A stretch of DNA of 64,000 nt from Tenacibaculum mesophilum (lineage in GTDB: Bacteria > Bacteroidota > Bacteroidia > Flavobacteriales > Flavobacteriaceae), in the NCBI RefSeq assembly GCF_003867075.1, contig NZ_CP032544.1, positions 2,908,001-2,972,000 on the forward strand, written 5' to 3'. Under the pieces are notes generated by a model. It ran no database searches, was not told the origin of the DNA, and saw only the letters and a list, made by a program, of their open reading frames with translations. Position 1 is the first letter of the stretch. Every line of letters begins with the position of its first letter. Positions 1 to 64,000 of this stretch are shown here, piece after piece. A program made the position numbers and the translations under genes.

Positions 1-278
1 TCTACCATGTAAATAAGAACATCGGCATCTTCAAAGGCAGATTTTACAAAATCCATCATAGATTCTTGCAACTCATAAGCTGGTTTTATGATTCCTGGAG
101 TATCCGAAAAAACAATTTGATAATCGTCTCCATTGACAATCCCCAAAATACGATGTCTAGTAGTTTGCGCTTTTGAAGTGATGATAGATAGTTTTTCACC
201 AACTAGTGCGTTCATCAAGGTAGATTTCCCAACATTTGGGTTTCCAATAATATTTACAAATCCTGCTTTATGTGTCAT
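1..278 (-). CDS. era: GTPase Era, N-terminal part (cut by window edge)
   Basis: The reading frame starts at 278 and runs off the left edge, giving about 92 residues. The G1 P-loop GNPNVGKST, the G2 region SKAQTTRHR and the G3 motif DTPG are all visible and in Era order. Era binds the 16S rRNA 3' end and the 30S subunit and assists ribosome assembly. The KH domain expected at the C-terminus lies outside the window. It is transcribed away from the tRNA genes on its right. Der/EngA is less likely because the QTTRHR switch I sequence is Era-specific. Confidence 0.93.
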
Positions 279-374
279 GATGCAAAGATAGGTTGTTTTG
301 TGTAAGGAGTATTTATTTTTTACATGCTTGTTATTTAAAGGGATATATTTATATGAAAAATAAATGCTTTTTTA

Positions 375-407
375 TTTGGGCAGAACAAGAAAAAGGATGT
401 ATATTTG
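375..407 (+). promoter_or_regulatory. Bacteroidota-type promoter of the first tRNA-fMet
   Basis: TTTG at 375-378 and TATATTTG at 400-407 are separated by 21 bases. They match the Bacteroidota -33/-7 consensus TTTG and TAnnTTTG. The tRNA 5' end follows 12 bases after the -7 box. The same arrangement is repeated in front of the second tRNA copy. Confidence 0.8.
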
Positions 408-418
408 CAACCGCAAAT

Positions 419-491
<73 letters not shown>

Positions 492-497
492 CTAAGC

Positions 498-530
498 AAA
501 GGTTTTCAATTAAATTGAAAACCTTTTTTT
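498..530 (+). terminator. Terminator of tRNA-fMet copy 1
   Basis: An inverted repeat AAGGTTTTCAAT / ATTGAAAACCTT is followed by a T run. It starts 7 bases after the tRNA. The identical hairpin occurs again after the tRNA fragment at 19476-19508. Confidence 0.85.
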
Positions 531-815
531 GTGATTAAAAATTCGTGTTGACATGTTTTAATATTTAAACACAATTCTTATGAAATTTTATTTCAAGTCT
601 TAGAAAGCCTAAACCCATCTCAATTTGTTCCCATTTGATTATGTTTTACTGAATTGTATTGATAATAGTGTTGATTTTTTTGTTTTATGATTTGAGTGTA
701 ACCAAGTAATAACCATCTTTTATTATATTTTATTAAGAGAAATGTTGATTTTCTGTTTAGTTTGTTAAGATGTAGTTCCATCTTTAGAATGAAAGTAAGG
801 ATTATTTGCTTTTTA
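531..815. other. Spacer between the two tRNA-fMet genes, no gene seen
   Basis: AT-rich DNA of about 285 bases between the first tRNA terminator and the second tRNA promoter. Reading frames here are short and run antisense through the tRNA, and none has recognisable protein features. No further structured RNA was recognised. Confidence 0.6.
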
Positions 816-848
816 TTTGGATAGTACAAAGAAAAAGATGTATATTTG
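816..848 (+). promoter_or_regulatory. Promoter of the second tRNA-fMet
   Basis: TTTG at 816-819 and TATATTTG at 841-848 have the same 21-base spacer as copy 1. The roughly 55 bases upstream of both tRNAs are near-identical, so the promoter was duplicated together with the gene. Confidence 0.8.
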
Positions 849-859
849 CAACCGCAAAT

Positions 860-938
<79 letters not shown>

Positions 939-954
939 TAAAGCTTGTTAAATC

Positions 955-985
955 AACGGATTGTTTACCACAATCCGTTTTTTTA
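955..985 (+). terminator. Terminator after tRNA-fMet copy 2, carried by the element
   Basis: AACGGATTG and CAATCCGTT form a 9-base-pair stem with a 7-base loop, followed by a T run. It lies between attL and the integrase remnant and is unrelated to the terminator of copy 1. It appears to replace the terminator displaced to the other end of the island. Confidence 0.8.
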
Positions 986-1041
986 TGTCTTTATCTTTCT
1001 TACTTTTACGTACCGTAAATGCTAGCGTAAACGTTTTTAAT

Positions 1042-1464
1042 ATGAAATTGAATTTTTCAGAGCCTAAAATATATACAGGTGGAGTACGAATTTCAGAGTG
1101 GTCGAAGTTGACAAAATCTGAAAAAGAAATTGCATTAAAAAAGGATTGGTTTGTATATTATTCTTATAGAAACCCTAAAACTCAAAAATTACAAAGGCAG
1201 CCACATATTAAGGCAGGAGTTAATAAATTAAAGACAAAGCAAGAACGAATCGCATTTTTACGAACAATGCAAAAAGCGTTACTAGAGTTATTACAAGCAG
1301 GATTTAATCCATATATAGATAATTCAGAGCTAGAAGCTGAACTTTTCGGTGATGCTAGTAAAACGCAATCTTCAAATATTGCCCAATCTAAAATGTTGTT
1401 TGGAGAGATTGACGCTATAAATCCTTCGTTGCCCATAGCACCACTACCAAACACAAATTCTTGA
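1042..1464 (+). pseudogene. Tyrosine integrase, N-terminal fragment
   Basis: From the ATG at 1042 the frame begins MKLNFSEPKIYTGG and continues through KDWFVYYSYRNPKT, IKAGVNKLKTKQER and QAGFNPY. This matches the N-terminal arm and SAM-like region of Bacteroidota phage or ICE integrases. The catalytic domain with the R-H-R-Y residues is missing. After about position 1345 the frame leaves integrase-like sequence and reads antisense through the 3' end of the next gene, stopping at 1464. A longer frame opening at 961 overlaps the upstream terminator and is not a likely start. Position next to attL fits the integrase of this island. Confidence 0.8.
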
Positions 1465-2198
1465 TTTTTATGTGTAAAAGCGCCTTTCACAATATCAATC
1501 TCTGTCCAAATATCATCATTGTATTTTTCTAAACTTTCAATAGATGTATCACATAATGGTGACCAATATTGTCTTGTTTTTTTAGTGTTTGAATAACAAA
1601 CGCTATTTGTGTTTCCAATTATGATTTCGCCATCACCCATAATGATGCAATCATAACCAGGAAGATAGCCTTGTTGCCATTTTTGTTGTATTTTGGGGTG
1701 CATTGTATATTCTAAATCATTAAAATCTATGTGTTCTACTTCTGCTATAAAGTGTTCAGGCAATAGGTCTAAAAATTGTTTTACGGCTTTCATTTTTGAT
1801 GAAATAAATTCTAAATTATTGAGTTTTGAAAGCGCTATTTTTTCTGCTTGTTGGGGTTGTAATTCATCGTTAAAAGAACTACAAAGTTGGTATTTAAAAT
1901 GAATCATCTCATCCCCTATATCCATACTTATTAAAGCGGCTAGAAAGTGAGGTTTCCCTGTTTTGTATGACCACTGGTAATCATCAAAATCCAACTCTAA
2001 TCGCCATTGACTATTGCGTCCCCAAGCAGCATATTCAGATTTATGAACAATAGGTAATGGATTTCGAAACTTCTTTTCTTTAAGTATTTTGTTGAATAAA
2101 GGACTAATATCTTCTTTCAATTTTGGCAGTTCTGCTCGTAATAAGGCATTAAGTTCAGTATAAAATTTACTACGTTTTACGTTTTCTAGTCCATTCAT
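1182..2198 (-). pseudogene. Immunity-like protein truncated at its C-terminus by the deletion junction
   Basis: The frame starts at 2198. Its first ~275 residues are coherent and include a part near the end with GAMGNEGFIA and LDWAIF, a composition often seen at the C-terminus of bacterial immunity proteins. From about position 1380 to the stop at 1182 the frame only reads the antisense strand of the integrase fragment, so the native end is lost. I do not recognise a named family. The upstream neighbour starts 3 bases away. The product is probably non-functional or has a foreign tail. Confidence 0.6.
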
Positions 2199-2200
2199 AG

Positions 2201-2920
2201 TTAGATTGTTTTAGTCCAATTTTTATAGAACCAATCCGCTTTTGTTGGGATTTGATGCTCTTTACAATCAAAAGTTTCCTGTACAAAGAATAATTTATTG
2301 GCTTTTATTCTTTCTTCTGTCCATAAGTCTAATAAATCGAATTTACTTTGTATTTGTTTCAGCTGCTTTTTATAATTTTTAAAACAACACAATGACCCGA
2401 ATATCCCGTTTCCTACAGGATGATAGTTAGAGAACTTACAGCTTAAACAGGTTTTTAAATAAATATTTGGTGGTAGTTGATTTTGAAGTGCAATGAGGGC
2501 CTCTTCCATCCATTCCAACTTATTTTCGACTATAAATTTTCCGAAAGAAGCGTTTAGGGTTAAGCTGTTAATTTCATGATCCAAGCTGTCTATAGTTGCG
2601 TGCTCTCCAACTACTACAGTTACAATTAAGTGTTCTGTAACTGTTTGGTTAGTTGTGGCATTAAAGAATTGAATAAGAAATATAATCTTGAGACTAAAAT
2701 TGGTGATATCTCCCGAACCATCGGCAAACATATTGTAATCAAACTTGGTATTGTCAATGCTGTTTGTCGTGAGTTGATCAAAATCTCCTCCATAAAAATC
2801 AATGCCTCTAATGGTTGAAAACAACACACTACCATTAGATTTTATGATAATTTTTTCTGTTCCTCTTTTGTCTTGGTATGTGGCTTTGTATTGACGCATT
2901 AACCTATTATTTATATCCAT
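2201..2920 (-). CDS. DUF6304-like hypothetical protein
   Basis: About 239 residues from the ATG at 2920. A longer frame opens at 2950 but would overlap more of the preceding gene. The N-terminal half (YKATYQDKRGTEKIIIKSNG, then IRGIDFYGGDFDQL) resembles DUF6304, a family met in toxin-immunity neighbourhoods. A C-terminal part has a CxxC pair (CLSCKF) and a later LCCF. The chosen start overlaps the stop of the DUF6678-like gene by 14 bases, which suggests translational coupling. No signal peptide is present, so it should be cytoplasmic. The family call is from memory and moderate. Confidence 0.6.
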   Translation of the reverse strand: MDINNRLMRQYKATYQDKRGTEKIIIKSNGSVLFSTIRGIDFYGGDFDQLTTNSIDNTKFDYNMFADGSGDITNFSLKIIFLIQFFNATTNQTVTEHLIVTVVVGEHATIDSLDHEINSLTLNASFGKFIVENKLEWMEEALIALQNQLPPNIYLKTCLSCKFSNYHPVGNGIFGSLCCFKNYKKQLKQIQSKFDLLDLWTEERIKANKLFFVQETFDCKEHQIPTKADWFYKNWTKTI

Positions 2921-3413
2921 ATATAGTGATAATATCGCCATCTTGCTCAAAAGGAATGTTTAGTTTATTTAATAATTGAATCAATTCTTTGGTAGCATCA
3001 ATAATTTTTGATGGTACTAAGCGACCTTGGTGTATTTGTTGGGTTGCTCTGATTTCTAGCCATTCAATAGTAAAAAATGTAGGCAAGCCTTCTTCCCAAA
3101 AACTTGACCAATCTCCTTGGTATTTGGGTGGGTCTTTAAAGTCTTTAAAAGTGAATGCAGCTTTTTCCTGTAAGATTAATTTTTCGTTATACGCTGGAGG
3201 AAATGGTAACGAATCTATGTTTTGTTGTAATTCGAGCCACTTGGTATCATTCATTACAGACGAGAGGTTTCGGCTTTCAACAATTTTGTTTACTTGTTGT
3301 TTCAGTTTTACAATATCTTTATCGTTTTCTGTCAGGTATTTGTACTTTTCGAATAATGATAAGCCAAGCGAATCTACAGTTGCATAAATATTATGCTTTT
3401 CCTCGGTTTTCAT
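2907..3413 (-). CDS. DUF6678 family protein
   Basis: 168 residues, cytoplasmic. The pattern MNDTKWLELQ, LPFPPAYNEKL, PPKYQGDW, EEGLPTFFTIEWLEIR, GRLVP and the terminal FEQDGDIITIYGYK follows the DUF6678 family over its whole length, so the gene looks intact. A frameshifted relative sits at 8769-9190 in the same island. The function of the family is unknown. Its repeated occurrence among immunity genes suggests a protective role, which is inference. Confidence 0.72.
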   Translation of the reverse strand: MKTEEKHNIYATVDSLGLSLFEKYKYLTENDKDIVKLKQQVNKIVESRNLSSVMNDTKWLELQQNIDSLPFPPAYNEKLILQEKAAFTFKDFKDPPKYQGDWSSFWEEGLPTFFTIEWLEIRATQQIHQGRLVPSKIIDATKELIQLLNKLNIPFEQDGDIITIYGYK

Positions 3414-3436
3414 AGGTTTAATTTTTATTGGGTGTT

Positions 3437-3889
3437 TTAATCACTATTTGACCAAGTTAATATTCCGCTTAGAGGATATTTATTAAATCCTTTCATTACA
3501 TCATTTTTTTGAGATTTATTGATTTTTATTCTAATCCAAGCCTCGTGAGATTCTGTTAATCTATTTACATCAACCTCTATTATTTCGTTTAATCCATATC
3601 TGAATAAAATCGAATTTATTTTGTCTACATCTTCATAGTCAATTCCTTTTATTGCTCCATTACCATTATATTTTGTACCAATAAAGTAATTTATTAATTC
3701 TATTTCGGGACTTTTAAACTCCAAATTCTCTTTAGAGTAGTCATTAGATAATGGCAAAAATATTCCTTCAATTTTCGGATGCAAACAAGCAGTTCCACCA
3801 GTTTGGTTTGAAATCATTATTCCAGTCGGATACTCAATTATTATTCCGAGTCCAACAGAATCCCATATTTCAATTAAAGGTTGATTCAT
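3437..3889 (-). CDS. DUF6210-like protein
   Basis: 150 residues without signal peptide. The start IWDSVGLGIIIEYPTGIMISNQTGG and then CLHPKIEGIFLPL is characteristic of a small family I recall as DUF6210, seen scattered in bacterial genomes near toxin-immunity genes. Function is unknown. A gap of 80 bases separates it from the next gene downstream on its right side, and 23 bases from the DUF6678-like gene. Confidence 0.6.
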   Translation of the reverse strand: MNQPLIEIWDSVGLGIIIEYPTGIMISNQTGGTACLHPKIEGIFLPLSNDYSKENLEFKSPEIELINYFIGTKYNGNGAIKGIDYEDVDKINSILFRYGLNEIIEVDVNRLTESHEAWIRIKINKSQKNDVMKGFNKYPLSGILTWSNSD

Positions 3890-3969
3890 TTTCTTTATTT
3901 TATTTTATTTTGTCTTATCTTATATATCATTATTACTTACACAACATGTAAGTAATAGTTGTTTGTTTA

Positions 3970-4266
3970 TTATTGATAGTTAATTGATTGATATTCAATT
4001 TTATTGCTTTTAATGTAATCTTTTAGTTTGTCAAGGTTTGTCCACAAATAAGAGGAACCGTATTGACAAATATAAATGCCGTCATTCTCAAAGACGATAG
4101 TTACGTTTGGTAATTTTCCATTATTTTCAGCTTCTCTGAATTCCCAAAATACCTTATTGTCAAACTTGTACTTTTTGTCAAAAGTTATATTGTCCAAAAG
4201 CAAAAATTGGATGTCGTTAGTTTGTTTGTTAGGAAGTTTTGCTCTTAATTTATATTCGAACCCCAT
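3970..4266 (-). CDS. Hypothetical small protein
   Basis: 98 residues, no signal peptide or membrane segment, family not recognised. Alternating hydrophobic and charged stretches (NVTIVFENDGIYICQYGSSYLW) suggest a small mixed alpha/beta fold. Its start codon lies 1 base after the second stop of the interrupted gene at 4268-4573. The two probably formed a coupled pair before that gene broke. Confidence 0.6.
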   Translation of the reverse strand: MGFEYKLRAKLPNKQTNDIQFLLLDNITFDKKYKFDNKVFWEFREAENNGKLPNVTIVFENDGIYICQYGSSYLWTNLDKLKDYIKSNKIEYQSINYQ

Positions 4267-4267
4267 T

Positions 4268-4573
4268 TTAGTCGCCTAATATTTTGATATCTAAATTTTT
4301 GTCTGAAAAATATTTCAATAATGTTCTAAATTCTAAAATGTCGATTATTTTTTACTTATCCATGTTTAAGTTTGTTTTCTCAATATAAATGTCAATTATC
4401 TTTACAAACATTTTTTGATTTTCAATGGTCAATTTTATGTCGCTATATGGGTCAATTAAAACGCCTGTCCAATTTTTATATTCAGTAAAAACTTCATAAA
4501 GATTTTTACACTTGTTATCATTAAGTCCGAACAAATATTCTTGGTTGTCAAGTCTGTGAAAATCTAATGCCAT
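4268..4573 (-). pseudogene. Immunity-like gene interrupted by an in-frame TAA
   Basis: From the ATG at 4573 the frame reads MALDFHRLDNQEYLFGLNDN and ends at a TAA at 4352-4354 (73 residues, last residues NLNMDK). The same frame then stays open for 27 more codons, reading IIDILEFRTLL and KNLDIKILGD. It ends with a TAA at 4268, 1 base before the next gene. The continuation keeps protein-like composition and a natural end, so the first stop is most likely a nonsense mutation in a ~101-codon gene. The family is not named with certainty but resembles small cytoplasmic immunity proteins. Confidence 0.65.
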
Positions 4574-4669
4574 AGGTTTGTTTATGATTACAGGATTCTA
4601 TTCAATATAGGTTCAATGTTTTTAGTTTGTTTTGTTAATGTTACATAAAAAGTAAAAGATAAATTGAGT

Positions 4670-5047
4670 TTAACAACTGTTATATTCACAAGTCTTCTTA
4701 AGGTTATATTTTTTTATAATTTCTTTTTCCCATGCTAAATATTCATCCTTAAAACTGTTAATATCACTTGGTATTCCTTTGGTCCAATACATGTTTCCGT
4801 GAACCAACAACATAGCCCAATGATATTCTAACTCATGGATTAGCTGGTACACATCTTCTAAAGTGTTTGGAGTATTTCTTAAGAAGCTTTGCTTTAGCTT
4901 TTCGTTAGCATTTTTATAGGAGATTTTTCCATATTTTACCATAATGTGCTTAATTAACTCACAAAACGAATAGTGATTAAAAACAAGGCTTTCGTCTTCA
5001 TCTTTAAATGATATATTATCTTGTGGCGTTTTGTTTCCTTCGCTCAT
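4670..5047 (-). CDS. Hypothetical immunity-like protein
   Basis: 125 residues, cytoplasmic, predicted mostly helical. The stretch ELEYHWAMLLVHGNMYWTKGIP followed by FKDEYLAWEKEIIKKYNL looks like a compact helical domain. I do not recognise the family. It is 12 bases from the upstream gene at 5060 and in the same direction as all neighbours. A role as an immunity protein is inferred from context only. Confidence 0.6.
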   Translation of the reverse strand: MSEGNKTPQDNISFKDEDESLVFNHYSFCELIKHIMVKYGKISYKNANEKLKQSFLRNTPNTLEDVYQLIHELEYHWAMLLVHGNMYWTKGIPSDINSFKDEYLAWEKEIIKKYNLKKTCEYNSC

Positions 5048-5059
5048 AAATATTTTTGT

Positions 5060-5530
5060 TTATCGAGATAATTCTTTCAACAACTCGATTATTTTCCCTT
5101 TCCCATACAAACGAATATAAACTCGATTTTTATCTTGATTATTTGTTAACTTTATTAACCACTCTTTTGTTTTGTCAAAAATTCCAACTGTAACATCCCC
5201 ACTCTGATCAGCTTTATCATATTTTACGAGACTAGACATAAAACTTAAGTCTTCAAAATCAGATAATTCCCCTAATCCAACTAAGTCGGTTACTGCATTG
5301 TCAATTAGATTTATTTTAAACCAATAAACAGAGTCAATATTTTTACTCTTTTTTAATGATTTTCCGATTTTTTTCAGGAAAACATTAAGATTGGTTGATG
5401 CAAAATCCTCTTTAACATAATTAAATGGGCTTTCAAAAATTTTGTTTCCCTTTATAAAAGCATTAAGTGAAAAATTTCCACCTTTTATAATACTTTCTTT
5501 TATCCAGCTTTCAGTTTCTGCAAAATTCAT
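5060..5530 (-). CDS. Hypothetical protein
   Basis: 156 residues with no signal peptide or transmembrane segment. An amphipathic N-terminus is followed by beta-rich sequence (SVYWFKINLIDN, SGDVTVGIFD, RVYIRLYG) and a C-terminal helix. No family recognised. It sits in the run of closely spaced minus-strand island genes, 12 bases upstream of the gene at 4670-5047. Confidence 0.55.
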   Translation of the reverse strand: MNFAETESWIKESIIKGGNFSLNAFIKGNKIFESPFNYVKEDFASTNLNVFLKKIGKSLKKSKNIDSVYWFKINLIDNAVTDLVGLGELSDFEDLSFMSSLVKYDKADQSGDVTVGIFDKTKEWLIKLTNNQDKNRVYIRLYGKGKIIELLKELSR

Positions 5531-5573
5531 GTTTTTCTTAAATTTACTATAATTGGGAGATTAAAATTCGTTT

Positions 5574-6200
5574 TTATAAATTTCCGTACACAACAATTTC
5601 GTCAGCATATCTCAATTGAGTATTAAACCATTTAATTAAATCTCTTAAAAACATTTCTACGTTTGGGTCTTTTGTTTTGATCGTAGCTATTCTTCCAACA
5701 ATAATTCTACTTGTCTTATTATCAAAAAAGTTTCCACTAACGATATTAAAACAATTTTGTGTTTCTCTAGTGTTAGAATTAGTTAATGGAAAAACTGATT
5801 TAAAAGCATCGATAACATATTCAAAATCTTTAGTTTGAATAAAAAGACTTTTATCTCTTAAGGTTATATACTTATCAAGGCTTTCATTTTCTGCCCATAA
5901 AATAAATCCAATTTTATCAATTGGTTCATTAGGTGTAACTGTCAAGTAAAATAATTGTTCGTGAATTTTGTTTATAGATTTCTCTATGTCAAATCCACAA
6001 ATTCTATAATATTTTTTAGCTATTGTTTCATTGCACTCTGCGAGTCTGCATATAGAATTGATATTGTTTCTATGAAACTCTTGTTCACAAGTCAATAAAT
6101 CACCATCGTTATTAATTATCAATTCTTTGGCTAAATCCATAGGAATTGACAATCTGTTTCTAAGCTCTTTTATTTTTTGAAATTCTGTTTTTAGTTTCAT
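5574..6200 (-). CDS. Hypothetical protein with EF-Ts/UBA-like N-terminal repeats
   Basis: About 208 residues from the ATG at 6200; an alternative start lies at 6221. Residues ~8-35 (KIKELRNRLSIPMDLAKELIINNDGDL) have the shape of the UBA-like N-terminus of elongation factor Ts. Residues ~50-75 (LAECNETIAKKYYRICGFDIEKSINKI) repeat the same three-helix pattern. The remaining ~130 residues are not recognised. No other EF-Ts region is present, so this is not a translation factor. The neighbourhood suggests an immunity or accessory protein. Confidence 0.55.
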   Translation of the reverse strand: MKLKTEFQKIKELRNRLSIPMDLAKELIINNDGDLLTCEQEFHRNNINSICRLAECNETIAKKYYRICGFDIEKSINKIHEQLFYLTVTPNEPIDKIGFILWAENESLDKYITLRDKSLFIQTKDFEYVIDAFKSVFPLTNSNTRETQNCFNIVSGNFFDNKTSRIIVGRIATIKTKDPNVEMFLRDLIKWFNTQLRYADEIVVYGNL

Positions 6201-6246
6201 TATTTCAATTCTAACCAACACTAAAATTTATGTTGCTGCGTTTGGT

Positions 6247-6597
6247 TTAATTATCTTTACTCTTTATTCCAAGTTGTGGATTATCTTCTCTCCAAAATAT
6301 TTTTACTGTTCCATTAAAATCAAACCGTATTTGTAAAAAACCAGCTGTCTCCATTCTCATATAATCCCATCCCCATAAATGTTTGCCATTTCCATCATAA
6401 TCATGACTCCATAAGTCGTGTCCGTTGTTTTTTAATATGGTTATTATTTCATCCACTTCTTGCCAGTATTCATCCCAATTTGTAAATGATTTCAATCTCT
6501 CAGTCAAATCAACTTCCAATCTTTCCAACATTAATTTACGTTCTTTGTTCTCAAGATTTTCTAAAATTGTTCTTTTATATTTACGATAATTGTTCAT
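6247..6597 (-). CDS. Hypothetical immunity-like protein
   Basis: 116 residues, cytoplasmic. A basic, helical first half is followed by a tryptophan-rich segment (GHDLWSHDYDGNGKHLWGWDY) and a strand pair ending in VKIFWRED. Such Trp/Asp/His-rich segments are frequent in small toxin-neutralising proteins, but I recognise no named family. Same direction as neighbours, with gaps of 25-60 bases. Confidence 0.55.
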   Translation of the reverse strand: MNNYRKYKRTILENLENKERKLMLERLEVDLTERLKSFTNWDEYWQEVDEIITILKNNGHDLWSHDYDGNGKHLWGWDYMRMETAGFLQIRFDFNGTVKIFWREDNPQLGIKSKDN

Positions 6598-6658
6598 TAT
6601 AATTTTTAATTACTGACGATGCTAAAATTCACGAAAGTTAGCATATTAAAACAGTGTA

Positions 6659-6970
6659 TTATATTAAATTAAACTTTTCTAATGTCATTTTTATAACTTC
6701 ATTATCTAATCTTAGAATCGGAAAATCTGCAATCAAATAAGGAGGATAACCTGAATCTTTAGAGTCATCATTTATTACATAGGATTCCGTTGTTCTATTT
6801 CTAAATCTTAATAAATAAACCTTAAGCCCATTAGAACAATAAAAATCAATTTCGTGGTTTTCCATAAATTCATCAGGTATTTGATGAATGTTAATTATCT
6901 TCCAGTTATCAAATTCTCTATCATATCCGTTTTGATATTCTGCACGTTTTTCAAATTCTTTTATTGTCAT
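6659..6970 (-). CDS. Hypothetical small protein
   Basis: 103 residues with no signal or membrane segment. It contains NGYDREFDNWKIINIHQIP and a middle beta segment (GLKVYLLRFRNRTTESYVIND), then a helix at the end. Family not recognised. It belongs to the minus-strand array and is flanked by gaps of about 60 bases. Confidence 0.5.
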   Translation of the reverse strand: MTIKEFEKRAEYQNGYDREFDNWKIINIHQIPDEFMENHEIDFYCSNGLKVYLLRFRNRTTESYVINDDSKDSGYPPYLIADFPILRLDNEVIKMTLEKFNLI

Positions 6971-7027
6971 TTTTCAAATGTCTTGTTGTAACAGGCTTAA
7001 AAAATCAGAGGAATCTTCTATGCTTTT

Positions 7028-7333
7028 TTAGCATACGGATGATTTTGAGAAAATAATATTTTCTAAACTGCAATCTTTAATGTTGGTTTCACAAAAATGT
7101 GATTCCCAAAAAGTAACATTATCAAAGTCACAATTTCTAAACTGACACTGCTTAAATTCACATTGTTTGAAGGATACTTTAGCAAAAATTATATTTCTAA
7201 ATTCTATTCCGAAGAATGATGATTTTTCAATAAAAGAGCTGTAATAATGCTGATTGATAAAAGTTTTTGCACTAAACTCTTTATTTGACGTTATCATTAA
7301 TTTACTTACATTCTTCATAATTTCTAGTTTCAA
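7028..7333 (-). CDS. Small pentapeptide-repeat protein
   Basis: 101 residues. From about residue 40, the A(D/N)LxX-type pentapeptide pattern runs for roughly ten coils (SFKQC EFKQC QFRNC DFDNV TFWES HF, then LENIIF), with aromatic F at the central position. Such proteins form right-handed beta helices. It is short compared with Qnr-type DNA mimics and probably a partial or minimal solenoid. It may start at 7333 or at 7318. Function in the island unknown; cytoplasmic. Confidence 0.7.
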   Translation of the reverse strand: MKLEIMKNVSKLMITSNKEFSAKTFINQHYYSSFIEKSSFFGIEFRNIIFAKVSFKQCEFKQCQFRNCDFDNVTFWESHFCETNIKDCSLENIIFSKSSVC

Positions 7334-7342
7334 TGTATTCTT

Positions 7343-7636
7343 TTAATACAACTCTATTTCCCAATCTTCGTACGGAGGTTCTACTTTAAAGTTAGCATCG
7401 CAATACGAACGGATGTAATCTGTTGCTCGTTTTTCAGCATATTTTGCATTGAGCACTTCTCCGTTTTCATCCATTTCTATAACGTTGGCAAAAATGGCAA
7501 AGGCTTGTTCTATGGCACTGGGCTCTTCACCATATAGTTTTAGGTAATCAATACCTTTTAATTGGTAATGCGTACCACTTGCCATAAAATAGGCAAAACT
7601 TCTGAGTGCTCCGCTAAATGATTCGCTTAGTTTCAT
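7343..7636 (-). CDS. DUF7677-like protein
   Basis: 97 residues, cytoplasmic. The start MKLSESFSGALRSFAYFMASG and the end YCDANFKVEPPYEDWEIELY resemble a small family that I recall as DUF7677, common in immunity clusters. Length agrees with an intact family member. It starts 17 bases after the stop of the gene at 7654-7965 and ends 9 bases before the pentapeptide gene, so all three are probably co-transcribed. Confidence 0.55.
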   Translation of the reverse strand: MKLSESFSGALRSFAYFMASGTHYQLKGIDYLKLYGEEPSAIEQAFAIFANVIEMDENGEVLNAKYAEKRATDYIRSYCDANFKVEPPYEDWEIELY

Positions 7637-7653
7637 ATATAATTTTGGTTGTG

Positions 7654-7965
7654 TTAGTCACTAAAAATACATCTTATACTCTCAATAATTTTCCAACAAG
7701 TATTATGGTCTAATCCCTTAGGCCTGTTTACTTTCCAATGCCCCATGCTTGCTTTTAAAGTTTCGTTGATGCTAAACAGTTGAAATGCCACTTCTTTTTC
7801 TATAACCGGTTTTTCTGTGTAATGTTCTTGTAAACACCGTAATGCTTGAAGAAACCGAGCAATTCGTTCTTCTTCTACATCGGCACTCATTCTAAACAAG
7901 GTGTCTAATCCATCGTCTGATTGATACTCTTTAGCAATGTGTTTTTTAGCTTCTTGAAAGTTCAT
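7654..7965 (-). CDS. Hypothetical helical protein
   Basis: 103 residues, cytoplasmic, all-helical by composition, with RFLQALRCLQEHY and GHWKVNRPKGLDHNTCWKIIESIR. Family not recognised with confidence. It is separated by 9 bases from the lipoprotein gene upstream, and by 17 bases from the DUF7677-like gene downstream. An immunity role is inferred only from its place. Confidence 0.55.
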   Translation of the reverse strand: MNFQEAKKHIAKEYQSDDGLDTLFRMSADVEEERIARFLQALRCLQEHYTEKPVIEKEVAFQLFSINETLKASMGHWKVNRPKGLDHNTCWKIIESIRCIFSD

Positions 7966-7974
7966 ATTGCGATG

Positions 7975-8742
7975 TTAGTTTTTACACAATTTAGGGATAT
8001 ATAATTTCAGTTGTTTTAATACTTCTGGGTTTACATTATCGCTATTCACTTCGTTATCTTCTTTTAATTTTATTCCAGCATCGCCATTTGAAGGGGTACA
8101 GGTAAAAAAATAAGATTCGTAATATTCCTCTGATAGAAGCTCATTGACATACATTTTTACTTTAAAGGTAACTTCGTGCGTGTTGTTGTTGCTTACAATT
8201 TTGTTTTGAGTATAGGTGATTGCACAACCAGAACCGCAGGAAATTACAAATGAATGATTTTCATTGGTTGGGTTATTTACATTCGTTGCTGAGACCAAAA
8301 ATTCTCTAAACTCTAAATACTCAGGATCACCAGCAGGTCTAATACTATCTATTCTCCAGTTTATCATAATTTTTTGTTCATTACTAAACGTTCCTTCCCA
8401 TTTATCATCACTAATCAACACAACTGTTTTGTCATTGTTTTTTACTCTAAATAGTACATCGTCATAATCCATATTGTTGAAATCTACAAAGACAACCGTA
8501 TCAGTATAAATTCTTCCCCATTTCAATTGTTCATTAGGTCTTAGGCGACTTGTAAAATGGTCTGGAATCTTGTTTTCTTCTGTTTTTGAAAGAAGGTTTA
8601 TTGTGTCTTTATTGTCTTCCGCTGTATTAATTATGGTGTTAATTTCTGTTTCAGTAGATTTTTTTGATGTGTTTTTACAAGATGTTAAGCCAATAATAAG
8701 CAAGAATATGTGGAGTAAAAGTGGAGTGGTTTTAGTTTTCAT
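7975..8742 (-). CDS. Lipoprotein of unknown function
   Basis: 255 residues. A basic start, a hydrophobic stretch and a lipobox (LIIGLTSC) give a lipoprotein signal with Cys at about residue 22. The next residues are KNTSKKST, which lacks the acidic surface-export signal described for some Bacteroidota lipoproteins. The mature part has paired cysteines (ISCGSGCAITYTQNK) and beta-rich sequence. No known domain recognised. It may protect at the envelope, since its neighbours are immunity-like. Confidence 0.6.
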   Translation of the reverse strand: MKTKTTPLLLHIFLLIIGLTSCKNTSKKSTETEINTIINTAEDNKDTINLLSKTEENKIPDHFTSRLRPNEQLKWGRIYTDTVVFVDFNNMDYDDVLFRVKNNDKTVVLISDDKWEGTFSNEQKIMINWRIDSIRPAGDPEYLEFREFLVSATNVNNPTNENHSFVISCGSGCAITYTQNKIVSNNNTHEVTFKVKMYVNELLSEEYYESYFFTCTPSNGDAGIKLKEDNEVNSDNVNPEVLKQLKLYIPKLCKN

Positions 8743-8768
8743 TTTGTTTTTTTATAGTTGATTTTAAT

Positions 8769-9190
8769 CTATTTGTATCCATATATTTTTATTCCTTCAC
8801 TGGATTCTTCGTATTCAAATTGTGTTCCTACTTGCAATGCTTTAGCAATTAGTTTGGTGTTTTTTGGGTATGAGTTTTAGGTGTAAGCCGTTCTTCTCTA
8901 TTTTTTTGTTCTGTTTGTATTATGGAAGGAATAAATAACCATTCAATTTCTTTTAAATCAAAAATACCCCAATATGCTTCAATAAATTTTTTGTTGATGA
9001 TATCTTCTATGTTGGGAATCACCATCTCTTTTGCGTTATCGTCTAATAAAAGTTTTATGTTCACTATGCATTTCGGGTCTATTTCTTTTACAATTGAAAA
9101 TAACTTCTGCCACTTTGTAGTGTTCATAAAACTAACTTTTTTTATGATTTCTTCTTGTAGTTTCAGTTGATATGTATTAGGGGTTGACAT
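8769..9190 (-). pseudogene. Second DUF6678-like gene, frameshifted in an A run
   Basis: The frame from 9190 gives 113 residues (MNTTKWQKLF, then YWGIFDLKEIEWLFIPS) and stops at 8849. In the shifted frame just beyond a run of six A residues near 8864-8869 the sequence reads LIAKALQVGTQFEYEES and IKIYGYK before a TAG at 8769. That matches the end of the intact relative at 2907-3413 (FEQDGDIITIYGYK). The total length 422 is one base short of 141 codons, consistent with a single-base deletion. Confidence 0.72.
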
Positions 9191-9240
9191 CGTATTAATT
9201 TCAGATTCATCAATGATGATGTTAATTCGCTTCGTTTCCT

Positions 9241-10500
9241 TTATTTATAGGTTTTACCATCAAATTTTAATACCGATGTTTTAGTAGTAATGGTATCTTT
9301 ACTAATACAACCACTATTTTCATCTTCAAAAACTATATTATTGGTGATTTTATGTTTCACTAAAATATCAAAATAACCATTGTTTTTTTCTTCTGAAATA
9401 ATGAGTGTTCTTTTTTCGTTTATAAATTCACCTTCGCAATTACCATCCCATTCACCTCTATTGTCCAGTATTTCAAAATTATGTAGGACTTTCTGTAAAT
9501 TGTTATTGGCTACTATAAACAAGGAAAGTTGCTCACTTTCGTAAGGATTTACACGCGAACTACCAACAAAATGGGTTTTAACGCCAAAAGCACGTTCGTT
9601 TTCTGTAATGGTACAGGGTGCTGTGTCTATGACTATTTCTAGTAGCACTATGGCATCTGACGTCCAGCCGTTTGTTTCAGCACTTTCAAAATAGTGAAAT
9701 AAAACCTGTTTGTTTTCTATATTCACATAAGCAATATGAGTATCGAGCGAAAAGAAATGTTCTTCTTCGCTGCCTTCTACGATTTCGGGAATAACCACTA
9801 TGGCTTCGTGCGGACGGTTAGGCAGTATTTTAAATGCTTGTAAGCTTGGTATTAGTTTTGAGTGGTCTATGTTTAATTCATTTATCACCAATTCATAAAA
9901 TATTTCTTTGGTGTTTAATATTTTAAGTTTTCCGTTGGGTTCTATTCTAATAATACCGGTTTCTTCACCTGCCTTAAAATGGTAATTAATCGTAATGCGA
10001 TTTGCTTCAATTTTTGATTTTGTACTAGTCCAATTTTGTATTTTTGCATCGTAAGCAACCATTTCTGAAGCAATGATATTTCCTTCTATGTCATAGTTGA
10101 TAAGTCTCGATTCTATTTCCTCATCGCTTTGTATTGCTGTTATGACTACAGTATAAAAATCTTTAGATAACTTTAATCGGTATGCGTCAATGATACGATA
10201 ATTGGATTTGAGGATATTCCAATTTTTATAAACTAGAGCCAGATTTAATGCTTCGGTATTTACTTCTTGATAATCGCCTTTATCTGTATGGCTATCAAAC
10301 GAAGAGTTTTCGATAACAGGGAGATTTTTTAGTTTCAGTTTTAGAAATTCTTCTTTAAAGGTTGTAGTGGTGTGTTTTGACGGTTCTGCTGCCGCTTCAA
10401 CAGCGTTTTCTACTTCTACAGTTTCTACCTTCTTTTCTTTGATGTTATTATTGCAAGAACAAAAGATTAGTAAGATAATTATGAGGTAAAGAAATTTCAT
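9241..10500 (-). CDS. Large lipoprotein of unknown function
   Basis: 419 residues. The signal sequence ends in a lipobox (LIFCSC, Cys at about residue 16), and an acidic and Thr-rich linker follows. The mature part is rich in beta strands with repeated charged loops, and has cysteines near CDGNCEGEF and NSGCISKD. No family recognised. It probably sits in the periplasm or outer-membrane inner leaflet. It is transcribed with the membrane proteins upstream (10521 onward), 20 bases apart. Confidence 0.6.
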   Translation of the reverse strand: MKFLYLIIILLIFCSCNNNIKEKKVETVEVENAVEAAAEPSKHTTTTFKEEFLKLKLKNLPVIENSSFDSHTDKGDYQEVNTEALNLALVYKNWNILKSNYRIIDAYRLKLSKDFYTVVITAIQSDEEIESRLINYDIEGNIIASEMVAYDAKIQNWTSTKSKIEANRITINYHFKAGEETGIIRIEPNGKLKILNTKEIFYELVINELNIDHSKLIPSLQAFKILPNRPHEAIVVIPEIVEGSEEEHFFSLDTHIAYVNIENKQVLFHYFESAETNGWTSDAIVLLEIVIDTAPCTITENERAFGVKTHFVGSSRVNPYESEQLSLFIVANNNLQKVLHNFEILDNRGEWDGNCEGEFINEKRTLIISEEKNNGYFDILVKHKITNNIVFEDENSGCISKDTITTKTSVLKFDGKTYK

Positions 10501-10520
10501 TTTTAGTTAATTAAGTAGTG

Positions 10521-11132
10521 TTAGTCTTTGATTAGGACATTGTTGTTAATGGTATCTGTTTTAACCGGATATGCATCTTTGAAATACGTTAACGCACCGT
10601 AATAGCGAGTGATATCATTTTTATAAGCTTTGATATTATAGGTTGCCAATTTTTGAGTTTGATACATGCTCAAATCTTCCACAATCATACCGCCTAAATC
10701 TTCTTGGTTATCTATAAAATAAGACGTTCCGTAATCTTGAAATATAGATAGTTTTGAGTTCTTGCTATATGTGTAAAATGCCAATGTAGCATAAGGTGCT
10801 TCGTATGTGTTCTCAGAATATATTTTTTGATTGATTATTGGGTTTTTACCTATTACTTCAATTACCTTGCTTTTTATAATATTGTTTAAGGAATCTCGAT
10901 CTTTAATGGGGTGTTTCACCAAATATAAATTGGGATAAACGGTAGATTGAATCATTTCCATTTTGGTGAAAAATAGACGGTTGAGGGTGTTGCCAATTAT
11001 AGCAATAACTAACAATGCTGCTGCCACAATAATTCTCACTCTTTTTGCTGCAATCCACTTTAAAATTTTGTAGAGTAGAAATAAAACTAAACCAGCTAAT
11101 AGGAGTAAAAAAATGATGAGGAGTATTTCCAT
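10521..11132 (-). CDS. Membrane-anchored hypothetical protein
   Basis: 203 residues with two N-terminal transmembrane segments (residues ~1-25 and ~33-50) around a short basic loop (KWIAAKRVR), then a soluble domain of ~150 residues. The soluble part carries IIKSKVIEVIGKNP and many Tyr residues. Family not recognised. It starts 4 bases downstream of the gene at 11137, so the two are coupled. Membrane immunity proteins against envelope-targeting toxins have this general form, but the role is inference. Confidence 0.55.
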   Translation of the reverse strand: MEILLIIFLLLLAGLVLFLLYKILKWIAAKRVRIIVAAALLVIAIIGNTLNRLFFTKMEMIQSTVYPNLYLVKHPIKDRDSLNNIIKSKVIEVIGKNPIINQKIYSENTYEAPYATLAFYTYSKNSKLSIFQDYGTSYFIDNQEDLGGMIVEDLSMYQTQKLATYNIKAYKNDITRYYGALTYFKDAYPVKTDTINNNVLIKD

Positions 11133-11136
11133 TTTA

Positions 11137-11391
11137 CTATTTTATTTGTTCCCAAACACGCATTGTAGTATTACAATATCCTGTGACCATATCTAAAATA
11201 TCATCAGCTCCGCCTTGCAAGGTTTGGTTGGCTGGAGGTTCAATTTTTATTTTTTTTAATATTTCAATAGCTATATTTTGTGTCCTTCCAGAGTTTTTAA
11301 AAGTAAACAATACTTTTCTAACTTCTTCGTTAAAACAATTGCCTTGTTTAGCAAGTTCTAATAAGGTTTTATATAGTTGCTTGTTGGTCAT
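11137..11391 (-). CDS. Hypothetical small helical protein
   Basis: 84 residues, cytoplasmic, predicted all helical except for a loop with PPANQTLQGGADD. No family recognised. It lies between two membrane-protein genes with gaps of 8 and 4 bases, so it is part of their operon and probably works with one of them. Confidence 0.55.
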   Translation of the reverse strand: MTNKQLYKTLLELAKQGNCFNEEVRKVLFTFKNSGRTQNIAIEILKKIKIEPPANQTLQGGADDILDMVTGYCNTTMRVWEQIK

Positions 11392-11399
11392 TTATTTTT

Positions 11400-11741
11400 T
11401 TAAATTATATCAATCACTTTTTCTAACAGGTAATGTACTACTATTACAAAAGCAGTAACTATCATAAGAACTCCAAACTGAATAGAAATTAGTTTACCTT
11501 TATTTTTTAACTTCTTTTTTAAGTAAAAAACATCCAAAAGAATAAATAGAACAGCAATGACCAATCCAACGATTCCTCCAACGGTAACTAAGCCCCAGTT
11601 GTAGAACATATGGGCTAAATACCCCAATCCTTCTTTAGGTATATTATTAGCCCCTAAAACAATCCGCATATAGGTTATACCTAATGTTATGGAAACTATT
11701 GTCCATAATATATAAGTAAAAAGTTGTTTTAGTTTTTTCAA
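11400..11741 (-). CDS. Small integral membrane protein
   Basis: 113 residues with three hydrophobic segments (about 7-27, 48-72, 88-108) and a lysine-rich loop (YLKKKLKNKGK) between the last two. No family recognised. Encoded in the close-packed group 9241-12699, which has two more membrane-anchored products. An envelope role is likely. Confidence 0.6.
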   Translation of the reverse strand: MKKLKQLFTYILWTIVSITLGITYMRIVLGANNIPKEGLGYLAHMFYNWGLVTVGGIVGLVIAVLFILLDVFYLKKKLKNKGKLISIQFGVLMIVTAFVIVVHYLLEKVIDII

Positions 11742-11754
11742 ATTTTCAAACAGG

Positions 11755-12699
11755 TTAATCTTCTAAATAAGGTAATGCCTTTTCTTTATAATATGTTTCA
11801 TGTTCAATTAGCCCTAAATTACTTGCTGCCCAATATAATAACTTATACAGTTCATATCGATGTAAATTAATGTTTTCAATAGGCGCTGTTCTAACCTCGG
11901 TCATTAATTGTTCTATTTTCCCTTCGTCATCTTGATAGTTATGAAAATAAATCAAATCAAAATAATATTGAGCTAATATTAATTGCTGAATAAAAGGTGC
12001 CCATTCATTCATACGATTTAAATAATTTTCATATTCTTCAACACTTGCTCCCCATTTGGGAGATACAAACGCTAAATAATTTTTATGCAATTCGGCATCA
12101 TCTGGAAATTCATTTATCACATTTTCGAAAAGTTGATGCACATATTGTCTATTTGCATTGATGGCTTTGTAAACATCTAATAAACAAGAAATTATATTGG
12201 TTTTAAAACTGCTGTTTTTATTATTAACTTCAATTAAAATAGCTTCGGCCTTTTTTAGGTGTTTTTTAAAAGATGCTAACTTTTCGTTTGATACACTATC
12301 AATAGTTCCGCGACCACGGATTTGCCAAGCTTTATGAATTAATTGATATCCTTTAATTATTTTGGGTAAATCGTTATTATTGTCTTTAGTAATCCATTCA
12401 TCACTTATCTTAATGTTTCCATATTGCCCCAAACTTTCAAAAGCAAACGAACGTTGGCTAGAATTCATACTTTTTAAAGTTTGCTCTACATTGCTAAATT
12501 GTCTTTTATTAAAAAAGATGATTACTTCTTTAAGTTTTAGGTCGTTTAAATGTGCATGACTTTTAAATTTATACCTACCTATGAGGTTTATTAAATTATC
12601 TACAGGACTAAAAATGCCATATTTGTCTAAAAAGTAAAGAATTCCTAATCCTATTAGTATCCATTTCACAATTGGGTATTGATTAAAAAAGTCTATCAT
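11755..12699 (-). CDS. Membrane-anchored helical-repeat (TPR-like) protein
   Basis: 314 residues. A single N-terminal transmembrane segment (IVKWILIGLGILYFL) is followed by ~280 residues of helical pairs with TPR-like spacing. These include FPDDAELHKNYLAFVSPKWG, a composition seen in proteins next to polymorphic-toxin genes. First gene of the tightly spaced set 9241-12699. No enzyme motif is visible. The function is unknown; a scaffold for the small membrane partners is a guess. Confidence 0.55.
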   Translation of the reverse strand: MIDFFNQYPIVKWILIGLGILYFLDKYGIFSPVDNLINLIGRYKFKSHAHLNDLKLKEVIIFFNKRQFSNVEQTLKSMNSSQRSFAFESLGQYGNIKISDEWITKDNNNDLPKIIKGYQLIHKAWQIRGRGTIDSVSNEKLASFKKHLKKAEAILIEVNNKNSSFKTNIISCLLDVYKAINANRQYVHQLFENVINEFPDDAELHKNYLAFVSPKWGASVEEYENYLNRMNEWAPFIQQLILAQYYFDLIYFHNYQDDEGKIEQLMTEVRTAPIENINLHRYELYKLLYWAASNLGLIEHETYYKEKALPYLED

Positions 12700-13013
12700 G
12701 ATTGTAAATGAGTTAAAAATTTTAAAGTAAATGAAAAATCGTATAAATTGAGAAATCTTATAAATTAAATTTGGTGAAAATATTTTAATAAGTTTAGTAT
12801 TACCATTTTGTAGTTTTTGCTATTAAAAAACGCAATGGCATCATCCCATTTTTTATCTTATTTGGTGGATGCCTTTTTTGGGGTGTATGGGTGGATAATA
12901 GGTGTCGACTTTATTCATAGTAATATTGGAATATCTGGCGCTACTTTATTGAAACCATTCTTAAAACATCCCCTACAACATAGATAGTTGTAGGGGTGAT
13001 AATATTTTATTTA
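12700..13013. other. Intergenic region with a hairpin and a possible 50-codon remnant ORF
   Basis: A plus-strand frame at 12835-12987 (50 codons, rich in Phe, Gly and Ile) is the only plus-strand frame here and has no recognisable family or promoter. It may be debris. A strong hairpin (CCCCTACAAC / GTTGTAGGGG, about 12969-12996) lies just past the stop of the cadherin-like gene and could terminate its minus-strand transcript. Otherwise the region is AT-rich and holds nothing I can name. Confidence 0.5.
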
Positions 13014-14432
13014 TTACTGGTTAAACGCTCTAACGGCCCTTACATGAAGTTCTAGTGATTTTTGCTCACTGCCTTCAAATCCATTAAAGGCTTGATAAAA
13101 TGCCCACCCTGTAGTTGTGCTATCTTGGGAAGAACTCCAATGGGTCGTATTGGTAAAAGGACTTCCCCCATAGGCGGTTATCGTTTCGTTTACAATACTT
13201 TTATTGATGTATAATTCGTGAATCTCATCTTTACTGGGCAAGAACCAATCATCGTAACCGTTCAAGGATAAATCTGAAGTAAGTTTGGCTGCAATGGGTA
13301 CTTCGGGACATACGGCAATGATTTCTTGGGTGTTGGTTTGACCAGTTCCAATTGCGGTTCCCGTAGCGCCATTTATAAAAACACTTTCACAGCCCCATTG
13401 AACTGAGCCTTGTTCGTCAAGAGCGCACACCAAGCCATGGCTGTTATCTGCGGGATCTACCCAAAAAACCACCCCTCCATGATTATAGTCGCCTACCTCG
13501 TTGATATTGGCAAGAGCAACAAAAGCATTTGCAGAAACCGATTGGGTACCGTTACTTACCGAAATAGTGGCTAACATATTAGGATTGGTTTCAAAATCAA
13601 ACAAAGTAGCATCTGCAACACTCAATTCACCTGTATTTGCATTGATGTTAAAAGCTCCAGCAGGATTTTGAAAGGTAATAGTATATGTTAAGTTAGAACC
13701 ACTTGCCTGTAAAGCCCCCACAACATCTCCGTTTGATGGATTTTCATTAATAGTTAGGTTTGTATTTTGAGCAGATACTTCATCTATATCATTAAGATTA
13801 ATGGTAACGGTTGCTGTTTGAACGGTACCTGCATTATCAACAGAAACTGTAGCGGTAATTGTAGGGTTGGTTTCAAAATCGAACAAAGTAGGATTTGCAA
13901 CGGTTAATTCACCTGAGTTAGAATTTATATTTAAGGCTCCATTTGGTGATTGAGCAGTAATACTATAAGTTAAAGTTGCATCACCACTTGCTGAAATAGT
14001 TCCTAATGATTGTCCGTCGGTAGGATTTTCATCAATAGTTGTAGAAAAATCTTGAACGCTTAATTCGTTTGTATTGTTTACAGTAATGGTTACCGTAGCG
14101 GTGTTTTGAGCTTTATCCGCAGCAATAGTTGCTGTAATTGTAGGGTTTGTTTCAAAATCGAATAAGGTAGCATCGGCAACGGTTAATTCTCCTGTATTTT
14201 CATTTATTTCGATAGCTCCATTTGGTGTTTGCGAAGTAATGCTAAAGATTAAGGAAGCATTATTATCGCTTTCAACGGTTCCTATAACTTGTCCAACCGT
14301 AGGATTTTCATCTATTGTAACCTCTAAATTTTGAAGATTAATAATAATTGGATCGTCGTCCTTACTACAACTATAGGTTATTATTAATAGTGTAAGAATT
14401 AATGTTTTTGTAAATTTAGTTATGTTTTTCAT
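13014..14432 (-). CDS. Lipoprotein with three cadherin-like repeats and a Lcl/DUF1566-type C-terminal domain
   Basis: 472 residues. A lipoprotein signal (TYSCSKDDDP, Cys followed by Ser-Lys-Asp-Asp-Asp) comes first. Three ~90-residue repeats follow, each with IDENPT or INENPS, INxNTGELTVA and LFDFETNP, typical of cadherin-like modules found in marine bacteria. The C-terminal ~150 residues contain DDWFLPSKDEIHELY and WSSSQDSTTTGWAFYQ, matching the Lcl/DUF1566 domain of surface proteins. The acidic residues after the lipid Cys suggest a surface-exposed lipoprotein. Adhesion or cell contact is a reasonable role. Confidence 0.8.
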   Translation of the reverse strand: MKNITKFTKTLILTLLIITYSCSKDDDPIIINLQNLEVTIDENPTVGQVIGTVESDNNASLIFSITSQTPNGAIEINENTGELTVADATLFDFETNPTITATIAADKAQNTATVTITVNNTNELSVQDFSTTIDENPTDGQSLGTISASGDATLTYSITAQSPNGALNINSNSGELTVANPTLFDFETNPTITATVSVDNAGTVQTATVTINLNDIDEVSAQNTNLTINENPSNGDVVGALQASGSNLTYTITFQNPAGAFNINANTGELSVADATLFDFETNPNMLATISVSNGTQSVSANAFVALANINEVGDYNHGGVVFWVDPADNSHGLVCALDEQGSVQWGCESVFINGATGTAIGTGQTNTQEIIAVCPEVPIAAKLTSDLSLNGYDDWFLPSKDEIHELYINKSIVNETITAYGGSPFTNTTHWSSSQDSTTTGWAFYQAFNGFEGSEQKSLELHVRAVRAFNQ

Positions 14433-14478
14433 CAGTTTATTTTTTATTGTTTTTTAAAAAATTTTCTTTAAACTATGG

Positions 14479-15471
14479 TTATGGCAAGTCATTTATTAGG
14501 GACTCCAGTTCATTTGCCGTTGCCGTGTTTAAATCGGCATCAGAAATAGTGATTATCTCTCCATCTACAATGGTAGCAGGTTTTATAGCATATAGCCAGT
14601 TACCACTATCTTCACTAGTGAAAATGATGTGACATTCAAGACCAATGGGAATTTGACCATAATGCTCGCTAAAAAGTTGTTGTTCTTCAATATAGGTATC
14701 TAACTCACCTAAAGCATTTGGCTCTCCATTATAATATATATATACACTGCTGTTTGTGTTATTAAAACCGTTGGGAACATCTACCAATAATGTTGTTTTA
14801 GGTCTTGAGTCTTGGGAAAATCTATCGACATTCGTCCAACCAAATTCACCAAAATCAGCAACATAAAACGTTTCTCCATTATCTCCATTAGCAATTTCTA
14901 CTTCCTTGTTCTCAATTTCTTCCCAAACTATATTGTCACAGATTATGGGTAAATCACAGTCTTCATCTATACCTATTCCTTTCCATAAAATCATTTCATT
15001 ATCTACTTGTCCAGTAAGGCTAGTAGGCACAAGAACCTGTATAGGACAATCCAATTGTAATTGTACTCCTCCTTGAGTGGCATTGATAAAAAATTCTCCT
15101 CCTGAAATTAAAAGTGCCTTATCTCCATTTTCCATTCTCCCCATAGTAGGTTTATTTGTGATTGCCATACCTCCACTTTTAAAAAGTTCAATCACTTTTA
15201 TATCAACAATTCCTGTAATAGGATTTCCATTGTTGGAAAGGCAGTTTCCATTGATAACAAATTGCACGCCGTTTTCTGTTGTAAGTACTTGTGTTTGGTT
15301 TACATTTAACTGAAAATCTTGCATTTTACTTTGCATAGCTGCTGCTTTAAGCAGACTAAACTCTGTAGAGGTTGCTCTTACTTTTGTAGGGTTATTCTCA
15401 TCTTGTGAACAGCTTACAAAAAGAGATAAAGTTATCACTAGTAAGCTTATAGCTAATTTTACATTTTTCAT
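14479..15471 (-). CDS. Lipoprotein of unknown function
   Basis: 330 residues with lipobox FVSC at about residue 21 followed by SQDENNP, an acidic start consistent with surface export. The central part (VQFVINGNCLSNNGNPITGIVDIKVIEL) looks like a carboxypeptidase-regulatory or fibronectin-like beta sandwich. No enzyme motif. It lies 46 bases upstream of the cadherin-like lipoprotein in the same direction, so both may be one transcript and act on the cell surface. Confidence 0.6.
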   Translation of the reverse strand: MKNVKLAISLLVITLSLFVSCSQDENNPTKVRATSTEFSLLKAAAMQSKMQDFQLNVNQTQVLTTENGVQFVINGNCLSNNGNPITGIVDIKVIELFKSGGMAITNKPTMGRMENGDKALLISGGEFFINATQGGVQLQLDCPIQVLVPTSLTGQVDNEMILWKGIGIDEDCDLPIICDNIVWEEIENKEVEIANGDNGETFYVADFGEFGWTNVDRFSQDSRPKTTLLVDVPNGFNNTNSSVYIYYNGEPNALGELDTYIEEQQLFSEHYGQIPIGLECHIIFTSEDSGNWLYAIKPATIVDGEIITISDADLNTATANELESLINDLP

Positions 15472-15499
15472 ATTATCTAATTTTTAAGTTTATTATATT

Positions 15500-16066
15500 T
15501 TAATAATCCATTTCAATAAAATCTCCATTTAATTTATACCTGAATGTAAATGTTGTACCTCCGTTCTCAGGGTTTAACATGACCACATATTCGGTTTTAG
15601 TCACATCTCCATTCTTTGGAAATTTGATATATGCCATATTTAAAACAGGATTTTCTATACTTTTTTCTGCAGTTAATTGAGTACTCGATTTTTCAACCAA
15701 TTCACCTAGTATAGATAAGTTGATGCTGTTATTTAATTGAAACATAAAATCTGCTGCGTTACTTCCCTGAGGTACTTCTAAAGAAATTTCTGAGTTTTGC
15801 TTCCAGTTATCTTGCATATGATTCCATTGTTCCATTTTTAAAGATTCAGGAGCTGAAGTAACCGTTACTCCAATAATATTCCCTATTGACTTATTATGAG
15901 TAATTGTTAAATCTGTATAATATGCCTTATTACCAAATTCGTTTTTGAGTTCTTTTTCTATAGCAGTGAATCCTTCTTTATTGGCTGTTTGCTTACTTGT
16001 CGAATTTCCGCAAGAAACCAACAAAGTAAATACTGCTATGATTACTATGAATTTTACTACTTTCAT
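15500..16066 (-). CDS. Small lipoprotein of unknown function
   Basis: 188 residues with a classical lipobox (LLVSC, Cys at residue 19). The mature part has a mixed fold (YYTDLTITHNKSIGNIIGVTVTSAPESLKMEQW). No family recognised. It precedes the two larger lipoproteins by 28 bases and follows the two-component system by about 130 bases, so the kinase and regulator may control it. Confidence 0.6.
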   Translation of the reverse strand: MKVVKFIVIIAVFTLLVSCGNSTSKQTANKEGFTAIEKELKNEFGNKAYYTDLTITHNKSIGNIIGVTVTSAPESLKMEQWNHMQDNWKQNSEISLEVPQGSNAADFMFQLNNSINLSILGELVEKSSTQLTAEKSIENPVLNMAYIKFPKNGDVTKTEYVVMLNPENGGTTFTFRYKLNGDFIEMDY

Positions 16067-16194
16067 TTTCGTGTTTTTTATAATTACACGACTAAAAGTA
16101 TATAGTTAAAGTGAAGTAGGAAATAGAGAATCTATTTCTGAGGTTTTTGAATAAATAAGTGAAATACTTTATAAAATATCCGTAAAACAGGAGG

Positions 16195-16932
16195 TTAATT
16201 ATTTGTCCAGTTTAAAAAAGTATTTAGAAAATGTTCTTTTTTTCTAGAAGAAACTGGTATTTTTTTGCCACATTTTAAATGAATAACTCCGGTTTTATCA
16301 TATTTATCTATGAACTTTAAATTAACCATGTAAGATTGATGCGGGCGTGTAAAATTGGCTTTACACAGACGTTCTTCAAACTCTTTTAAGGTTTTTGAAA
16401 CCATATATTTTTTATTGTTACTACAATAAAATGTAGTGTAACCCTTGTCTGATTCACAAAACAACAATTCGTTTAAATCAATTACTTGAAAACTATCATG
16501 TAATGATAAAATTAGTTTTGAATCTTCATTATTCCAAGCCTGTTTTGCTACTTGTACTTGTTGCTTTTGTTGATCTATTGGAAGATGAGCTACTTTTTGA
16601 AGTGCTATTTGTAATTCATCTATATCAACAGGTTTTAACAAGTAGTCTACTGCTCCAATTTTTAAAGCACGTAAGGCATGCTCTTCATAAGCAGTAATAA
16701 AGATTACTTTAAAATTTAGGTTTTCGGTTTGTGCTAAAAAATCAAACCCTGTACCATCGGTAAGATTAATATCTAAAAAAACCAATTCAGGTTTACAAGC
16801 ATTAGCAACTACTATGGCATCTTTTACGGATTCACATTCACCTAACACAGTTATTTCAGTATCAAGTAACTGCAATAGATTTCGTAAACCTTTCCTAATG
16901 TATTCTTTATCTTCTATTATTAATGTTTTCAA
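16195..16932 (-). CDS. LytTR-type response regulator
   Basis: 245 residues. The receiver domain (1-120) has the acidic pair after MKTLIIEDKEY, the phosphoacceptor Asp in LVFLDINLTDG (about residue 54), the Thr of FITAYEEHAL and the Lys of YLLKPVD. The LytTR DNA-binding domain (about 140-240) has FCESDKGYTTFYCSNNKKY and RPHQSYMVNLKFI. It overlaps the kinase gene by 26 bases, so the two are translated together. Target genes are probably the lipoproteins downstream, which is inference. Confidence 0.92.
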   Translation of the reverse strand: MKTLIIEDKEYIRKGLRNLLQLLDTEITVLGECESVKDAIVVANACKPELVFLDINLTDGTGFDFLAQTENLNFKVIFITAYEEHALRALKIGAVDYLLKPVDIDELQIALQKVAHLPIDQQKQQVQVAKQAWNNEDSKLILSLHDSFQVIDLNELLFCESDKGYTTFYCSNNKKYMVSKTLKEFEERLCKANFTRPHQSYMVNLKFIDKYDKTGVIHLKCGKKIPVSSRKKEHFLNTFLNWTNN

Positions 16933-19120
16933 TACTTTCTATTTTTATATAAGGGATTGTCAAGGTAACTACAGTCCCTTGTTCATTATATTTTTTTCTA
17001 TCTTCCGTAATAACAGAGCCATTCATTTTAAAATCTTTTGATAGTATTTCTAATCGCTCTGAAGTAATCGTTGTCGATAATGATTTTTTGTCTTGATTTT
17101 TATCTTTCTTTAAATAATCTATACCTACGCCGTTATCTTTAATAACACAAATTAACTCTTGGTTAGAATAACTGAGTTCTATATTAATAGTTCTATTTCC
17201 TATTAGGTTAACAAAAGCATGTTCTATAGCATTTTCTACAAATGGTTGAATAAGCATTGGAGGAATTTTAAAAAGCGATGTATCAATATCTTCTTCTACA
17301 GAAATGGTATAAGTATATGATTCATTTTCTAAATTTTGAAGTGCTAAATAGTTTTCTATAGCTATTAATTCTTGAGAAAGTAATACAGTTCTATCTCGAG
17401 AATTTTCTAAAATAGTTCTAAGTAATTTTGAAAATTTAGATAAATAAGAAACTGATTTTTTCTGTTCTTTGTTCAAAATCATGCCTTGTAAAACTGAAAG
17501 TGAATTAAAAATAAAATGTGGAGTCATTTGCGAACGCAATAGTTTTTGCTCGATGATTACATTTTGTGTTTTTGATTTTTGATTCCTCAGTTTTAAGAAT
17601 AGAATGATGATACCTAAAACTAATGTTGTTATTAAAAAAGAAACGATACCGAACAGTAAATTTCGTTGAGACTTTTTTAAGTTTTGAGAGGTATCAAGTA
17701 CTGTTCTTGTTAATTTCAGCTCTCTAAGACTAGCTGAATCTAAAGCTTGCTTGTATTTGTACTCGTATTCTATTTGAGTAATTTTTTCAATATTTTCTTT
17801 GTTAAACAAACTATCATTTAGCTTTTTTAGCTCTTGATGGCTTTCAAAAGCCTTTTTGTATTGTCCTGTATTTTGATAAACTTCAGAGAGTATGTCTACA
17901 GCTGTTTTTTGAGATTCTAACAAGTCTAATTCTTTGGCTATCTGTTGGCCTTGCAAAGCAAAAGTAAGCGCTTGCAAATAAAGCCTTTCATGTAAGTAAG
18001 TTTCTGCAATACCTAAAAAGCTAGTGGACAAAATACGTTTGTTTTCTGTTTTTTTACTTATGCTTTTTGCATTTGTGTAATTTTTACGAGCAATTATTGG
18101 TTTACCAAGTTTTAAATAGACGTTCCCAATATTGATGTAGGTTATTGAAGTATGCTTTAAATCATTAATTTCTTGACTTACTTGCAAAGATTCACTAAAA
18201 TATTCAATAGCTTTTAAATACTCCTTCTTGTAAAAATAAACATTGCCGATATTACTCTTATTAACGGATATAAGCTTCTTATTTTTAGTTTTATGAGATA
18301 AGCTCAAAGACTCATAAAGATGTTGTAATGCTTTATCATATTTTTTTATAGAAATATATGTTTCACCCAAATTATTATGCATTCTAGCCATACCTAATAT
18401 ATTTCCTATCCTTTTATCATAATCAAGACTTTTATTAAAATTATCGATAGCTAATGGGTAATTACCTTGCACTTTATAAACAACACCTAAATTGCTATGA
18501 ACATAAGAAATACCATCTTCATCATTAATAACTTCACTAATAATAAGAGCATCCTTATAGTTAGAAATGGCATCATTGTAATTTCCAATTTCCGAATATA
18601 CATTTCCAGTATTTATAAGACTTGTGACAATTTCTCTTTTGTTGTTTAGCTCCCTGTAAATTTTGGTTGCATTTTGATAATTTTTTATAGCTTCATCATA
18701 TCTGGATAAATCATAATTGGTAATTCCGAAAGCTACATATACATCAGCAACTCTTTTTTTGTCTTGAATAATTTCATAATACTTAAGCGATTTATTAAAA
18801 AAATGTAAGCTTTCTGTGTAATTAGCTTTGATATTCTCAAGCATCCCTTTTAAATAATAAACACGAGCCTTTCCCATTTCATAATTTAAAATAGTGCTTA
18901 GGCTATCAGCTTCATTTAGGTAACGATCGGTTGCACCAATATCCTTTCTAAAATTAGCACGCGACAAATCATATAATAAGTTAACACGAATAGTATCATT
19001 AAACTTATAATTTTCTAATTCAATTTTAAGGCTATCTATTTTTTTGTTTTGAGATATTAAACTTACAGGTAAAAGAAAAAAACTGATTAAAACAGAAATA
19101 CATTTTAAGGTTAGGCTCAT
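16907..19120 (-). CDS. TPR-repeat sensor histidine kinase (LytS/His_kinase family)
   Basis: About 737 residues from the ATG at 19120, which begins a signal peptide; a frame opening at 19147 adds nine residues. After the signal come roughly ten TPR repeats (to ~440), a coiled linker, one transmembrane segment (LLFGIVSFLITTLVLGIIILFL, about 500-522), the His_kinase core with phosphoacceptor His in QMTPHFIFNSLS, and an ATPase domain with NAIEHAF and DNGVGID. The periplasmic TPR sensor plus LytTR partner is a standard Bacteroidota design. It is the right-most gene inside the attL-attR interval. Confidence 0.9.
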   Translation of the reverse strand: MSLTLKCISVLISFFLLPVSLISQNKKIDSLKIELENYKFNDTIRVNLLYDLSRANFRKDIGATDRYLNEADSLSTILNYEMGKARVYYLKGMLENIKANYTESLHFFNKSLKYYEIIQDKKRVADVYVAFGITNYDLSRYDEAIKNYQNATKIYRELNNKREIVTSLINTGNVYSEIGNYNDAISNYKDALIISEVINDEDGISYVHSNLGVVYKVQGNYPLAIDNFNKSLDYDKRIGNILGMARMHNNLGETYISIKKYDKALQHLYESLSLSHKTKNKKLISVNKSNIGNVYFYKKEYLKAIEYFSESLQVSQEINDLKHTSITYINIGNVYLKLGKPIIARKNYTNAKSISKKTENKRILSTSFLGIAETYLHERLYLQALTFALQGQQIAKELDLLESQKTAVDILSEVYQNTGQYKKAFESHQELKKLNDSLFNKENIEKITQIEYEYKYKQALDSASLRELKLTRTVLDTSQNLKKSQRNLLFGIVSFLITTLVLGIIILFLKLRNQKSKTQNVIIEQKLLRSQMTPHFIFNSLSVLQGMILNKEQKKSVSYLSKFSKLLRTILENSRDRTVLLSQELIAIENYLALQNLENESYTYTISVEEDIDTSLFKIPPMLIQPFVENAIEHAFVNLIGNRTINIELSYSNQELICVIKDNGVGIDYLKKDKNQDKKSLSTTITSERLEILSKDFKMNGSVITEDRKKYNEQGTVVTLTIPYIKIESIENINNRR

Positions 19121-19317
19121 GGTAAAAGTAGCATAGATTTCAAACAAATTATTGATTTGTTTTATAGCAAAAATTTAAAAATAACTTTTTAAGTATATAA
19201 AAAAAAACAATAATTATTTTTTGAAATAGGTTAAATAATAATTGCTAGGACTCATTAAATATTCGTTAAAAATTAAATCTAGTAAAAAATTTAACCAGTT
19301 TTGTAAATACCATATAA

Positions 19318-19344
19318 AATTATTCTAAATTTGGTTTAGAATAA
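19318..19344. repeat. Perfect 11-base inverted repeat near the island right end
   Basis: ATTATTCTAAA and TTTAGAATAAT flank a 5-base loop. It sits about 84 bases inside attR, in the AT-rich 280-base stretch without genes between the histidine kinase and attR. A nearby direct repeat GTAAAC is spaced 12 bases apart. It could be a terminator-less operator or part of an arm-site region for the integrase. No further evidence. Confidence 0.5.
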
Positions 19345-19427
19345 TATTTAATTTACAGTAAACAATATCGTAAACTATTTTGTAAGTTTTAATTATAAAA
19401 AAGCGAGAAAATTGGCATTCCTTCGAA

Positions 19428-19475
19428 CTCATAACCCGAAGGTCACAGGTTCGAGTCCTGTTCCCGTTACTAAGC
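19428..19475 (+). other. attR: attR: 3' half of tRNA-fMet, right end of the island
   Basis: 48 bases equal to 891-938 except T for C at 19467, inside the acceptor stem, where a former tRNA end is no longer under selection. The 5' half of the tRNA is missing. The sequence directly downstream (19476-19508) equals the terminator of tRNA copy 1. This shows that the original chromosomal tRNA end was moved here. Confidence 0.88.
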
Positions 19476-19508
19476 AAAGGTTTTCAATTAAATTGAAAAC
19501 CTTTTTTG
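19476..19508 (+). terminator. Displaced tRNA-fMet terminator
   Basis: The same AAGGTTTTCAAT / ATTGAAAACCTT hairpin with T run as at 498-530, now following the tRNA fragment. It marks the chromosomal side of attR. Confidence 0.8.
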
Positions 19509-19612
19509 TTTTGTGCTTAGTTGTTAATGTTAAACTTTTTTTAATCTTTTGTTTTTTAGCAAATAAAGGCGTTACATTTACAGGTTTAAGATAATGCAAC
19601 TAAAATAAAACA

Positions 19613-20059
19613 ATGAAAAAATTATTTTTAATTCTATTATTGGCTGTTTGTACTACTACATTTGCCCAAGTGCACGATCCAGTAAAGTGGAGTACTTCAG
19701 TAAAAAAGATATCAGATAAAGAAGCAGAGTTAGTAGCTACCGCAACAATTCAAAAAGATTGGCATTTGTATTCACAAGAGATTCCAAAAGGAGGACCAAT
19801 TCCAACCTTATTTACTTTTGAAGGAGATACTAAATACTTGAAAAAAGGAAATACTAAAGAAGAAGCAGGACATGTAGTGGACGATCCAATCTTTGAAATG
19901 AAAATTAAATATTTCGATACTAAAGCTACTTTTACTCAGAGAATCCGTTTAAAAACTACAGAAAAGTTTACAGTTAAAGGAGTGGTAGAATATATGGTGT
20001 GTACAGGAATGAACTGCTTACCTCCAAAAGAAGTAGAATTAACTTTTAATGTAAATTAA
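19613..20059 (+). CDS. Stand-alone DsbD N-terminal-like domain protein
   Basis: 148 residues with a signal peptide (to about residue 18, TFAQ). The mature protein resembles the N-terminal periplasmic domain of the DsbD encoded next door. Both share VHDPVKW/IHNPIAW, WHLYSQEIPKGGPIP / [15 protein letters not shown], and the C-terminal CTGMNCLPPKEVELTF / [16 protein letters not shown]. The paired Cys (CTGMNC) is the expected redox site receiving electrons from the membrane domain. It probably acts as a periplasmic thiol carrier with DsbD. The gap is 18 bases. Confidence 0.85.
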   Translation: MKKLFLILLLAVCTTTFAQVHDPVKWSTSVKKISDKEAELVATATIQKDWHLYSQEIPKGGPIPTLFTFEGDTKYLKKGNTKEEAGHVVDDPIFEMKIKYFDTKATFTQRIRLKTTEKFTVKGVVEYMVCTGMNCLPPKEVELTFNVN

Positions 20060-20077
20060 TCCCTTTCCCCAAATAAG

Positions 20078-22075
20078 ATGAAAAAAATACTAGCATTTTT
20101 GTTTTGTTTTACTGTTGGGTTTTCGGCAATGAGCCAAATTCACAATCCAATAGCATGGAAAACGAGTGTAGAGAAAATTTCTGAAACAACATATAACTTA
20201 GTAAGTACTGCGACAATACAAGGAAGTTGGCATTTGTATGCACAACAAGTTCCTAGTGGAGGGCCTATTCCAACAACTTTTACGTATGATGATGATGGAG
20301 GGAAAGTTAAAATTGTAGGAAATACTACAGAGCCAGAAGGAGAAATTAAGTTTACCACACTTTTTGGTGAAGAAGGAATGAATATTAAATCCTTTGCAGA
20401 CAAAGCAGTTTTTAAGCAGAAAGTAGAGTTGATTGATGCTAGTTTAACTCAAATAAACGCATTTGTAGAGTTTATTGCCTGTACAGATGAGATGTGCTTG
20501 CCTCCAAAAGAGGTAGATTTAGTGTTTGATTTAACTAAAGCGACAGCAGTTAAAGTTTCTTCAGATAACGTTAAAGAAACAAAAACAACAGATAAAGAAG
20601 CTTCAAAAGAAAGTGAAAAGGAAGAAAAGAAAGGTTTATGGGGAATTTTCTTCATTGCTTTTTTATCTGGGTTTGCAGCATTGTTAACTCCGTGTGTATT
20701 TCCTATGATACCGATGACAGTAAGCTTTTTCACAAAACAAAGCAAAAGTAAATCAGCAGGAATTCGAAATGCAATTATCTACGGAATATCTATTATAGGG
20801 ATTTATGTATTATTAGGGTCGGTAGTAACTGCTGTTTTTGGAGCTGATGCTTTGAACGCATTATCAACGAACGTATGGTTTAATATAGTTTTCTTCTTAA
20901 TCTTAGTGATTTTTGCTGTGTCTTTCTTAGGAGCTTTTGAAATTACTTTACCAAGTTCATGGGCAACTAAGGTAGATTCTCAAGCTGATAGAGGAGGGTT
21001 AATTGGAATTTTTTTTATGGCGTTAGCCTTGGCAATTGTATCCTTTTCGTGTACAGGACCAATCGTAGGTACTTTGTTAGTAGAAGCAGCTTCTAAAGGA
21101 GGAATAGCACCTATTGTTGGAATGTTAGGGTTCTCTTCAGCTATTGCACTACCATTTGCCTTATTTGCAGCTTTTCCAGGATGGTTAAATTCATTGCCAA
21201 AATCAGGAGGATGGTTAAATACGGTAAAAGTAGTTTTAGGGTTCTTGGAATTAGCCTTAGCATTTAAATTCTTATCAAATGCCGATTTAGTATTACAATT
21301 ACATCTACTAGAAAGAGAGGTGTTTATTGCTATATGGATAGCTATTTTTGGAGCCTTAGCTTTTTATCTTTTCGGAAAAATACAATTACCACACGATAGT
21401 CCAATCAGTCATATTTCTGTAGGAAGATTAAGTTTAGGGTTGATTGTATTATCTTTTACCATTTATATGGTTCCTGGGTTATGGGGAGCACCGTTGAATT
21501 TAATCAGTGCATTTCCACCGCCACAACATTATAGTGAGTCACCTTATGGAGTAGGATTTACAAAACAAGCAGTAGTAAGTTCAGGTAATCAAGAAAATGG
21601 ACATGAGCGTTTGCCAGAAGGAGCACATTTAATGCCACCACATGATATTATGTCGTTTCATGATTATGATAAAGGATTAGCTTATGCTAAAAAAGTAGGA
21701 AAGCCAGTAATGTTAGATTTTACAGGACATGCTTGTGTAAATTGTAGAAAAATGGAACAAAACGTTTGGGTGAAACCAAAGGTTTTAGACGTGTTGAAAA
21801 ACAAAGTAGTTTTAATCTCTTTGTATGTAGATGATAAAAGACCATTAGAAGAAGACGAGGTGGTAGAATCAAAGTTAAACCCAGGAAAAAAACTAAAATA
21901 TATTGGTCAAAAATGGAGTGAAATGCAAACTATTAAGTATAAAGCAAACTCACAACCATTTTATGTATTAATGAATCATGATGAATCAAATATAATAGAC
22001 CCTATAGCATACACACCAGATGTAGATGAATATTATAACTGGCTTGAAAATGGGATTACTAATTTCAAAAAGTAA
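20078..22075 (+). CDS. dsbD: Thiol:disulfide interchange protein DsbD
   Basis: 665 residues. After a signal peptide the alpha domain (20-150) has CTDEMC. An acidic/Lys linker follows, then eight membrane segments (about 190-460) with the conserved Cys in [10 protein letters not shown] and [10 protein letters not shown]-terminal thioredoxin-like domain (about 540-660) has [11 protein letters not shown]. Electrons from cytoplasmic thioredoxin pass through the membrane part to periplasmic proteins. All cysteine pairs are present. Same operon as the single-domain paralog upstream. Confidence 0.93.
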
Positions 22076-22101
22076 TTAGAAATTATATCATAATTAAAAG
22101 G

Positions 22102-22130
22102 CACTTCAGAAAAATCTGAAGTGTTTTTTT
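22102..22130 (+). terminator. Terminator of the dsbD operon
   Basis: CACTTCAGA / TCTGAAGTG stem with a 4-base A loop and seven T residues, 26 bases after the dsbD stop. Confidence 0.85.
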
Positions 22131-22192
22131 GTTTAATTATATTGTGCTATAAACCTAGAAAACATTGTAAAGGGTTCTTTTACAGTAGCTGT

Positions 22193-22223
22193 TTTGAAAT
22201 TATCTATAAAATTCGTACCTTTG
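22193..22223 (+). promoter_or_regulatory. Strong Bacteroidota promoter in front of the GNAT-rpoD operon
   Basis: TTTG at 22193-22196 and TACCTTTG at 22216-22223, spacer 19 bases. The expected transcription start falls at about 22230, which is also the ATG of the small ORF that follows. The mRNA leader to the next annotated gene is therefore nearly 390 bases. Confidence 0.7.
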
Positions 22224-22229
22224 TACGAT

Positions 22230-22331
22230 ATGGTAGATACTACACACGAGAAAAAAAATCAACGAGTTTTTACATTCAACTACCTTGTGTTCCGTAATCA
22301 ATCGGACAAGTTTATCCCACCAGGGTTCTAA
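22230..22331 (+). CDS. Possible leaderless 33-codon ORF (leader peptide candidate)
   Basis: From ATG at 22230 the frame encodes 33 residues starting MVDTTHEKKNQRVFTF and ending FIPPGF before TAA at 22329-22331. The ATG is at the predicted transcription start, so it would be translated without a leader. The middle contains FNYLVFRNQSDKF, protein-like rather than random AT-rich output. It is below usual ORF length limits. It may be a regulatory peptide for the GNAT-rpoD operon, and Pro-Pro-Gly just before the stop is a known ribosome-slowing combination. Unproven. Confidence 0.4.
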   Translation: MVDTTHEKKNQRVFTFNYLVFRNQSDKFIPPGF

Positions 22332-22616
22332 TTTAAGTTTACAATAACTCCTCCTTTGTGAGAAGTTTCTCTAATATATTTAAAAACACTTTGTAGAACT
22401 ATTTACCAGTTAAAAAATAGATTTATAAAATGTTTTTTTTGACCTTACGAGTATCCGTTTATAGATAATCGTACACTTTTCTAAAAAGTATTCCGCATTA
22501 AAAGACAAATACCAAAATAAATAGGTTTTGTATTTATTGCTATTTAAGTTTCAGTAGAAAAAACTAAAGAAACTTACAATTATTACATACCTATTCTTTT
22601 TTATAAAAATCAAATT
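22332..22616. other. Long leader region before GNAT-rpoD, no clear gene
   Basis: AT-rich sequence with short hairpin potential (for example GAGAAGTTTCTC near 22360) and the string CTCCTCCTTT, the same as the anti-Shine-Dalgarno part of 16S rRNA. I cannot match it to a known riboswitch or small RNA. It probably forms the untranslated leader of the following genes. Confidence 0.45.
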
Positions 22617-23054
22617 ATGACAATAAAAACTTACGATGCATTTAATCGTATAACCCCTCTAGAAATAGAAAGAGTAACTAACTTTTTATACAAACATCTT
22701 GAAAAATATGGAGATGAAAAATCAGCAATTCGTAAAGCAATAGACTATGCAGCAAAAGAGCGAACAGGATTAGGTGGATATGTTTTTACGATAGAAGATA
22801 AAGGTGAAATTATAGGTGCAGTGGTAATAAATAAAACTGGAATGGATGAGTATATCCCAGAAAACATTTTAGTGTACATAGCCACTCATAATGAATATAG
22901 AGGGAAAGGAGTAGGAAGAAAAATAATGACACATGCTATAGAAAACTGTAAAGGAGATATTGCTTTACATGTAGAAAAAGATAATCCAGCAAAGTTTTTG
23001 TACGAAAAGCTAGGATTTACCACTCCGTATTTAGAAATGAGACTAAAGAGATAA
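22617..23054 (+). CDS. GNAT family N-acetyltransferase
   Basis: 145 residues. Motif A for acetyl-CoA pyrophosphate is [13 protein letters not shown] (about residue 93). The late element [12 protein letters not shown] is the classical GNAT C-terminal motif. Substrate unknown. One base separates its stop from the rpoD start, so it is the first gene of the rpoD transcript. The fixed partnership with rpoD is unusual for a GNAT but no specific substrate can be named. Confidence 0.85.
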
Positions 23055-23055
23055 T

Positions 23056-23919
23056 ATGAGACAGTTAAAAATAACAAAACAAGTTACCAATAGAGAATCA
23101 AAATCTATTGAGAAGTACTTACAAGAAATTGGTAAGATTGATTTGATTACTGCAGATGAAGAGGTTGAGTTAGCTCAAAAAATCAAAACAGGTGACCAAA
23201 GAGCATTAGAAACTTTGGTAAATGCTAACTTACGTTTTGTAGTGTCGGTGGCAAAACAATATCAAAATCAAGGATTACGCCTTTCTGACTTAATTAATGA
23301 AGGAAATATAGGTTTGGTTAAAGCAGCAAGACGTTTTGATGAAACGCGTGGATTTAAGTTTATATCGTATGCCGTTTGGTGGATACGTCAGTCTATTTTA
23401 CAAGCTTTAGCAGAACAATCTCGTGTGGTTCGTTTACCGTTGAATAAAATAGGAAGCATTAGTAAAATTAATAAAGCAGTTTCTAAGCTTGAACAAAGTA
23501 ATGAACGAATGCCAACTCCAGAAGAAATAGCTAAAGTTTTAGATATGACTGTTTCAGATGTAAAACAGTCAATGAAAAACTCTGGAAGACATATTTCTAT
23601 GGATGCACCTTTAAAAGAAGGAGAAACATCAAATTTATACGATGTAATGAAAGCTTCAGAAGCTCCTAAACCAGATAAAGATTTAATGCAAGAATCTTTA
23701 CAGTTGGAAATTAGTAGAAGTTTAGAAACATTATCTCCAAGAGAATCTGATATCATAAAGCTATTTTATGGTTTAGAAGATTACCGCCCTATGAGTTTAA
23801 CTGAAATAGGAGAAACTTTTGACTTAACAAGGGAGCGCGTACGCCAAATTAAAGAAAAAGGACTTAGAAGACTCAAACAAAGATCGAGAACTAAAGTGTT
23901 ACAAACTTATTTAGGCTAG
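23056..23919 (+). CDS. rpoD: Primary sigma factor RpoD (sigma A)
   Basis: 287 residues, the short Bacteroidota type without region 1.1. Region 1.2 reads [19 protein letters not shown]. Region 2 has [35 protein letters not shown] and [15 protein letters not shown]. Region 3 follows. Region 4.2 has [46 protein letters not shown]. It recognises the TTTG / TAnnTTTG promoters seen throughout the window. Confidence 0.97.
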
Positions 23920-23975
23920 TTTCGACTTTGTTTAATCCATAAAAACAGAAATAATAATTTTAAAAAGATCTAAAT

Positions 23976-24170
23976 ATGTTAATAATACAAGTAAAAGAAG
24001 GTGAAAATATCGATAGAGCGATTAAACGCTACAGAAGAAAATATAGAAATACAAAAGTTTTACAAGAAATAAGAGATAGAAAAGAGTACACAAAACCATC
24101 TGTAAGCAGAAGGGAGCAATTAAAAAAGGCTCAGTATAAAGAGCAGTTTTTATTAGAGCAGGAAAAATAA
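23976..24170 (+). CDS. rpsU: Ribosomal protein bS21
   Basis: 64 residues. MLIIQVKEGENIDRAIKRYRRKYRNTKVLQEIRDRKEYTKPS is the full bS21 fold with its basic N-terminus and KPSVSRREQL tail. It follows rpoD by 56 bases. In Bacteroidota bS21 helps hide the anti-Shine-Dalgarno tail of 16S rRNA. Some Flavobacteriales keep a strong SD in front of rpsU for feedback, but here the 30 bases upstream contain no AGGAGG-like string. Confidence 0.96.
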   Translation: MLIIQVKEGENIDRAIKRYRRKYRNTKVLQEIRDRKEYTKPSVSRREQLKKAQYKEQFLLEQEK

Positions 24171-24173
24171 GAT

Positions 24174-25607
24174 ATGGATATACATTTTATTGATCTATTA
24201 ATATTTGTGTTATATCTAGTTTTTATGCTTGGAGTAGGAGTATACTTCATGAATAAAAACAAATCAAAAGACGATTACTATGTAGGGGGAAGAAACATGT
24301 CAGCAGGTCATATAGGGTTATCTGTTGTTGCAACTGATGTTGGAGGGGGCTTTTCTATTGGCTTAGGAGGTCTTGGTTTTTTAATGGGACTCTCCGGTAG
24401 CTGGATGCTTTTTACAGGGTTATTAGGTGCTTGGATAAGCGCCGTTTTTTTAATCCCTAAAGTATATCCAATAGCAAAAAAACATCATTTTCTAACGTTT
24501 CCAGAGTCATTAGCTTTTCACTACAATGCAAAAGTCGCTCTAATGGCAGGAATTATTTCGTTAATAGGGTACATAGGTTTTACAAGCTCACAAATTTTAG
24601 CAGGAGCAAAACTAGCATCCGCTACATTTCCTTCTATATCTATTACTAATGCAGTTTTAATTATGGGAGTCATTGCAGTGGTGTATACAGTTATTGGAGG
24701 AATAAAAGCTGTGATTTATACAGATACCATTCAGTGGATAATTCTAATGATAGGGCTAATAGGAATTGGAATCCCTATCGGTTATGCTGAAATAGGAGGG
24801 TGGAGTGGCATTAAAGAAATATTACCAGCCAGTTTTTTATCACTAACCAATGTTTCGTTTATTGATATGTTTAACTGGATAATCACAATAGTACCTATTT
24901 GGTTTGTTGGAATGACTTTATACCAACGAATTTATGCTTGTAAAGATGAAAAAACAGCAAAAAAAGCATGGAAAATAGCGGGACTTTTTGAGTACCCAAT
25001 AATGGCGTTTATGGGAGTTGCCTTAGGGTTATTTTCAAGAGTAGCCTATGAGCAAGGAATGTTTGCTAGTATAGGGTATGCCCCAGGAGTAGAATTGGAT
25101 GCAGAATTGGGACTTCCATTGTTGCTGAGAAGTATTTTACCAGTGGGTTTAATGGGGTTAATGATGTCGGCTTATTTTTCGGCAATTATGTCTACAGCCG
25201 ATAGTTGTTTAATGGCAGCTTCAGGAAACTTAACAACAGATATTTTTGGGTATTTCAAGAAAAGTATCAGTATAAAAAACTCACAATTAATAACTTTTTT
25301 AATAGGTGGCTTAGCTATTGTATTGGCAACAAAAATGCAAAATGTATTAGAGTTAATGCTGTATTCGTATGCCTTTATGGTATCAGGGTTGTTAGTTCCT
25401 GTTTTAGGAACATTATTACTGAGAAAACCATCACCAATTGCTGCTTTTTATGCAATGATTTCAGGAGGATTGACCACTTTACTATTAATTATTTTAGAGG
25501 TAAAATTACCTTTTGGTTTGGATGCAAATTTCTTCGGAATTACATTATCAGCTATTGTATTTTCAATAATTCAGTTAATTAATAATCCAAAATCATGGAA
25601 AGCCTAA
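24174..25607 (+). CDS. Sodium:solute symporter (SSS family)
   Basis: 477 residues with about 13 membrane segments. The N-terminus MDIHFIDLLIFVLYLVFMLGVGVYF, then DDYYVGGRNMSAGHIGLSVVATDVGGG, is typical of the SSS family (SGLT/PutP fold). The FSAIMSTADSCLMAASG stretch is the conserved sodium-site helix. Substrate is not fixed by motifs. Genes downstream (peptidase/amidohydrolase, racemases) suggest an amino or imino acid such as proline or a D-amino acid. It starts 4 bases after rpsU. Confidence 0.88.
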   Translation: MDIHFIDLLIFVLYLVFMLGVGVYFMNKNKSKDDYYVGGRNMSAGHIGLSVVATDVGGGFSIGLGGLGFLMGLSGSWMLFTGLLGAWISAVFLIPKVYPIAKKHHFLTFPESLAFHYNAKVALMAGIISLIGYIGFTSSQILAGAKLASATFPSISITNAVLIMGVIAVVYTVIGGIKAVIYTDTIQWIILMIGLIGIGIPIGYAEIGGWSGIKEILPASFLSLTNVSFIDMFNWIITIVPIWFVGMTLYQRIYACKDEKTAKKAWKIAGLFEYPIMAFMGVALGLFSRVAYEQGMFASIGYAPGVELDAELGLPLLLRSILPVGLMGLMMSAYFSAIMSTADSCLMAASGNLTTDIFGYFKKSISIKNSQLITFLIGGLAIVLATKMQNVLELMLYSYAFMVSGLLVPVLGTLLLRKPSPIAAFYAMISGGLTTLLLIILEVKLPFGLDANFFGITLSAIVFSIIQLINNPKSWKA

Positions 25608-26731
25608 AGGATACTTTAGAGAAGGTAAGAAAAGAATTACATAAGTTTCCTGAAGTTTCTGAAGAAGAATATGAAACTAAAAAAAGAATACAAACTTTTT
25701 TAGAGGAACACACATTTTGTGAGATACAACCAGTGGCTAAAACAGGTTTGTTAGCAATCTTCAATGGAAAAAAAGAAGGGAAAACAGTTATGCTAAGGGC
25801 TGATATTGATGCGTTGCCTATTCAAGAAATAAATAGTTTCGAACATAAATCTGTAAATGAAGGAGTCTCTCACAAATGCGGACATGATGGGCATACAACT
25901 ATTTTACTTGGAGTAGCAAAGCTTCTTACGGAAAAACCGTTGTCTAAAGGAAAAGTAGTATTACTTTTTCAACCTTCAGAAGAAAATGGAAGAGGAGCGC
26001 AGTCTATTTTAGAAGATACTTATTTTAAACAACTTAATATAGATTATGTTTTTGCGCTACATAATTTACCAGGTTTTACCAAACAAGAAATAATTGTAAA
26101 AGAACATGAGTTTACTAGCAATGTAAAAAGTGTTATAATTACTTTGGAAGGAAAAACAGCACATGCAGCAGAGCCAGAAAAAGGCTACAACCCAGCTAAT
26201 GCAATTGCTGAAATTCTTCATTTTGTAAGACAAGAAACAAAAAATATACCAGAAGATTCTGATTTCTTTTTAGCTACTCCCATATACGTAACAATGGGAG
26301 AAAAAGCCTATGGAGTATCAGCAGGATATGGAGAAGTACATCTTACATTAAGAAGTTGGAGTACGCGTTTAATGAAAGAAAAACAGAATAACCTCGAACA
26401 ATTACTTCAAAAGCTTCAAGAAAAAGAAAAGTTAAGTATTAATACTTCTTGGTTTGAAGAGTTTTACGCAAATAAAAATAACAAAGAAGCTGTTGAGTAT
26501 ATAAAAAAGGTAGCGGAACAACTAAATTTATCAATTAACGAAATAAATAGCCCGTTTAAATGGGGCGAAGATTTCGGGTTGTTTACACAACAATATAAAG
26601 GAGCTATGTTTGGACTAGGAGCTGGGAAAAACACTCCTGCACTACATAATCCAGATTATGATTTTCCTGATGATATAACAGTAACAGGAGCACAATTATT
26701 TTATAATATTTTAAAAGAAGTTCAACAATAA
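25595..26731 (+). CDS. M20 family amidohydrolase/carboxypeptidase
   Basis: 378 residues, cytoplasmic. Metal-binding motifs: LRADIDALPIQE, CGHDGHT, FQPSEEN (catalytic Glu), LHN and a late LHNPDYDFPDD. The dimerisation domain lies between about 180 and 290 (GKTAHAAEPEKGYNPANA). It resembles IAA-amino acid or N-acyl amino acid hydrolases (HipO-like). It overlaps the symporter by 13 bases and the next gene by 1 base, so it is within one operon. Deacylation of an imported N-acyl amino acid is a fair guess. Confidence 0.88.
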   Translation: MESLKDTLEKVRKELHKFPEVSEEEYETKKRIQTFLEEHTFCEIQPVAKTGLLAIFNGKKEGKTVMLRADIDALPIQEINSFEHKSVNEGVSHKCGHDGHTTILLGVAKLLTEKPLSKGKVVLLFQPSEENGRGAQSILEDTYFKQLNIDYVFALHNLPGFTKQEIIVKEHEFTSNVKSVIITLEGKTAHAAEPEKGYNPANAIAEILHFVRQETKNIPEDSDFFLATPIYVTMGEKAYGVSAGYGEVHLTLRSWSTRLMKEKQNNLEQLLQKLQEKEKLSINTSWFEEFYANKNNKEAVEYIKKVAEQLNLSINEINSPFKWGEDFGLFTQQYKGAMFGLGAGKNTPALHNPDYDFPDDITVTGAQLFYNILKEVQQ

Positions 26732-27885
26732 TGACTCATACATCTTATTTAGAATTATCTGAATCAGCAATAAAAAATAACATCAATTTTATACGTGAAA
26801 TAATAGGAGATACTACTATTTTTTCATCTGTAGTAAAAGGAAATGCTTACGGTCATGGAATTAAAACCTATTGTATGTTGGCATACAAATACGGAGTAAG
26901 ACATTTTAGCGTTTCTGATGCGAATGAGGCTTTTGATATAAAAAAAACACTACCTTATGAAGATGTAACCATTATGATAATGGGAATGATTGAAAATAGC
27001 CAGTTACCATGGGCAATTGAAAATGAGATAGAGTTTTTTGTTTTTGAAGAAAATAGACTACAAAAAGCGATAGAAGCAGCAAAAAAAGTAAAAAGAAGAG
27101 CTAAAATTCATTTAGAAATCGAAACAGGAATGAACAGAACAGGCTTTGTTCCAAAAGAAACAACAAAAGTTCTTAAATATATTGAGACACATAAAGAGTT
27201 TGTTGATGTTAAAGGAATTTGTTCTCATTTAGCAGGAGCAGAAAGTATATCAAATTACAAGAGAATAACCGATCAAAAGAAAAAATTTAAAAATGTAAGA
27301 AAGAGAGTAAAAGAACTTGATTTATTCAATCCAAATTACCATTTAGCAAGTTCAGCAGCTACAATTAGATACCCAACAACAAGGTTAGATTTGGTAAGAG
27401 TTGGTATCTTACAGTTTGGATTTTTTCCAACAAAAGAGATATTGGTTCATTATTTAACCAAAGAAAAAATTGTAGAGAATCCGTTAAAAAGAATCATATC
27501 TTGGAAAACAGAAGTTATGGATGTTAAAACGATAAAAGCAGGTCAGTTTATTGGCTATGGTACATCATACTTTACAAACCAAGAAACCAAAATAGCAATT
27601 ATACCAGTTGGATATTCTTCAGGATATAGCCGTTCTCTTAGTAATAAAGGAAAAGTTTTAATAAGAGGACAACGACATAAAATAGTAGGATCCATTAATA
27701 TGAATATGATGGCAGTAGATATAACACATGCCGATACTATTGAAAAAGGAGATGAGGTTGTATTAATAGGGGGTCAAGGTGATGTTGAAATAACAGTTTC
27801 ATCATTCAACGATTCAATACAAATAATTAATTATGAATTATTAACACGACTTCCTGAGAATTTACCAAGAATAATAACAAAATAA
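26731..27885 (+). CDS. Alanine racemase-like PLP enzyme
   Basis: 384 residues. A TIM-barrel N-terminus carries the PLP lysine in SVVKGNAYGHG (about residue 36). EIETGMNRTGF and a C-terminal beta domain contain GYGTSYFT, IPVGYSSGYSR (catalytic Tyr) and VGSINMNMMAVDIT. Length and motif order agree with alanine racemase. The substitution pattern (SSGYSR for ADGYPR) suggests either a catabolic alanine racemase or one for another amino acid. Start overlaps the M20 stop (TAATG). Confidence 0.85.
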   Translation: MTHTSYLELSESAIKNNINFIREIIGDTTIFSSVVKGNAYGHGIKTYCMLAYKYGVRHFSVSDANEAFDIKKTLPYEDVTIMIMGMIENSQLPWAIENEIEFFVFEENRLQKAIEAAKKVKRRAKIHLEIETGMNRTGFVPKETTKVLKYIETHKEFVDVKGICSHLAGAESISNYKRITDQKKKFKNVRKRVKELDLFNPNYHLASSAATIRYPTTRLDLVRVGILQFGFFPTKEILVHYLTKEKIVENPLKRIISWKTEVMDVKTIKAGQFIGYGTSYFTNQETKIAIIPVGYSSGYSRSLSNKGKVLIRGQRHKIVGSINMNMMAVDITHADTIEKGDEVVLIGGQGDVEITVSSFNDSIQIINYELLTRLPENLPRIITK

Positions 27886-27887
27886 TT

Positions 27888-28985
27888 ATGGCAGAATTAA
27901 TTATATATTCTGAAAGAATAAAAGATAACATAAAAAAACTAAGTAATTTCTTTGAAAAAAATCATATCGAATGGAGCTTGGTAACAAAAGTTTTCTCGGG
28001 AGATAAAACATTTTTAAAAGCAATTTTAACTCCGGATGTAACTGAAAAAATAAACTCGATTGGAGATTCTAGATTAACAAGTTTAAGAAACTTAAGAGAG
28101 GTGAATCCAGATTTACGTACTATTTACATAAAACCCCCAGCAAATATTTATGCAGATGATGTGGTAGAGTACGCAGATATTTCTTTAAACAGCTCTTTAT
28201 CTACTATAGAGTCACTTAATGAAGCAGCGAAGAAGAAAAATAAAATTCATAAAATTATTATCATGATTGAAATGGGTGAGTTAAGAGAAGGAGTAAAAAG
28301 AGATGATATTTTAGGGTTTTATGAAAAAGTATTCAATCTACCGAATATTGAAGTAATAGGTATAGGTTCAAATTTAGGATGTATGTACGGAGTAGAGCCT
28401 ACTTATGATAAGCTATTGCAATTATCGTTATATAAAGAATTAATATCGGCTAAATTTAATAAGGATTTAAAATATGTGTCAGGCGGTACATCAATTACGT
28501 TACCATTGGTGGAAAATGGAGTCGCTCCTAAAGATATAAACCATTTTAGAATTGGAGAAGCTGCATTCTTTGGAGTAAGTCCGTTAGAGAATAAGCAGTT
28601 TAAAGATTTGCATACAGAAACATTTGAGTTTTATGCTAATGTAATAGAGTTGGAAAAGAAAAAAATAGTTCCCGATGGCATTATAAGTGAAGCAAGTATT
28701 GGACATACATCTACTTATGATGAAAACGATGTACAAGAAACATCGTACAAGGCAATTTTAGATTTTGGTTTATTAGATGTAGATAAAAATGATATTGAAG
28801 TTGAGGATAAAAGTATATCTTTTGTGGGAATTACTTCTGATATGTTAGTAATTGATGTTGGGTTGAATAAAAATGAAGCAGGAGATACAAAATATAAAGT
28901 AGGTGATAAAGTAAAGTTTACACTTAGCTATATGGGGGTAGCAAGATTGTTAAGTTCTAAATTTATAGATAAAGTTTATGTATAA
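27888..28985 (+). CDS. PLP-dependent racemase-like protein (alanine/ornithine racemase N-terminal family)
   Basis: 365 residues. The alanine-racemase-type barrel has the PLP lysine in SLVTKVFSGD (about residue 26), a MIEMGELREGV segment, and GIGSNLGCMYG and SGGTS phosphate-binding loops. The C-terminal half is atypical and matches the YhfX/ornithine-racemase group rather than Alr. It starts 3 bases after the previous gene. Two racemases in one operon suggest conversion between D- and L-amino acids or peptide-derived residues, unproven. Confidence 0.75.
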   Translation: MAELIIYSERIKDNIKKLSNFFEKNHIEWSLVTKVFSGDKTFLKAILTPDVTEKINSIGDSRLTSLRNLREVNPDLRTIYIKPPANIYADDVVEYADISLNSSLSTIESLNEAAKKKNKIHKIIIMIEMGELREGVKRDDILGFYEKVFNLPNIEVIGIGSNLGCMYGVEPTYDKLLQLSLYKELISAKFNKDLKYVSGGTSITLPLVENGVAPKDINHFRIGEAAFFGVSPLENKQFKDLHTETFEFYANVIELEKKKIVPDGIISEASIGHTSTYDENDVQETSYKAILDFGLLDVDKNDIEVEDKSISFVGITSDMLVIDVGLNKNEAGDTKYKVGDKVKFTLSYMGVARLLSSKFIDKVYV

Positions 28986-28995
28986 AATAAAGATA

Positions 28996-29024
28996 TCTAC
29001 CCTCTACTTTTTTAGGGGGTAGAT
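28996..29024. terminator. Terminator between convergent genes
   Basis: ATCTACCC / GGGTAGAT stem around the stop codon of the minus-strand gene at 29004. It lies 11 bases past the stop of the plus-strand operon and can serve both directions. Confidence 0.65.
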
Positions 29025-30311
29025 AGTAATGGTATTACCTAACCATGCTTGTAATTTATCATACATGATTTTTTGTTTTTCGTCAGAAAAATGTCTTATT
29101 CTAGTAGCATGATTTGCATTAGGTAATACCATTTTTAAGGCATCAACCTCTTTTTTAGGTATAGGAGCACAAGCGTACCAAGGATCATTTTCGCCGTAAA
29201 TGTATAAAATTCGATTCCCTTTATTTTCTACATAATTGCGCACTTTTTTTATATAATTTGGGTTGTAGCTTATATCAATATTTTTAGGAGCGAAACGCTT
29301 ATTAGAACTACTGGTAACCACTTGAAGCAAATCTTTAACAGGTGTTAAGTCATATCCATAATACCCTAATTCTGTCATATGTTGATAAAAGGAAGGAAGG
29401 TAATAGTTATATCCCCAATCACTATAAACAGTAATATCAGAGTTCTTTATTAAAAAGTTAAATAATACGTTGATATCATCATTATTCTCAGGTATTTTAT
29501 CACACTTGCCATCTCCCCATTGCCAAAAAGAAAAAGGAAATTCTAATACAGCATATTCTAAAACTTCATTAAAAGGAACTTCATTAAAAGTAATCTCATT
29601 AGTCGTAGCATATTCTTTTAGTAATGGGATTATATCGCTTCTTTTATGTAAAATAGCACGTTGAAATGTTTTAATTCTATCTCTACAAGTTTCATTCTTA
29701 ATAGTATTTATGAAATCGTTAGTTCTAATATCTTCTGTACCGTTTATTAAAGGAGCTACGTAAGGCACAGTTACATCAATATCATTAGGAAAATTATATT
29801 TATAAATTAATGCAGTTTCTCCTCCTTTACTAATACCCGTAGAAATCCATTTATTCTTGTACAAAGATTTTAACTTCTCAACAATAAAGTGATAATCGTT
29901 TGTGGCATTATCATTTGTTAGATATTTCCAAGGAATTTCATCAGGTCTAGATTTTCCGTACATTCTGTATTCTACAATAACTTGATTACCCTTAAAAATC
30001 TTGCTTAATTCGGTAGTTCTATTATGGGAAGCATACCCATCTGTAACCAAAATAGTAGGGTTATTATAGTCACTATGTGATATGTAAATATATTGCTTAA
30101 AAGTACCTTCTTCCGGATGTTTATGATCCAAAAATTGATTTAAAATAACTTGATAAGACTCTATAAAATGATCTTCAGTTTTTATAGTATTAATTTTAGC
30201 ATTAGGAAAAACTTCTTGTAGTTTACTTTTAAAAGATTTATTATTATTTGTGTTACATGAAAGTAAAACAGTAATAATAAAAGTAAAAAGAAAAGTAGGA
30301 ATTAACTTCAT
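29004..30311 (-). CDS. S37-type prolyl tri/tetrapeptidyl aminopeptidase, lipoprotein
   Basis: 435 residues from the ATG at 30311, which begins a lipoprotein signal (lipobox LLSC); the frame opens 33 bases earlier. The alpha/beta-hydrolase core has the nucleophile Ser in TGISKGGETALIYKYNFP, with Asp and His near the C-terminus (GENDPWYACAP, NANHATRI). This matches peptidase family S37 (PF05576), which removes tri- and tetrapeptides with Pro at the cut site. Placed before the hydroxyproline genes, it fits digestion of collagen-type peptides in the periplasm or on the surface. Confidence 0.82.
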   Translation of the reverse strand: MKLIPTFLFTFIITVLLSCNTNNNKSFKSKLQEVFPNAKINTIKTEDHFIESYQVILNQFLDHKHPEEGTFKQYIYISHSDYNNPTILVTDGYASHNRTTELSKIFKGNQVIVEYRMYGKSRPDEIPWKYLTNDNATNDYHFIVEKLKSLYKNKWISTGISKGGETALIYKYNFPNDIDVTVPYVAPLINGTEDIRTNDFINTIKNETCRDRIKTFQRAILHKRSDIIPLLKEYATTNEITFNEVPFNEVLEYAVLEFPFSFWQWGDGKCDKIPENNDDINVLFNFLIKNSDITVYSDWGYNYYLPSFYQHMTELGYYGYDLTPVKDLLQVVTSSSNKRFAPKNIDISYNPNYIKKVRNYVENKGNRILYIYGENDPWYACAPIPKKEVDALKMVLPNANHATRIRHFSDEKQKIMYDKLQAWLGNTITIYPLKK

Positions 30312-30441
30312 AAAATAATTTTGTATAAAATTATAGGCTTTCATTTTTTTAAATTGATACTATTTTATCTAACAGTGTGCAAATATTAAGTAGTTTAAGG
30401 GTAGATTCTATCGCAAGATTTTAAAAAACGTACATTTAGCT

Positions 30442-31395
30442 ATGGAACAAATTGTACAAATTAATAATCAGTTTATAGAAAGTAATACATCTTTTCAAGA
30501 GTTAATAAATGAACTTAAAAAAGCATTTTCGGACAACAAGGTACAAGTACCTTTAAGGCACCATCATGATTTTACAAATCCTAAAGCAACTCAAGATTCA
30601 ACCTTACTTTTAATGCCTGCTTGGAACCCAGGAAAAACAGCAGGAATAAAAATAGTTACCGTTAGTCCAGAGAATCATCAATTTAACTTACCAGCTATTC
30701 ATGGAACATATATTTTGTTAAATTCTGTAAACGGAACTATTAAAGCAATTTTAGATGCTAAAAGCTTAACAGCAAAAAGAACCGCGGCTGCTTCTGCTTT
30801 AGCATCTTCTTTTTTATCAAGAAAGAACGCAGATTCATTATTAATGATAGGTACAGGAGCTTTAGCTACTAATTTAATAAAAGCGCATTGTACAGTTAGA
30901 CCAATAAAAAAGGTATATGTTTGGGGAAGAAACTATGAAAAAGCGAAAAAAATAGCAAAGCAGTGTAATAGTAATATTGTAAAAGTAGTACCAGTAGAGA
31001 CAATAGAAGAAAAAATAAAGGAAGTAGCGATTATATCTTCAGCAACATTATCTAAAATGCCATTAATTAATGGTGATTTATTACAAAAAGGGCAACATAT
31101 AGATCTTGTAGGAGCTTACAAAAAAGACATGAGAGAAGCTGACAACTCAGCTATACTTAAATCAACAGTTTTTGTGGATACTTTTCAAGGAGGGCTTAAA
31201 GAGAGTGGAGATATTGTAATTCCATTAAACCAAGGGATAATAGAAGAAAAAGATATTAAAGCAGATTTATTTAGGCTGTGTGCTAATAACATTTTAGCTA
31301 GGACATCAGAAGAAGAAATTACACTTTTTAAATCAGTAGGTCATGCTTTAGAAGATTTAATAGCGGCAAATTATTATTATAAACAATACATATAA
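30442..31395 (+). CDS. Delta1-pyrroline-2-carboxylate reductase-like (ornithine cyclodeaminase/mu-crystallin family)
   Basis: 317 residues. A Rossmann NAD(P)-binding region has LLMIGTGALATNLIKAHCTVRPIKKVYVWGR (about residue 130). The RHHHDF and KSLTAKRTAAASALAS elements are typical of the mu-crystallin family. Its stop overlaps the start of the trans-3-hydroxyproline dehydratase gene. In known pathways a family member reduces pyrroline-2-carboxylate, the dehydratase product, to L-proline. That neighbour supports this reaction over ornithine cyclodeaminase. Confidence 0.82.
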   Translation: MEQIVQINNQFIESNTSFQELINELKKAFSDNKVQVPLRHHHDFTNPKATQDSTLLLMPAWNPGKTAGIKIVTVSPENHQFNLPAIHGTYILLNSVNGTIKAILDAKSLTAKRTAAASALASSFLSRKNADSLLMIGTGALATNLIKAHCTVRPIKKVYVWGRNYEKAKKIAKQCNSNIVKVVPVETIEEKIKEVAIISSATLSKMPLINGDLLQKGQHIDLVGAYKKDMREADNSAILKSTVFVDTFQGGLKESGDIVIPLNQGIIEEKDIKADLFRLCANNILARTSEEEITLFKSVGHALEDLIAANYYYKQYI

Positions 31396-32468
31396 TGAAT
31401 AGGAGTAAAACATATAAAAATATTATACAAAAAACAACATTTACTATTCCCAAAGATTGGATACAGATAGAAACTATCGACATGCATACTGGGGGAGAAC
31501 CGTTACGAGTAATAATAAAAGGATTTCCAGACTTAGAAGGGAAATCAGTTTTAGATTATAGACGATTTTGTAAAGAAAATTATGATTATTTACGAACAGC
31601 TTTAATGTTTGAACCAAGAGGACATGCAGATATGTATGGATGTATTTTATTGCCTCCAAATGATGATGAAGGAGATTTTGGTATTATTTTTTTGCATAAT
31701 GAAGGGTACTCAACTATGTGTGGTCATGCCATTATTGCAATCTCTACTCTTGCAATACACATGAAATGGATAGAGGTTGTAGAAGGAGAGAATATATTGA
31801 AAATAGATGCCCCTTGTGGTAGAATTGTTTCTTATACAGAGGTGAAAAACAATGAAGTAATAGGTGTAAAATTTCATTGTGTACCTAGTTTTGTTGTTGG
31901 CTTAGACCGTACAGTAAATGTAAAAGGGCTAGGAGAAGTTACATATGATTTAGCTTATGGTGGAGCTTTTTATGCATATGTAGACATGTGTAAAAATAAT
32001 TTTGATTTTGATTTATCTGCAAGAAACTATAGAAATTTAATAAACGCAGGAATGGCTATTAAAAATGAAGTAATGTTGCAAGACAAAGAAATTTTACATC
32101 CTTTTGAGGATGATTTAAGCTTTTTATACGGAACTATATTTATTGATAATACTAAACAAATGTCTGGTAATGATAGTAAAAATGTATGTGTTTTTGCAGA
32201 AGGAGAAGTAGATAGATGCCCTACAGGATCAGGTGTTTCAGGGCGAATGGCAATTCACAAAGCAAGGAAAGAAATAGATTTTAATCAAGTAATGAGTATT
32301 GAAAGTATTACAGGTTCTACTTTCAAAGGTTCTGTAATCTCCGAAGAAAATTATGGAGCATTTAAAGCTGTAATTCCTCAAGTTGAGGGAACCGCATATA
32401 TAACAGCCGTACAAACTTTTATAATAGACCCAAAAGATCCAATGAAAAAAGGGTTTATACTTCGATAA
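31395..32468 (+). CDS. trans-3-hydroxy-L-proline dehydratase (proline racemase superfamily, Cys/Thr type)
   Basis: 357 residues of the PRAC fold. The first catalytic site keeps Cys in STMCGHAI (about residue 104). At the second site DRCPTGSG replaces the usual DRSPCGTG, so Thr stands in the place of the second Cys. That Cys/Thr pair is the known mark of trans-3-hydroxy-L-proline dehydratase, which makes pyrroline-2-carboxylate. The N-terminal ~20 residues extend beyond the family norm. Translationally coupled with the reductase upstream. Confidence 0.87.
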   Translation: MNRSKTYKNIIQKTTFTIPKDWIQIETIDMHTGGEPLRVIIKGFPDLEGKSVLDYRRFCKENYDYLRTALMFEPRGHADMYGCILLPPNDDEGDFGIIFLHNEGYSTMCGHAIIAISTLAIHMKWIEVVEGENILKIDAPCGRIVSYTEVKNNEVIGVKFHCVPSFVVGLDRTVNVKGLGEVTYDLAYGGAFYAYVDMCKNNFDFDLSARNYRNLINAGMAIKNEVMLQDKEILHPFEDDLSFLYGTIFIDNTKQMSGNDSKNVCVFAEGEVDRCPTGSGVSGRMAIHKARKEIDFNQVMSIESITGSTFKGSVISEENYGAFKAVIPQVEGTAYITAVQTFIIDPKDPMKKGFILR

Positions 32469-32479
32469 ACCCCAAAATA

Positions 32480-34267
32480 TTAATTAATTTTTGTGCATTT
32501 TTTAGCTAGCCAAATATTTTCTTCTTTAGTTAAGAAAGGAGAAAGTGTTTGGTAAACTTTACTATGGTAAGCATTTAACCAGTTTTTTTCATCAATAGTA
32601 AGTAAGTTTGCATTAATTAATGTGGTATCAATATAGCATAGTGTTAGTGGTTCAAACTCTAAAAAAATACCAAAACTAGAAGTTTTTTGTATTTTTGAAA
32701 GAACTATATTTTCTATCCTAATACCGAATTCTCCAGAAATATATAATCCTGGTTCAATAGTTGTTAGTTGGTTTTCAAAATGTGAACTTGTACCTCTTTC
32801 AGTTACTGTAGTGCTAGCAAATCCTTGGTCAGGTTCGTGTACCATACCAAAACTACCAATACCATGTCCTGTTCCATGTGGGTAATCTAATCCATTTTTC
32901 CATAATGGAGCTCTAGCAAAAGCATCTAATTGTACTCCTGTTGTTCCTCTAGGAAAAACAAGTTGTTCAAGTCCAATATAACCTTTTAGAACAGCTGTGT
33001 ATGCTGTTGTTATTTTTTTACAAGGTGTGCCTCCAAGCCAAATAGTTCTGGTAATATCAGTAGTTCCATCTTCATATTGGGCACCACTATCTAACAATAA
33101 AATATTTTCATTTTTTACAAGCAAACAATTGTCTTTAGTAGCAGTGTAGTGAATGATGGCTCCATTTTTTTTATAGCCTACAATTGTAGCAAATGACTCA
33201 CCTTTATATAAATCTTGTTGTTGCCTAAAATAATTAAGTTTTTGTCCTATTTCATATTCAGAAACAACATTTTTACAGAGTTTTTTTTCAAGCCAAATAA
33301 AAAACTTAGTTAAAGCAACTCCATCTTTGATCATACACTTTTTGGAACCTTCAATCTCAGTAATATTTTTAACTGATTTAAGAGTTTTAGCATAAGATTT
33401 TTCAGAAATAAGGGTTCCTTTTAAATTAACAAAAGACTCATAATTTAAAGTAGAAAAGTCAACAATGGTTTTTTTATTATAAGTTATTTCAGACAGATAA
33501 GTTATGACTTCATCATAGTTTTTTATAAAAACATTATTAGCGTCAAAATCATTAATAACCGGGGGTGTAAATCTCTTTTTATCACAAAAAAAATAAATAT
33601 CTTGTTTACCTATAAGAGCATAAGCTGTAACCAAAGGGGTATAGTCGACATCACTAGAACGAATGTTAAATAACCAGGCAATCTCATCTAATGATGAGAA
33701 GAAATAAAAATCTACATTTTTATCTTTTAACCTTTCCTGAATTTTTCTAATTTTAGATAAAGTTGAAGCTCCACTGTATTTAATTGAATGATGGTAAATA
33801 GGTGTATTAGGTAAACTAGGCCTATTTATCCATATATTTTTTGCAAAATTAGGTTGATTTTTAAGTTGTATGTTTTTTAAAGTTGTATGTGATGTTAAAT
33901 AATTTATTTGTGATATGGAAAACAACCTAAAGTCTAAGCCAATACAAGTTTCTGTATTCAGTAAATTACATAACCAAGCTACATGTTCTGGAGCATGAGG
34001 AATAGATTGTTTATGTAGTTGTACTTCAGAAGTTTTGCACTCTTCTTCAAACTGTAAAAAATATCGAGAATCAGTCCATAAAGCAGCTCTATCTTTTGTG
34101 ACAATTAGAGTTCCAGCAGACCCTGTGAAACCAGAAAAGTATTCACGAAGTTTCCAATGATCAGCCACATATTCCGATTGATGAGGGTCAGTTGAAGGAA
34201 TTATAAAAGCATCAATCTTTTGAATAGACATGAAGTCACGTAAAGCTTTTAATCTTTCATTAACCAT
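32480..34267 (-). CDS. Xaa-Pro aminopeptidase (M24B, three-domain type)
   Basis: About 595 residues from the ATG at 34267 (MVNERLKALR); an opening at 34294 would overlap the oxidase gene. Two creatinase-like N-terminal domains precede the M24 catalytic domain, with metal ligands in LLDSGAQYEDGTTDITRT, HGTGHGIG, and EPGLYISGEFGIRIEN. It removes an N-terminal residue before Pro or hydroxyproline. In this cluster it would release hydroxyproline from collagen-type peptides. Likely co-transcribed with 34278-35522. Confidence 0.92.
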   Translation of the reverse strand: MVNERLKALRDFMSIQKIDAFIIPSTDPHQSEYVADHWKLREYFSGFTGSAGTLIVTKDRAALWTDSRYFLQFEEECKTSEVQLHKQSIPHAPEHVAWLCNLLNTETCIGLDFRLFSISQINYLTSHTTLKNIQLKNQPNFAKNIWINRPSLPNTPIYHHSIKYSGASTLSKIRKIQERLKDKNVDFYFFSSLDEIAWLFNIRSSDVDYTPLVTAYALIGKQDIYFFCDKKRFTPPVINDFDANNVFIKNYDEVITYLSEITYNKKTIVDFSTLNYESFVNLKGTLISEKSYAKTLKSVKNITEIEGSKKCMIKDGVALTKFFIWLEKKLCKNVVSEYEIGQKLNYFRQQQDLYKGESFATIVGYKKNGAIIHYTATKDNCLLVKNENILLLDSGAQYEDGTTDITRTIWLGGTPCKKITTAYTAVLKGYIGLEQLVFPRGTTGVQLDAFARAPLWKNGLDYPHGTGHGIGSFGMVHEPDQGFASTTVTERGTSSHFENQLTTIEPGLYISGEFGIRIENIVLSKIQKTSSFGIFLEFEPLTLCYIDTTLINANLLTIDEKNWLNAYHSKVYQTLSPFLTKEENIWLAKKCTKIN

Positions 34268-34277
34268 AATAGCTTTT

Positions 34278-35522
34278 TTAAGAAAAACGTTCAATGTTAA
34301 ACGGTTTTATATCTAAACTTGTTTTTTTATTACTTATGATTTCAGAAACTAATTTACCCGTTGCTGGACCTAGACTCCATCCCATCATCGCATGACCAGT
34401 AGCTACTGTCACATTTTTAATTTTTGAGAGTTTACCAATATATGGTAACCCATCTGGAGAGCAAGGTCTGAGTCCGCTCTCTACATTATCAATGTCTTTT
34501 TTTGTAATTTGTAAATTGTCGTAATATTGTTTAGCGGCTTGAGTAATTGTATGTACTCTTTTTAGGTTTATTTTATTGTTAATACCAGCAATTTCCATGG
34601 TGCCACCAAAACGAGTAAAACCATTCATAGGTGTTACAGCTACTTTTGCCTCAGTTAATATAGCAGGAATTGTAATACCCGTATTCTCTTTTACATTAAC
34701 CCGATAGCCTTTACCTGCTTGAATAGGAATATTAATACCAAGTTTTTTAGCTATTCTTTGTGTCCATGAGCCAGTTGCTAATATAAATTCATCTGCAGTA
34801 ATTGTATCATTAAGAGTATTGATATATTGTATTTTATTGTTTTTGATATGAAAATCAGTAACCTGTTCGTTAGCTAAAAAAGTTACATTATTTTGTGTTA
34901 AATATAGCTTTAACTGGTTCATGTACTCATTAGGTGTCATGTGAGCATCTGAATGATAGTAGATAGAACCTTTAATATTTAGTTTAATATTAGGCTCTAA
35001 TTTTTGAGTTTGTTCTTTAGTTAAATGTTCTACTTTTAACCCTTCTTTTATGCCTAATTTTCCTATATTCCACTCTTCTTCCCCCATTTTATCAGTTTTA
35101 TAATGCATTAATAAACCTTTATGTTGATAATGAAAATCAAAATCATTAGAAGTTTTAATTTCCTCATAAAGCTCTTTACTAAATACATTAATATTTTTGA
35201 TAATAGGAATAGAAGTTGAAACTTTTTTATGTGTAGCAGATTTTTTAAATAACCATGCCCATTGAAAAAAGTCATAATCTAGCTGAGGTTTAATAGAAAA
35301 AGGACTTGTAGAGCTAAACATCCATTTAATACCTTTATTAATAATGCCTGGTGCGGCTAGTGAAATAATATGACTAGGTGTTATAATACCTGCATTAACA
35401 TAGGAAGCACCCGAAGAAAAGTTAGATTTATCTATAACAGTTACTTTATGACCTTCTTTTTGAAGGAAATACGCAGTAGATAAACCTATAATTCCTCCAC
35501 CAATTATAATACAATCTTTCAA
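34278..35522 (-). CDS. D-hydroxyproline oxidase/dehydrogenase (DAO family FAD protein)
   Basis: 414 residues. An N-terminal FAD-binding GGGIIGLSTAYFLQKEGHKVTVID is followed by SSGASYVNAGIITP. The C-terminal GLRPCSPDGLPYIGKL and GHAMMGWSLGPATGKLV are typical of the glycine oxidase/DadA group. In hydroxyproline breakdown such a protein oxidises cis-4-hydroxy-D-proline to pyrroline-4-hydroxy-2-carboxylate. Position between the epimerase and Xaa-Pro aminopeptidase genes supports this over D-alanine dehydrogenase. Confidence 0.87.
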   Translation of the reverse strand: MKDCIIIGGGIIGLSTAYFLQKEGHKVTVIDKSNFSSGASYVNAGIITPSHIISLAAPGIINKGIKWMFSSTSPFSIKPQLDYDFFQWAWLFKKSATHKKVSTSIPIIKNINVFSKELYEEIKTSNDFDFHYQHKGLLMHYKTDKMGEEEWNIGKLGIKEGLKVEHLTKEQTQKLEPNIKLNIKGSIYYHSDAHMTPNEYMNQLKLYLTQNNVTFLANEQVTDFHIKNNKIQYINTLNDTITADEFILATGSWTQRIAKKLGINIPIQAGKGYRVNVKENTGITIPAILTEAKVAVTPMNGFTRFGGTMEIAGINNKINLKRVHTITQAAKQYYDNLQITKKDIDNVESGLRPCSPDGLPYIGKLSKIKNVTVATGHAMMGWSLGPATGKLVSEIISNKKTSLDIKPFNIERFS

Positions 35523-35581
35523 TAATGTAACGTTTTAATTGTTTATTAATTGTTTTTTACCAATAACCTAAAATTAATGAT

Positions 35582-36589
35582 TTAAATAACTTGAAAACCA
35601 TAAGCATATGGGTCATCTTTATCATCTATTATAATGTTATTATACCCATATACTTTTGCCCATCCTTGTATACTGGGAATAATAGCTGGTTTACCATTTA
35701 AAGTTGTTTCTTTTTCTACACGACCAATAAACTTACTACCTATAAAGCTCTCATGTATAAAGTCTTCTTCAATTTGTAATTTTCCCTTTGTAAATAATTG
35801 AGCTAATCTAGCAGATGTACCAGTACCACAAGGGCTTCTGTCAATTGCTTTATCACCATAAAATACAGCATTTCTTCCTGATGAGCTTGGGTTTATTGGA
35901 TCACCTGTCCATAGCATATGTGTAACGTCTCTAATAGTTTTATTCTCTGGATGAATAAACATGTCAGGATATTTTTCATTTATTCGATTTCGAACAACTT
36001 GAGAGTATTGAATAATTTTAGATGCTGTAAAATTGTGTACACCCGAAAAGTTTTTTTGAGGATCTACAATTGCATAATAATTTCCACCATAAGCTACATC
36101 GAAAGTAATTTCTCCTAAATCTGGACAATCTACTGTGAGTTCTTCAGCTGCTAAATAACTTTTTACATTTGTCAAACGAACCCAATCTACTTTTTTTCCG
36201 GTTTGCTGATATTCAATTTCAACTAAGCCAGCAGGAGCTTCCATTCTAATCTTTCCTGGAACTTTAGGTGTAACTAAGCCTTCTTCAATTGCTATAGTGA
36301 TTGTTCCAATTGTTCCGTGACCACACATAGGTAAACATCCAGAAGTTTCAATAAATAAAATAGCAAAATCATTTTTTGGGTTGTGAGGAGGGAACAAGAT
36401 TGAGCCACTCATCATATCATGACCACGAGGTTCAAACATTAAACCTTTACGAATCCAATCATACTCTCTAAGGAAGTGTTGACGTTTTTCGCTCATGTTG
36501 GCTCCTATTAAGTTAGGACCACCTCCTGCAACAACTCTCACAGGATTACCACAAGTGTGTGCATCTACACAAAAAAAAGTTTTTTTCAT
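35582..36589 (-). CDS. 4-hydroxyproline 2-epimerase (Cys/Cys proline racemase family)
   Basis: 335 residues. Catalytic Cys in LPMCGHGT (about residue 90) and second Cys in DRSPCGTGTSA (about residue 253). MEAPAGLVEIEY and DVAYGGNYYAIVD complete the family pattern. The Cys/Cys pair marks an epimerase, converting trans-4-hydroxy-L-proline to cis-4-hydroxy-D-proline; proline racemase is less likely in this operon. Its 5' leader holds nested inverted repeats (36594-36680). Confidence 0.9.
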   Translation of the reverse strand: MKKTFFCVDAHTCGNPVRVVAGGGPNLIGANMSEKRQHFLREYDWIRKGLMFEPRGHDMMSGSILFPPHNPKNDFAILFIETSGCLPMCGHGTIGTITIAIEEGLVTPKVPGKIRMEAPAGLVEIEYQQTGKKVDWVRLTNVKSYLAAEELTVDCPDLGEITFDVAYGGNYYAIVDPQKNFSGVHNFTASKIIQYSQVVRNRINEKYPDMFIHPENKTIRDVTHMLWTGDPINPSSSGRNAVFYGDKAIDRSPCGTGTSARLAQLFTKGKLQIEEDFIHESFIGSKFIGRVEKETTLNGKPAIIPSIQGWAKVYGYNNIIIDDKDDPYAYGFQVI

Positions 36590-36593
36590 CTTA

Positions 36594-36680
36594 AATTGAA
36601 TTGCCAGCTTGTATTCTGTAGTAGAAAAAACCCTTCAAATTTTTCTATTTTGGAAAGACGAAGCTGGCTTTATTTCAATT
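36594..36680. repeat. Nested inverted repeats in the leader of the epimerase gene
   Basis: An outer pair GCCAGCTT (36603-36610) and AAGCTGGC (36661-36668), with further imperfect AATTGAA pairing beyond it, encloses an inner perfect pair TAGAAAAA (36622-36629) and TTTTTCTA (36640-36647). Both occupy the gap between the dehydrogenase and epimerase genes. They could terminate the upstream transcript or form a regulatory RNA before the epimerase. Confidence 0.6.
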
Positions 36681-36745
36681 TCTTTAGATGCTCCAAAAGT
36701 AAGGTTTTGAACTTACAGGTTTTCTAAAGAAATTATTAAATTTTA

Positions 36746-38332
36746 TTATACTATTTTCTCTTTTGTTAATGTACCGTTAACAGAACGTAAAATATATAAA
36801 GGGTTTTCGTTTTTTAGTTCTTGAGGAAGCAGATAATTAGGCCAGTCTTGATAGCTAAATGGACGTACCCAACGTTTAATAGAGTTGATTCCTACTGCTG
36901 TGAATCTGCTGTCTGTTGATGCAGGGTATGGACCTCCGTGAACCATTGATGGACAAACTTCTACACCAGTAGGAACACCGTTAAAAATAATTCTTCCAAC
37001 CCTGTTTTGTAAAGCTGAAACTATAGTAGGGTAGTTAGCTACTTCATTATCATCTGAAATAACTGTTCCTGTAAGTTGCCCTTCTAAGCTCGAAATTATT
37101 TCTTCTAACTGTTTTTCGTTTTTACATTGAACCACAATAGAATATGGGCCAAATACTTCTTGGTGTAAAGTAGGATTGTCTAAAAATGTTTTTCCTTTAA
37201 CAGTTGTAACTATTTGAGAAGCATAGTTGGCTTGTGTTTCCTCTTTATAGTTAGTAACTACAGTTAATCCTTCTTGAGCAATAGCTTTAGATTTGTTACT
37301 CTCGTATGCTCCAACAATGTTTGGATGTAGCATACAAGTTGGATTTATTTCTACAATTTTTTTAGCTAAAGAATTAATAAAATTATCTAAACTATCGCTT
37401 TCTATTCCTAAGATCAATCCAGGATTCGTACAAAATTGTCCTGTACCTAACGTAATAGAATTGGCATAAGTACTTGCTATGCTTTTGGCTTTATTTTGTA
37501 AAGCTTTTGGAAGCATAATAACTGGGTTAATACTTCCCATTTCAGCAAATACAGGAATCGGCTCCTCTCGTTTTGCAGCTAAATCTAATAAAGCTCTTCC
37601 TCCGCGGATACTACCTGTAAAGCCAACAGCTTTTACTTTAGGGTGAGCTACTAATTGCTGACCTACTTCAATACCACTAGAGTTTAAGTTAGAAAAAACA
37701 CCGTTAGGCATTTCAGTTTTTTCAGCAGCTTTAATAATTGCTGAAGCTATAAGTTCACCCGTACCTGCATGCATTGGGTGCGACTTAACTATCACAGGAC
37801 AACCAGCGGCTAAAGCAGCTGCAGTATCTCCACCTGCTGTAGAATAGGCAAGAGGAAAATTACTTGCGCCAAAAACAACTACAGGACCTAAAGGAATATT
37901 CATTTTACGTAAATCTGATTTAGGACTTGGTTCTCTATCAGGAATTGCAGTGTCGATAGTAGCCTCTACCCATGAGCCCTCTTCAACTAAATCAGCGAAA
38001 GAGCGTAATTGAAATACAGTTCTTCCTCGTTCTCCTTTTGCACGACCTTCTGGTAATCCAGATTCAGCACAATATGTTTGTATCAATTTAGTACCTAAGG
38101 CTAAAATTTCATCAGCAATAGCATTTAAAAATTCAGCTTTTCTTTTACCAGAAATAGTTTGGTATTCTTTAAACGCTGTTGTAGCTAAATCGACAGCATT
38201 ATTAATCTCTTCTGGAGTCGCTTCGGTAAAAATATATTCATTTTCCTGGTTTAATTCAGGGTTAAATGTTTTGTAAGTTGTACTTCCTAAATTCGATAAC
38301 TGATTTCCTATATAGTTTTTTCCTGTAATCAT
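36746..38332 (-). CDS. Alpha-ketoglutarate semialdehyde dehydrogenase
   Basis: 528 residues of the ALDH fold. PLGPVVVFGASNFPLAYSTAGGD is the NAD(P) region, catalytic Glu in FAEMGSINP, and catalytic Cys in LGTGQFCTNPGL. The sequence type corresponds to 2,5-dioxovalerate dehydrogenases. It is the last step of hydroxyproline and pentose/aldarate routes, giving 2-oxoglutarate. It is next to the deaminase gene that makes its substrate (22-base gap). Confidence 0.9.
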   Translation of the reverse strand: MITGKNYIGNQLSNLGSTTYKTFNPELNQENEYIFTEATPEEINNAVDLATTAFKEYQTISGKRKAEFLNAIADEILALGTKLIQTYCAESGLPEGRAKGERGRTVFQLRSFADLVEEGSWVEATIDTAIPDREPSPKSDLRKMNIPLGPVVVFGASNFPLAYSTAGGDTAAALAAGCPVIVKSHPMHAGTGELIASAIIKAAEKTEMPNGVFSNLNSSGIEVGQQLVAHPKVKAVGFTGSIRGGRALLDLAAKREEPIPVFAEMGSINPVIMLPKALQNKAKSIASTYANSITLGTGQFCTNPGLILGIESDSLDNFINSLAKKIVEINPTCMLHPNIVGAYESNKSKAIAQEGLTVVTNYKEETQANYASQIVTTVKGKTFLDNPTLHQEVFGPYSIVVQCKNEKQLEEIISSLEGQLTGTVISDDNEVANYPTIVSALQNRVGRIIFNGVPTGVEVCPSMVHGGPYPASTDSRFTAVGINSIKRWVRPFSYQDWPNYLLPQELKNENPLYILRSVNGTLTKEKIV

Positions 38333-38354
38333 ATTTAAATTGACAAAGAGTTAA

Positions 38355-39278
38355 TTAGTGAGTAGCTAAAGTTTTATAATTGGGTAAAGTTGGTCTGTTT
38401 TTTAAGCCTGTTTCTATTACGCTTAAAACGTGTTTACGCTCTTCACCAATTAATGGTAGCCTTGGTGCTCTTACGTTTTCAGTACCGATACCTGTAGCTA
38501 CTTCTGCTAGTTTAATGTTTTGCACTAATTTAGGGTTTATATCTAATTCCAACAACGGTAAAAACCAACGATAAATTTCTAAAGCTTCTTGTATACGCCC
38601 CGCTTTTTGTAGTTCATAAATAGCTACTGTTTCTTTAGGAAAAGCACAAACAAGACCAGCAATCCAACCATCAGCACCCATTAATAAACTTTCCAGAGCT
38701 ATTGTGTCTACACCAGTCATTATCTTTAATCGATTACCAAAACGGTTCTTAATTCTAGTTACATTAGAAATGTCTCTTGTAGACTCTTTTACAGCTTCAA
38801 TATTATCATGTTTTAATAATTCTTCAAACATATCTAGTGTAACCTCAATCTTATAATCAACAGGATTGTTATAAACCATAATTGGAAGTGAAGTGTTTTT
38901 TGCTACAGCTTTAAAGTATTCTACTGTTTCTCTGTCCCCAGACTTGTATCTCATGGGAGGAAGCATCATTAAACCCTTTGCCCCATCTTCTTCAGCTTTT
39001 TGAGCTGCTTCTATGGCTGCTTTTGTAGTTTGTTCAGCTATGTTAATTAATACAGGCACTTTATTATTAACAAGCTTTACGGTAGTTTGGGTTAATATCC
39101 TTTTTTCATCATCAGATAAAGTACTAGCTTCTCCTAGCGTACCGCCTAATACTATGCCGTGTACACCAGCATCTAATTGTGCTTTTATGTTCACTTCAAA
39201 CATGTTTAAGTCTAGGGCATCATCATTTGTAAACTTTGTAGTTACTGCTGGCATTACACCGTTCCAATTTATACTCAT
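38355..39278 (-). CDS. Pyrroline-4-hydroxy-2-carboxylate deaminase (DHDPS family)
   Basis: 307 residues of the DHDPS barrel. GGTLGEASTLSDDE carries the carboxylate-binding loop. The conserved Tyr is in PIMVYNNPVDY and the Schiff-base Lys in AVKESTRDI. In hydroxyproline operons the DHDPS-family member converts pyrroline-4-hydroxy-2-carboxylate to alpha-ketoglutarate semialdehyde. It heads the minus-strand operon with a -7 box TAACTTTG upstream (39298-39305). Confidence 0.88.
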   Translation of the reverse strand: MSINWNGVMPAVTTKFTNDDALDLNMFEVNIKAQLDAGVHGIVLGGTLGEASTLSDDEKRILTQTTVKLVNNKVPVLINIAEQTTKAAIEAAQKAEEDGAKGLMMLPPMRYKSGDRETVEYFKAVAKNTSLPIMVYNNPVDYKIEVTLDMFEELLKHDNIEAVKESTRDISNVTRIKNRFGNRLKIMTGVDTIALESLLMGADGWIAGLVCAFPKETVAIYELQKAGRIQEALEIYRWFLPLLELDINPKLVQNIKLAEVATGIGTENVRAPRLPLIGEERKHVLSVIETGLKNRPTLPNYKTLATH

Positions 39279-39297
39279 TTTAGTATTGTTTTTTTGG

Positions 39298-39305
39298 CAA
39301 AGTTA
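39298..39305 (-). promoter_or_regulatory. -7 box of the hydroxyproline operon
   Basis: Minus-strand TAACTTTG, a match to TAnnTTTG, 20 bases before the deaminase start. A well-placed TTTG -33 element is not obvious, which fits a promoter needing an activator. Confidence 0.55.
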
Positions 39306-39342
39306 TAAGTGAAGAAGTGACTGTCTTAGCTTCAAATTACCT

Positions 39343-39417
39343 AATACTGGTATAATATTACCTTATTAATTATTTTGATTAGTATTTGTTAGTAGTATTT
39401 GCATATTTTTGAATACT
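39343..39417. promoter_or_regulatory. Putative AraC operator sites between divergent genes
   Basis: Two direct repeats AGTATTTG at 39381-39388 and 39394-39401, 13 bases apart, plus inverted copies AATACT at 39343-39348 and 39412-39417. They lie in the 155-base gap between the deaminase gene (minus) and the AraC gene (plus). Direct repeats of this spacing are usual for AraC-family dimers. Confidence 0.55.
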
Positions 39418-39433
39418 AATAGTAGTTTTATTA

Positions 39434-40279
39434 ATGAAAGTTTTACCCTTTAAAATACCAAAAACTCATAATATTGGTTTGATCTATCAGGAGGATAAAG
39501 AACAATTCTTTTATGATAAATTCCATCAGCATGAGGAAATACAATTATGTGTAATAGTGAAGGGAGAGGGAACTTTAATTGTTGGTGATACTGTTAATAA
39601 ATATTCATCTGGAGATGTCTTAGTTATAGGAGGTAATTTACCACATGTTTTTAAAAGTGATGCTTCCGTTATTAAAGAGTCTTTTATGATTTCCCTTTTT
39701 TTTACAAAAGAATCTTTTGGGAAGAGTTTTTTCCAGTTAGATGACTTTAAAGAATTAATTCCTTTTTTTGAAAAATCTATATCAGGATTTAAACTCTTAA
39801 ATAACAAAAAAAAAGTTATAAGAATTTTATTAAGTTTACAAAAATCAAGTAATCTTAATCGTTTCATAGGTTTACTAAGAGTTTTAAAAATTTTAGTTGA
39901 TTCTGATACAATAGAGCTTGCTAGCTTTATCTACCCTAAAAGATATACAGATAATGAAGGAAAAAGAATGCGTGATGTAATGGATTTTACAATAAATAAT
40001 TTTGAAAAAAATATAGATTTATATGAAATAGCAGAAAAAGCAAATATGACTCCCAATGCTTTCTGCAGATATTTCAAACAAAGAACAAATAAAACGTACT
40101 TTACTTTTTTAAATGAATTGCGTGTAGAGAATGCTTGTAAATTATTAGTGTCAGACAAAAGCCTTCCAATTAGCTCAATAGCATATAAATCAGGATTCAA
40201 TAATTTATCTAATTTTAATAGAAAATTTAAAGAAGTTAAAGGAATAAGCCCTTCAATTTTTAGACATAAAAATATATAA
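39434..40279 (+). CDS. AraC family transcriptional regulator
   Basis: 281 residues. N-terminal cupin domain (HQHEEIQLCVIVKGEGTLIVGDTV, then GDVLVIGGNLPHVFKS) for ligand binding. The C-terminal double helix-turn-helix (about 185-280) has IAEKANMTPNAFCRYFKQRTNKTYFTFLNELRVENACKLL and IAYKSGFNNLSNFNRKFKEVKGISP. Divergent from the hydroxyproline operon, so probably its activator with a pathway intermediate as ligand. Confidence 0.9.
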   Translation: MKVLPFKIPKTHNIGLIYQEDKEQFFYDKFHQHEEIQLCVIVKGEGTLIVGDTVNKYSSGDVLVIGGNLPHVFKSDASVIKESFMISLFFTKESFGKSFFQLDDFKELIPFFEKSISGFKLLNNKKKVIRILLSLQKSSNLNRFIGLLRVLKILVDSDTIELASFIYPKRYTDNEGKRMRDVMDFTINNFEKNIDLYEIAEKANMTPNAFCRYFKQRTNKTYFTFLNELRVENACKLLVSDKSLPISSIAYKSGFNNLSNFNRKFKEVKGISPSIFRHKNI

Positions 40280-40344
40280 ATAGTTTTTTGAATAATAGTT
40301 ATTTTGTTTCTTAAAATTTAACATAAAAAGCAATATTTCTTAGT

Positions 40345-40352
40345 TATATTTG
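40345..40352 (+). promoter_or_regulatory. -7 box before the PorP/SprF-like gene
   Basis: TATATTTG, a full match to TAnnTTTG, 21 bases upstream of the start codon. No convincing TTTG is seen at -33. Confidence 0.5.
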
Positions 40353-40372
40353 TTTTTTATTTTCAAAAAATT

Positions 40373-41353
40373 ATGAAGAGGGTAATTGTTTCTGTTTTTT
40401 TTTTATTATTAAGTTTAGTTTACAATGTTTCAGCACAGGAAACATTACCAATTTATGCTGATTATTTGTCAGATAATGTATATTTATTACATCCTGCAGC
40501 TGCAGGTATAGGAGATTGTGGGAAAATAAGATTAACAGCACGTCAACAATGGTTAGGGGTTGATGATGCTCCTGCTTTACAAACAGCAAGTTTTCATACA
40601 AAGCTAGGAGAATACTCTAACACAGGAGTTGGAGTAATTCTTTTTAATGATAAAAATGGATATCATTCACAAAAGGGAGTTCAAGGTACCTATGCTTATC
40701 ATATAGATATGGGAAATGAAAACCTTTTTAATCAGTTATCTTTTGGATTGTCTTTTTCTGTGGTTCAGAATGAAAGAGATCAAAGGGCTTTTATAAACGA
40801 TCCTACAGTAAGTCAGGTTATAGAAAGTGATTTTTATTTTAATGCTGATTTCGGAATGGCATATCATAAAAATGGGCTGTCATCTTATTTTACTATAAAA
40901 AATATTTTCTTATCAGCAAAAAACAATTTAAACCCAGATTTTGAATCATATAATCTTAGAAATTATATTCTTGGAGGAGGATACTTTTTTGGTGATAAAG
41001 AAAAGTTACAATTTGAGCCCTCATTAATGTTTCAATACAAAGAACAGACTAAAGAAAAAATAGCAGACATAAATTTTAAAGTATACAAAACACTAAATAC
41101 AACTCAAATATGGGCTGCCTTATCTTATAGAAAGAGCTTTGGAGGAAATGTCTTTGGAGATTCACAATACGTAACTCCAATAGTTGGAGTTAATTATAAA
41201 AAATGGATGTTTGCTTATACTTATACACAGCAAACAGGTGATGTAGTATTTTCAAATGGAGGTTTTCATCAATTATCATTAGGTGTAAATCTATTCTGTA
41301 CTAAAAGAAGAGCAGCTGCGTGTCCTAATATTAATGGAAGTTTTACGTATTAA
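40373..41353 (+). CDS. PorP/SprF family type IX secretion-associated membrane protein
   Basis: 326 residues with a signal peptide (to about residue 22). The start of the mature protein ETLPIYADYLSDNVYLLHPAAAGIGDCGKIRLTARQQWLGVDDAPALQT is the diagnostic PorP/SprF opening. The rest is an outer-membrane beta barrel ending in an aromatic residue (SFTY). Family members help secrete or attach type IX cargo, and SprF itself serves the gliding adhesin SprB. No large adhesin gene is adjacent, so the cargo is unknown. The stop overlaps murI tail to tail by 4 bases. Confidence 0.87.
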   Translation: MKRVIVSVFFLLLSLVYNVSAQETLPIYADYLSDNVYLLHPAAAGIGDCGKIRLTARQQWLGVDDAPALQTASFHTKLGEYSNTGVGVILFNDKNGYHSQKGVQGTYAYHIDMGNENLFNQLSFGLSFSVVQNERDQRAFINDPTVSQVIESDFYFNADFGMAYHKNGLSSYFTIKNIFLSAKNNLNPDFESYNLRNYILGGGYFFGDKEKLQFEPSLMFQYKEQTKEKIADINFKVYKTLNTTQIWAALSYRKSFGGNVFGDSQYVTPIVGVNYKKWMFAYTYTQQTGDVVFSNGGFHQLSLGVNLFCTKRRAAACPNINGSFTY

Positions 41354-42138
41354 AAATTTAAGAATTTTATTGTACTATTTTTATAGTCTTTCAACATTGA
41401 TTTTAAAACATCAGCCTCTTTGTTAATATAAAATGTGTTTTCGGTAACTTCATTACTATTATTTAGTAAATTTTGTTGAAGTAAAACATTTTTAACTTGT
41501 CTGGCTACAGCTTCGCCAGAGTCAATAATCTTTACATTTTCACCCGTAATTTTTTGTATTTGAGGTAATAAATAAGGATAGTGAGTACAGCCTAAAACAA
41601 TATAGTCACATTTTTTATCTAGCATTGGTGTTAGGTACTTTTTTAATAATAAAGTCATCTTATTAGAATAGATGTTTCCATTTTCTATAAGTTCAACTAA
41701 TCCTTCTCCTACTTGTTCAATAATATTAATTTGATCATTTAAACTTGAGGTTGTTTTTTCAAACAAAGCACTATTTAAGGTTCCCTTAGTAGCCAATATA
41801 CCAATAGTACCCGTTTGAGTTTGTAATGAAGCTGGTTTTATAGCAGGTTCTATACCAATAAAAGGTATTTTATAATTAGCTCTTAGATATTCAATGGCAT
41901 TAGTAGTAGCTGTATTACAAGCAACAACTATAATTTTGGCTCCTTTATCAATTAAAAATTCAGTATTTTTTATTGATAAATTAACTATTTCTTGTGTTGA
42001 TTTTTGACCATATGGAGCATTTTTACTATCTGATAAATAAATAGTGTTTTCTTTTGGCAGAAGCTGATGGATTTCTTTCCAAATAGATGTACCTCCAATA
42101 CCAGAATCAAAAATACCAATAGGTTGTTGTGTAATCAT
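41350..42138 (-). CDS. murI: Glutamate racemase
   Basis: About 262 residues from the ATG at 42138; an ATG two codons earlier is also possible. IGIFDSGIGGTSI, catalytic Cys in VVACNTATTNA (about residue 74) and second Cys in LGCTHYPYL (about residue 184) give a complete cofactor-independent glutamate racemase. It makes D-glutamate for peptidoglycan in the cytoplasm. Confidence 0.95.
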   Translation of the reverse strand: MITQQPIGIFDSGIGGTSIWKEIHQLLPKENTIYLSDSKNAPYGQKSTQEIVNLSIKNTEFLIDKGAKIIVVACNTATTNAIEYLRANYKIPFIGIEPAIKPASLQTQTGTIGILATKGTLNSALFEKTTSSLNDQINIIEQVGEGLVELIENGNIYSNKMTLLLKKYLTPMLDKKCDYIVLGCTHYPYLLPQIQKITGENVKIIDSGEAVARQVKNVLLQQNLLNNSNEVTENTFYINKEADVLKSMLKDYKNSTIKFLNF

Positions 42139-42160
42139 TTTCATACGTATAACAAAAATA

Positions 42161-42192
42161 AAAATCCTGCTGTTTAAACAGCAGGATTTTTA
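42161..42192. terminator. Terminator after the bamA-ompH operon
   Basis: A near-perfect palindrome AAAATCCTGCTGTTT / AAACAGCAGGATTTT ends in A and T runs, so it works in both directions. It lies between the ompH stop and murI start on the minus strand. Confidence 0.85.
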
Positions 42193-42212
42193 TATAAATA
42201 TATGTATTCTTT

Positions 42213-42722
42213 TTAGAATCCTAATTTAGCTCTTACAGCATCATAAATATCTTCTCCTTTGTCGTAAACGATTAAACCTTTACCTGGTGCAGCATCGAAA
42301 ACGTATATAATTCCTTTTTCAGAAGCAACAGCTTTAATAGCATCTTCAGCTTTCTTTAAAATAGGAATAGTTTTTTCTTGATATTTCTTTTGCATTTCTT
42401 TACCAGCAGCTTGTTCAGCTTGGCTAATTCTTAATCTTTCTTGTTGAACTTCAACAGCTCTTTTTTGGTTTACCTCTTGTGTTTGACTTTTACCTTCAGC
42501 TTCATATTTCTTCATTTTAGCCTCAAGTTTCTTATACATTGTTTCAATGTCATCACGATATGTTTTGTTTAGCTTTTCTAGTTCTGCTTTCATAGCTTTT
42601 GTAGCAGGCATTTCAGCTAATAATTTATCAGTGTTAATATGTGCAGTTTTCTGTGCATTCGCCACACCACCTAATCCAACCGTAAAAATTGCAACTAATA
42701 ATAACGTTTTTAAATGTTTCAT
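42213..42722 (-). CDS. OmpH/Skp family periplasmic chaperone, copy 2
   Basis: 169 residues with signal peptide (GGVANAQ at about residue 23). AHINTDKLLAEMPATKAMKAELEKL opens the domain, long charged helices form the coiled-coil arms, and DAAPGKGLIVYDKGEDI closes it. This is full length for the family. It assists outer-membrane proteins on the way to BamA, encoded just upstream. Confidence 0.92.
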   Translation of the reverse strand: MKHLKTLLLVAIFTVGLGGVANAQKTAHINTDKLLAEMPATKAMKAELEKLNKTYRDDIETMYKKLEAKMKKYEAEGKSQTQEVNQKRAVEVQQERLRISQAEQAAGKEMQKKYQEKTIPILKKAEDAIKAVASEKGIIYVFDAAPGKGLIVYDKGEDIYDAVRAKLGF

Positions 42723-42759
42723 CTTTGTTTAATTTAATTAATGTTATTTTATTCTTGAT

Positions 42760-43563
42760 TTATTTGTTCTGTTTTGTTTCCTCTTCTTTTTTCTTTCTAG
42801 CTTCTTCTTGTGCTTTTAATAAGGCCTTCCTCTTTTCTTGTAAAAGTTTTCTTTTATTAGCTCTTTCTTCTAAACGTTGTTTTCTTTTTTCTTCTATTTG
42901 TTTAATTTTAGCAAGTCTATCAGCTTCTTTTTTCTTTTTTAATTCTTCTCTTTTAGCTATTTTTTCTTTTTGTTCGTCACTTAAATTATCATTTTTAAGT
43001 AATGACTTTTTAGCTTCAATTTTATCCTTTTTAGCTTGCCTTCTTTGATCGATATTAATCATTTGTACAACAAGGTCGCTAATATCGTGTTTTTTGTTGG
43101 AATATAGCATAACTAAATCGCTAGATTTATCAAAAACAAAATCGTATTTTTTTCTAGAAGCAATCGTTTGTACAGCATTGTATACTTGGTCTTGCACGGG
43201 TTTTACTAATTGCTTTCTTAAATTGTACATGTCACCGTTTGGACCAAAATATAAAGACTCTAACCTTCTTAAAGATTCTTGTTTAATGGTGATGTCTTCT
43301 TCACGCTCTTCAATTAAATCTTTAGTTAAAATGGCTTTTTCGTTAGTTAAATCAACTTTCAAAACTTCAATAGCACGAGCCTCTTTATCTAGTTTAGATT
43401 TCCATTTTTCTACTTTAGCATCTAAAGAGTTTTGTGCTTCTAAATATGCTGGGATACTTTGAAGAATATACTCCATATCAATGTAAGCTATACGTTGATT
43501 TTTTTGGGCAGCGGTTATACTTGCTATAAGTAAAAGAACGATTGATAAAATACTTTTTTTCAT
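42760..43563 (-). CDS. OmpH/Skp family periplasmic chaperone with long charged C-terminal extension
   Basis: About 267 residues from the ATG at 43563, which begins the signal peptide; the frame opens at 43611. After IAYIDMEYILQSIPAYLEAQNSL the Skp fold runs to about residue 165. The last ~90 residues are Lys/Glu-rich (EELKKKKEADRLAKIKQIEE and so on), a coiled coil not present in the shorter paralog downstream. Conserved order bamA-ompH-ompH. Confidence 0.9.
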   Translation of the reverse strand: MKKSILSIVLLLIASITAAQKNQRIAYIDMEYILQSIPAYLEAQNSLDAKVEKWKSKLDKEARAIEVLKVDLTNEKAILTKDLIEEREEDITIKQESLRRLESLYFGPNGDMYNLRKQLVKPVQDQVYNAVQTIASRKKYDFVFDKSSDLVMLYSNKKHDISDLVVQMINIDQRRQAKKDKIEAKKSLLKNDNLSDEQKEKIAKREELKKKKEADRLAKIKQIEEKRKQRLEERANKRKLLQEKRKALLKAQEEARKKKEEETKQNK

Positions 43564-43626
43564 CTTTGATATAATGTGTTTAGAAAAAACCGTGCCAAAA
43601 CCTAGACGCATTATGAATGCATGATT

Positions 43627-46170
43627 TTAGAACTGTCTTCCAATTATAAAATGGGTTTGCCAACCAGATTTTTCGGTTAAGCCAGGTAAAGGATCAAAAC
43701 CATGAGCGAAATCAATACCTAATAATCCAAATGCAGGCATAAATATACGAACACCTACTCCAGCTGAACGCTTTAACTTAAACGGATTAAATTCGCTAAA
43801 ATTGTCATAAGAATTACCTGCTTCTAAAAAGCCTACAGTGTAAATCGATGCAGTAGGCTTATCTGTAATAGAATAACGCAGTTCTAATTGAAATTTGTTA
43901 TAAATAGCCCCACCATCAATAGAAGAGATACGGTTGTTCTCATATCCTCTTAATCCAATTGTTTCACGACCATCTAATTGACCTTGTGCAATACCGTCTC
44001 CTCCCACAAAGTATCTTTCAACTGGCGTTAAGCCTAATTCATCATTGTAAGAACCTAAATAACCTACTTCGAAATTAGACATTAATACTAACTTGTTAGC
44101 TAAGGCTGTATACCACTTACCTTTAGCAGAAATTTTATAGTATTCTAACCATCTGTATTTATCAGCTAAATAAGCTTGTCTTTCATCAGAAGTTGGGTTC
44201 GTAGGCTCAGTGTAGTCTTTTCCATTAACTAATGAATAAGGGAAAGTAGCTTTAGCTTTTAAAGTAAATTCAGAACCGTAAGTAGGGAAAATTAAACTAG
44301 GACCTGCAGAATTACGGCTAAGTGCTACTGTATATGCTAAGTTGTTTAAATCTCCTTGGCTAAGAATATTATTAGAAGAACCTACACGATAACCATAGTT
44401 TTGTAATTCTATTCTTTGATAACTAATGTTTTGAGAAAGAGTAAAATAATCATCAGGCCATTTTAAACGTTTACCTAAACCTATAGATGCACCAATTATA
44501 CTAAGACTTTCATCTTTATTTACATCGTTCGTAGTAAAATCATAACGATATTGATTTGAAAAATATACAGAGAAAGATAAAGATTGAGGTGTTTTACCGC
44601 CTAACCATGGCTCTGTAAAAGAAAAACTATAGGTATTGTAAGTTCTACTTGCTTGTAAACGAAGAGAAAGTTTTTGACCATCTCCCATAGGTAGTGGCTT
44701 ATAAGCATCTTTATTAAAGATGTTTCTAACTGAGAAATTGTTAAAAGAAAGACCTAAAGTACCTATAAAGGAACCACCACCATAACCTCCTTGTAACTCA
44801 ATTTGACTTCCTCCTTTTTCAACAACAGAAAAATCAATATCAGCAGTTTTATTCTGATAATCAGGTTTAACATCTGGTGTTACATTAGTGTCGAAGAAAC
44901 CTAATTGTCCAATTTCACGAATAGACCTAATAATATTTTCACGGCTAAATAAATCTCCCGGCTTAACACGTAATTCTCTATAAATTACATGGTCGTTTGT
45001 TTTATCGTTACCCGTTACTGTTACCTTTTTTATTGTTGCAGGTTCATCTTCTCTAATACGAACTTCAACGGTAATGGAGTCATTTTCTACTTTAGTTTCT
45101 ACAGCGTTTACTTGAGAGAATAAGAAACCATTATTATGATAGAGAGTTTGTATGTCTTGAGAAGTAGGTGTACCATCTCCAGAGATACGCTCTTTTAAAA
45201 CCTTTCCATTGTAAATATCTCCTTTGTCTATTCGGAGTATGTTACTTAACTGTTCATCTGTATATTGTTTATTACCAATAAAAACAATTTCATCAAAACG
45301 GTATTGACGGCCTTCTTCAACTTCAATTTCAAGATTAATGGTATTGTCATCATTCCAAACAACTTTGTCAGATAAAATCCTAGCATCACGATATCCGTTT
45401 TCGCTGTATTTTTCAAGAATACTTTTTAAATCTTCTTTATAATCATCTAAAATATATTTAGAAGCTTTCCAAAAACGACCAAAAACTTTACGTTTGGTGT
45501 TTTTCATGGCACCACGCAAAGTAGCGTTAGACATGGCTTTATTGCCAGTAAAATTAATTTCTTTAATCTTTATACGATTACCCCTATCGATAAAAATAGA
45601 CATGCTAACAGTGTTAACATCAGAAGTGTCTTTTTTAGTATCTAATGAAACCTTTGTTTTTAAGAAACCTTTATCTGTATATTTCTTTTTAATAAAGTTG
45701 CGAGTGGTAACAATAAGGTTGTCTGTGACCATTACCCCTTTTTTTAATTCTGTTTCTTTTTTTATCTCTTTAATTTGTGATTTTTTTATCCCAGAAATGG
45801 TAACTCCAGTTAATTGAGGTAACTCAGTTACATCAAATTGAAGATATACTGTTTCACCATCGCGTTTAGATAAATAAACATCTACTTCACTAAATTGTTT
45901 ACTTTCATATAGCTTTTTAATGGCACTTGTAAGTTTGTCTCCTGGTAATTTAATTGGTTGTCCTTCAACTAAACCAGTATATACTCTTACTGTTTGTTCG
46001 CTAAATTTTTGTAAGCCAGTTACAGTTATACCTCCTAAAATATACTCTTTTCCTTTTTCGTAGGAAATAATATTTGTGACAGTACTCTCTTTAGGAGTTG
46101 TGTCTTGCGCTTGAGTACTCACCACAAATAGGGTGATAAAAAATACTAGTAAATACGAATATTTATTCAT
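43627..46170 (-). CDS. bamA: Outer membrane assembly factor BamA
   Basis: About 847 residues from the ATG at 46170, whose signal peptide ends at STQAQ; the start overlaps the uppS stop by 8 bases. Five POTRA domains (about 40-440) have typical G/Y patterns (GGITVTGLQKFSEQTVR, then ITVTGNDKTND). The 16-stranded barrel ends in GRQF. The lateral-lid VRGF-type motif appears as GLRGYENNRIS. It inserts beta-barrel proteins in the outer membrane. Confidence 0.94.
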   Translation of the reverse strand: MNKYSYLLVFFITLFVVSTQAQDTTPKESTVTNIISYEKGKEYILGGITVTGLQKFSEQTVRVYTGLVEGQPIKLPGDKLTSAIKKLYESKQFSEVDVYLSKRDGETVYLQFDVTELPQLTGVTISGIKKSQIKEIKKETELKKGVMVTDNLIVTTRNFIKKKYTDKGFLKTKVSLDTKKDTSDVNTVSMSIFIDRGNRIKIKEINFTGNKAMSNATLRGAMKNTKRKVFGRFWKASKYILDDYKEDLKSILEKYSENGYRDARILSDKVVWNDDNTINLEIEVEEGRQYRFDEIVFIGNKQYTDEQLSNILRIDKGDIYNGKVLKERISGDGTPTSQDIQTLYHNNGFLFSQVNAVETKVENDSITVEVRIREDEPATIKKVTVTGNDKTNDHVIYRELRVKPGDLFSRENIIRSIREIGQLGFFDTNVTPDVKPDYQNKTADIDFSVVEKGGSQIELQGGYGGGSFIGTLGLSFNNFSVRNIFNKDAYKPLPMGDGQKLSLRLQASRTYNTYSFSFTEPWLGGKTPQSLSFSVYFSNQYRYDFTTNDVNKDESLSIIGASIGLGKRLKWPDDYFTLSQNISYQRIELQNYGYRVGSSNNILSQGDLNNLAYTVALSRNSAGPSLIFPTYGSEFTLKAKATFPYSLVNGKDYTEPTNPTSDERQAYLADKYRWLEYYKISAKGKWYTALANKLVLMSNFEVGYLGSYNDELGLTPVERYFVGGDGIAQGQLDGRETIGLRGYENNRISSIDGGAIYNKFQLELRYSITDKPTASIYTVGFLEAGNSYDNFSEFNPFKLKRSAGVGVRIFMPAFGLLGIDFAHGFDPLPGLTEKSGWQTHFIIGRQF

Positions 46171-46915
46171 TTGTTTCAATCTGTTCACTGGTTTTTCCAA
46201 ATCTTCTTTCTCTATTTTGATAATCAATTATTGCGTTATAAAGATGTTGTTTTCTGTAATCAGGCCATAGTACATCAGTAAAATATAACTCAGCATAAGC
46301 CATTTGCCACAGTAAATAATTGCTTATTCTTTGTTCCCCACTTGTACGTATCATTAAATCAACATCGGGCAAATTAAACGTATATAAATGATTATTTATA
46401 ATTTTCTCGTTAATTTTTTCAATTTCTATCTCGTTATTAACAACTTTTTTTGATATGTTTTTGATAGCATTAACAATTTCCTCTCTTGAACCGTAGCTTA
46501 AAGCAAAGGTTAAAGTAATTTTAGTATTGTTTTTAGTTGCATCAATAACCTTACTCAATACTTTTTGGGCATTGCTTGGTAAATTTGCTAAGTTACCAAT
46601 AGCATTGACTTTTACATTTTTACGTTGAAATTCGGGGAGTTCTTTTTTTAGAGTAGTTACCAATAAACTCATTAAAGCATCTACTTCTAGTTTTGGGCGA
46701 TTCCAATTCTCGGTTGAAAAGGCATACAGGGTTAAAAATTTAACACCAAGTTCAGAAGCAGTATCAGCTGTTTCTCTAATAGCTGTTAAAGCATTTCTAT
46801 GTCCAAAAACACGCTGCATACCTTTACCTTTTGCCCATCTACCGTTACCATCCATAATAATGGCTATATGGTTTGGTACTTTTTGTAAATTAATACGCTG
46901 TAGTTTTTCTTCCAT
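46163..46915 (-). CDS. uppS: Isoprenyl transferase (undecaprenyl diphosphate synthase)
   Basis: About 250 residues from the ATG at 46915. IAIIMDGNGRWAKGKGMQRVFGHRNA carries the catalytic Asp and phosphate-binding Gly-Asn-Gly-Arg. FSTENWNRP, YGSREEIVNAI, DLMIRTSGEQRISNYLLWQMAYAELYFTDVLWPD complete the family. It makes the lipid carrier for peptidoglycan and surface sugars. Overlap with bamA shows co-translation. Confidence 0.95.
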   Translation of the reverse strand: MEEKLQRINLQKVPNHIAIIMDGNGRWAKGKGMQRVFGHRNALTAIRETADTASELGVKFLTLYAFSTENWNRPKLEVDALMSLLVTTLKKELPEFQRKNVKVNAIGNLANLPSNAQKVLSKVIDATKNNTKITLTFALSYGSREEIVNAIKNISKKVVNNEIEIEKINEKIINNHLYTFNLPDVDLMIRTSGEQRISNYLLWQMAYAELYFTDVLWPDYRKQHLYNAIIDYQNRERRFGKTSEQIETNE

Positions 46916-46917
46916 AA

Positions 46918-47598
46918 TTATTGTGCTATTCCACCAAAACAAGGTGGTCTTCCAAAGGTATATACGATAGAAACTCCTGAGAATACATACCAGTCATTTC
47001 CATTACCCCCAAAATCTAGTGAGTTTATTTTATCTGTTGTAAAGTCTAAATCGTCTACGAATGTGAATCGTATACCTGTTTCAAAAGCAATGGCAAAATT
47101 ATCGGTTAATCTTCCTTTTAATCCAATACCTACAGGAATAGTATAAGAAAATTTGTTTTTTAAGAGAACTGTATTACTTGATGAAGTTGGTTCTGGACTT
47201 TTGTAATTAAAAGCAGCAATTTCAGCTAATATATAAGGTGTAAATGAAGTTCTGTAATCGCTGATGTTATAATCAAAGAAATTAAATTCTACTCCAGCTG
47301 CAAATTCATGAATGGTGTTTGAAAAGCTAATACCTCTATTTTGGCGAAAAGCATTATCAGCATTGTTATCATTACCAGAAATAGGAATGTAAGTATATGT
47401 TCCTCTTAAGGCAATTCTTGGGTTTAGGTTGTACTTGTATATGAGACCACCGGCAAACTCATTAGGGTGTATGTAATTGGTACTACCAATATCACCAACA
47501 TAGTTAGAACCACCGGCAAAGAAACCAATTTCGTGTGTTTGTGATTGTAGAGGTGTTACTACACAAGCCAATAATATTAATAAAATAAGTCCTCTCAT
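46918..47598 (-). CDS. DUF6089-like outer-membrane beta-barrel protein
   Basis: 226 residues with signal peptide (LQSQ at about residue 20). The mature part starts THEIGFFAGGSNYVGDIGSTNYIHPNEFAGGLIYKYNLNPRIALRG, an 8-strand barrel pattern with a C-terminal domain RPPCFGG. This matches the DUF6089/porin-type family which precedes uppS-bamA in Flavobacteria. Function unknown. Stop is 3 bases before the uppS start. Confidence 0.8.
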   Translation of the reverse strand: MRGLILLILLACVVTPLQSQTHEIGFFAGGSNYVGDIGSTNYIHPNEFAGGLIYKYNLNPRIALRGTYTYIPISGNDNNADNAFRQNRGISFSNTIHEFAAGVEFNFFDYNISDYRTSFTPYILAEIAAFNYKSPEPTSSSNTVLLKNKFSYTIPVGIGLKGRLTDNFAIAFETGIRFTFVDDLDFTTDKINSLDFGGNGNDWYVFSGVSIVYTFGRPPCFGGIAQ

Positions 47599-47702
47599 TG
47601 TAAAATAGCGTGCAAATATAGGGAATTGAATTTGCTTTAAAAAGTTAATAATCTGTCTTTTTGATTAACTTTTTTTTTACGGTTTTATTGTAATCATTAT
47701 AG

Positions 47703-48599
47703 TTATAACGATTCATTTCGTATGTCTTCTCCCCATAAAAGTTTTCCGCGCAAGGTATTTAAATAAGATTGATTCTTTGGTAAAATACTTTTTATGGTAA
47801 ATGGTGCTTTTTGTATTTTTATTTCAGTTCCTAAGGAAACAGTGGTAATGCGTGAATCTAGAGAGATTAAAAAATCTTTTTCTCTAGCACTTACTTCTAA
47901 AAGAATATCAGTATCATCTGGAATAACCATTGGACGCGCATTTAAATTATGTGGTGCAATGGGAGTAATAACAAAGCTTTTTGAATTAGGTAAAATAACA
48001 GGACCATCACAACTAAGTGAATATCCTGTAGAACCTGTTGGTGTTGCTATAATTAATCCATCAGCCCAATAATTTGTTAAATATTCTTCGTTTAATGAGG
48101 TTTTAATTCCAATCATAGAAGTTGTGTTTCTTCTAGCAATAGTAACCTCATTAAGAGCAAAGTTAAGTTCAGAAAAATCTTCAGTTGTAGGAGAAGTTTC
48201 TATTTGTAATAAAGATCGTTCTTGAAGTGTATATTCTTTTTTAAGCATTAAGTTAATTGCTTCTTCAATTTGATCTTTTTGTATGGTGGCCAAAAAACCT
48301 AAACGCCCCGTATTAATACCCATAATAGGAATATCTAAATCTCTAATGTAGGTTACAGCTCTCAAAATAGTACCATCTCCACCTATGGTAAACATTACAT
48401 CAAAAGTGTTTGATAAGTCATTAAAATGTGCGTAGGTAGGATACTTTTTATTTAGTGAATTCTTTTCAAGAAATAAATTATAGAATTGTTGTTCAAAAAA
48501 AACAACAATATTATGTTTTTCTAAGATAGTTAAAAGAATTTTAACCTCTTTATCTGCAAGTGTAGTATATGCTTGACCGTAAATAGCGACTTTTTTCAC
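47703..48599 (-). CDS. nadK: NAD kinase
   Basis: 298 residues. The diphosphate-binding FTIGGDGTILRAVTYIRD and GINTGRLGFLATI are present, and the second site has LNEVTIAR, YWADGLIIATPTGSTGYSLSCDGP and APHNLNARPMVIPDD. Full length. It makes NADP from NAD in the cytoplasm. Confidence 0.95.
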   Translation of the reverse strand: MKKVAIYGQAYTTLADKEVKILLTILEKHNIVVFFEQQFYNLFLEKNSLNKKYPTYAHFNDLSNTFDVMFTIGGDGTILRAVTYIRDLDIPIMGINTGRLGFLATIQKDQIEEAINLMLKKEYTLQERSLLQIETSPTTEDFSELNFALNEVTIARRNTTSMIGIKTSLNEEYLTNYWADGLIIATPTGSTGYSLSCDGPVILPNSKSFVITPIAPHNLNARPMVIPDDTDILLEVSAREKDFLISLDSRITTVSLGTEIKIQKAPFTIKSILPKNQSYLNTLRGKLLWGEDIRNESL

Positions 48600-48630
48600 T
48601 GTTAAAATTTTGTGTTGGTTATTGAAAAAA

Positions 48631-49290
48631 TTACATATCCAAGTACTTTCTTAAATAAGCAGCTCTATCTTTAAGTTCTTCTAAATAAAAATCATCTTCG
48701 TGTTGTGTAATAACGTTGTAACCGTACCTACGAAATGTTTGAATAATTTCATTTATTTCTTCTGAAACAACTTTAAGGGTTACTTCAATGCTATTTATGT
48801 TTTCTGAAGAAATATATGCACCTAATAATTTACCGTTATTGGCTTCAACTATTTGAGCTACTTGCCCCATAGAATAATCTGTTTTATTCTTGTCAATAAT
48901 TAAAGTATCACTTTCATTATGTAAAAAAGGGCTGTTAGCAAAAGCATCTAAAATATCACTCAATTCATAATAGCCTACATAATGCAGGTTTTTATCTATA
49001 ACAGGAATTAAATTCGAGTCGTTATCAGCAAATAAAGTAATTAAATCGAGTAGTGTAGCATTTTCATTTGTGTAAAAATGATCTAGTAAATAAGAGTATT
49101 CACTCAGTGTACGATTTTTATTTTCAATAGTTTGAATATCACTTTCAGGTAAACAACCTATTAATCTGTCGTTTTCAACAACAGGAATATGAGTTATAGG
49201 TAAATCATTACACAGCTTTTGAGCACTTTTCACTGTGTCGTTTAGCGTAAGTGCTTTAATTTCTTTTAATATAAAATCATTGATTTTCAT
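48631..49290 (-). CDS. CBS-domain protein with ACT-like tail
   Basis: 219 residues, cytoplasmic. Two CBS motifs (THIPVVENDRLIGCLPESDIQ and NLIPVIDKNLHYVGYYELSDILD) are followed by a ~75-residue part with ACT-like sequence (VAQIVEANNGKLLGAYISS, then VTLKVVSEEINEIIQTFRRYGYNV). It sits in the conserved order with nadK and is 31 bases upstream of it. The ligand is probably a nucleotide, not determined. Confidence 0.85.
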   Translation of the reverse strand: MKINDFILKEIKALTLNDTVKSAQKLCNDLPITHIPVVENDRLIGCLPESDIQTIENKNRTLSEYSYLLDHFYTNENATLLDLITLFADNDSNLIPVIDKNLHYVGYYELSDILDAFANSPFLHNESDTLIIDKNKTDYSMGQVAQIVEANNGKLLGAYISSENINSIEVTLKVVSEEINEIIQTFRRYGYNVITQHEDDFYLEELKDRAAYLRKYLDM

Positions 49291-49324
49291 TACTACGAAT
49301 ATAGTTTAAAATGTTTGAATGCGT

Positions 49325-49332
49325 TACCTTTG
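49325..49332 (+). promoter_or_regulatory. -7 box of pdxJ
   Basis: TACCTTTG matches TAnnTTTG and lies 18 bases before the pdxJ start in the divergent gap with the CBS gene. A properly spaced TTTG is not clear. Confidence 0.5.
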
Positions 49333-49349
49333 TCCTATAATTTTACAAC

Positions 49350-50063
49350 ATGACAAAGTTAAGTGTTAATATTAATAAAATAGCTACACTTCGTAATTCT
49401 AGAGGTGGTAACGTGCCTAATTTACTAAAAGTAGCAACTGACATACAAAGTTTTGGGGCCGAAGGAATCACAATTCATCCAAGGCCAGATGAACGTCATA
49501 TTCGTTACCAAGATGCTTATGATTTAAAATCAATTGTAACAACTGAATATAATATTGAAGGAAATCCAATTGATAAATTTAAACAAATGGTGTTAGAAAT
49601 TAAACCAACACAAGTAACGTTGGTCCCTGATAGCGTTGATCAACTTACATCTAACGCTGGTTGGGATACTATAACACATCAATCGTATTTAAAAGATGTG
49701 ATTGCTGAGTTTAAAGAAGCAGGAATTAGAGCATCAATTTTTATTGATACAAATTTAAAGTTAATTGAAGCTGCTGCTAAAACAGGAGCCGATAGAGTTG
49801 AGTTGTATACAGAGGAGTTTGCCACGCAGTACGAAAAAGGAAACAAAGAAGCGGTAAAACCATACGCGGAAGCTGCAATTTTAGCAAATGAATTAGGTTT
49901 AGGAGTTAATGCAGGTCATGATTTAAGCTTAGATAATATTCAATTTTTTAAACAAAATATTCCTCATTTGGCTGAAGTGTCTATAGGGCATGCGTTAATA
50001 TCTGAAAGTTTATATTTAGGCTTAGAAAATGTTGTGAATATGTATTTACATCGTTTGCAATAA
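49350..50063 (+). CDS. pdxJ: Pyridoxine 5'-phosphate synthase
   Basis: 237 residues. The PdxJ barrel opens LSVNINKIATLRNSRGGNVPNLLKVA, then ITIHPRPDERHIR, QVTLVPDSVDQLTSNAGW, and the glycine-rich VNAGHDLSLDNI and EVSIGHALISESLYLGLE. It makes pyridoxine phosphate, the source of PLP that the racemases here need. Three bases separate it from the hydrolase. Confidence 0.95.
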   Translation: MTKLSVNINKIATLRNSRGGNVPNLLKVATDIQSFGAEGITIHPRPDERHIRYQDAYDLKSIVTTEYNIEGNPIDKFKQMVLEIKPTQVTLVPDSVDQLTSNAGWDTITHQSYLKDVIAEFKEAGIRASIFIDTNLKLIEAAAKTGADRVELYTEEFATQYEKGNKEAVKPYAEAAILANELGLGVNAGHDLSLDNIQFFKQNIPHLAEVSIGHALISESLYLGLENVVNMYLHRLQ

Positions 50064-50065
50064 TT

Positions 50066-50833
50066 ATGGAAGTATTACATTCAAAAATCATTGGAGAAGG
50101 ATCCCCGTTACTTATTTTGCATGGATACTTTGGTATGGGAGACAATTGGAAGTCGCATGCCAATAAATTTGCAGAAGATGGTTTTGAGGTGCATTTAATA
50201 GATCAACGTAATCATGGGCGAAGTTTTCATTCGGACGCTTTTGATTATGAGTTAATGGTAGGAGATTTGTATAATTACATTCAATATCATAATCTTAAAA
50301 AAGTAGATTTGTTAGGGCATTCTATGGGAGGAAAAACAGTAATGTTATTTGCAACCGAATACCCTGAGTTAGTAAATAAACTAATTGTAGCTGATATTTC
50401 TCCAAGAATGTATCCGCCACATCATCACGAAATTTTAGCGGCGTTAAACTCCGTAGATTTTTCGGTGCAAACTTCACGTAAGTTAGTAGATGAAAAATTA
50501 GCTGAGTTAATTCCAGAAAAAGGAATCCGTCAATTTTTAGCAAAGAATGTGTACAGAAAAACGAAAGACGAATTAGGGTTTCGTTTTAATTTAAAGTCGT
50601 TAACAGAAAATAATAGTGAAGTAGGTGTTGCGTTGCCGTCTTTTACAGTTTTTGAAGGAAAAACGTTGTTTTTGCGTGGATCGAATTCAGGATATATATC
50701 AAAAGAAGATGAGCCATTAATTCAGGCACATTTTCCAAAAGCAGTGATAAAAACAATACTCAATGCTGGACACTGGCTGCATGCTGAAAATCCAGAATAT
50801 TTTTATAAAGAAGCTGTAACTTTTTTAAAATAA
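50066..50833 (+). CDS. Alpha/beta-hydrolase (YbfF-like esterase)
   Basis: 255 residues. HGYFGMGDNWKSHA is the oxyanion region, the nucleophile Ser is in LLGHSMGGKTVM, and a late His is in NAGHWLHAENP. Similar to YbfF-type cytosolic esterases. The substrate cannot be told. Co-transcribed with pdxJ. Confidence 0.85.
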   Translation: MEVLHSKIIGEGSPLLILHGYFGMGDNWKSHANKFAEDGFEVHLIDQRNHGRSFHSDAFDYELMVGDLYNYIQYHNLKKVDLLGHSMGGKTVMLFATEYPELVNKLIVADISPRMYPPHHHEILAALNSVDFSVQTSRKLVDEKLAELIPEKGIRQFLAKNVYRKTKDELGFRFNLKSLTENNSEVGVALPSFTVFEGKTLFLRGSNSGYISKEDEPLIQAHFPKAVIKTILNAGHWLHAENPEYFYKEAVTFLK

Positions 50834-50835
50834 AA

Positions 50836-50873
50836 GCGAGGAGGAATTTATTAATCCCTAGTCCCTCGCTTAA
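50836..50873. terminator. Terminator between convergent genes
   Basis: AGCGAGG and CCTCGCT form a stem with a ~20-base loop and A/T runs just after the hydrolase stop. Confidence 0.55.
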
Positions 50874-50907
50874 AATAATCGCCCCCCGGCGAAAAACAAA
50901 AAAATTA

Positions 50908-51165
50908 TTAAGGGAAATCACTGTTTATCTCGTCAATTAAATAGTTGATATTGTCATCAATTATTTGTTGGTTTTTCATGTAGTTGTAAAAAACATTTAC
51001 TATAGCTTTTTCAACAATTAAGTTTTTCCTTTTACCTGAGTATACTTTTTGTATGGTTTCTAAAGAGAAATCATGACCGTTTTTACTCAAGTAGTTTTTT
51101 ACCTTGTCGCGGTATTTAGGTGGCTTAATTTTTTCTAATTCTTTTCGTTGTGTAGCAGTTATCAT
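50908..51165 (-). CDS. Small DNA-binding-like protein
   Basis: 85 residues. The N-terminal part (PPKYRDKVKNYLSKNGHDFSLETIQKVYSGKRKNLIVEKAIVNVFYNYM) looks like a helix-turn-helix of the phage-repressor type in which the recognition helix ends in GKRKN. The tail is acidic. It is divergent from a second small HTH gene at 51311 with a 145-base gap containing a promoter. Function unknown. Confidence 0.6.
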   Translation of the reverse strand: MITATQRKELEKIKPPKYRDKVKNYLSKNGHDFSLETIQKVYSGKRKNLIVEKAIVNVFYNYMKNQQIIDDNINYLIDEINSDFP

Positions 51166-51209
51166 AAAAACTCAAGTTGTTTTTTAGAAGTTGATAGCAC
51201 TTTTTAATT

Positions 51210-51217
51210 TATATTTG
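51210..51217 (+). promoter_or_regulatory. -7 box for the small HTH gene
   Basis: TATATTTG in the divergent gap. The following TACGTATTGTGTAC contains repeated GTAC-type half sites that may be an operator. Confidence 0.5.
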
Positions 51218-51310
51218 TACGTATTGTGTACTTATTACGAAGTAAAAATACAAACAAAAATCTAAATACGAAAACAAAATTAAATAAATTTTAGAAAAAA
51301 GTTATTTTTA

Positions 51311-51529
51311 ATGAGCGACTTTGTAGATGAAACATATAAAAGGGTAGAGGAGGTGATTAACTATAAAAGGTTAAATATAAGGTCTTTTGAAGAAATTATT
51401 GATGTTTCTAACAACTCTATTGGAACGGCAATACGAAGAAAATCATCATTTAAAAGTAATGTTTTAAACAAAATTCTACATTCTTTTCCTGAAATAAACC
51501 CAACTTGGTTATTAACAGGTAAAGAATAA
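51311..51529 (+). CDS. HTH regulator N-terminal part, ended by in-frame TAA
   Basis: 72 residues. RVEEVINYKRLNIRSFEEIIDVSNNSIGTAIRRKSSFKSNVLNKILHSFPEINPTWLLTGKE is a prophage-repressor-like HTH, a type usually longer than this, with sequence continuing past the LLTGKGxML position. Here TAA follows GKE and the next in-frame codon is an ATG, so this may be the front half of a split gene. Divergent from 50908-51165. Confidence 0.7.
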   Translation: MSDFVDETYKRVEEVINYKRLNIRSFEEIIDVSNNSIGTAIRRKSSFKSNVLNKILHSFPEINPTWLLTGKE

Positions 51530-51682
51530 ATGCTTTTGTCAGTAACAAACGAACCTTCTTCAATATATAAAATCAAAGATATTAATAGTCGTTTAAAAGA
51601 TAGTTTGTTGTATTTGTTACAAGAAGATAAAGAAGTTAAAGAGGCAATAGCCAGTCAAGTAGCGAAGGTGTTAAAAGAATAA
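51530..51682 (+). pseudogene. C-terminal part of the HTH regulator, in frame after TAA
   Basis: 50 codons begin with ATG directly after the stop (TAAATG), in the same frame as the HTH part, and end at TAA 51680-51682. It reads MLLSVTNEPSSIYKIKDINS then a helix LKDSLLYLLQEDKEVKEAI. The ML follows the position where relatives read TGKGEML. It is either a remnant after a nonsense mutation, or translated by re-initiation as a separate piece. Confidence 0.55.
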
Positions 51683-51691
51683 CTAGCTAAT

Positions 51692-52180
51692 CTAATTACT
51701 TGTTTTGGTTAAACTTTCTAAGGCGTAATATAATCTATTTTGAGCATTATCTTGCGATCCAAAGATAGATCTATACACTTCACCATTAGGGGTTATTAGT
51801 ACCCATTGAGGTGTTCCTTCCGAATTAAAAAAATCATACATTTTGTGGTTGTTATCTATATAAATAGGGAACGGGAGTTCGTTTATAGTAAAAATACTCA
51901 AGATATCATCCCTGGTAACATTGTTACTGCTAAAGTTACTATGAATACCAATAACTTCAATATCCTTATATGTTTGTTTAAACTTATAGGCTAGTGGAAT
52001 GGCTCTACCAGTGCAACCTAAACAAGCATTGTTGTAAAACAACAATAATAGAATTTTGTTAGCATACTTTTCAAGTAAGTTAACTTCGTTTTGATTAAAA
52101 TCGGTTACTTTTATTGAGGTTACAGGTTTGATAGAGTTATTTTTTAATAGCTCAAAAGTACAAAAAGTTAATTGTTTAAT
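51692..52180 (-). CDS. Thioredoxin-fold redoxin with CLGC motif, no conventional start
   Basis: The frame is open from the ATT at 52180 to the stop at 51692. It reads TSIKVTDFNQNEVNLLEKYA, then LLLFYNNACLGCTGRAIPLA, IEVIGIHSNF, FPIYIDNNHKMYDFF, and GTPQWVLITPNGEVYRSIFG. This is a complete TlpA-like thioredoxin fold with a Cys-Leu-Gly-Cys site and cis-Pro (GTPQW). The only standard start in frame is TTG at 52045, which would remove the first strand and sits only a few codons before CLGC. A rare ATT start, coupled to the upstream gene it overlaps by 13 bases, is possible. No signal peptide. Confidence 0.7.
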   Translation of the reverse strand: MKQLTFCTFELLKNNSIKPVTSIKVTDFNQNEVNLLEKYANKILLLLFYNNACLGCTGRAIPLAYKFKQTYKDIEVIGIHSNFSSNNVTRDDILSIFTINELPFPIYIDNNHKMYDFFNSEGTPQWVLITPNGEVYRSIFGSQDNAQNRLYYALESLTKTSN

Positions 52181-52662
52181 TTATAAGCATTTTTAACCAT
52201 TCTCTTAACAACTAACCTATGAAAAGGTTTTATAAGCTTCATGTATACTTCACCTTTTTTATTATTGTATTCAACTAACGTAATAACTTTGATGTTATAA
52301 AAAGGATCGTGATTGTTGTGTACGATTGCTCTAAAATTTAAATGAGTGTCATTAGCACCTAATACAACTTCATTACTTGATATAGAAAAAATTTTAAAGA
52401 AACTTACATATCCGCCAACATCAAACCGCTCGTTATAATCATCAGGGTAGTTGTTTTTTAAATTAAAAAAAGCAGCAATTTTATTACGTAATTTAAATAA
52501 AAAGTCTACCCAAACTGGAGGTTTATTAAAAATTAAATTTACAATTTCTTCTATTGTGTTTGTATGATTAGTGGTAGAGAATGTGTCATGAAAATTTATT
52601 GTAGGAAGTAGTTTTTTAATGTCTTTATTCAAAAGAGTTTTATCTTCTTTAACTTTTTTCAT
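52168..52662 (-). CDS. DUF2867 family protein
   Basis: 164 residues. NKPPVWVDFLFKLRNKIAAFFNL, then VGGYVSFFKIFSISSNEVVLGANDTHLNFRAIV matches DUF2867. The family has unknown function and small-ligand-binding fold. Its stop overlaps the frame of the redoxin downstream, so they are coupled. Cytoplasmic. Confidence 0.75.
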   Translation of the reverse strand: MKKVKEDKTLLNKDIKKLLPTINFHDTFSTTNHTNTIEEIVNLIFNKPPVWVDFLFKLRNKIAAFFNLKNNYPDDYNERFDVGGYVSFFKIFSISSNEVVLGANDTHLNFRAIVHNNHDPFYNIKVITLVEYNNKKGEVYMKLIKPFHRLVVKRMVKNAYKLNN

Positions 52663-52783
52663 ATTACTAATCTCATAAAAATATGAATGTAAATATATAA
52701 ATAGTAATTGTAGAATTTTAGTATATAGCTATTTAAATTTTAACATAAACTAGTATTTTTTTAACCAAAAAAAGAAAGTTGAG

Positions 52784-53362
52784 TTATTGTTTGTTTTTAC
52801 CTAAAGTATATGCTTTACGTAACCATAAGTTTCTTTGTTTAGGAGTTGAATCTTTTATTACTGAAAAGAAAGTAGTTTTTACAGGAGTTATACCGCAAAA
52901 TTCTAAGGTTCCCTTTTTAAACTGTCTAATAGCGGGTCTTTTCATAAAAAGATAATCATACCAGCTTGGGGTGTCAGAAGTAATGATAAGTCGAGCAGTT
53001 TTACCTTTTAAAAGTTTTTTAGGAAAAGGTTTTCCTTCAATAGGTTGAAAAGTTATTCCTGGTAAAAAAGCTCTATCAATAAAACCTTTCATTATAGCAG
53101 GGTAACCAGCCCACCAAATAGGAAAAAACCATACAATATGATCTGCTTTTTTAATTTTAGTTAAAGCTTCTTGTAAATCAAGTTCAAGTTCCGTTCTTTT
53201 TCGGTAACCAAATTTAAGGTTGGGATTAAAGTTTAAGTCAGTGATGGTAATTTCTTCAATAATAGCATCGGTTTCCAAAACGCCTCTTTTGTAAGAAGCT
53301 GCCAGTGCATGGTTAAAACTTTCTTTATCAGGATGTCCGTTTATTAATAAAATATGCTTCAT
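52784..53362 (-). CDS. NAD(P)H oxidoreductase, flavodoxin-like fold (NQO/KefF family)
   Basis: About 192 residues from the ATG at 53362 (MKHILLINGHPDKESF); the frame opens 24 bases earlier. HIVWFFPIWWAGYPAIMKGFIDRAFLPG is the flavin-binding loop. Full length for the quinone-reductase group. It may detoxify quinones with FMN or FAD. Adjacent to the Crp/Fnr gene in the same direction. Confidence 0.85.
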   Translation of the reverse strand: MKHILLINGHPDKESFNHALAASYKRGVLETDAIIEEITITDLNFNPNLKFGYRKRTELELDLQEALTKIKKADHIVWFFPIWWAGYPAIMKGFIDRAFLPGITFQPIEGKPFPKKLLKGKTARLIITSDTPSWYDYLFMKRPAIRQFKKGTLEFCGITPVKTTFFSVIKDSTPKQRNLWLRKAYTLGKNKQ

Positions 53363-53424
53363 AATATAGTTAAGATTATAAAGCAAAGTACGGGTGGTTT
53401 TATAAGCTTAAAAAGGACAATTGT

Positions 53425-53991
53425 CTAATAAAAAACCGATTTTCTAATTCGGCTTAAATGTCGTTGTGTAATTCCTAAATAAGAAGCTAGGTACTGTAAT
53501 GGAATGGTTTTTAGGTAGTTTGGGTGCGTTTCTAACAGTTTTTTGTAACGGTTTTCAGCGCTTTCATTTTGCAAAACAAATATTCTGTTTTCAAGATTTA
53601 TATATTCTTGTTCAGCAAATATTTTAAAAAGGCGTAGCCAATTGGTACTTGAGTTTTCTAGTGCTACAAATTGTTCTTTGGTAATGATGTATAGTTCAGC
53701 GTTGGTTAACGCTTGAATATTTTCATTAGTTTTTGTTTGAGAAATAAAAGATGAATATGCAGTAACAAATGAGTTTTCTGATAAAAAACAATAAGTAGCT
53801 TCTTTTTCGTCAGACGAATGATAAAACGACCTAAAAATACCAGAAGTTATAAAAGCTACTTCTTTGCAAGTGTTACCTTCTTGAATAAAAAAATCACCTT
53901 TGTTAAGTTTTTTATATCTAACTAAATTTACAAAGTTGTCTATTTCTTCTTCGGAAAGAATATTATAAGAGGCCAAGTGTTTTTTGAGCAT
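53425..53991 (-). CDS. Crp/Fnr family transcriptional regulator
   Basis: 188 residues. The cyclic-nucleotide-like jelly roll (1-120) has GDFFIQEGNTCKEVAFITSGIFRSFY. The C-terminal HTH is short: IPLQYLASYLGITQRHLSRIRKSV. No Cys cluster for Fe-S is present. It probably regulates the neighbouring oxidoreductase, which is 63 bases downstream. Confidence 0.85.
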   Translation of the reverse strand: MLKKHLASYNILSEEEIDNFVNLVRYKKLNKGDFFIQEGNTCKEVAFITSGIFRSFYHSSDEKEATYCFLSENSFVTAYSSFISQTKTNENIQALTNAELYIITKEQFVALENSSTNWLRLFKIFAEQEYINLENRIFVLQNESAENRYKKLLETHPNYLKTIPLQYLASYLGITQRHLSRIRKSVFY

Positions 53992-54187
53992 TTTATTGTT
54001 TTAATTAAAAATAAGACGAAGTTAAAATAAAAATCCATCAAAAATTAAAACAAAGCTTTAAACCTGTCAAAACAGCAGGTTTCTGTTTTGGTATGGTTAT
54101 GGTAAAGTATATGAAGTGTTACGAATTAATAGTTTCAGTGAAAAAGAGTAAATTTATAATTCATAACCAATTAAATAAAAAAGAAAT

Positions 54188-54535
54188 ATGAAAACATTTT
54201 TAAAAGTATTGTTAACGGCATTAGCAGTAATTGTATTGGCAAATATTTTACCAGGAGTAACAGTAGCTAGTTATACAACTGCAGTAATTGTAGCAGTAGT
54301 AATTGCGTTGTTAAACCTGTTTGTACGTCCGTTGTTAGTATTTTTTACACTACCAGCAACCATCGTTACATTAGGGTTATTCTTATTTGTGATTAATGCA
54401 GTGATTATATTATTGGCAGATAAATTAGTGTCAGGGTTTGCAGTTAGCGGATTTTTTACAGCACTCTTGTTCAGTGTGTTGCTGTCAATTTTCAGATCGT
54501 TAATGTTTTCACTATTAAAAGAAGGAGACGAATAA
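54188..54535 (+). CDS. Phage-holin-like membrane protein (PF04020 type)
   Basis: 115 residues and four membrane segments. The central NLFVRPLLVFFTLPATIVTLGLFLFVINAVIILLADKLVSGFAVSGF is diagnostic for the family named after a mycobacterial phage holin. It is chromosomal here with no phage genes next to it, so holin function is not implied. Confidence 0.85.
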   Translation: MKTFLKVLLTALAVIVLANILPGVTVASYTTAVIVAVVIALLNLFVRPLLVFFTLPATIVTLGLFLFVINAVIILLADKLVSGFAVSGFFTALLFSVLLSIFRSLMFSLLKEGDE

Positions 54536-54627
54536 GTAACCTAAAACATTAAAAACTAGAAAATAAGGGAAGTAAAAAAGATAATATTCTTATAACTAAA
54601 AGTCTTGGTTATCAATAAATAAAGTAG

Positions 54628-54635
54628 TAATTTTG
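54628..54635 (+). promoter_or_regulatory. -7 box of tig
   Basis: TAATTTTG matches TAnnTTTG, 31 bases before the tig start. CTTG at 54604-54607 with a 20-base spacer is a weak -33 element. Confidence 0.6.
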
Positions 54636-54666
54636 CACCCGATTTTTTAAGAAACAGATTTTTAAG

Positions 54667-55989
54667 ATGAATATAACAAAAGAAAACGTAGATGCATTAA
54701 ATGCAGTTGTAAAAGTTGATATTGTTGCAGAAGATTATCAAGATAAAGTAACAAAAGTATTAAACGATTACCGTAAAACAGCTAACATTCCTGGTTTTAG
54801 AAAAGGTCATGTACCAATGGGAATGGTAAAGAAGCAGTACGGAAAATCAGTAATGATTGATGAGGTAAACAAGCTTTTACAAGAGTCGTTAAACAAATTC
54901 TTAGTTGAAGAGAAGTTAGATATCTTAGGTAACCCATTACCAAGAGTTCAAGAAGATTTCAATTGGGATGCAGATAAATTCTCTTTTGAATTCGAATTAG
55001 GATTAGCTCCTGAGTTCGACGTAAACTTACAACCAAAAAACAAAGTAACTCAATATAACATTGTTGCTACAGACGAGTTAATCGAGAAAGAAGTTGAAAA
55101 CATCCAATCTCGTTACGGTAAAATGTCAGCTAAAGACGAAGTTGCTGAACAAACTAATGTAACTGGTACTTTTGTAAACGAAGAGAAAGAAATCAACAAA
55201 AAATCTACAATTTCTGTAAAAGATATTAAAGGAAAAACAAACTTAAAGAAGTTTGTAGGTGCTAAAGTTGGAGACGTTTTAGAATTAAAAACTAAAAACT
55301 TATTTGAAGACGAGCACAAGTTACAAGGGGCTTTAGGAGTATCTCACGAAGAGGTTCATGACTTAGATATTCCTGTAACATTTACTATTGAAGAAATTAC
55401 TGAGATAGAACCAGCAGAATTAGATCAAGAGTTATTTGATAAGTTATTTGCTGATGGAAGTGTAAAAACTGTAACTGAATTAAAAGATAAAATTAAAGAA
55501 GACGCAGAAAAGCAATTCCAACAACAAGCAGATCAACAATTGTTAAACGCAATTACCGAGAACTTAGTGGATAACACAAAGTTTGATTTACCAGTTGAAT
55601 TCTTACAAAAGTGGTTACAAACTGCAGGAGAAAAAGAATTAACTGCTGAAGAAGCTGTTGAAGAATATAACAAGTCTGAAAAAGGATTACGTTACCAATT
55701 AATCGAAGGAAAGATTATGAAAGATAACGACATCAAATTAGACTATGCAGAGTTAGTAGACTATGCAAAAGGATTTATTAGAGCTCAAATGGCTCAATTT
55801 GGAAACATGAATCCAGAAGAAAAAGAGTTAGATGATATCGCAGGAAGAATCTTACAAAATCAAGACGAAGCTCAAAAATTACAATCTCAATTAATAAGCC
55901 AAAAATTATTAGCTTTTTATAAAGAAAACATGAGCTTTGATACAAAAGAAGTTTCTTACGAAGATTTCATTAAAGAAGTATACAAGTAA
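54667..55989 (+). CDS. tig: Trigger factor
   Basis: 440 residues. The N-terminal ribosome-binding domain has the signature FRKGHVP (GFRKGHVPMGMVKKQYG, about residue 44). The PPIase domain is about 150-240, and the long C-terminal helices form the chaperone arms. Bacteroidota trigger factors have a degenerate FKBP part, as here. It binds nascent chains at the exit tunnel and precedes clpP-clpX as in many bacteria. Confidence 0.95.
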   Translation: MNITKENVDALNAVVKVDIVAEDYQDKVTKVLNDYRKTANIPGFRKGHVPMGMVKKQYGKSVMIDEVNKLLQESLNKFLVEEKLDILGNPLPRVQEDFNWDADKFSFEFELGLAPEFDVNLQPKNKVTQYNIVATDELIEKEVENIQSRYGKMSAKDEVAEQTNVTGTFVNEEKEINKKSTISVKDIKGKTNLKKFVGAKVGDVLELKTKNLFEDEHKLQGALGVSHEEVHDLDIPVTFTIEEITEIEPAELDQELFDKLFADGSVKTVTELKDKIKEDAEKQFQQQADQQLLNAITENLVDNTKFDLPVEFLQKWLQTAGEKELTAEEAVEEYNKSEKGLRYQLIEGKIMKDNDIKLDYAELVDYAKGFIRAQMAQFGNMNPEEKELDDIAGRILQNQDEAQKLQSQLISQKLLAFYKENMSFDTKEVSYEDFIKEVYK

Positions 55990-56014
55990 TAGTTAATTAC
56001 TAAAATTATAAATA

Positions 56015-56043
56015 AAAACCTGAATGTACATTCAGGTTTTTTT
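56015..56043 (+). terminator. Terminator of tig
   Basis: AAAACCTGAATG / CATTCAGGTTTT palindrome with a T run, 26 bases after the tig stop. Confidence 0.85.
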
Positions 56044-56118
56044 AGCCATTAACAGTAACAAAATACTAAAGAAATAGTTCTTATATTTACATCTTTATAA
56101 CCCAAAAACATTTTAAAA

Positions 56119-56778
56119 ATGGATTACGGAAAAGAGTTCGAAAAATACGCAACAAAACACCACGGAATAAATAGTAATTACTTAGGAAAAATAACAAGTA
56201 GCTTAACTCCATATATTATGGAAGAACGCCAAATGAACATTACTCAAATGGATGTTTTTTCTCGTTTAATGATGGATAGAATTATTTTTTTAGGTACTGG
56301 AATTAATGACCAAGTAGCCAATGTAATTCAAGCACAATTATTGTTTTTAGAAAGTGTAGATGCATCAAAAGATATTTCAATTTACATTAATTCACCAGGA
56401 GGTGGTGTATATGCTGGTTTGGGTATTTACGATACTATGCAATTTATTAAACCAGATGTAGCAACAATTTGTACAGGTATGGCTGCTTCAATGGGAGCTG
56501 TATTAATGTGTGCAGGAGAAAAAGGAAAGCGTTCAGCATTACCACACTCTCGTATTATGATTCATCAGCCACTAGGTGGAGCACAAGGACAAGCATCTGA
56601 TATTGAAATTACAGCTCGTGAAATTTTAAAATTAAAAGATGAGTTGTATGAAATCATAGCTAAGCACTCAGGTCAAACAGTAGAAAAAGTAAACAAAGAT
56701 TCTGATAGAGATTATTGGATGAAGGCCGACGAAGCAAAAGCATACGGTATGGTAGACGAAATTTTAACTAGAAAATAA
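56119..56778 (+). CDS. clpP: ATP-dependent Clp protease proteolytic subunit
   Basis: 219 residues. Catalytic Ser in [14 protein letters not shown] (about residue 121), His in [16 protein letters not shown] (about 146) and Asp near the DRDYWM segment. N-terminal [19 protein letters not shown]. It forms the barrel with ClpX, encoded 44 bases downstream. Confidence 0.96.
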
Positions 56779-56822
56779 TAAACAAGCTAATAGCACTGAG
56801 CTATTGGCAATAAGCTGATAAG

Positions 56823-58061
56823 ATGTCGAAAGAAGAAAATTTACAATGTTCCTTTTGCGGGCGTAAAAAACCAGAAACCGATTTATTAATTGCTGGTTTA
56901 GATGCACATATATGTGATAAATGTATAGAGCAAGCCTATGGAATTGTAGAAGAGGAAATAGCTGAAGCTAAAACAAGCGATTTATCAAAAGATTTAACCT
57001 TGAAAAAGCCAAGAGAAATCAAAGCTTTTTTAGATGAATATATTATAGGGCAAGATCAAACCAAAAGAGCTATGTCTGTAGCTGTATACAATCATTATAA
57101 AAGATTGTTACAAACTAGAGATGATGAAGATGAGGTAGAGATAGAAAAATCGAACATTGTTTTAGTAGGAGAAACTGGAACAGGAAAAACCTTAGTGGCT
57201 CGTACAATTGCTAAAATGCTAAATGTACCATTTTCTATAGTAGATGCAACTGTATTAACACAAGCAGGTTATGTAGGAGAAGACGTAGAAAGTATTTTAA
57301 GTCGTTTGTTACAAGCAGCAGATTACGATGTTGAAAAAGCAGAAAGAGGTATAGTATTTATTGATGAAATAGATAAAATAGCTCGTAAAGGAGACAATCC
57401 ATCAATTACACGAGATGTTTCTGGAGAAGGTGTGCAGCAAGCTTTATTAAAGTTATTAGAAGGAGCAGTTGTAAATGTGGCTCCTAAAGGAGGAAGAAAG
57501 CATCCAGAACAAAAGTTTATTGAAGTAAATACTAAAGATATTTTATTTATTGCAGGAGGAGCATTTTCTGGAATTGATAGATTTATTAGTAAGCGTTTAA
57601 ATATGCAAGCAGTTGGTTATAGTGCTTCGGTAGAAGAAGATAAAATTGACCACGATAACTTATTGCAATACATTACACCTCTAGATTTAAAGTCTTTTGG
57701 TTTAATACCAGAAATCATTGGTCGTTTACCAGTATTGAGTTATATGAATCCGTTAGATGAAAAAACACTTAGAGCTATTTTAACAGAGCCTAAGAACTCA
57801 ATAATCAAACAGTATACAAAACTGTTTGCAATGGATGATGTAACGTTTGAAATGACTGAAGATGCATTGCAATTTATTGTTGATAAAGCAGTAGAGTATA
57901 AACTAGGAGCTCGAGGATTACGTTCGTTATGTGAAGCTATTTTAACCGATGCGATGTTCGATATGCCAAGTTCTGAAGAAAAAGAATTTAAGGTAACAAA
58001 AGAATATGCTGAATCTAAACTAACAAAATCGGCATTAAAAAAATTAAGAGCAGCATCTTAA
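56823..58061 (+). CDS. clpX: ATP-dependent Clp protease ATP-binding subunit ClpX
   Basis: 412 residues. N-terminal zinc finger (CSFCGRKKPE ... HICDKC), Walker A GETGTGKT, pore loop GYVGEDVES, Walker B IVFIDEIDKIARKG, sensor 2 GARGLRSLCE. The ClpP-contact IGF loop should be near residue 265, where FIAGGAFSGIDRFI is seen. Unfolds substrates for ClpP. Confidence 0.96.
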   Translation: MSKEENLQCSFCGRKKPETDLLIAGLDAHICDKCIEQAYGIVEEEIAEAKTSDLSKDLTLKKPREIKAFLDEYIIGQDQTKRAMSVAVYNHYKRLLQTRDDEDEVEIEKSNIVLVGETGTGKTLVARTIAKMLNVPFSIVDATVLTQAGYVGEDVESILSRLLQAADYDVEKAERGIVFIDEIDKIARKGDNPSITRDVSGEGVQQALLKLLEGAVVNVAPKGGRKHPEQKFIEVNTKDILFIAGGAFSGIDRFISKRLNMQAVGYSASVEEDKIDHDNLLQYITPLDLKSFGLIPEIIGRLPVLSYMNPLDEKTLRAILTEPKNSIIKQYTKLFAMDDVTFEMTEDALQFIVDKAVEYKLGARGLRSLCEAILTDAMFDMPSSEEKEFKVTKEYAESKLTKSALKKLRAAS

Positions 58062-58082
58062 AAATATTAATTGAAAGAAATA

Positions 58083-58112
58083 AAAAAAGCCATCAAATTT
58101 GATGGCTTTTTT
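58083..58112. terminator. Bidirectional terminator between clpX and the LRR gene
   Basis: AAAAAGCCATCAAA / TTTGATGGCTTTTT palindrome between convergent genes. Confidence 0.85.
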
Positions 58113-58134
58113 AGTACGTTTGAAACTAAATATG

Positions 58135-59052
58135 TTATTCTGTTTTATGAAGCTTACTATATTGCTGTATCCATTTAGTAATCTCTTCGTCTTTAATATC
58201 ATATTTGTACATAAGATCTTCTCTTATCTGCTTTAAATATGTTTCGTTTAATACACTTTTTTCATATTCAGAAACAACCAATTTTATAAAGCTTTCGGCA
58301 TACTTTTGTACAGGTTTTTTTATTTCCTTAGGTTTGTTTTCAGTAGATTCTACTTTATTTTCTTCCTGTTCTACAACAATCTCTTCTTTTGCTACCTTGT
58401 TATCAGAAACAGTACCATTACTGGTTGTATATGTAGTTTTTTCGTCTTTATACCATCCTTGAGGAATGTTAGCTAATTGCTTTTCACTAACAATTATAGT
58501 TTTAATTTTATTACCAGTAACATCCATACTTTCTAAGTTAGGGCAGTTTGAAACGTCTAACGTAGTAAGTTGATTGTAACTAGCGTATAAACTTTGAATG
58601 TTTGGGTTTTCACCAAGTATTAAAGATGTTAATTTGTTATAATCACAACTTATATAAGTTAAATTATGATTTTTGCTAACATCCAAACGTTCAATTTTAT
58701 TTTCACTACAGTTTAAAAAACTAATAGAAGAGCTTTGTGATAAATCAATTTTAGTAATTTCATTGCCAAAACAATCTAAACGTCTTAAATTAGGAAAACT
58801 TTCTAAGCCTGTTAAGTCTTTAATTTTAGAATATACATTAGGTAAATCTTTATTAGTAACAGGATCATTAACATTTAAGTTGGTAACATACTCAGCATCA
58901 CTAATTGTAATACTACCATTCAAACCATTCGAGTCAATTTTTAAGTTAATTAAACATTCTTCTAAGCCAATATCAGGAATACGAATTGTTTCTTGTGAAT
59001 ATATGTTAAATGCAAAAAAAGTTGCAAAACAAGCTGAAGTAATTATTTTCAT
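58135..59052 (-). CDS. Secreted leucine-rich-repeat protein
   Basis: 305 residues with signal peptide (to NIYSQ, about 20). Four or so LRRs of the BspA/Internalin-like type follow (LRRLDCFGNEITKIDLSQ, FLNCSENKIERLDVSKN, YISCDYNKLTSLILGEN, LYASYNQLTTLDVSNC). After that come an acidic linker and a ~65-residue helical end (SFIKLVVSEYEKSVLNETY). Probably periplasmic or surface. Function unknown. Confidence 0.85.
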   Translation of the reverse strand: MKIITSACFATFFAFNIYSQETIRIPDIGLEECLINLKIDSNGLNGSITISDAEYVTNLNVNDPVTNKDLPNVYSKIKDLTGLESFPNLRRLDCFGNEITKIDLSQSSSISFLNCSENKIERLDVSKNHNLTYISCDYNKLTSLILGENPNIQSLYASYNQLTTLDVSNCPNLESMDVTGNKIKTIIVSEKQLANIPQGWYKDEKTTYTTSNGTVSDNKVAKEEIVVEQEENKVESTENKPKEIKKPVQKYAESFIKLVVSEYEKSVLNETYLKQIREDLMYKYDIKDEEITKWIQQYSKLHKTE

Positions 59053-59160
59053 TAATTTGTATTTGGGGAAATTTTTGTCAAAATTATGTAATTATATGTT
59101 TTTAGCAAATTAAATTTGCCTAGAGTTTTGTAACAATAAAATAACTTTTAAAACTAGTAG

Positions 59161-59168
59161 TATATTTG
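59161..59168 (+). promoter_or_regulatory. -7 box of dnaG
   Basis: TATATTTG, 21 bases before the dnaG start. No well-spaced TTTG is seen upstream. Confidence 0.5.
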
Positions 59169-59189
59169 TTTGCTGTATTTCTGTAGTAT

Positions 59190-61199
59190 ATGATAACCCA
59201 ACAGACCATTGATAAAGTTTTTGAGAACGCTCGAGTAGAAGAGGTGATAGGAGAATTCGTTCAGTTAAAAAAATCAGGAAGTAACTTTAAAGGGTTAAGT
59301 CCGTTTACAGACGAACGTACTCCTTCGTTTATGGTATCGCCTGTAAAACAAATATGGAAAGATTTTAGTACGGGAAAAGGAGGGAATGCAATTTCATTTT
59401 TAATGGAACACGAGCATTATACCTACCCAGAAGCAATAAGGTGGTTAGCTAAAAAATACAATATTGAAATTGAAGAAACCGAGCAGTCTGATGAACAAAA
59501 ACAGCAGATGAATGAGCGAGAAAGTATGTTCCTGGTTTCAAAATTTGCCAAAGACTACTTTCATGATGTATTAATGAATACACAAAACGGAAGAGCAATT
59601 GGGCTGTCTTATTTCAAAGAGAGAGGATTTAGAGAAGATACTATTGAAAAATTTGATTTAGGGTATTGTAAAGACGAATGGGATAATTTTACCAAAGCAG
59701 CATTGGACAAAGGGTATGATTTAAAATATCTAAAATCTACAGGTTTAACGATTGTAAAAGAAGGAGGAGCAGAAGATAGGAAGTTCGACCGATTCAAAGG
59801 GCGTGTGATGTTTCCTATTCACAGTATGTCTGGTCGTATTTTAGGTTTTGGAGGTAGAATACTTACTAACGATAAAAAGGCCGCAAAATACCTCAATTCT
59901 CCTGAGAGTGATATCTATCATAAAAGTAAAATTCTTTACGGTCTATATCAAGCTAAAAAAGAAATAGCGAAAGAAGATAACTGTTTTTTAGTAGAAGGAT
60001 ATACTGATGTAATTTCATTTCATCAATCAGGAATTGAAAATGTCGTAGCCTCTTCTGGTACAGCATTAACACCCGATCAAATTCGTTTGGTAAATCGATT
60101 AACACAGAATATAACTGTGCTTTTTGATGGTGATGCAGCTGGAATTAGAGCCTCAATTCGTGGAATAGATTTAATTCTTGAGCAAGGAATGAATGTAAGG
60201 GTAGTGGCTTTCCCTGAAGGTGAAGACCCTGATAGTTTTGCCAAAGCACATTCAAATGCTGAATTAAAACAGTATTTAGAAGAGAAGTCACAAGACTTTA
60301 TAGAGTTTAAAGTTTCTTTATTAATGAAAGAAGCGGCGAACGACCCTGTAAAAAAAGCAGGTTTAATTCGAGATATAGTTACAAGTATTTCTAAAATTCC
60401 TGATGGTATTCAACGGGAAGTGTATGTGCAAGAGTGTGCACGTATTATGGACATTTCCGAGAGAGTATTATTTAGTGAGTTAGCCCAGTTGTTAAAAAAA
60501 GGAGCAACAGCAATGAGAAAGAGTAGTGCAGGGCAAGACCCTAACCAACCACCTTCAGAATACTTTCAAGAGCAAGGACAAGCTTCAATGGAAGCAATAA
60601 AAGGAGGAAAAGGGAAGTTGCAACACAATATCAACCAATTAAATATTCTTGAAAAAGAAGTTATTAGAATATTGTTGTTATACGGAAATGAAGTTGTTGA
60701 TTTTGTAAACTGGGTAGATGCAGTTGATGAAAGAGGGCGTCCATTTTTAGAAAAAGAAGAATATCAAAATACGGTTTCAAACGAGTTGTACTTGAACTTA
60801 CAAGAAGACGAAATAGAGTTTACCAACGAAATATTTCGATTAACCTATTATGAGTTAATTCATCAATTAAATCAAGATGAAAAAATTAAAGTAGATCATT
60901 TGGTAATGCACGAAAATCCACAAATATCTAGCTTAGTAACGAATATTTTGATGGATGAAGAAAAATACAATCTAAGCGATTGGGAGCGTAAAGAAGTTTT
61001 TGTAACGGAAACCGTAAAAATTCTTCCAAAGTTGGTAACGGATGCTATTTTAAACTTACGTAGAGTTTTGATTGAAGAAAAAATTAAAGAAATCCTACAA
61101 GAAAGCCAAGAGCAAAAAGCAGTTCCAAATCTAGAAGAAATAAGTAATTATACAGGGTTGAAAAAACGTCTTTTTGAAAAATTAAACCGTGTAATCTAA
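59190..61199 (+). CDS. dnaG: DNA primase with degenerate zinc-binding domain
   Basis: 669 residues. N-terminal domain (1-100), RNA polymerase/TOPRIM core (about 120-370) with LVEGYTDVISFHQSGI and VLFDGDAAGIRA, then a C-terminal DnaB-interaction part. In the N-terminal domain the usual Cys-Pro-Phe-His and CFGCG are replaced by LSPFTDERTPSF and WKDFSTGKGGN. All four zinc ligands are lost, while the rest of the domain fold is kept. It primes DNA replication. Confidence 0.94.
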   Translation: MITQQTIDKVFENARVEEVIGEFVQLKKSGSNFKGLSPFTDERTPSFMVSPVKQIWKDFSTGKGGNAISFLMEHEHYTYPEAIRWLAKKYNIEIEETEQSDEQKQQMNERESMFLVSKFAKDYFHDVLMNTQNGRAIGLSYFKERGFREDTIEKFDLGYCKDEWDNFTKAALDKGYDLKYLKSTGLTIVKEGGAEDRKFDRFKGRVMFPIHSMSGRILGFGGRILTNDKKAAKYLNSPESDIYHKSKILYGLYQAKKEIAKEDNCFLVEGYTDVISFHQSGIENVVASSGTALTPDQIRLVNRLTQNITVLFDGDAAGIRASIRGIDLILEQGMNVRVVAFPEGEDPDSFAKAHSNAELKQYLEEKSQDFIEFKVSLLMKEAANDPVKKAGLIRDIVTSISKIPDGIQREVYVQECARIMDISERVLFSELAQLLKKGATAMRKSSAGQDPNQPPSEYFQEQGQASMEAIKGGKGKLQHNINQLNILEKEVIRILLLYGNEVVDFVNWVDAVDERGRPFLEKEEYQNTVSNELYLNLQEDEIEFTNEIFRLTYYELIHQLNQDEKIKVDHLVMHENPQISSLVTNILMDEEKYNLSDWERKEVFVTETVKILPKLVTDAILNLRRVLIEEKIKEILQESQEQKAVPNLEEISNYTGLKKRLFEKLNRVI

Positions 61200-61246
61200 A
61201 TATCACTCACTAAGAATAAAATTAATAGAAAAGTAAAATTATTTTA

Positions 61247-62035
61247 TTATTTAAATTCTTTAGGAATTTCACAAATAGGAATAGGTATCATTTTATGTTG
61301 ATTAATTCGGTTGAGACGTGTGTATATTTTATATACTTCTAACTCTCTACCAGAAAATTCATCCACAGTTTTACCAGCATCTTGCATTTCCATTGCCCAT
61401 TCTAACTCATCATATGAAGCTCCAATTTGGTCTTCATCAGTTCTACTATCTCCAAACAAACCATCGGTAGGTTGTGCTTTTTGAATAGAAGAAGGAACAT
61501 CTAAATATGCGGCCAATTCATATACTTCTGATTTTACTAAGTCAGCAATAGGACTTAAATCTACACCGCCATCACCGTATTTGGTATAAAACCCAACACC
61601 AAAATCCTCCACTTTGTTTCCAGTTCCTGCAACTAATAAACCGTGCAACCCAGCAAAATAGTATAAGGTTGTCATACGTAAACGAGCACGAGTGTTTGCT
61701 AAAGCTAAATCAACTTTAGGAGAAGACTCTATTGGAGGAACCACCGTTTTAAAATCTTCAAAAGTAGAGGTTAAGTTTACCTCTGCTTCACTCACATTGC
61801 TAAAACGTTCTTTTAATTGTTTTATGTGTTCATTAGCTCTGTTTACCTGACTTTTAGCTTGATGAATAGGTAACTCAACACACAACGTAGGTAAACCAGT
61901 TTTAGCACACAAAGTAGAGGTAACTGCACTATCAATACCACCAGAAATTCCTACAACAAAACCATTCACTTTTGCATTAGTAGCGTAATCTTTTAACCAA
62001 TTTATAATGTGTTCAGCAACCTTAGGAGTATTCAT
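61247..62035 (-). CDS. nadE: NH3-dependent NAD+ synthetase
   Basis: 262 residues. PP-loop FVVGISGGIDSAVTSTLCAK, then GTGNKVEDFGVGFYTKYGDGGVDLSPIADLVKSEVYELAAYL, with no glutaminase domain. Last step of NAD synthesis. It is divergent from gldB as in other Flavobacteria. Confidence 0.95.
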   Translation of the reverse strand: MNTPKVAEHIINWLKDYATNAKVNGFVVGISGGIDSAVTSTLCAKTGLPTLCVELPIHQAKSQVNRANEHIKQLKERFSNVSEAEVNLTSTFEDFKTVVPPIESSPKVDLALANTRARLRMTTLYYFAGLHGLLVAGTGNKVEDFGVGFYTKYGDGGVDLSPIADLVKSEVYELAAYLDVPSSIQKAQPTDGLFGDSRTDEDQIGASYDELEWAMEMQDAGKTVDEFSGRELEVYKIYTRLNRINQHKMIPIPICEIPKEFK

Positions 62036-62127
62036 TTTTGTGATATTTTAAGAGTTTACAGTTAAGAGGTAAAAACTAATTTAGTAATTTCGACGTTGTA
62101 ATTTAGAATGTAAATATACTAAAGTTC

Positions 62128-63090
62128 ATGAGAAAAATTTTAGCACTAGTTGCCTTAGTTTTTATAAGTTTTTCATGTAAAAACGAAGAAAGTAATAAGT
62201 TAGATGTTGATGTATCTAATATTAGTGTAAATGTCAATTTAGAACGTTTTGATGTTGACTTTTATACAACTAAAACAAACGAGCTTACTAAGACAAAAGA
62301 AAAGTACCCGATGCTTTTCCCTCCACAACCTGATAGTGTTTGGATAAATAAGATTAATAATAAAGATGAGCAAGAATTATTTACTGAAACTCAAAAGGTT
62401 TTTTCTGATGTCGAAGAAGAAAAGGAGCAGTTAATATCATTATTTAAACATGTAAAATATTATAATCCAAGGTTTGTTAGTCCGAAAGTGATTACCATGC
62501 TAACAAATATTGATTATAATAACAGAATTGTATATACAGATAGTTTGTTGTTGGTTTCTTTAGATGCTTATTTAGGTGAAAAACATGAGTTTTATAATGA
62601 TTATCCAGCTTATGTAAAACAAAATAATACTAAAAAGCACATCGTAGTTGACGTTGCCAAGGCTATAGTAGGTAAACAAATGCTACCTAGTATGGCAAGG
62701 AGTTTCATAGATAAAATGATTTATCGAGGAAAAAAAATGTATTTGCTAGATGCTTATTTACCTAACGTAGCCGATGCTGTAAAAATAGGGTATTCACAAA
62801 AAAAACTAGAGTGGGCAGAGAGTAATGAAGAACAAATATGGATGTATTTTATAGAAAAAGATTTGTTGTACAGTACTAGTAAAGATGTAGATAAACGCTT
62901 TTTAGATTTAGCTCCTTTTTCTAAGTTTTATATGGAAGAAGATAGTCAATCTCCAGGAAGAATAGGAGAGTGGATTGGTTGGCAAATCGTAAGTTCGTAC
63001 ATGCAAAAGAATGATGTATCTTTGCATCAATTATTACAAACGAGTGAAGAGGAGATTTTCAAAAACTCAAGATATAAACCAAAAAGATAA
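62128..63090 (+). CDS. gldB: Gliding motility lipoprotein GldB
   Basis: 320 residues. Lipobox ISFSC with Cys at about residue 17, then KNEESN. VNLERFDVDFYTTKTNEL and YPMLFPPQPDSVW fit GldB, as does GRIGEWIGWQIVSSYMQKN. It is needed for gliding and the type IX system in F. johnsoniae. TAATG overlap with gldC. Confidence 0.9.
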   Translation: MRKILALVALVFISFSCKNEESNKLDVDVSNISVNVNLERFDVDFYTTKTNELTKTKEKYPMLFPPQPDSVWINKINNKDEQELFTETQKVFSDVEEEKEQLISLFKHVKYYNPRFVSPKVITMLTNIDYNNRIVYTDSLLLVSLDAYLGEKHEFYNDYPAYVKQNNTKKHIVVDVAKAIVGKQMLPSMARSFIDKMIYRGKKMYLLDAYLPNVADAVKIGYSQKKLEWAESNEEQIWMYFIEKDLLYSTSKDVDKRFLDLAPFSKFYMEEDSQSPGRIGEWIGWQIVSSYMQKNDVSLHQLLQTSEEEIFKNSRYKPKR

Positions 63091-63428
63091 TGGCGATAGA
63101 ACATACATCAAAAATAACATTTAAAGTAGGGCTAGACGAAAATAGAATTCCAGAAGAAATTACTTGGAATGCAGAAGACGGAGGTATAAAAGATGAAGCT
63201 TCAAAAGCAATTATGCTATCTGTTTGGGATCATAAACAAAAAGATACGTTACGTATGGATTTATGGACTAAAGATATGCCTGTAGATGAAATGAAGCAGT
63301 TTTTTCATCAAACCTTAGTGTCTATGGCAAACTCTTTTGAAAGAGCTACAAATGATGAAAAAATGAGTGCTACCATGCGCGATTTTTGCGACTACTTTGC
63401 TGAAAAGCTTGAGTTAATTCAGAAATAA
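63090..63428 (+). CDS. gldC: Gliding motility protein GldC
   Basis: 112 residues, cytoplasmic. SKITFKVGLDENRIPEEITWNAEDGGI and KDTLRMDLWTKDMPVDEMKQFFHQT are the family sequence. Coupled with gldB, which it stabilises functionally in known species. Confidence 0.92.
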   Translation: MAIEHTSKITFKVGLDENRIPEEITWNAEDGGIKDEASKAIMLSVWDHKQKDTLRMDLWTKDMPVDEMKQFFHQTLVSMANSFERATNDEKMSATMRDFCDYFAEKLELIQK

Positions 63429-63429
63429 A

Positions 63430-63458
63430 AAAAAGCAGCTTTAAAAGCTGCTTTTTTT
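63430..63458. terminator. Bidirectional terminator after gldC
   Basis: AAAGCAGCTTT / AAAGCTGCTTT palindrome with A and T runs between the convergent genes gldC and the kinase. Confidence 0.85.
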
Positions 63459-64000
63459 TATGCGTTGTAATTTTTTATCTTATTAATAATTGTTTCATAA
63501 TCATTAGAATTGTTTACAAAATCTAAATCAGAAACATCAACAATTAGGATGTTTAAATCAGGTTGTGTTTTAATGAAATTACTGTAACCATCATGGATTT
63601 TTTGTAAATAACTTGCTTCTATATTTTGTTCGTAATCGCGCCCGCGTTTTTTAATGTTTTCTAATAAACGCTCAGTATTTTGATATAAGTACACATATAA
63701 ATCAGGCTTTGTGATTTCTTTGTACATTAAATCAAACATTTTTCTGTACAATTTATACTCATCACTATGTAAAGTAATTTGAGCAAAAATAAGTGATTTA
63801 AAAATGTAGTAATCTGAAACAATAAAATTTTTAAATAAATCGAACTGTGCTAAATCATCAGAAAGCTGTTGGTAACGATCTGCTAAAAAACTCATTTCTA
63901 AAGGAAAAGCATAGCGTTCATTGTCGTTATAAAACTTTGGTAAAAACGGATTGTCCGCAAAACGTTCTAAGACAATTTTTGCATTAAATTCATCAGACAT
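63458..64000 (-). CDS. Deoxynucleoside kinase, N-terminus cut by window edge
   Basis: 180 residues visible. VLERFADNPFLPKFYNDNERYAFPLEMSFLADRYQQL, then SDYYIFKSLIFAQITL, DLYVYLYQNTERLLENIKKRGRDYEQNI (LID region with Arg) and a C-terminal DVSDLDF. These are parts 2 and onward of dNK-family kinases. The ATG at 64000 is only the last in-frame Met before the edge, and the P-loop GxxGxGKT should lie outside. Phosphorylates deoxynucleosides for salvage. Confidence 0.88.
   Translation of the reverse strand: MSDEFNAKIVLERFADNPFLPKFYNDNERYAFPLEMSFLADRYQQLSDDLAQFDLFKNFIVSDYYIFKSLIFAQITLHSDEYKLYRKMFDLMYKEITKPDLYVYLYQNTERLLENIKKRGRDYEQNIEASYLQKIHDGYSNFIKTQPDLNILIVDVSDLDFVNNSNDYETIINKIKNYNA

Follow-up and report, generated by a model that had tools for sequence, protein, structure and literature searches.

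The same-strand gene array examined here, in a 64,000-nt stretch of DNA (the window, to whose positions all coordinates refer), belongs to a decaying mobile island at a tRNA-Met gene. The array is composite: a core part (A) is followed by a tail part (B) of small soluble proteins. We consider it probable that the island joins a conserved envelope operon to a tail resembling a polyimmunity locus.

The limits of the island are set by direct repeats. Two tRNA-Met genes are present, at 419–492 and 860–933 (ARAGORN), the second of which (CAT, plus strand) is the integration site. A whole-genome search with alignment revealed an att-like repeat – the 3′ half of tRNA-Met plus flanking sequence – at about 891–946 and again on the plus strand at 19428–19483, where 55 of 56 bases are identical to tRNA copy 1 and 52 of 56 to copy 2. 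Given the right-hand repeat, the island spans about 891–19483. Both edges of the island thus carry a copy of the tRNA 3′ end in direct orientation, and a relative, the sister species G017, has an empty site in which a single tRNA-Met gene adjoins a dsbD-like pair. The segment 19357–19512 is 94% identical to the att-like site of an island in the sister genome G027, and islands carrying full-length related integrases but different cargo occur in G022 as well as in G027. The first-pass annotation placed the feature at 1380–12699: an array does lie there, but it does not end at 12699, since genes on the same strand continue to 19147.

An integrase open reading frame begins just behind the second tRNA-Met gene (985–1392, plus strand), at the downstream end of the array and pointing against the array genes. 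It is an N-terminal fragment of a tyrosine integrase, identical at 133 of its 136 residues to the full-length 449-aa integrase of G027 (tblastn); a Pfam search gave no match above cut-off. With only 136 of 449 codons left, the catalytic part has presumably been lost. Homology to the integrase stops at 1392 (codon 136) and homology of the last array gene, g01, to Flexithrix and Aquimarina stops at 1374, so one and the same junction cuts both integrase and g01 (1374–1392, unstranded). The earlier description of a tyrosine recombinase in a tRNA was correct as to the tRNA-Met gene and an integrase-like reading frame, but an intact recombinase is absent and the island has no functional integrase of its own. 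Among the array loci of other genomes compared, none contains a match to the fragment; matches were found only in the islands of G022 and G027. Gene capture driven by the integrase is not supported: in these other members seen, the tRNA-Met element family to which the fragment belongs carries other cargo.

Between 1182 and 12699 we counted 21 minus-strand open reading frames, overlapping shorter frames having been removed by eye. About 17 small genes in one direction, with no toxin, had been proposed; direction and absence of toxin are upheld, and the number is revised. No toxin family was recognised among the 21 proteins by Pfam, nor by NCBIfam among 19 of them (all except g20 and g21). Lengths range from 73 to 419 aa, with 14 of 21 between 100 and 300 aa, and over the full run of 26 minus-strand genes to 19147 the median gap is 25 bases (25 gaps, largest 314). 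A simple hydropathy script marked g15, g17, g18, g20, g23, g24 and g26 as membrane or lipoprotein-like and left g02–g14, g16, g19, g21, g22 and g25 unmarked, although inspection by eye suggests that g22 is a lipoprotein; the sole hydrophobic stretch of g01 lies past the homologous part of that protein (residues 317 on). The picture of a single row of small cytoplasmic or membrane proteins thus gives way to one of two parts, whose proteins are not of one class.

The core is headed by g25, a response regulator with a receiver domain, and g26, a histidine kinase with TPR and histidine kinase matches (16195–19147; this and all following array genes are on the minus strand). Then come g22 (cadherin repeats and Lcl_C), g23 and the lipoprotein-like core marker g24 (together 13014–16066), the remnant of a 401-aa core gene (12700–13013), g18–g21 (10521–12699, with g18 and g20 as membrane proteins), the lipoprotein-like PA3715-family protein g17 (9241–10500; NCBIfam NF052451, E 4e-63) and g15 (7975–8742), lipoprotein-like by hydropathy and core-associated by its neighbourhoods in relatives. 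Counting the window's own genome, g17 occurs in 20 of 199 genomes (18 above cut-off) and g24 in 15 of 199 family genomes (13 strong) and, within the genus, in 9 of 97 (4 at 63% identity or more). Most of g15 and g17–g26 recur together in other genera, with a two-component system at the head of the operon. The first-pass annotation had held that one conserved multi-gene operon would speak against its interpretation; about half of the array, g15 with g17–g26, has this form. Such an operon, with its lipoprotein-like and membrane proteins, has a probable sensing role at the envelope.

The tail contains, reading downstream, g16 (8849–9190), a second copy of DUF6678 (Pfam, above cut-off) whose broken frame was traced by tblastn in two frames; g14 (7654–7965), a soluble protein found in all seven Aquimarina array loci and in Flexithrix; g13 (7343–7636; DUF7677, Pfam above cut-off), which comes after g17 in G022, G118 and G060 too; and g12 (7028–7333), a pentapeptide-repeat protein whose Flexithrix relative is longer. 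Next come g11 (6659–6970) and g10 (6247–6597). They are followed by g09 (5574–6221), with relatives in three Aquimarina loci and a Tenacibaculum MAG; g08 (5060–5530; DUF6488 below the Pfam cut-off); g07 (4670–5047), a predicted orphan immunity protein with the best individual evidence, from the position of its Cupriavidus relatives; g06 (4352–4573), cut by a stop where relatives have about 100 aa; and g05 (3970–4266), found in six Aquimarina loci and without a Pfam match. Above their Pfam cut-offs are g04 (3437–3889; DUF6210), g03 (2907–3413; DUF6678, 38 loci) and g02 (2201–2950; DUF6304, in seven Aquimarina loci). The last gene, g01 (1182–2198; DUF4085 below the Pfam cut-off), has lost its 3′ end at the junction.

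Is the whole perhaps one operon with a single function other than immunity – an envelope-stress or surface-remodelling response, for example – in which the small proteins are regulators or lipoprotein partners? Several observations speak for this: all 26 genes share a strand and have short gaps, the g25–g26 pair takes the same leading position in relatives of several genera, core operons elsewhere also contain Trypsin_2, LemA, DUF1266 and DUF3137, and gene order is kept in 439 of 467 gene pairs (25 loci), a regularity for which genes gathered by opportunity alone would have no need. The two parts nonetheless come apart. When 12 core loci from other genera were searched by tblastn (stretches of up to 20 kb), g17 was present in all 12, g18 and g20 in 10 each and g24 in 9, whereas g13 was present in one and g01–g12, g14, g16 and g19 in none; in the sister G022 the core is followed by g13 and g15 and then ends. 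Conversely, six of seven Aquimarina tails have no kinase pair within 10 kb upstream of g03. Tail contents moreover vary by species, and relatives of g07 follow a toxin gene. We therefore regard a single non-immunity operon as unlikely.

The tail has a history of its own. It recurs in seven Aquimarina loci and in Flexithrix, partly colinear and with many other genes inserted, and the number and type of its genes differ among Aquimarina, Flexithrix and same-genus loci. DNA of the window and Flexithrix is 79–93% identical in blocks that switch mostly near gene edges; tail genes are gained and lost, probably through recombination with foreign arrays. Plasmid records gave no match to g01, g05, g08, g09 or g10, two to g02 (each a quarter of the query), six to g03, one to g04, four to g13 and one to g07. 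Three of six inspected plasmid neighbourhoods of g03 or g13 and g04 are small-gene arrays; two from Streptomyces are not, and show no effector beside DUF7677. Phage records held no g07, and viral contigs yielded four weak DUF6210 loci and neither DUF6678 nor g07.

Decay is evident too, and it lends some credit to the idea that the tail is a purposeless miscellany of accessory genes – anti-phage, metabolic or other – accreted in the island. Compared with their relatives, g01 (at its 3′ end), g06, g12 and g16 are cut short or broken, in addition to the truncated integrase and the core-gene remnant. Most tail families have no known function, and the one anti-phage match, of g12 to HalA, is far below cut-off (33 bits against 250, NCBIfam) and may reflect merely pentapeptide repeats. 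Against such accretion, dN/dS relative to Flexithrix is 0.02–0.48 for nine genes (six tail, three core), well under 1 for several tail genes; judged by these ratios, several genes are under purifying selection. The same uncommon gene set, furthermore, appears again in Aquimarina and Flexithrix. A miscellany without purpose is accordingly rather improbable in our estimation.

What, then, points to immunity? In Cupriavidus, VgrG is followed by an RHS effector ending in DUF3990 and then by two tandem relatives of g07, identical to it at 37 and 45 of 104 positions (36–43%); this toxin adjacency comes from one record. The place directly behind VgrG and an RHS effector is the usual immunity position. 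In addition, a g19-like domain stands at the N-terminus in 26 of the 85 homologs of g07. These comparisons support g07 as an orphan immunity protein, and g07 itself may neutralise a toxin. The fusions with g07-type domains weakly suggest an immunity role for g19, as does its neighbourhood for g04: a DUF6210 relative on a Spartinivicinus plasmid belongs to an array of small genes next to a VgrG/DUF4123 cluster. For the remaining tail genes such a role is inferred. The first-pass reading of an orphan immunity array, for which profile searches had been put forward as a check, is borne out in part: orphan genes of immunity-like kind do lie on this tRNA island, and the counterpart arrays in Aquimarina contain Imm68 above cut-off (SUKH and Imm50 below theirs), but Pfam assigned none of the 21 window array proteins to an Imm or SUKH family. 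As a control, the same Pfam search did recognise Imm22, SUKH and Imm11 behind the VgrG-RHS locus that this genome itself carries. Around DUF6678, which has 38 loci, no toxin was seen either by motif scan (near neighbours, 19 loci) or by eye (at least 22); at three Pedobacter sites it stands as a single gene with the same neighbours each time. DUF7677 stands alone in an apparent molybdopterin cluster in G166. Eight profiles (g01, g02, g03, g17, g07, g04, g14 and g05) found no convincing sequence relative in the PDB (best E 0.021, for g17), and DUF6210 no structural match among 571 chains.

Of described systems, heterogeneous polyimmunity loci come closest. As characterised in the relevant portions of Zhang et al. 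2012 (PMC3482391), these are co-oriented genes of unrelated families with small gaps and no toxin inside, varying in content among relatives and sometimes near recombinases. The tail has these properties, and an Aquimarina counterpart has Imm68; unlike the loci in those portions, its families are not named Imm families and it stands behind a conserved kinase-headed operon, which is not described there. The vgrG3-rhsF-rhsFi locus of Chromobacterium violaceum (PMC13324451) parallels the Cupriavidus order of VgrG, RHS with a predicted ADP-ribosyltransferase-clan end and a small gene, whereas g07 in the window has no effector beside it and its profile no convincing PDB relative.

The recombinase-associated (rAID) arrays of Bacteroidales (PMC12247911), whose layout the first-pass annotation had recognised here, share with the window a co-oriented low-GC array, the idea of orphan immunity and a nearby tyrosine recombinase. 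All 21 genes lie on one strand, in keeping with the short co-oriented genes (about 100–300 codons) of rAID, and the identity of rAID orphans to their cognate immunity proteins can be as low as 30% (PMC12247911), compared with 36–43% between g07 and the Cupriavidus copies. GC content below 41%, another rAID property, does not discriminate, because the array (30.2%) lies in a window of 30.9%. Beyond this the likeness fails. Where rAID has a predicted tyrosine recombinase upstream and co-directional, the window has a truncated one on the plus strand, at the 3′ end of an array read from the minus strand, and the near-identical integrase of G027 accompanies other cargo; the host, moreover, is probably a flavobacterium. 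Where rAID has conserved intergenic motifs, tests of repeats and shared k-mers found none here: apart from the tRNA and cadherin genes no repeat family exceeded two copies, and 6- to 10-mers shared in the 60 bases upstream of the 21 genes were not above shuffles. We thus reject membership of rAID on the state and layout of the recombinase; that the array is an rAID-type system is very improbable indeed.

Open-licence literature yielded no mention of DUF6304, DUF6678, DUF6210, DUF7677, DUF4085 or DUF6714, and the locus itself was not recognised among the titles and opening abstract lines of papers there that link orphan immunity with LytTR, flavobacteria or two-component systems.

We return to the island as a conserved envelope operon joined to a polyimmunity-like tail. 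In this model the upstream core – TPR histidine kinase, response regulator, lipoprotein-like and membrane proteins – would sense at the cell envelope, while the downstream tail, a closely spaced run of genes on the same strand for about 15 small soluble proteins, would be a heterogeneous polyimmunity locus, each protein binding and blocking one cytoplasmic toxin domain that a neighbour delivers by T6SS or by another polymorphic-toxin system. We infer that the two-component system may control the tail. A bolder version, which we offer tentatively and think doubtful, is that of an inducible polyimmunity island spread among marine Bacteroidota, in which kinase and lipoproteins would raise the alarm on envelope attack and the variable tail would be a transferable stock of antidotes.

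Orphan immunity arrays have been best studied in gut Bacteroidales, and the present locus points to a marine counterpart. It offers candidate immunity families that lack an immunity name (g07, DUF6210, DUF6678, DUF6304, DUF7677 and g14) and, in g07, a concrete toxin–immunity prediction. Should the kinase pair control the tail, cells could raise their protection on contact.

The 64 kb studied here (bases 2908001–2972000 of a 3.34 Mb single-contig genome) contains tRNA-Met genes at 419–492 and 860–933, and a third, partial copy – the 3′ half plus flank – at 19428–19483, identical to the first at 55 of 56 bases and to the second at 52. The two complete copies form a tandem duplicate (369–505 and 810–946, 137 bases in common), and a relative, G018, has three. 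A sister genome, G017, shows the empty site: a single tRNA-Met with the left and right flanks of the window immediately either side. Since two further sister genomes, G022 and G027, carry islands with different cargo and full-length integrases (456 and 449 aa, respectively) in this same site, it is a hotspot. The right repeat and the 71 bases preceding it (19357–19512) share 94% identity with an att-like site of the island in G027; past that site G027 has some 9.5 kb extra before the dsbD side; we take the neighbouring genes to be Era, DsbD and MnmE.

Over 136 residues the ORF at 961–1464 agrees with the G027 integrase in 133, and there the match stops; among all loci compared the fragment matches only its own genome, G027 and G022. 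Homology of g01, the last array gene, is lost at 1374, 18 bases from the end of integrase homology, and the alignments indicate that both genes are cut at one junction. This junction, together with the G027-like att site, is why the array appears to be housed in the shell of an integrative element that has lost part of its own integrase. The first-pass annotation likened the array to recombinase-associated (rAID) islands. That layout is not borne out: set against the rAID features given in PMC12247911, the array fails on recombinase, which is incomplete, and on layout, and no shared intergenic motif was found in it.

After shorter overlapping ORFs were removed by eye, 26 minus-strand genes (g01–g26) remained between 1182 and 19147, separated by a median of 25 bases; the interval first flagged contains g01–g21. 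At the head of the operon stand g26, a TPR protein with a histidine kinase match at residues 539–680, and g25, which matches receiver domains and is presumably of LytTR type. Downstream lie g24 to g17, plus g15; a hydropathy script scored seven of these eleven core proteins as membrane or lipoprotein-like. In tblastn searches of 12 core loci from other genera – stretches of at most 20 kb, so that absences can be edge effects – we found g17 in all 12, g18 and g20 in 10, g24 in nine, g25 and g22 in seven, g26 in six, g15 in four, g23 in two, g21 in one and g19 in none. Further members of these cores are Trypsin_2, LemA, DUF1266 and DUF3137. The core marker g24 occurs in 15 of 199 family genomes (own included, two weak) and nine of 97 genus genomes (own included, five at ≤44% identity), the g17 family in 20 of 199. 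The closest core, in G022, reads g26, g25, g24, two further genes, g20, g18, g17, g13, g15, then ends. One conserved multi-gene operon with a common different function had been named at first pass as a finding that would refute an immunity array; because core genes recur as an operon in other genera and in G022, the core half answers to that description in being a conserved operon. Some 6 kb from the core operon of locus L178 (G195) are genes that by eye appear to encode a contractile tail sheath and tube (6288–8694). Elsewhere in our window, 30442–39278 resembles a proline racemase or hydroxyproline degradation cluster (two racemase-like genes, oxidase, aldehyde dehydrogenase, DapA-like; all named by eye).

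The tail (g01–g14 and g16) is of another kind. No membrane segment is present in g02–g14 or g16, and the only one in g01 falls within its foreign tail. In the same stretches (≤20 kb) of other genera, g01–g12, g14 and g16 were found by tblastn in none of the 12 core loci, g13 in one. Of the 21 array proteins, six have a Pfam match above cut-off: DUF6304, DUF6678 (two proteins), DUF6210, a pentapeptide repeat and DUF7677. Sampled genomes seldom contain the tail families: counting the genome of the window itself, DUF6678 is in one of 247 (that genome alone), DUF6304 in three of 199, DUF7677 in five of 199, DUF6210 in two of 395 (one weak) and g14 in one of 397 (again that genome alone). Such samples overlook some carriers, since 38 DUF6678 loci came from a scan of 84,980 genomes.

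Versions of the tail with similar gene order and many other genes in between occur in Flexithrix dorotheae and at seven loci of Aquimarina; a Tenacibaculum MAG carries relatives of g03 and g09, and a T. mesophilum copy of g07 is 95% identical, two matches that point to Tenacibaculum as the probable host genus. Window order is kept in 439 of 467 gene pairs across 25 loci (a set of 16 and a further nine, among them L041 and L068, which agree least), pairs that are not independent tests since the loci are related. Flexithrix belongs to another order, and the 79–93% identity in blocks that it shares with the window thus suggests recent transfer. The blocks mostly change at gene boundaries or close to them; one edge, 8175/9113, marks a Flexithrix deletion within g15 and g16. 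Against Flexithrix, dN/dS for nine genes runs from 0.02 (g13) to 0.48 (g07), the g01 value taking in its foreign tail, and the comparable tail genes look still constrained. With g06, g12 and g16 interrupted, g01 cut and one core gene a remnant, the island is, by its sequence, decaying.

Do the tail genes encode immunity? The profile search against immunity families, proposed at first pass, names no Imm or SUKH family for any of the 21 array proteins in Pfam. This is a real difference and not a blind search, because Imm22, SUKH and Imm11 are recognised in this way behind the genome's own VgrG-RHS locus (genome position 2708000–2722000), a genome in which the sheath protein VipB found no match despite that locus. 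Among those listed of the 38 DUF6678 loci (19 scanned for RHS and HINT motifs) no toxin was seen beside DUF6678, which in three Pedobacter loci is a lone gene with the same neighbours each time; no effector lay near DUF7677 on two Streptomyces plasmids. In L040 of G166 (9819–10112), a DUF7677 gene that shares 80% identity with g13 stands alone within an apparent molybdopterin biosynthesis cluster, judged by eye.

Evidence on the other side comes from g07. A plasmid search matched one record, from Cupriavidus campinensis (L186), where VgrG (607–3567) is followed by an RHS effector with a DUF3990 domain (ending at 8332) and two g07 relatives in succession (8363–8767, 36% identical; 8953–9336, 43%). 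DUF3990 is listed in the Pfam ADP-ribosyltransferase clan (PMC7955679), and the gene order is like the experimentally tested VgrG-Rhs-immunity order of C. violaceum (PMC13324451). A repeat search with a Cupriavidus copy gave no second record; toxin adjacency is seen in one record, for one family. Separate genes in our window, g19 and g07 are one protein in 26 of 85 g07 homologs (P0140, P0176 and 24 others), which carry a g19-like N-terminal domain; this links the two, and the fusion suggests a predicted two-domain immunity protein.

In Spartinivicinus, DUF6210 belongs to a small-gene array that adjoins a cluster of VgrG and DUF4123 genes in convergent orientation; the row, 13 small genes on one strand of S. 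ruber plasmid pA (L183 and L189), is a candidate for another immunity array. In Fibrella and Priestia, DUF6678 lies within small-gene arrays close to recombinase-family genes. Among the representative genes scanned from Aquimarina tails, Imm68 is above cut-off, SUKH and Imm50 are below theirs, and LRR, DUF4303, DUF2947 and DUF6714 are also found. A long co-directional row in L042 (G072), with many leucine-rich-repeat-like proteins and a DUF7677 domain in one of 218 aa, resembles an immunity array.

Except that its members are without Imm names, the tail fits the features of heterogeneous polyimmunity loci given in PMC3482391. Kinase pair and tail are linked by position only; what the tRNA-Met island carries is a polyimmunity-like tail behind an operon headed by a two-component system.
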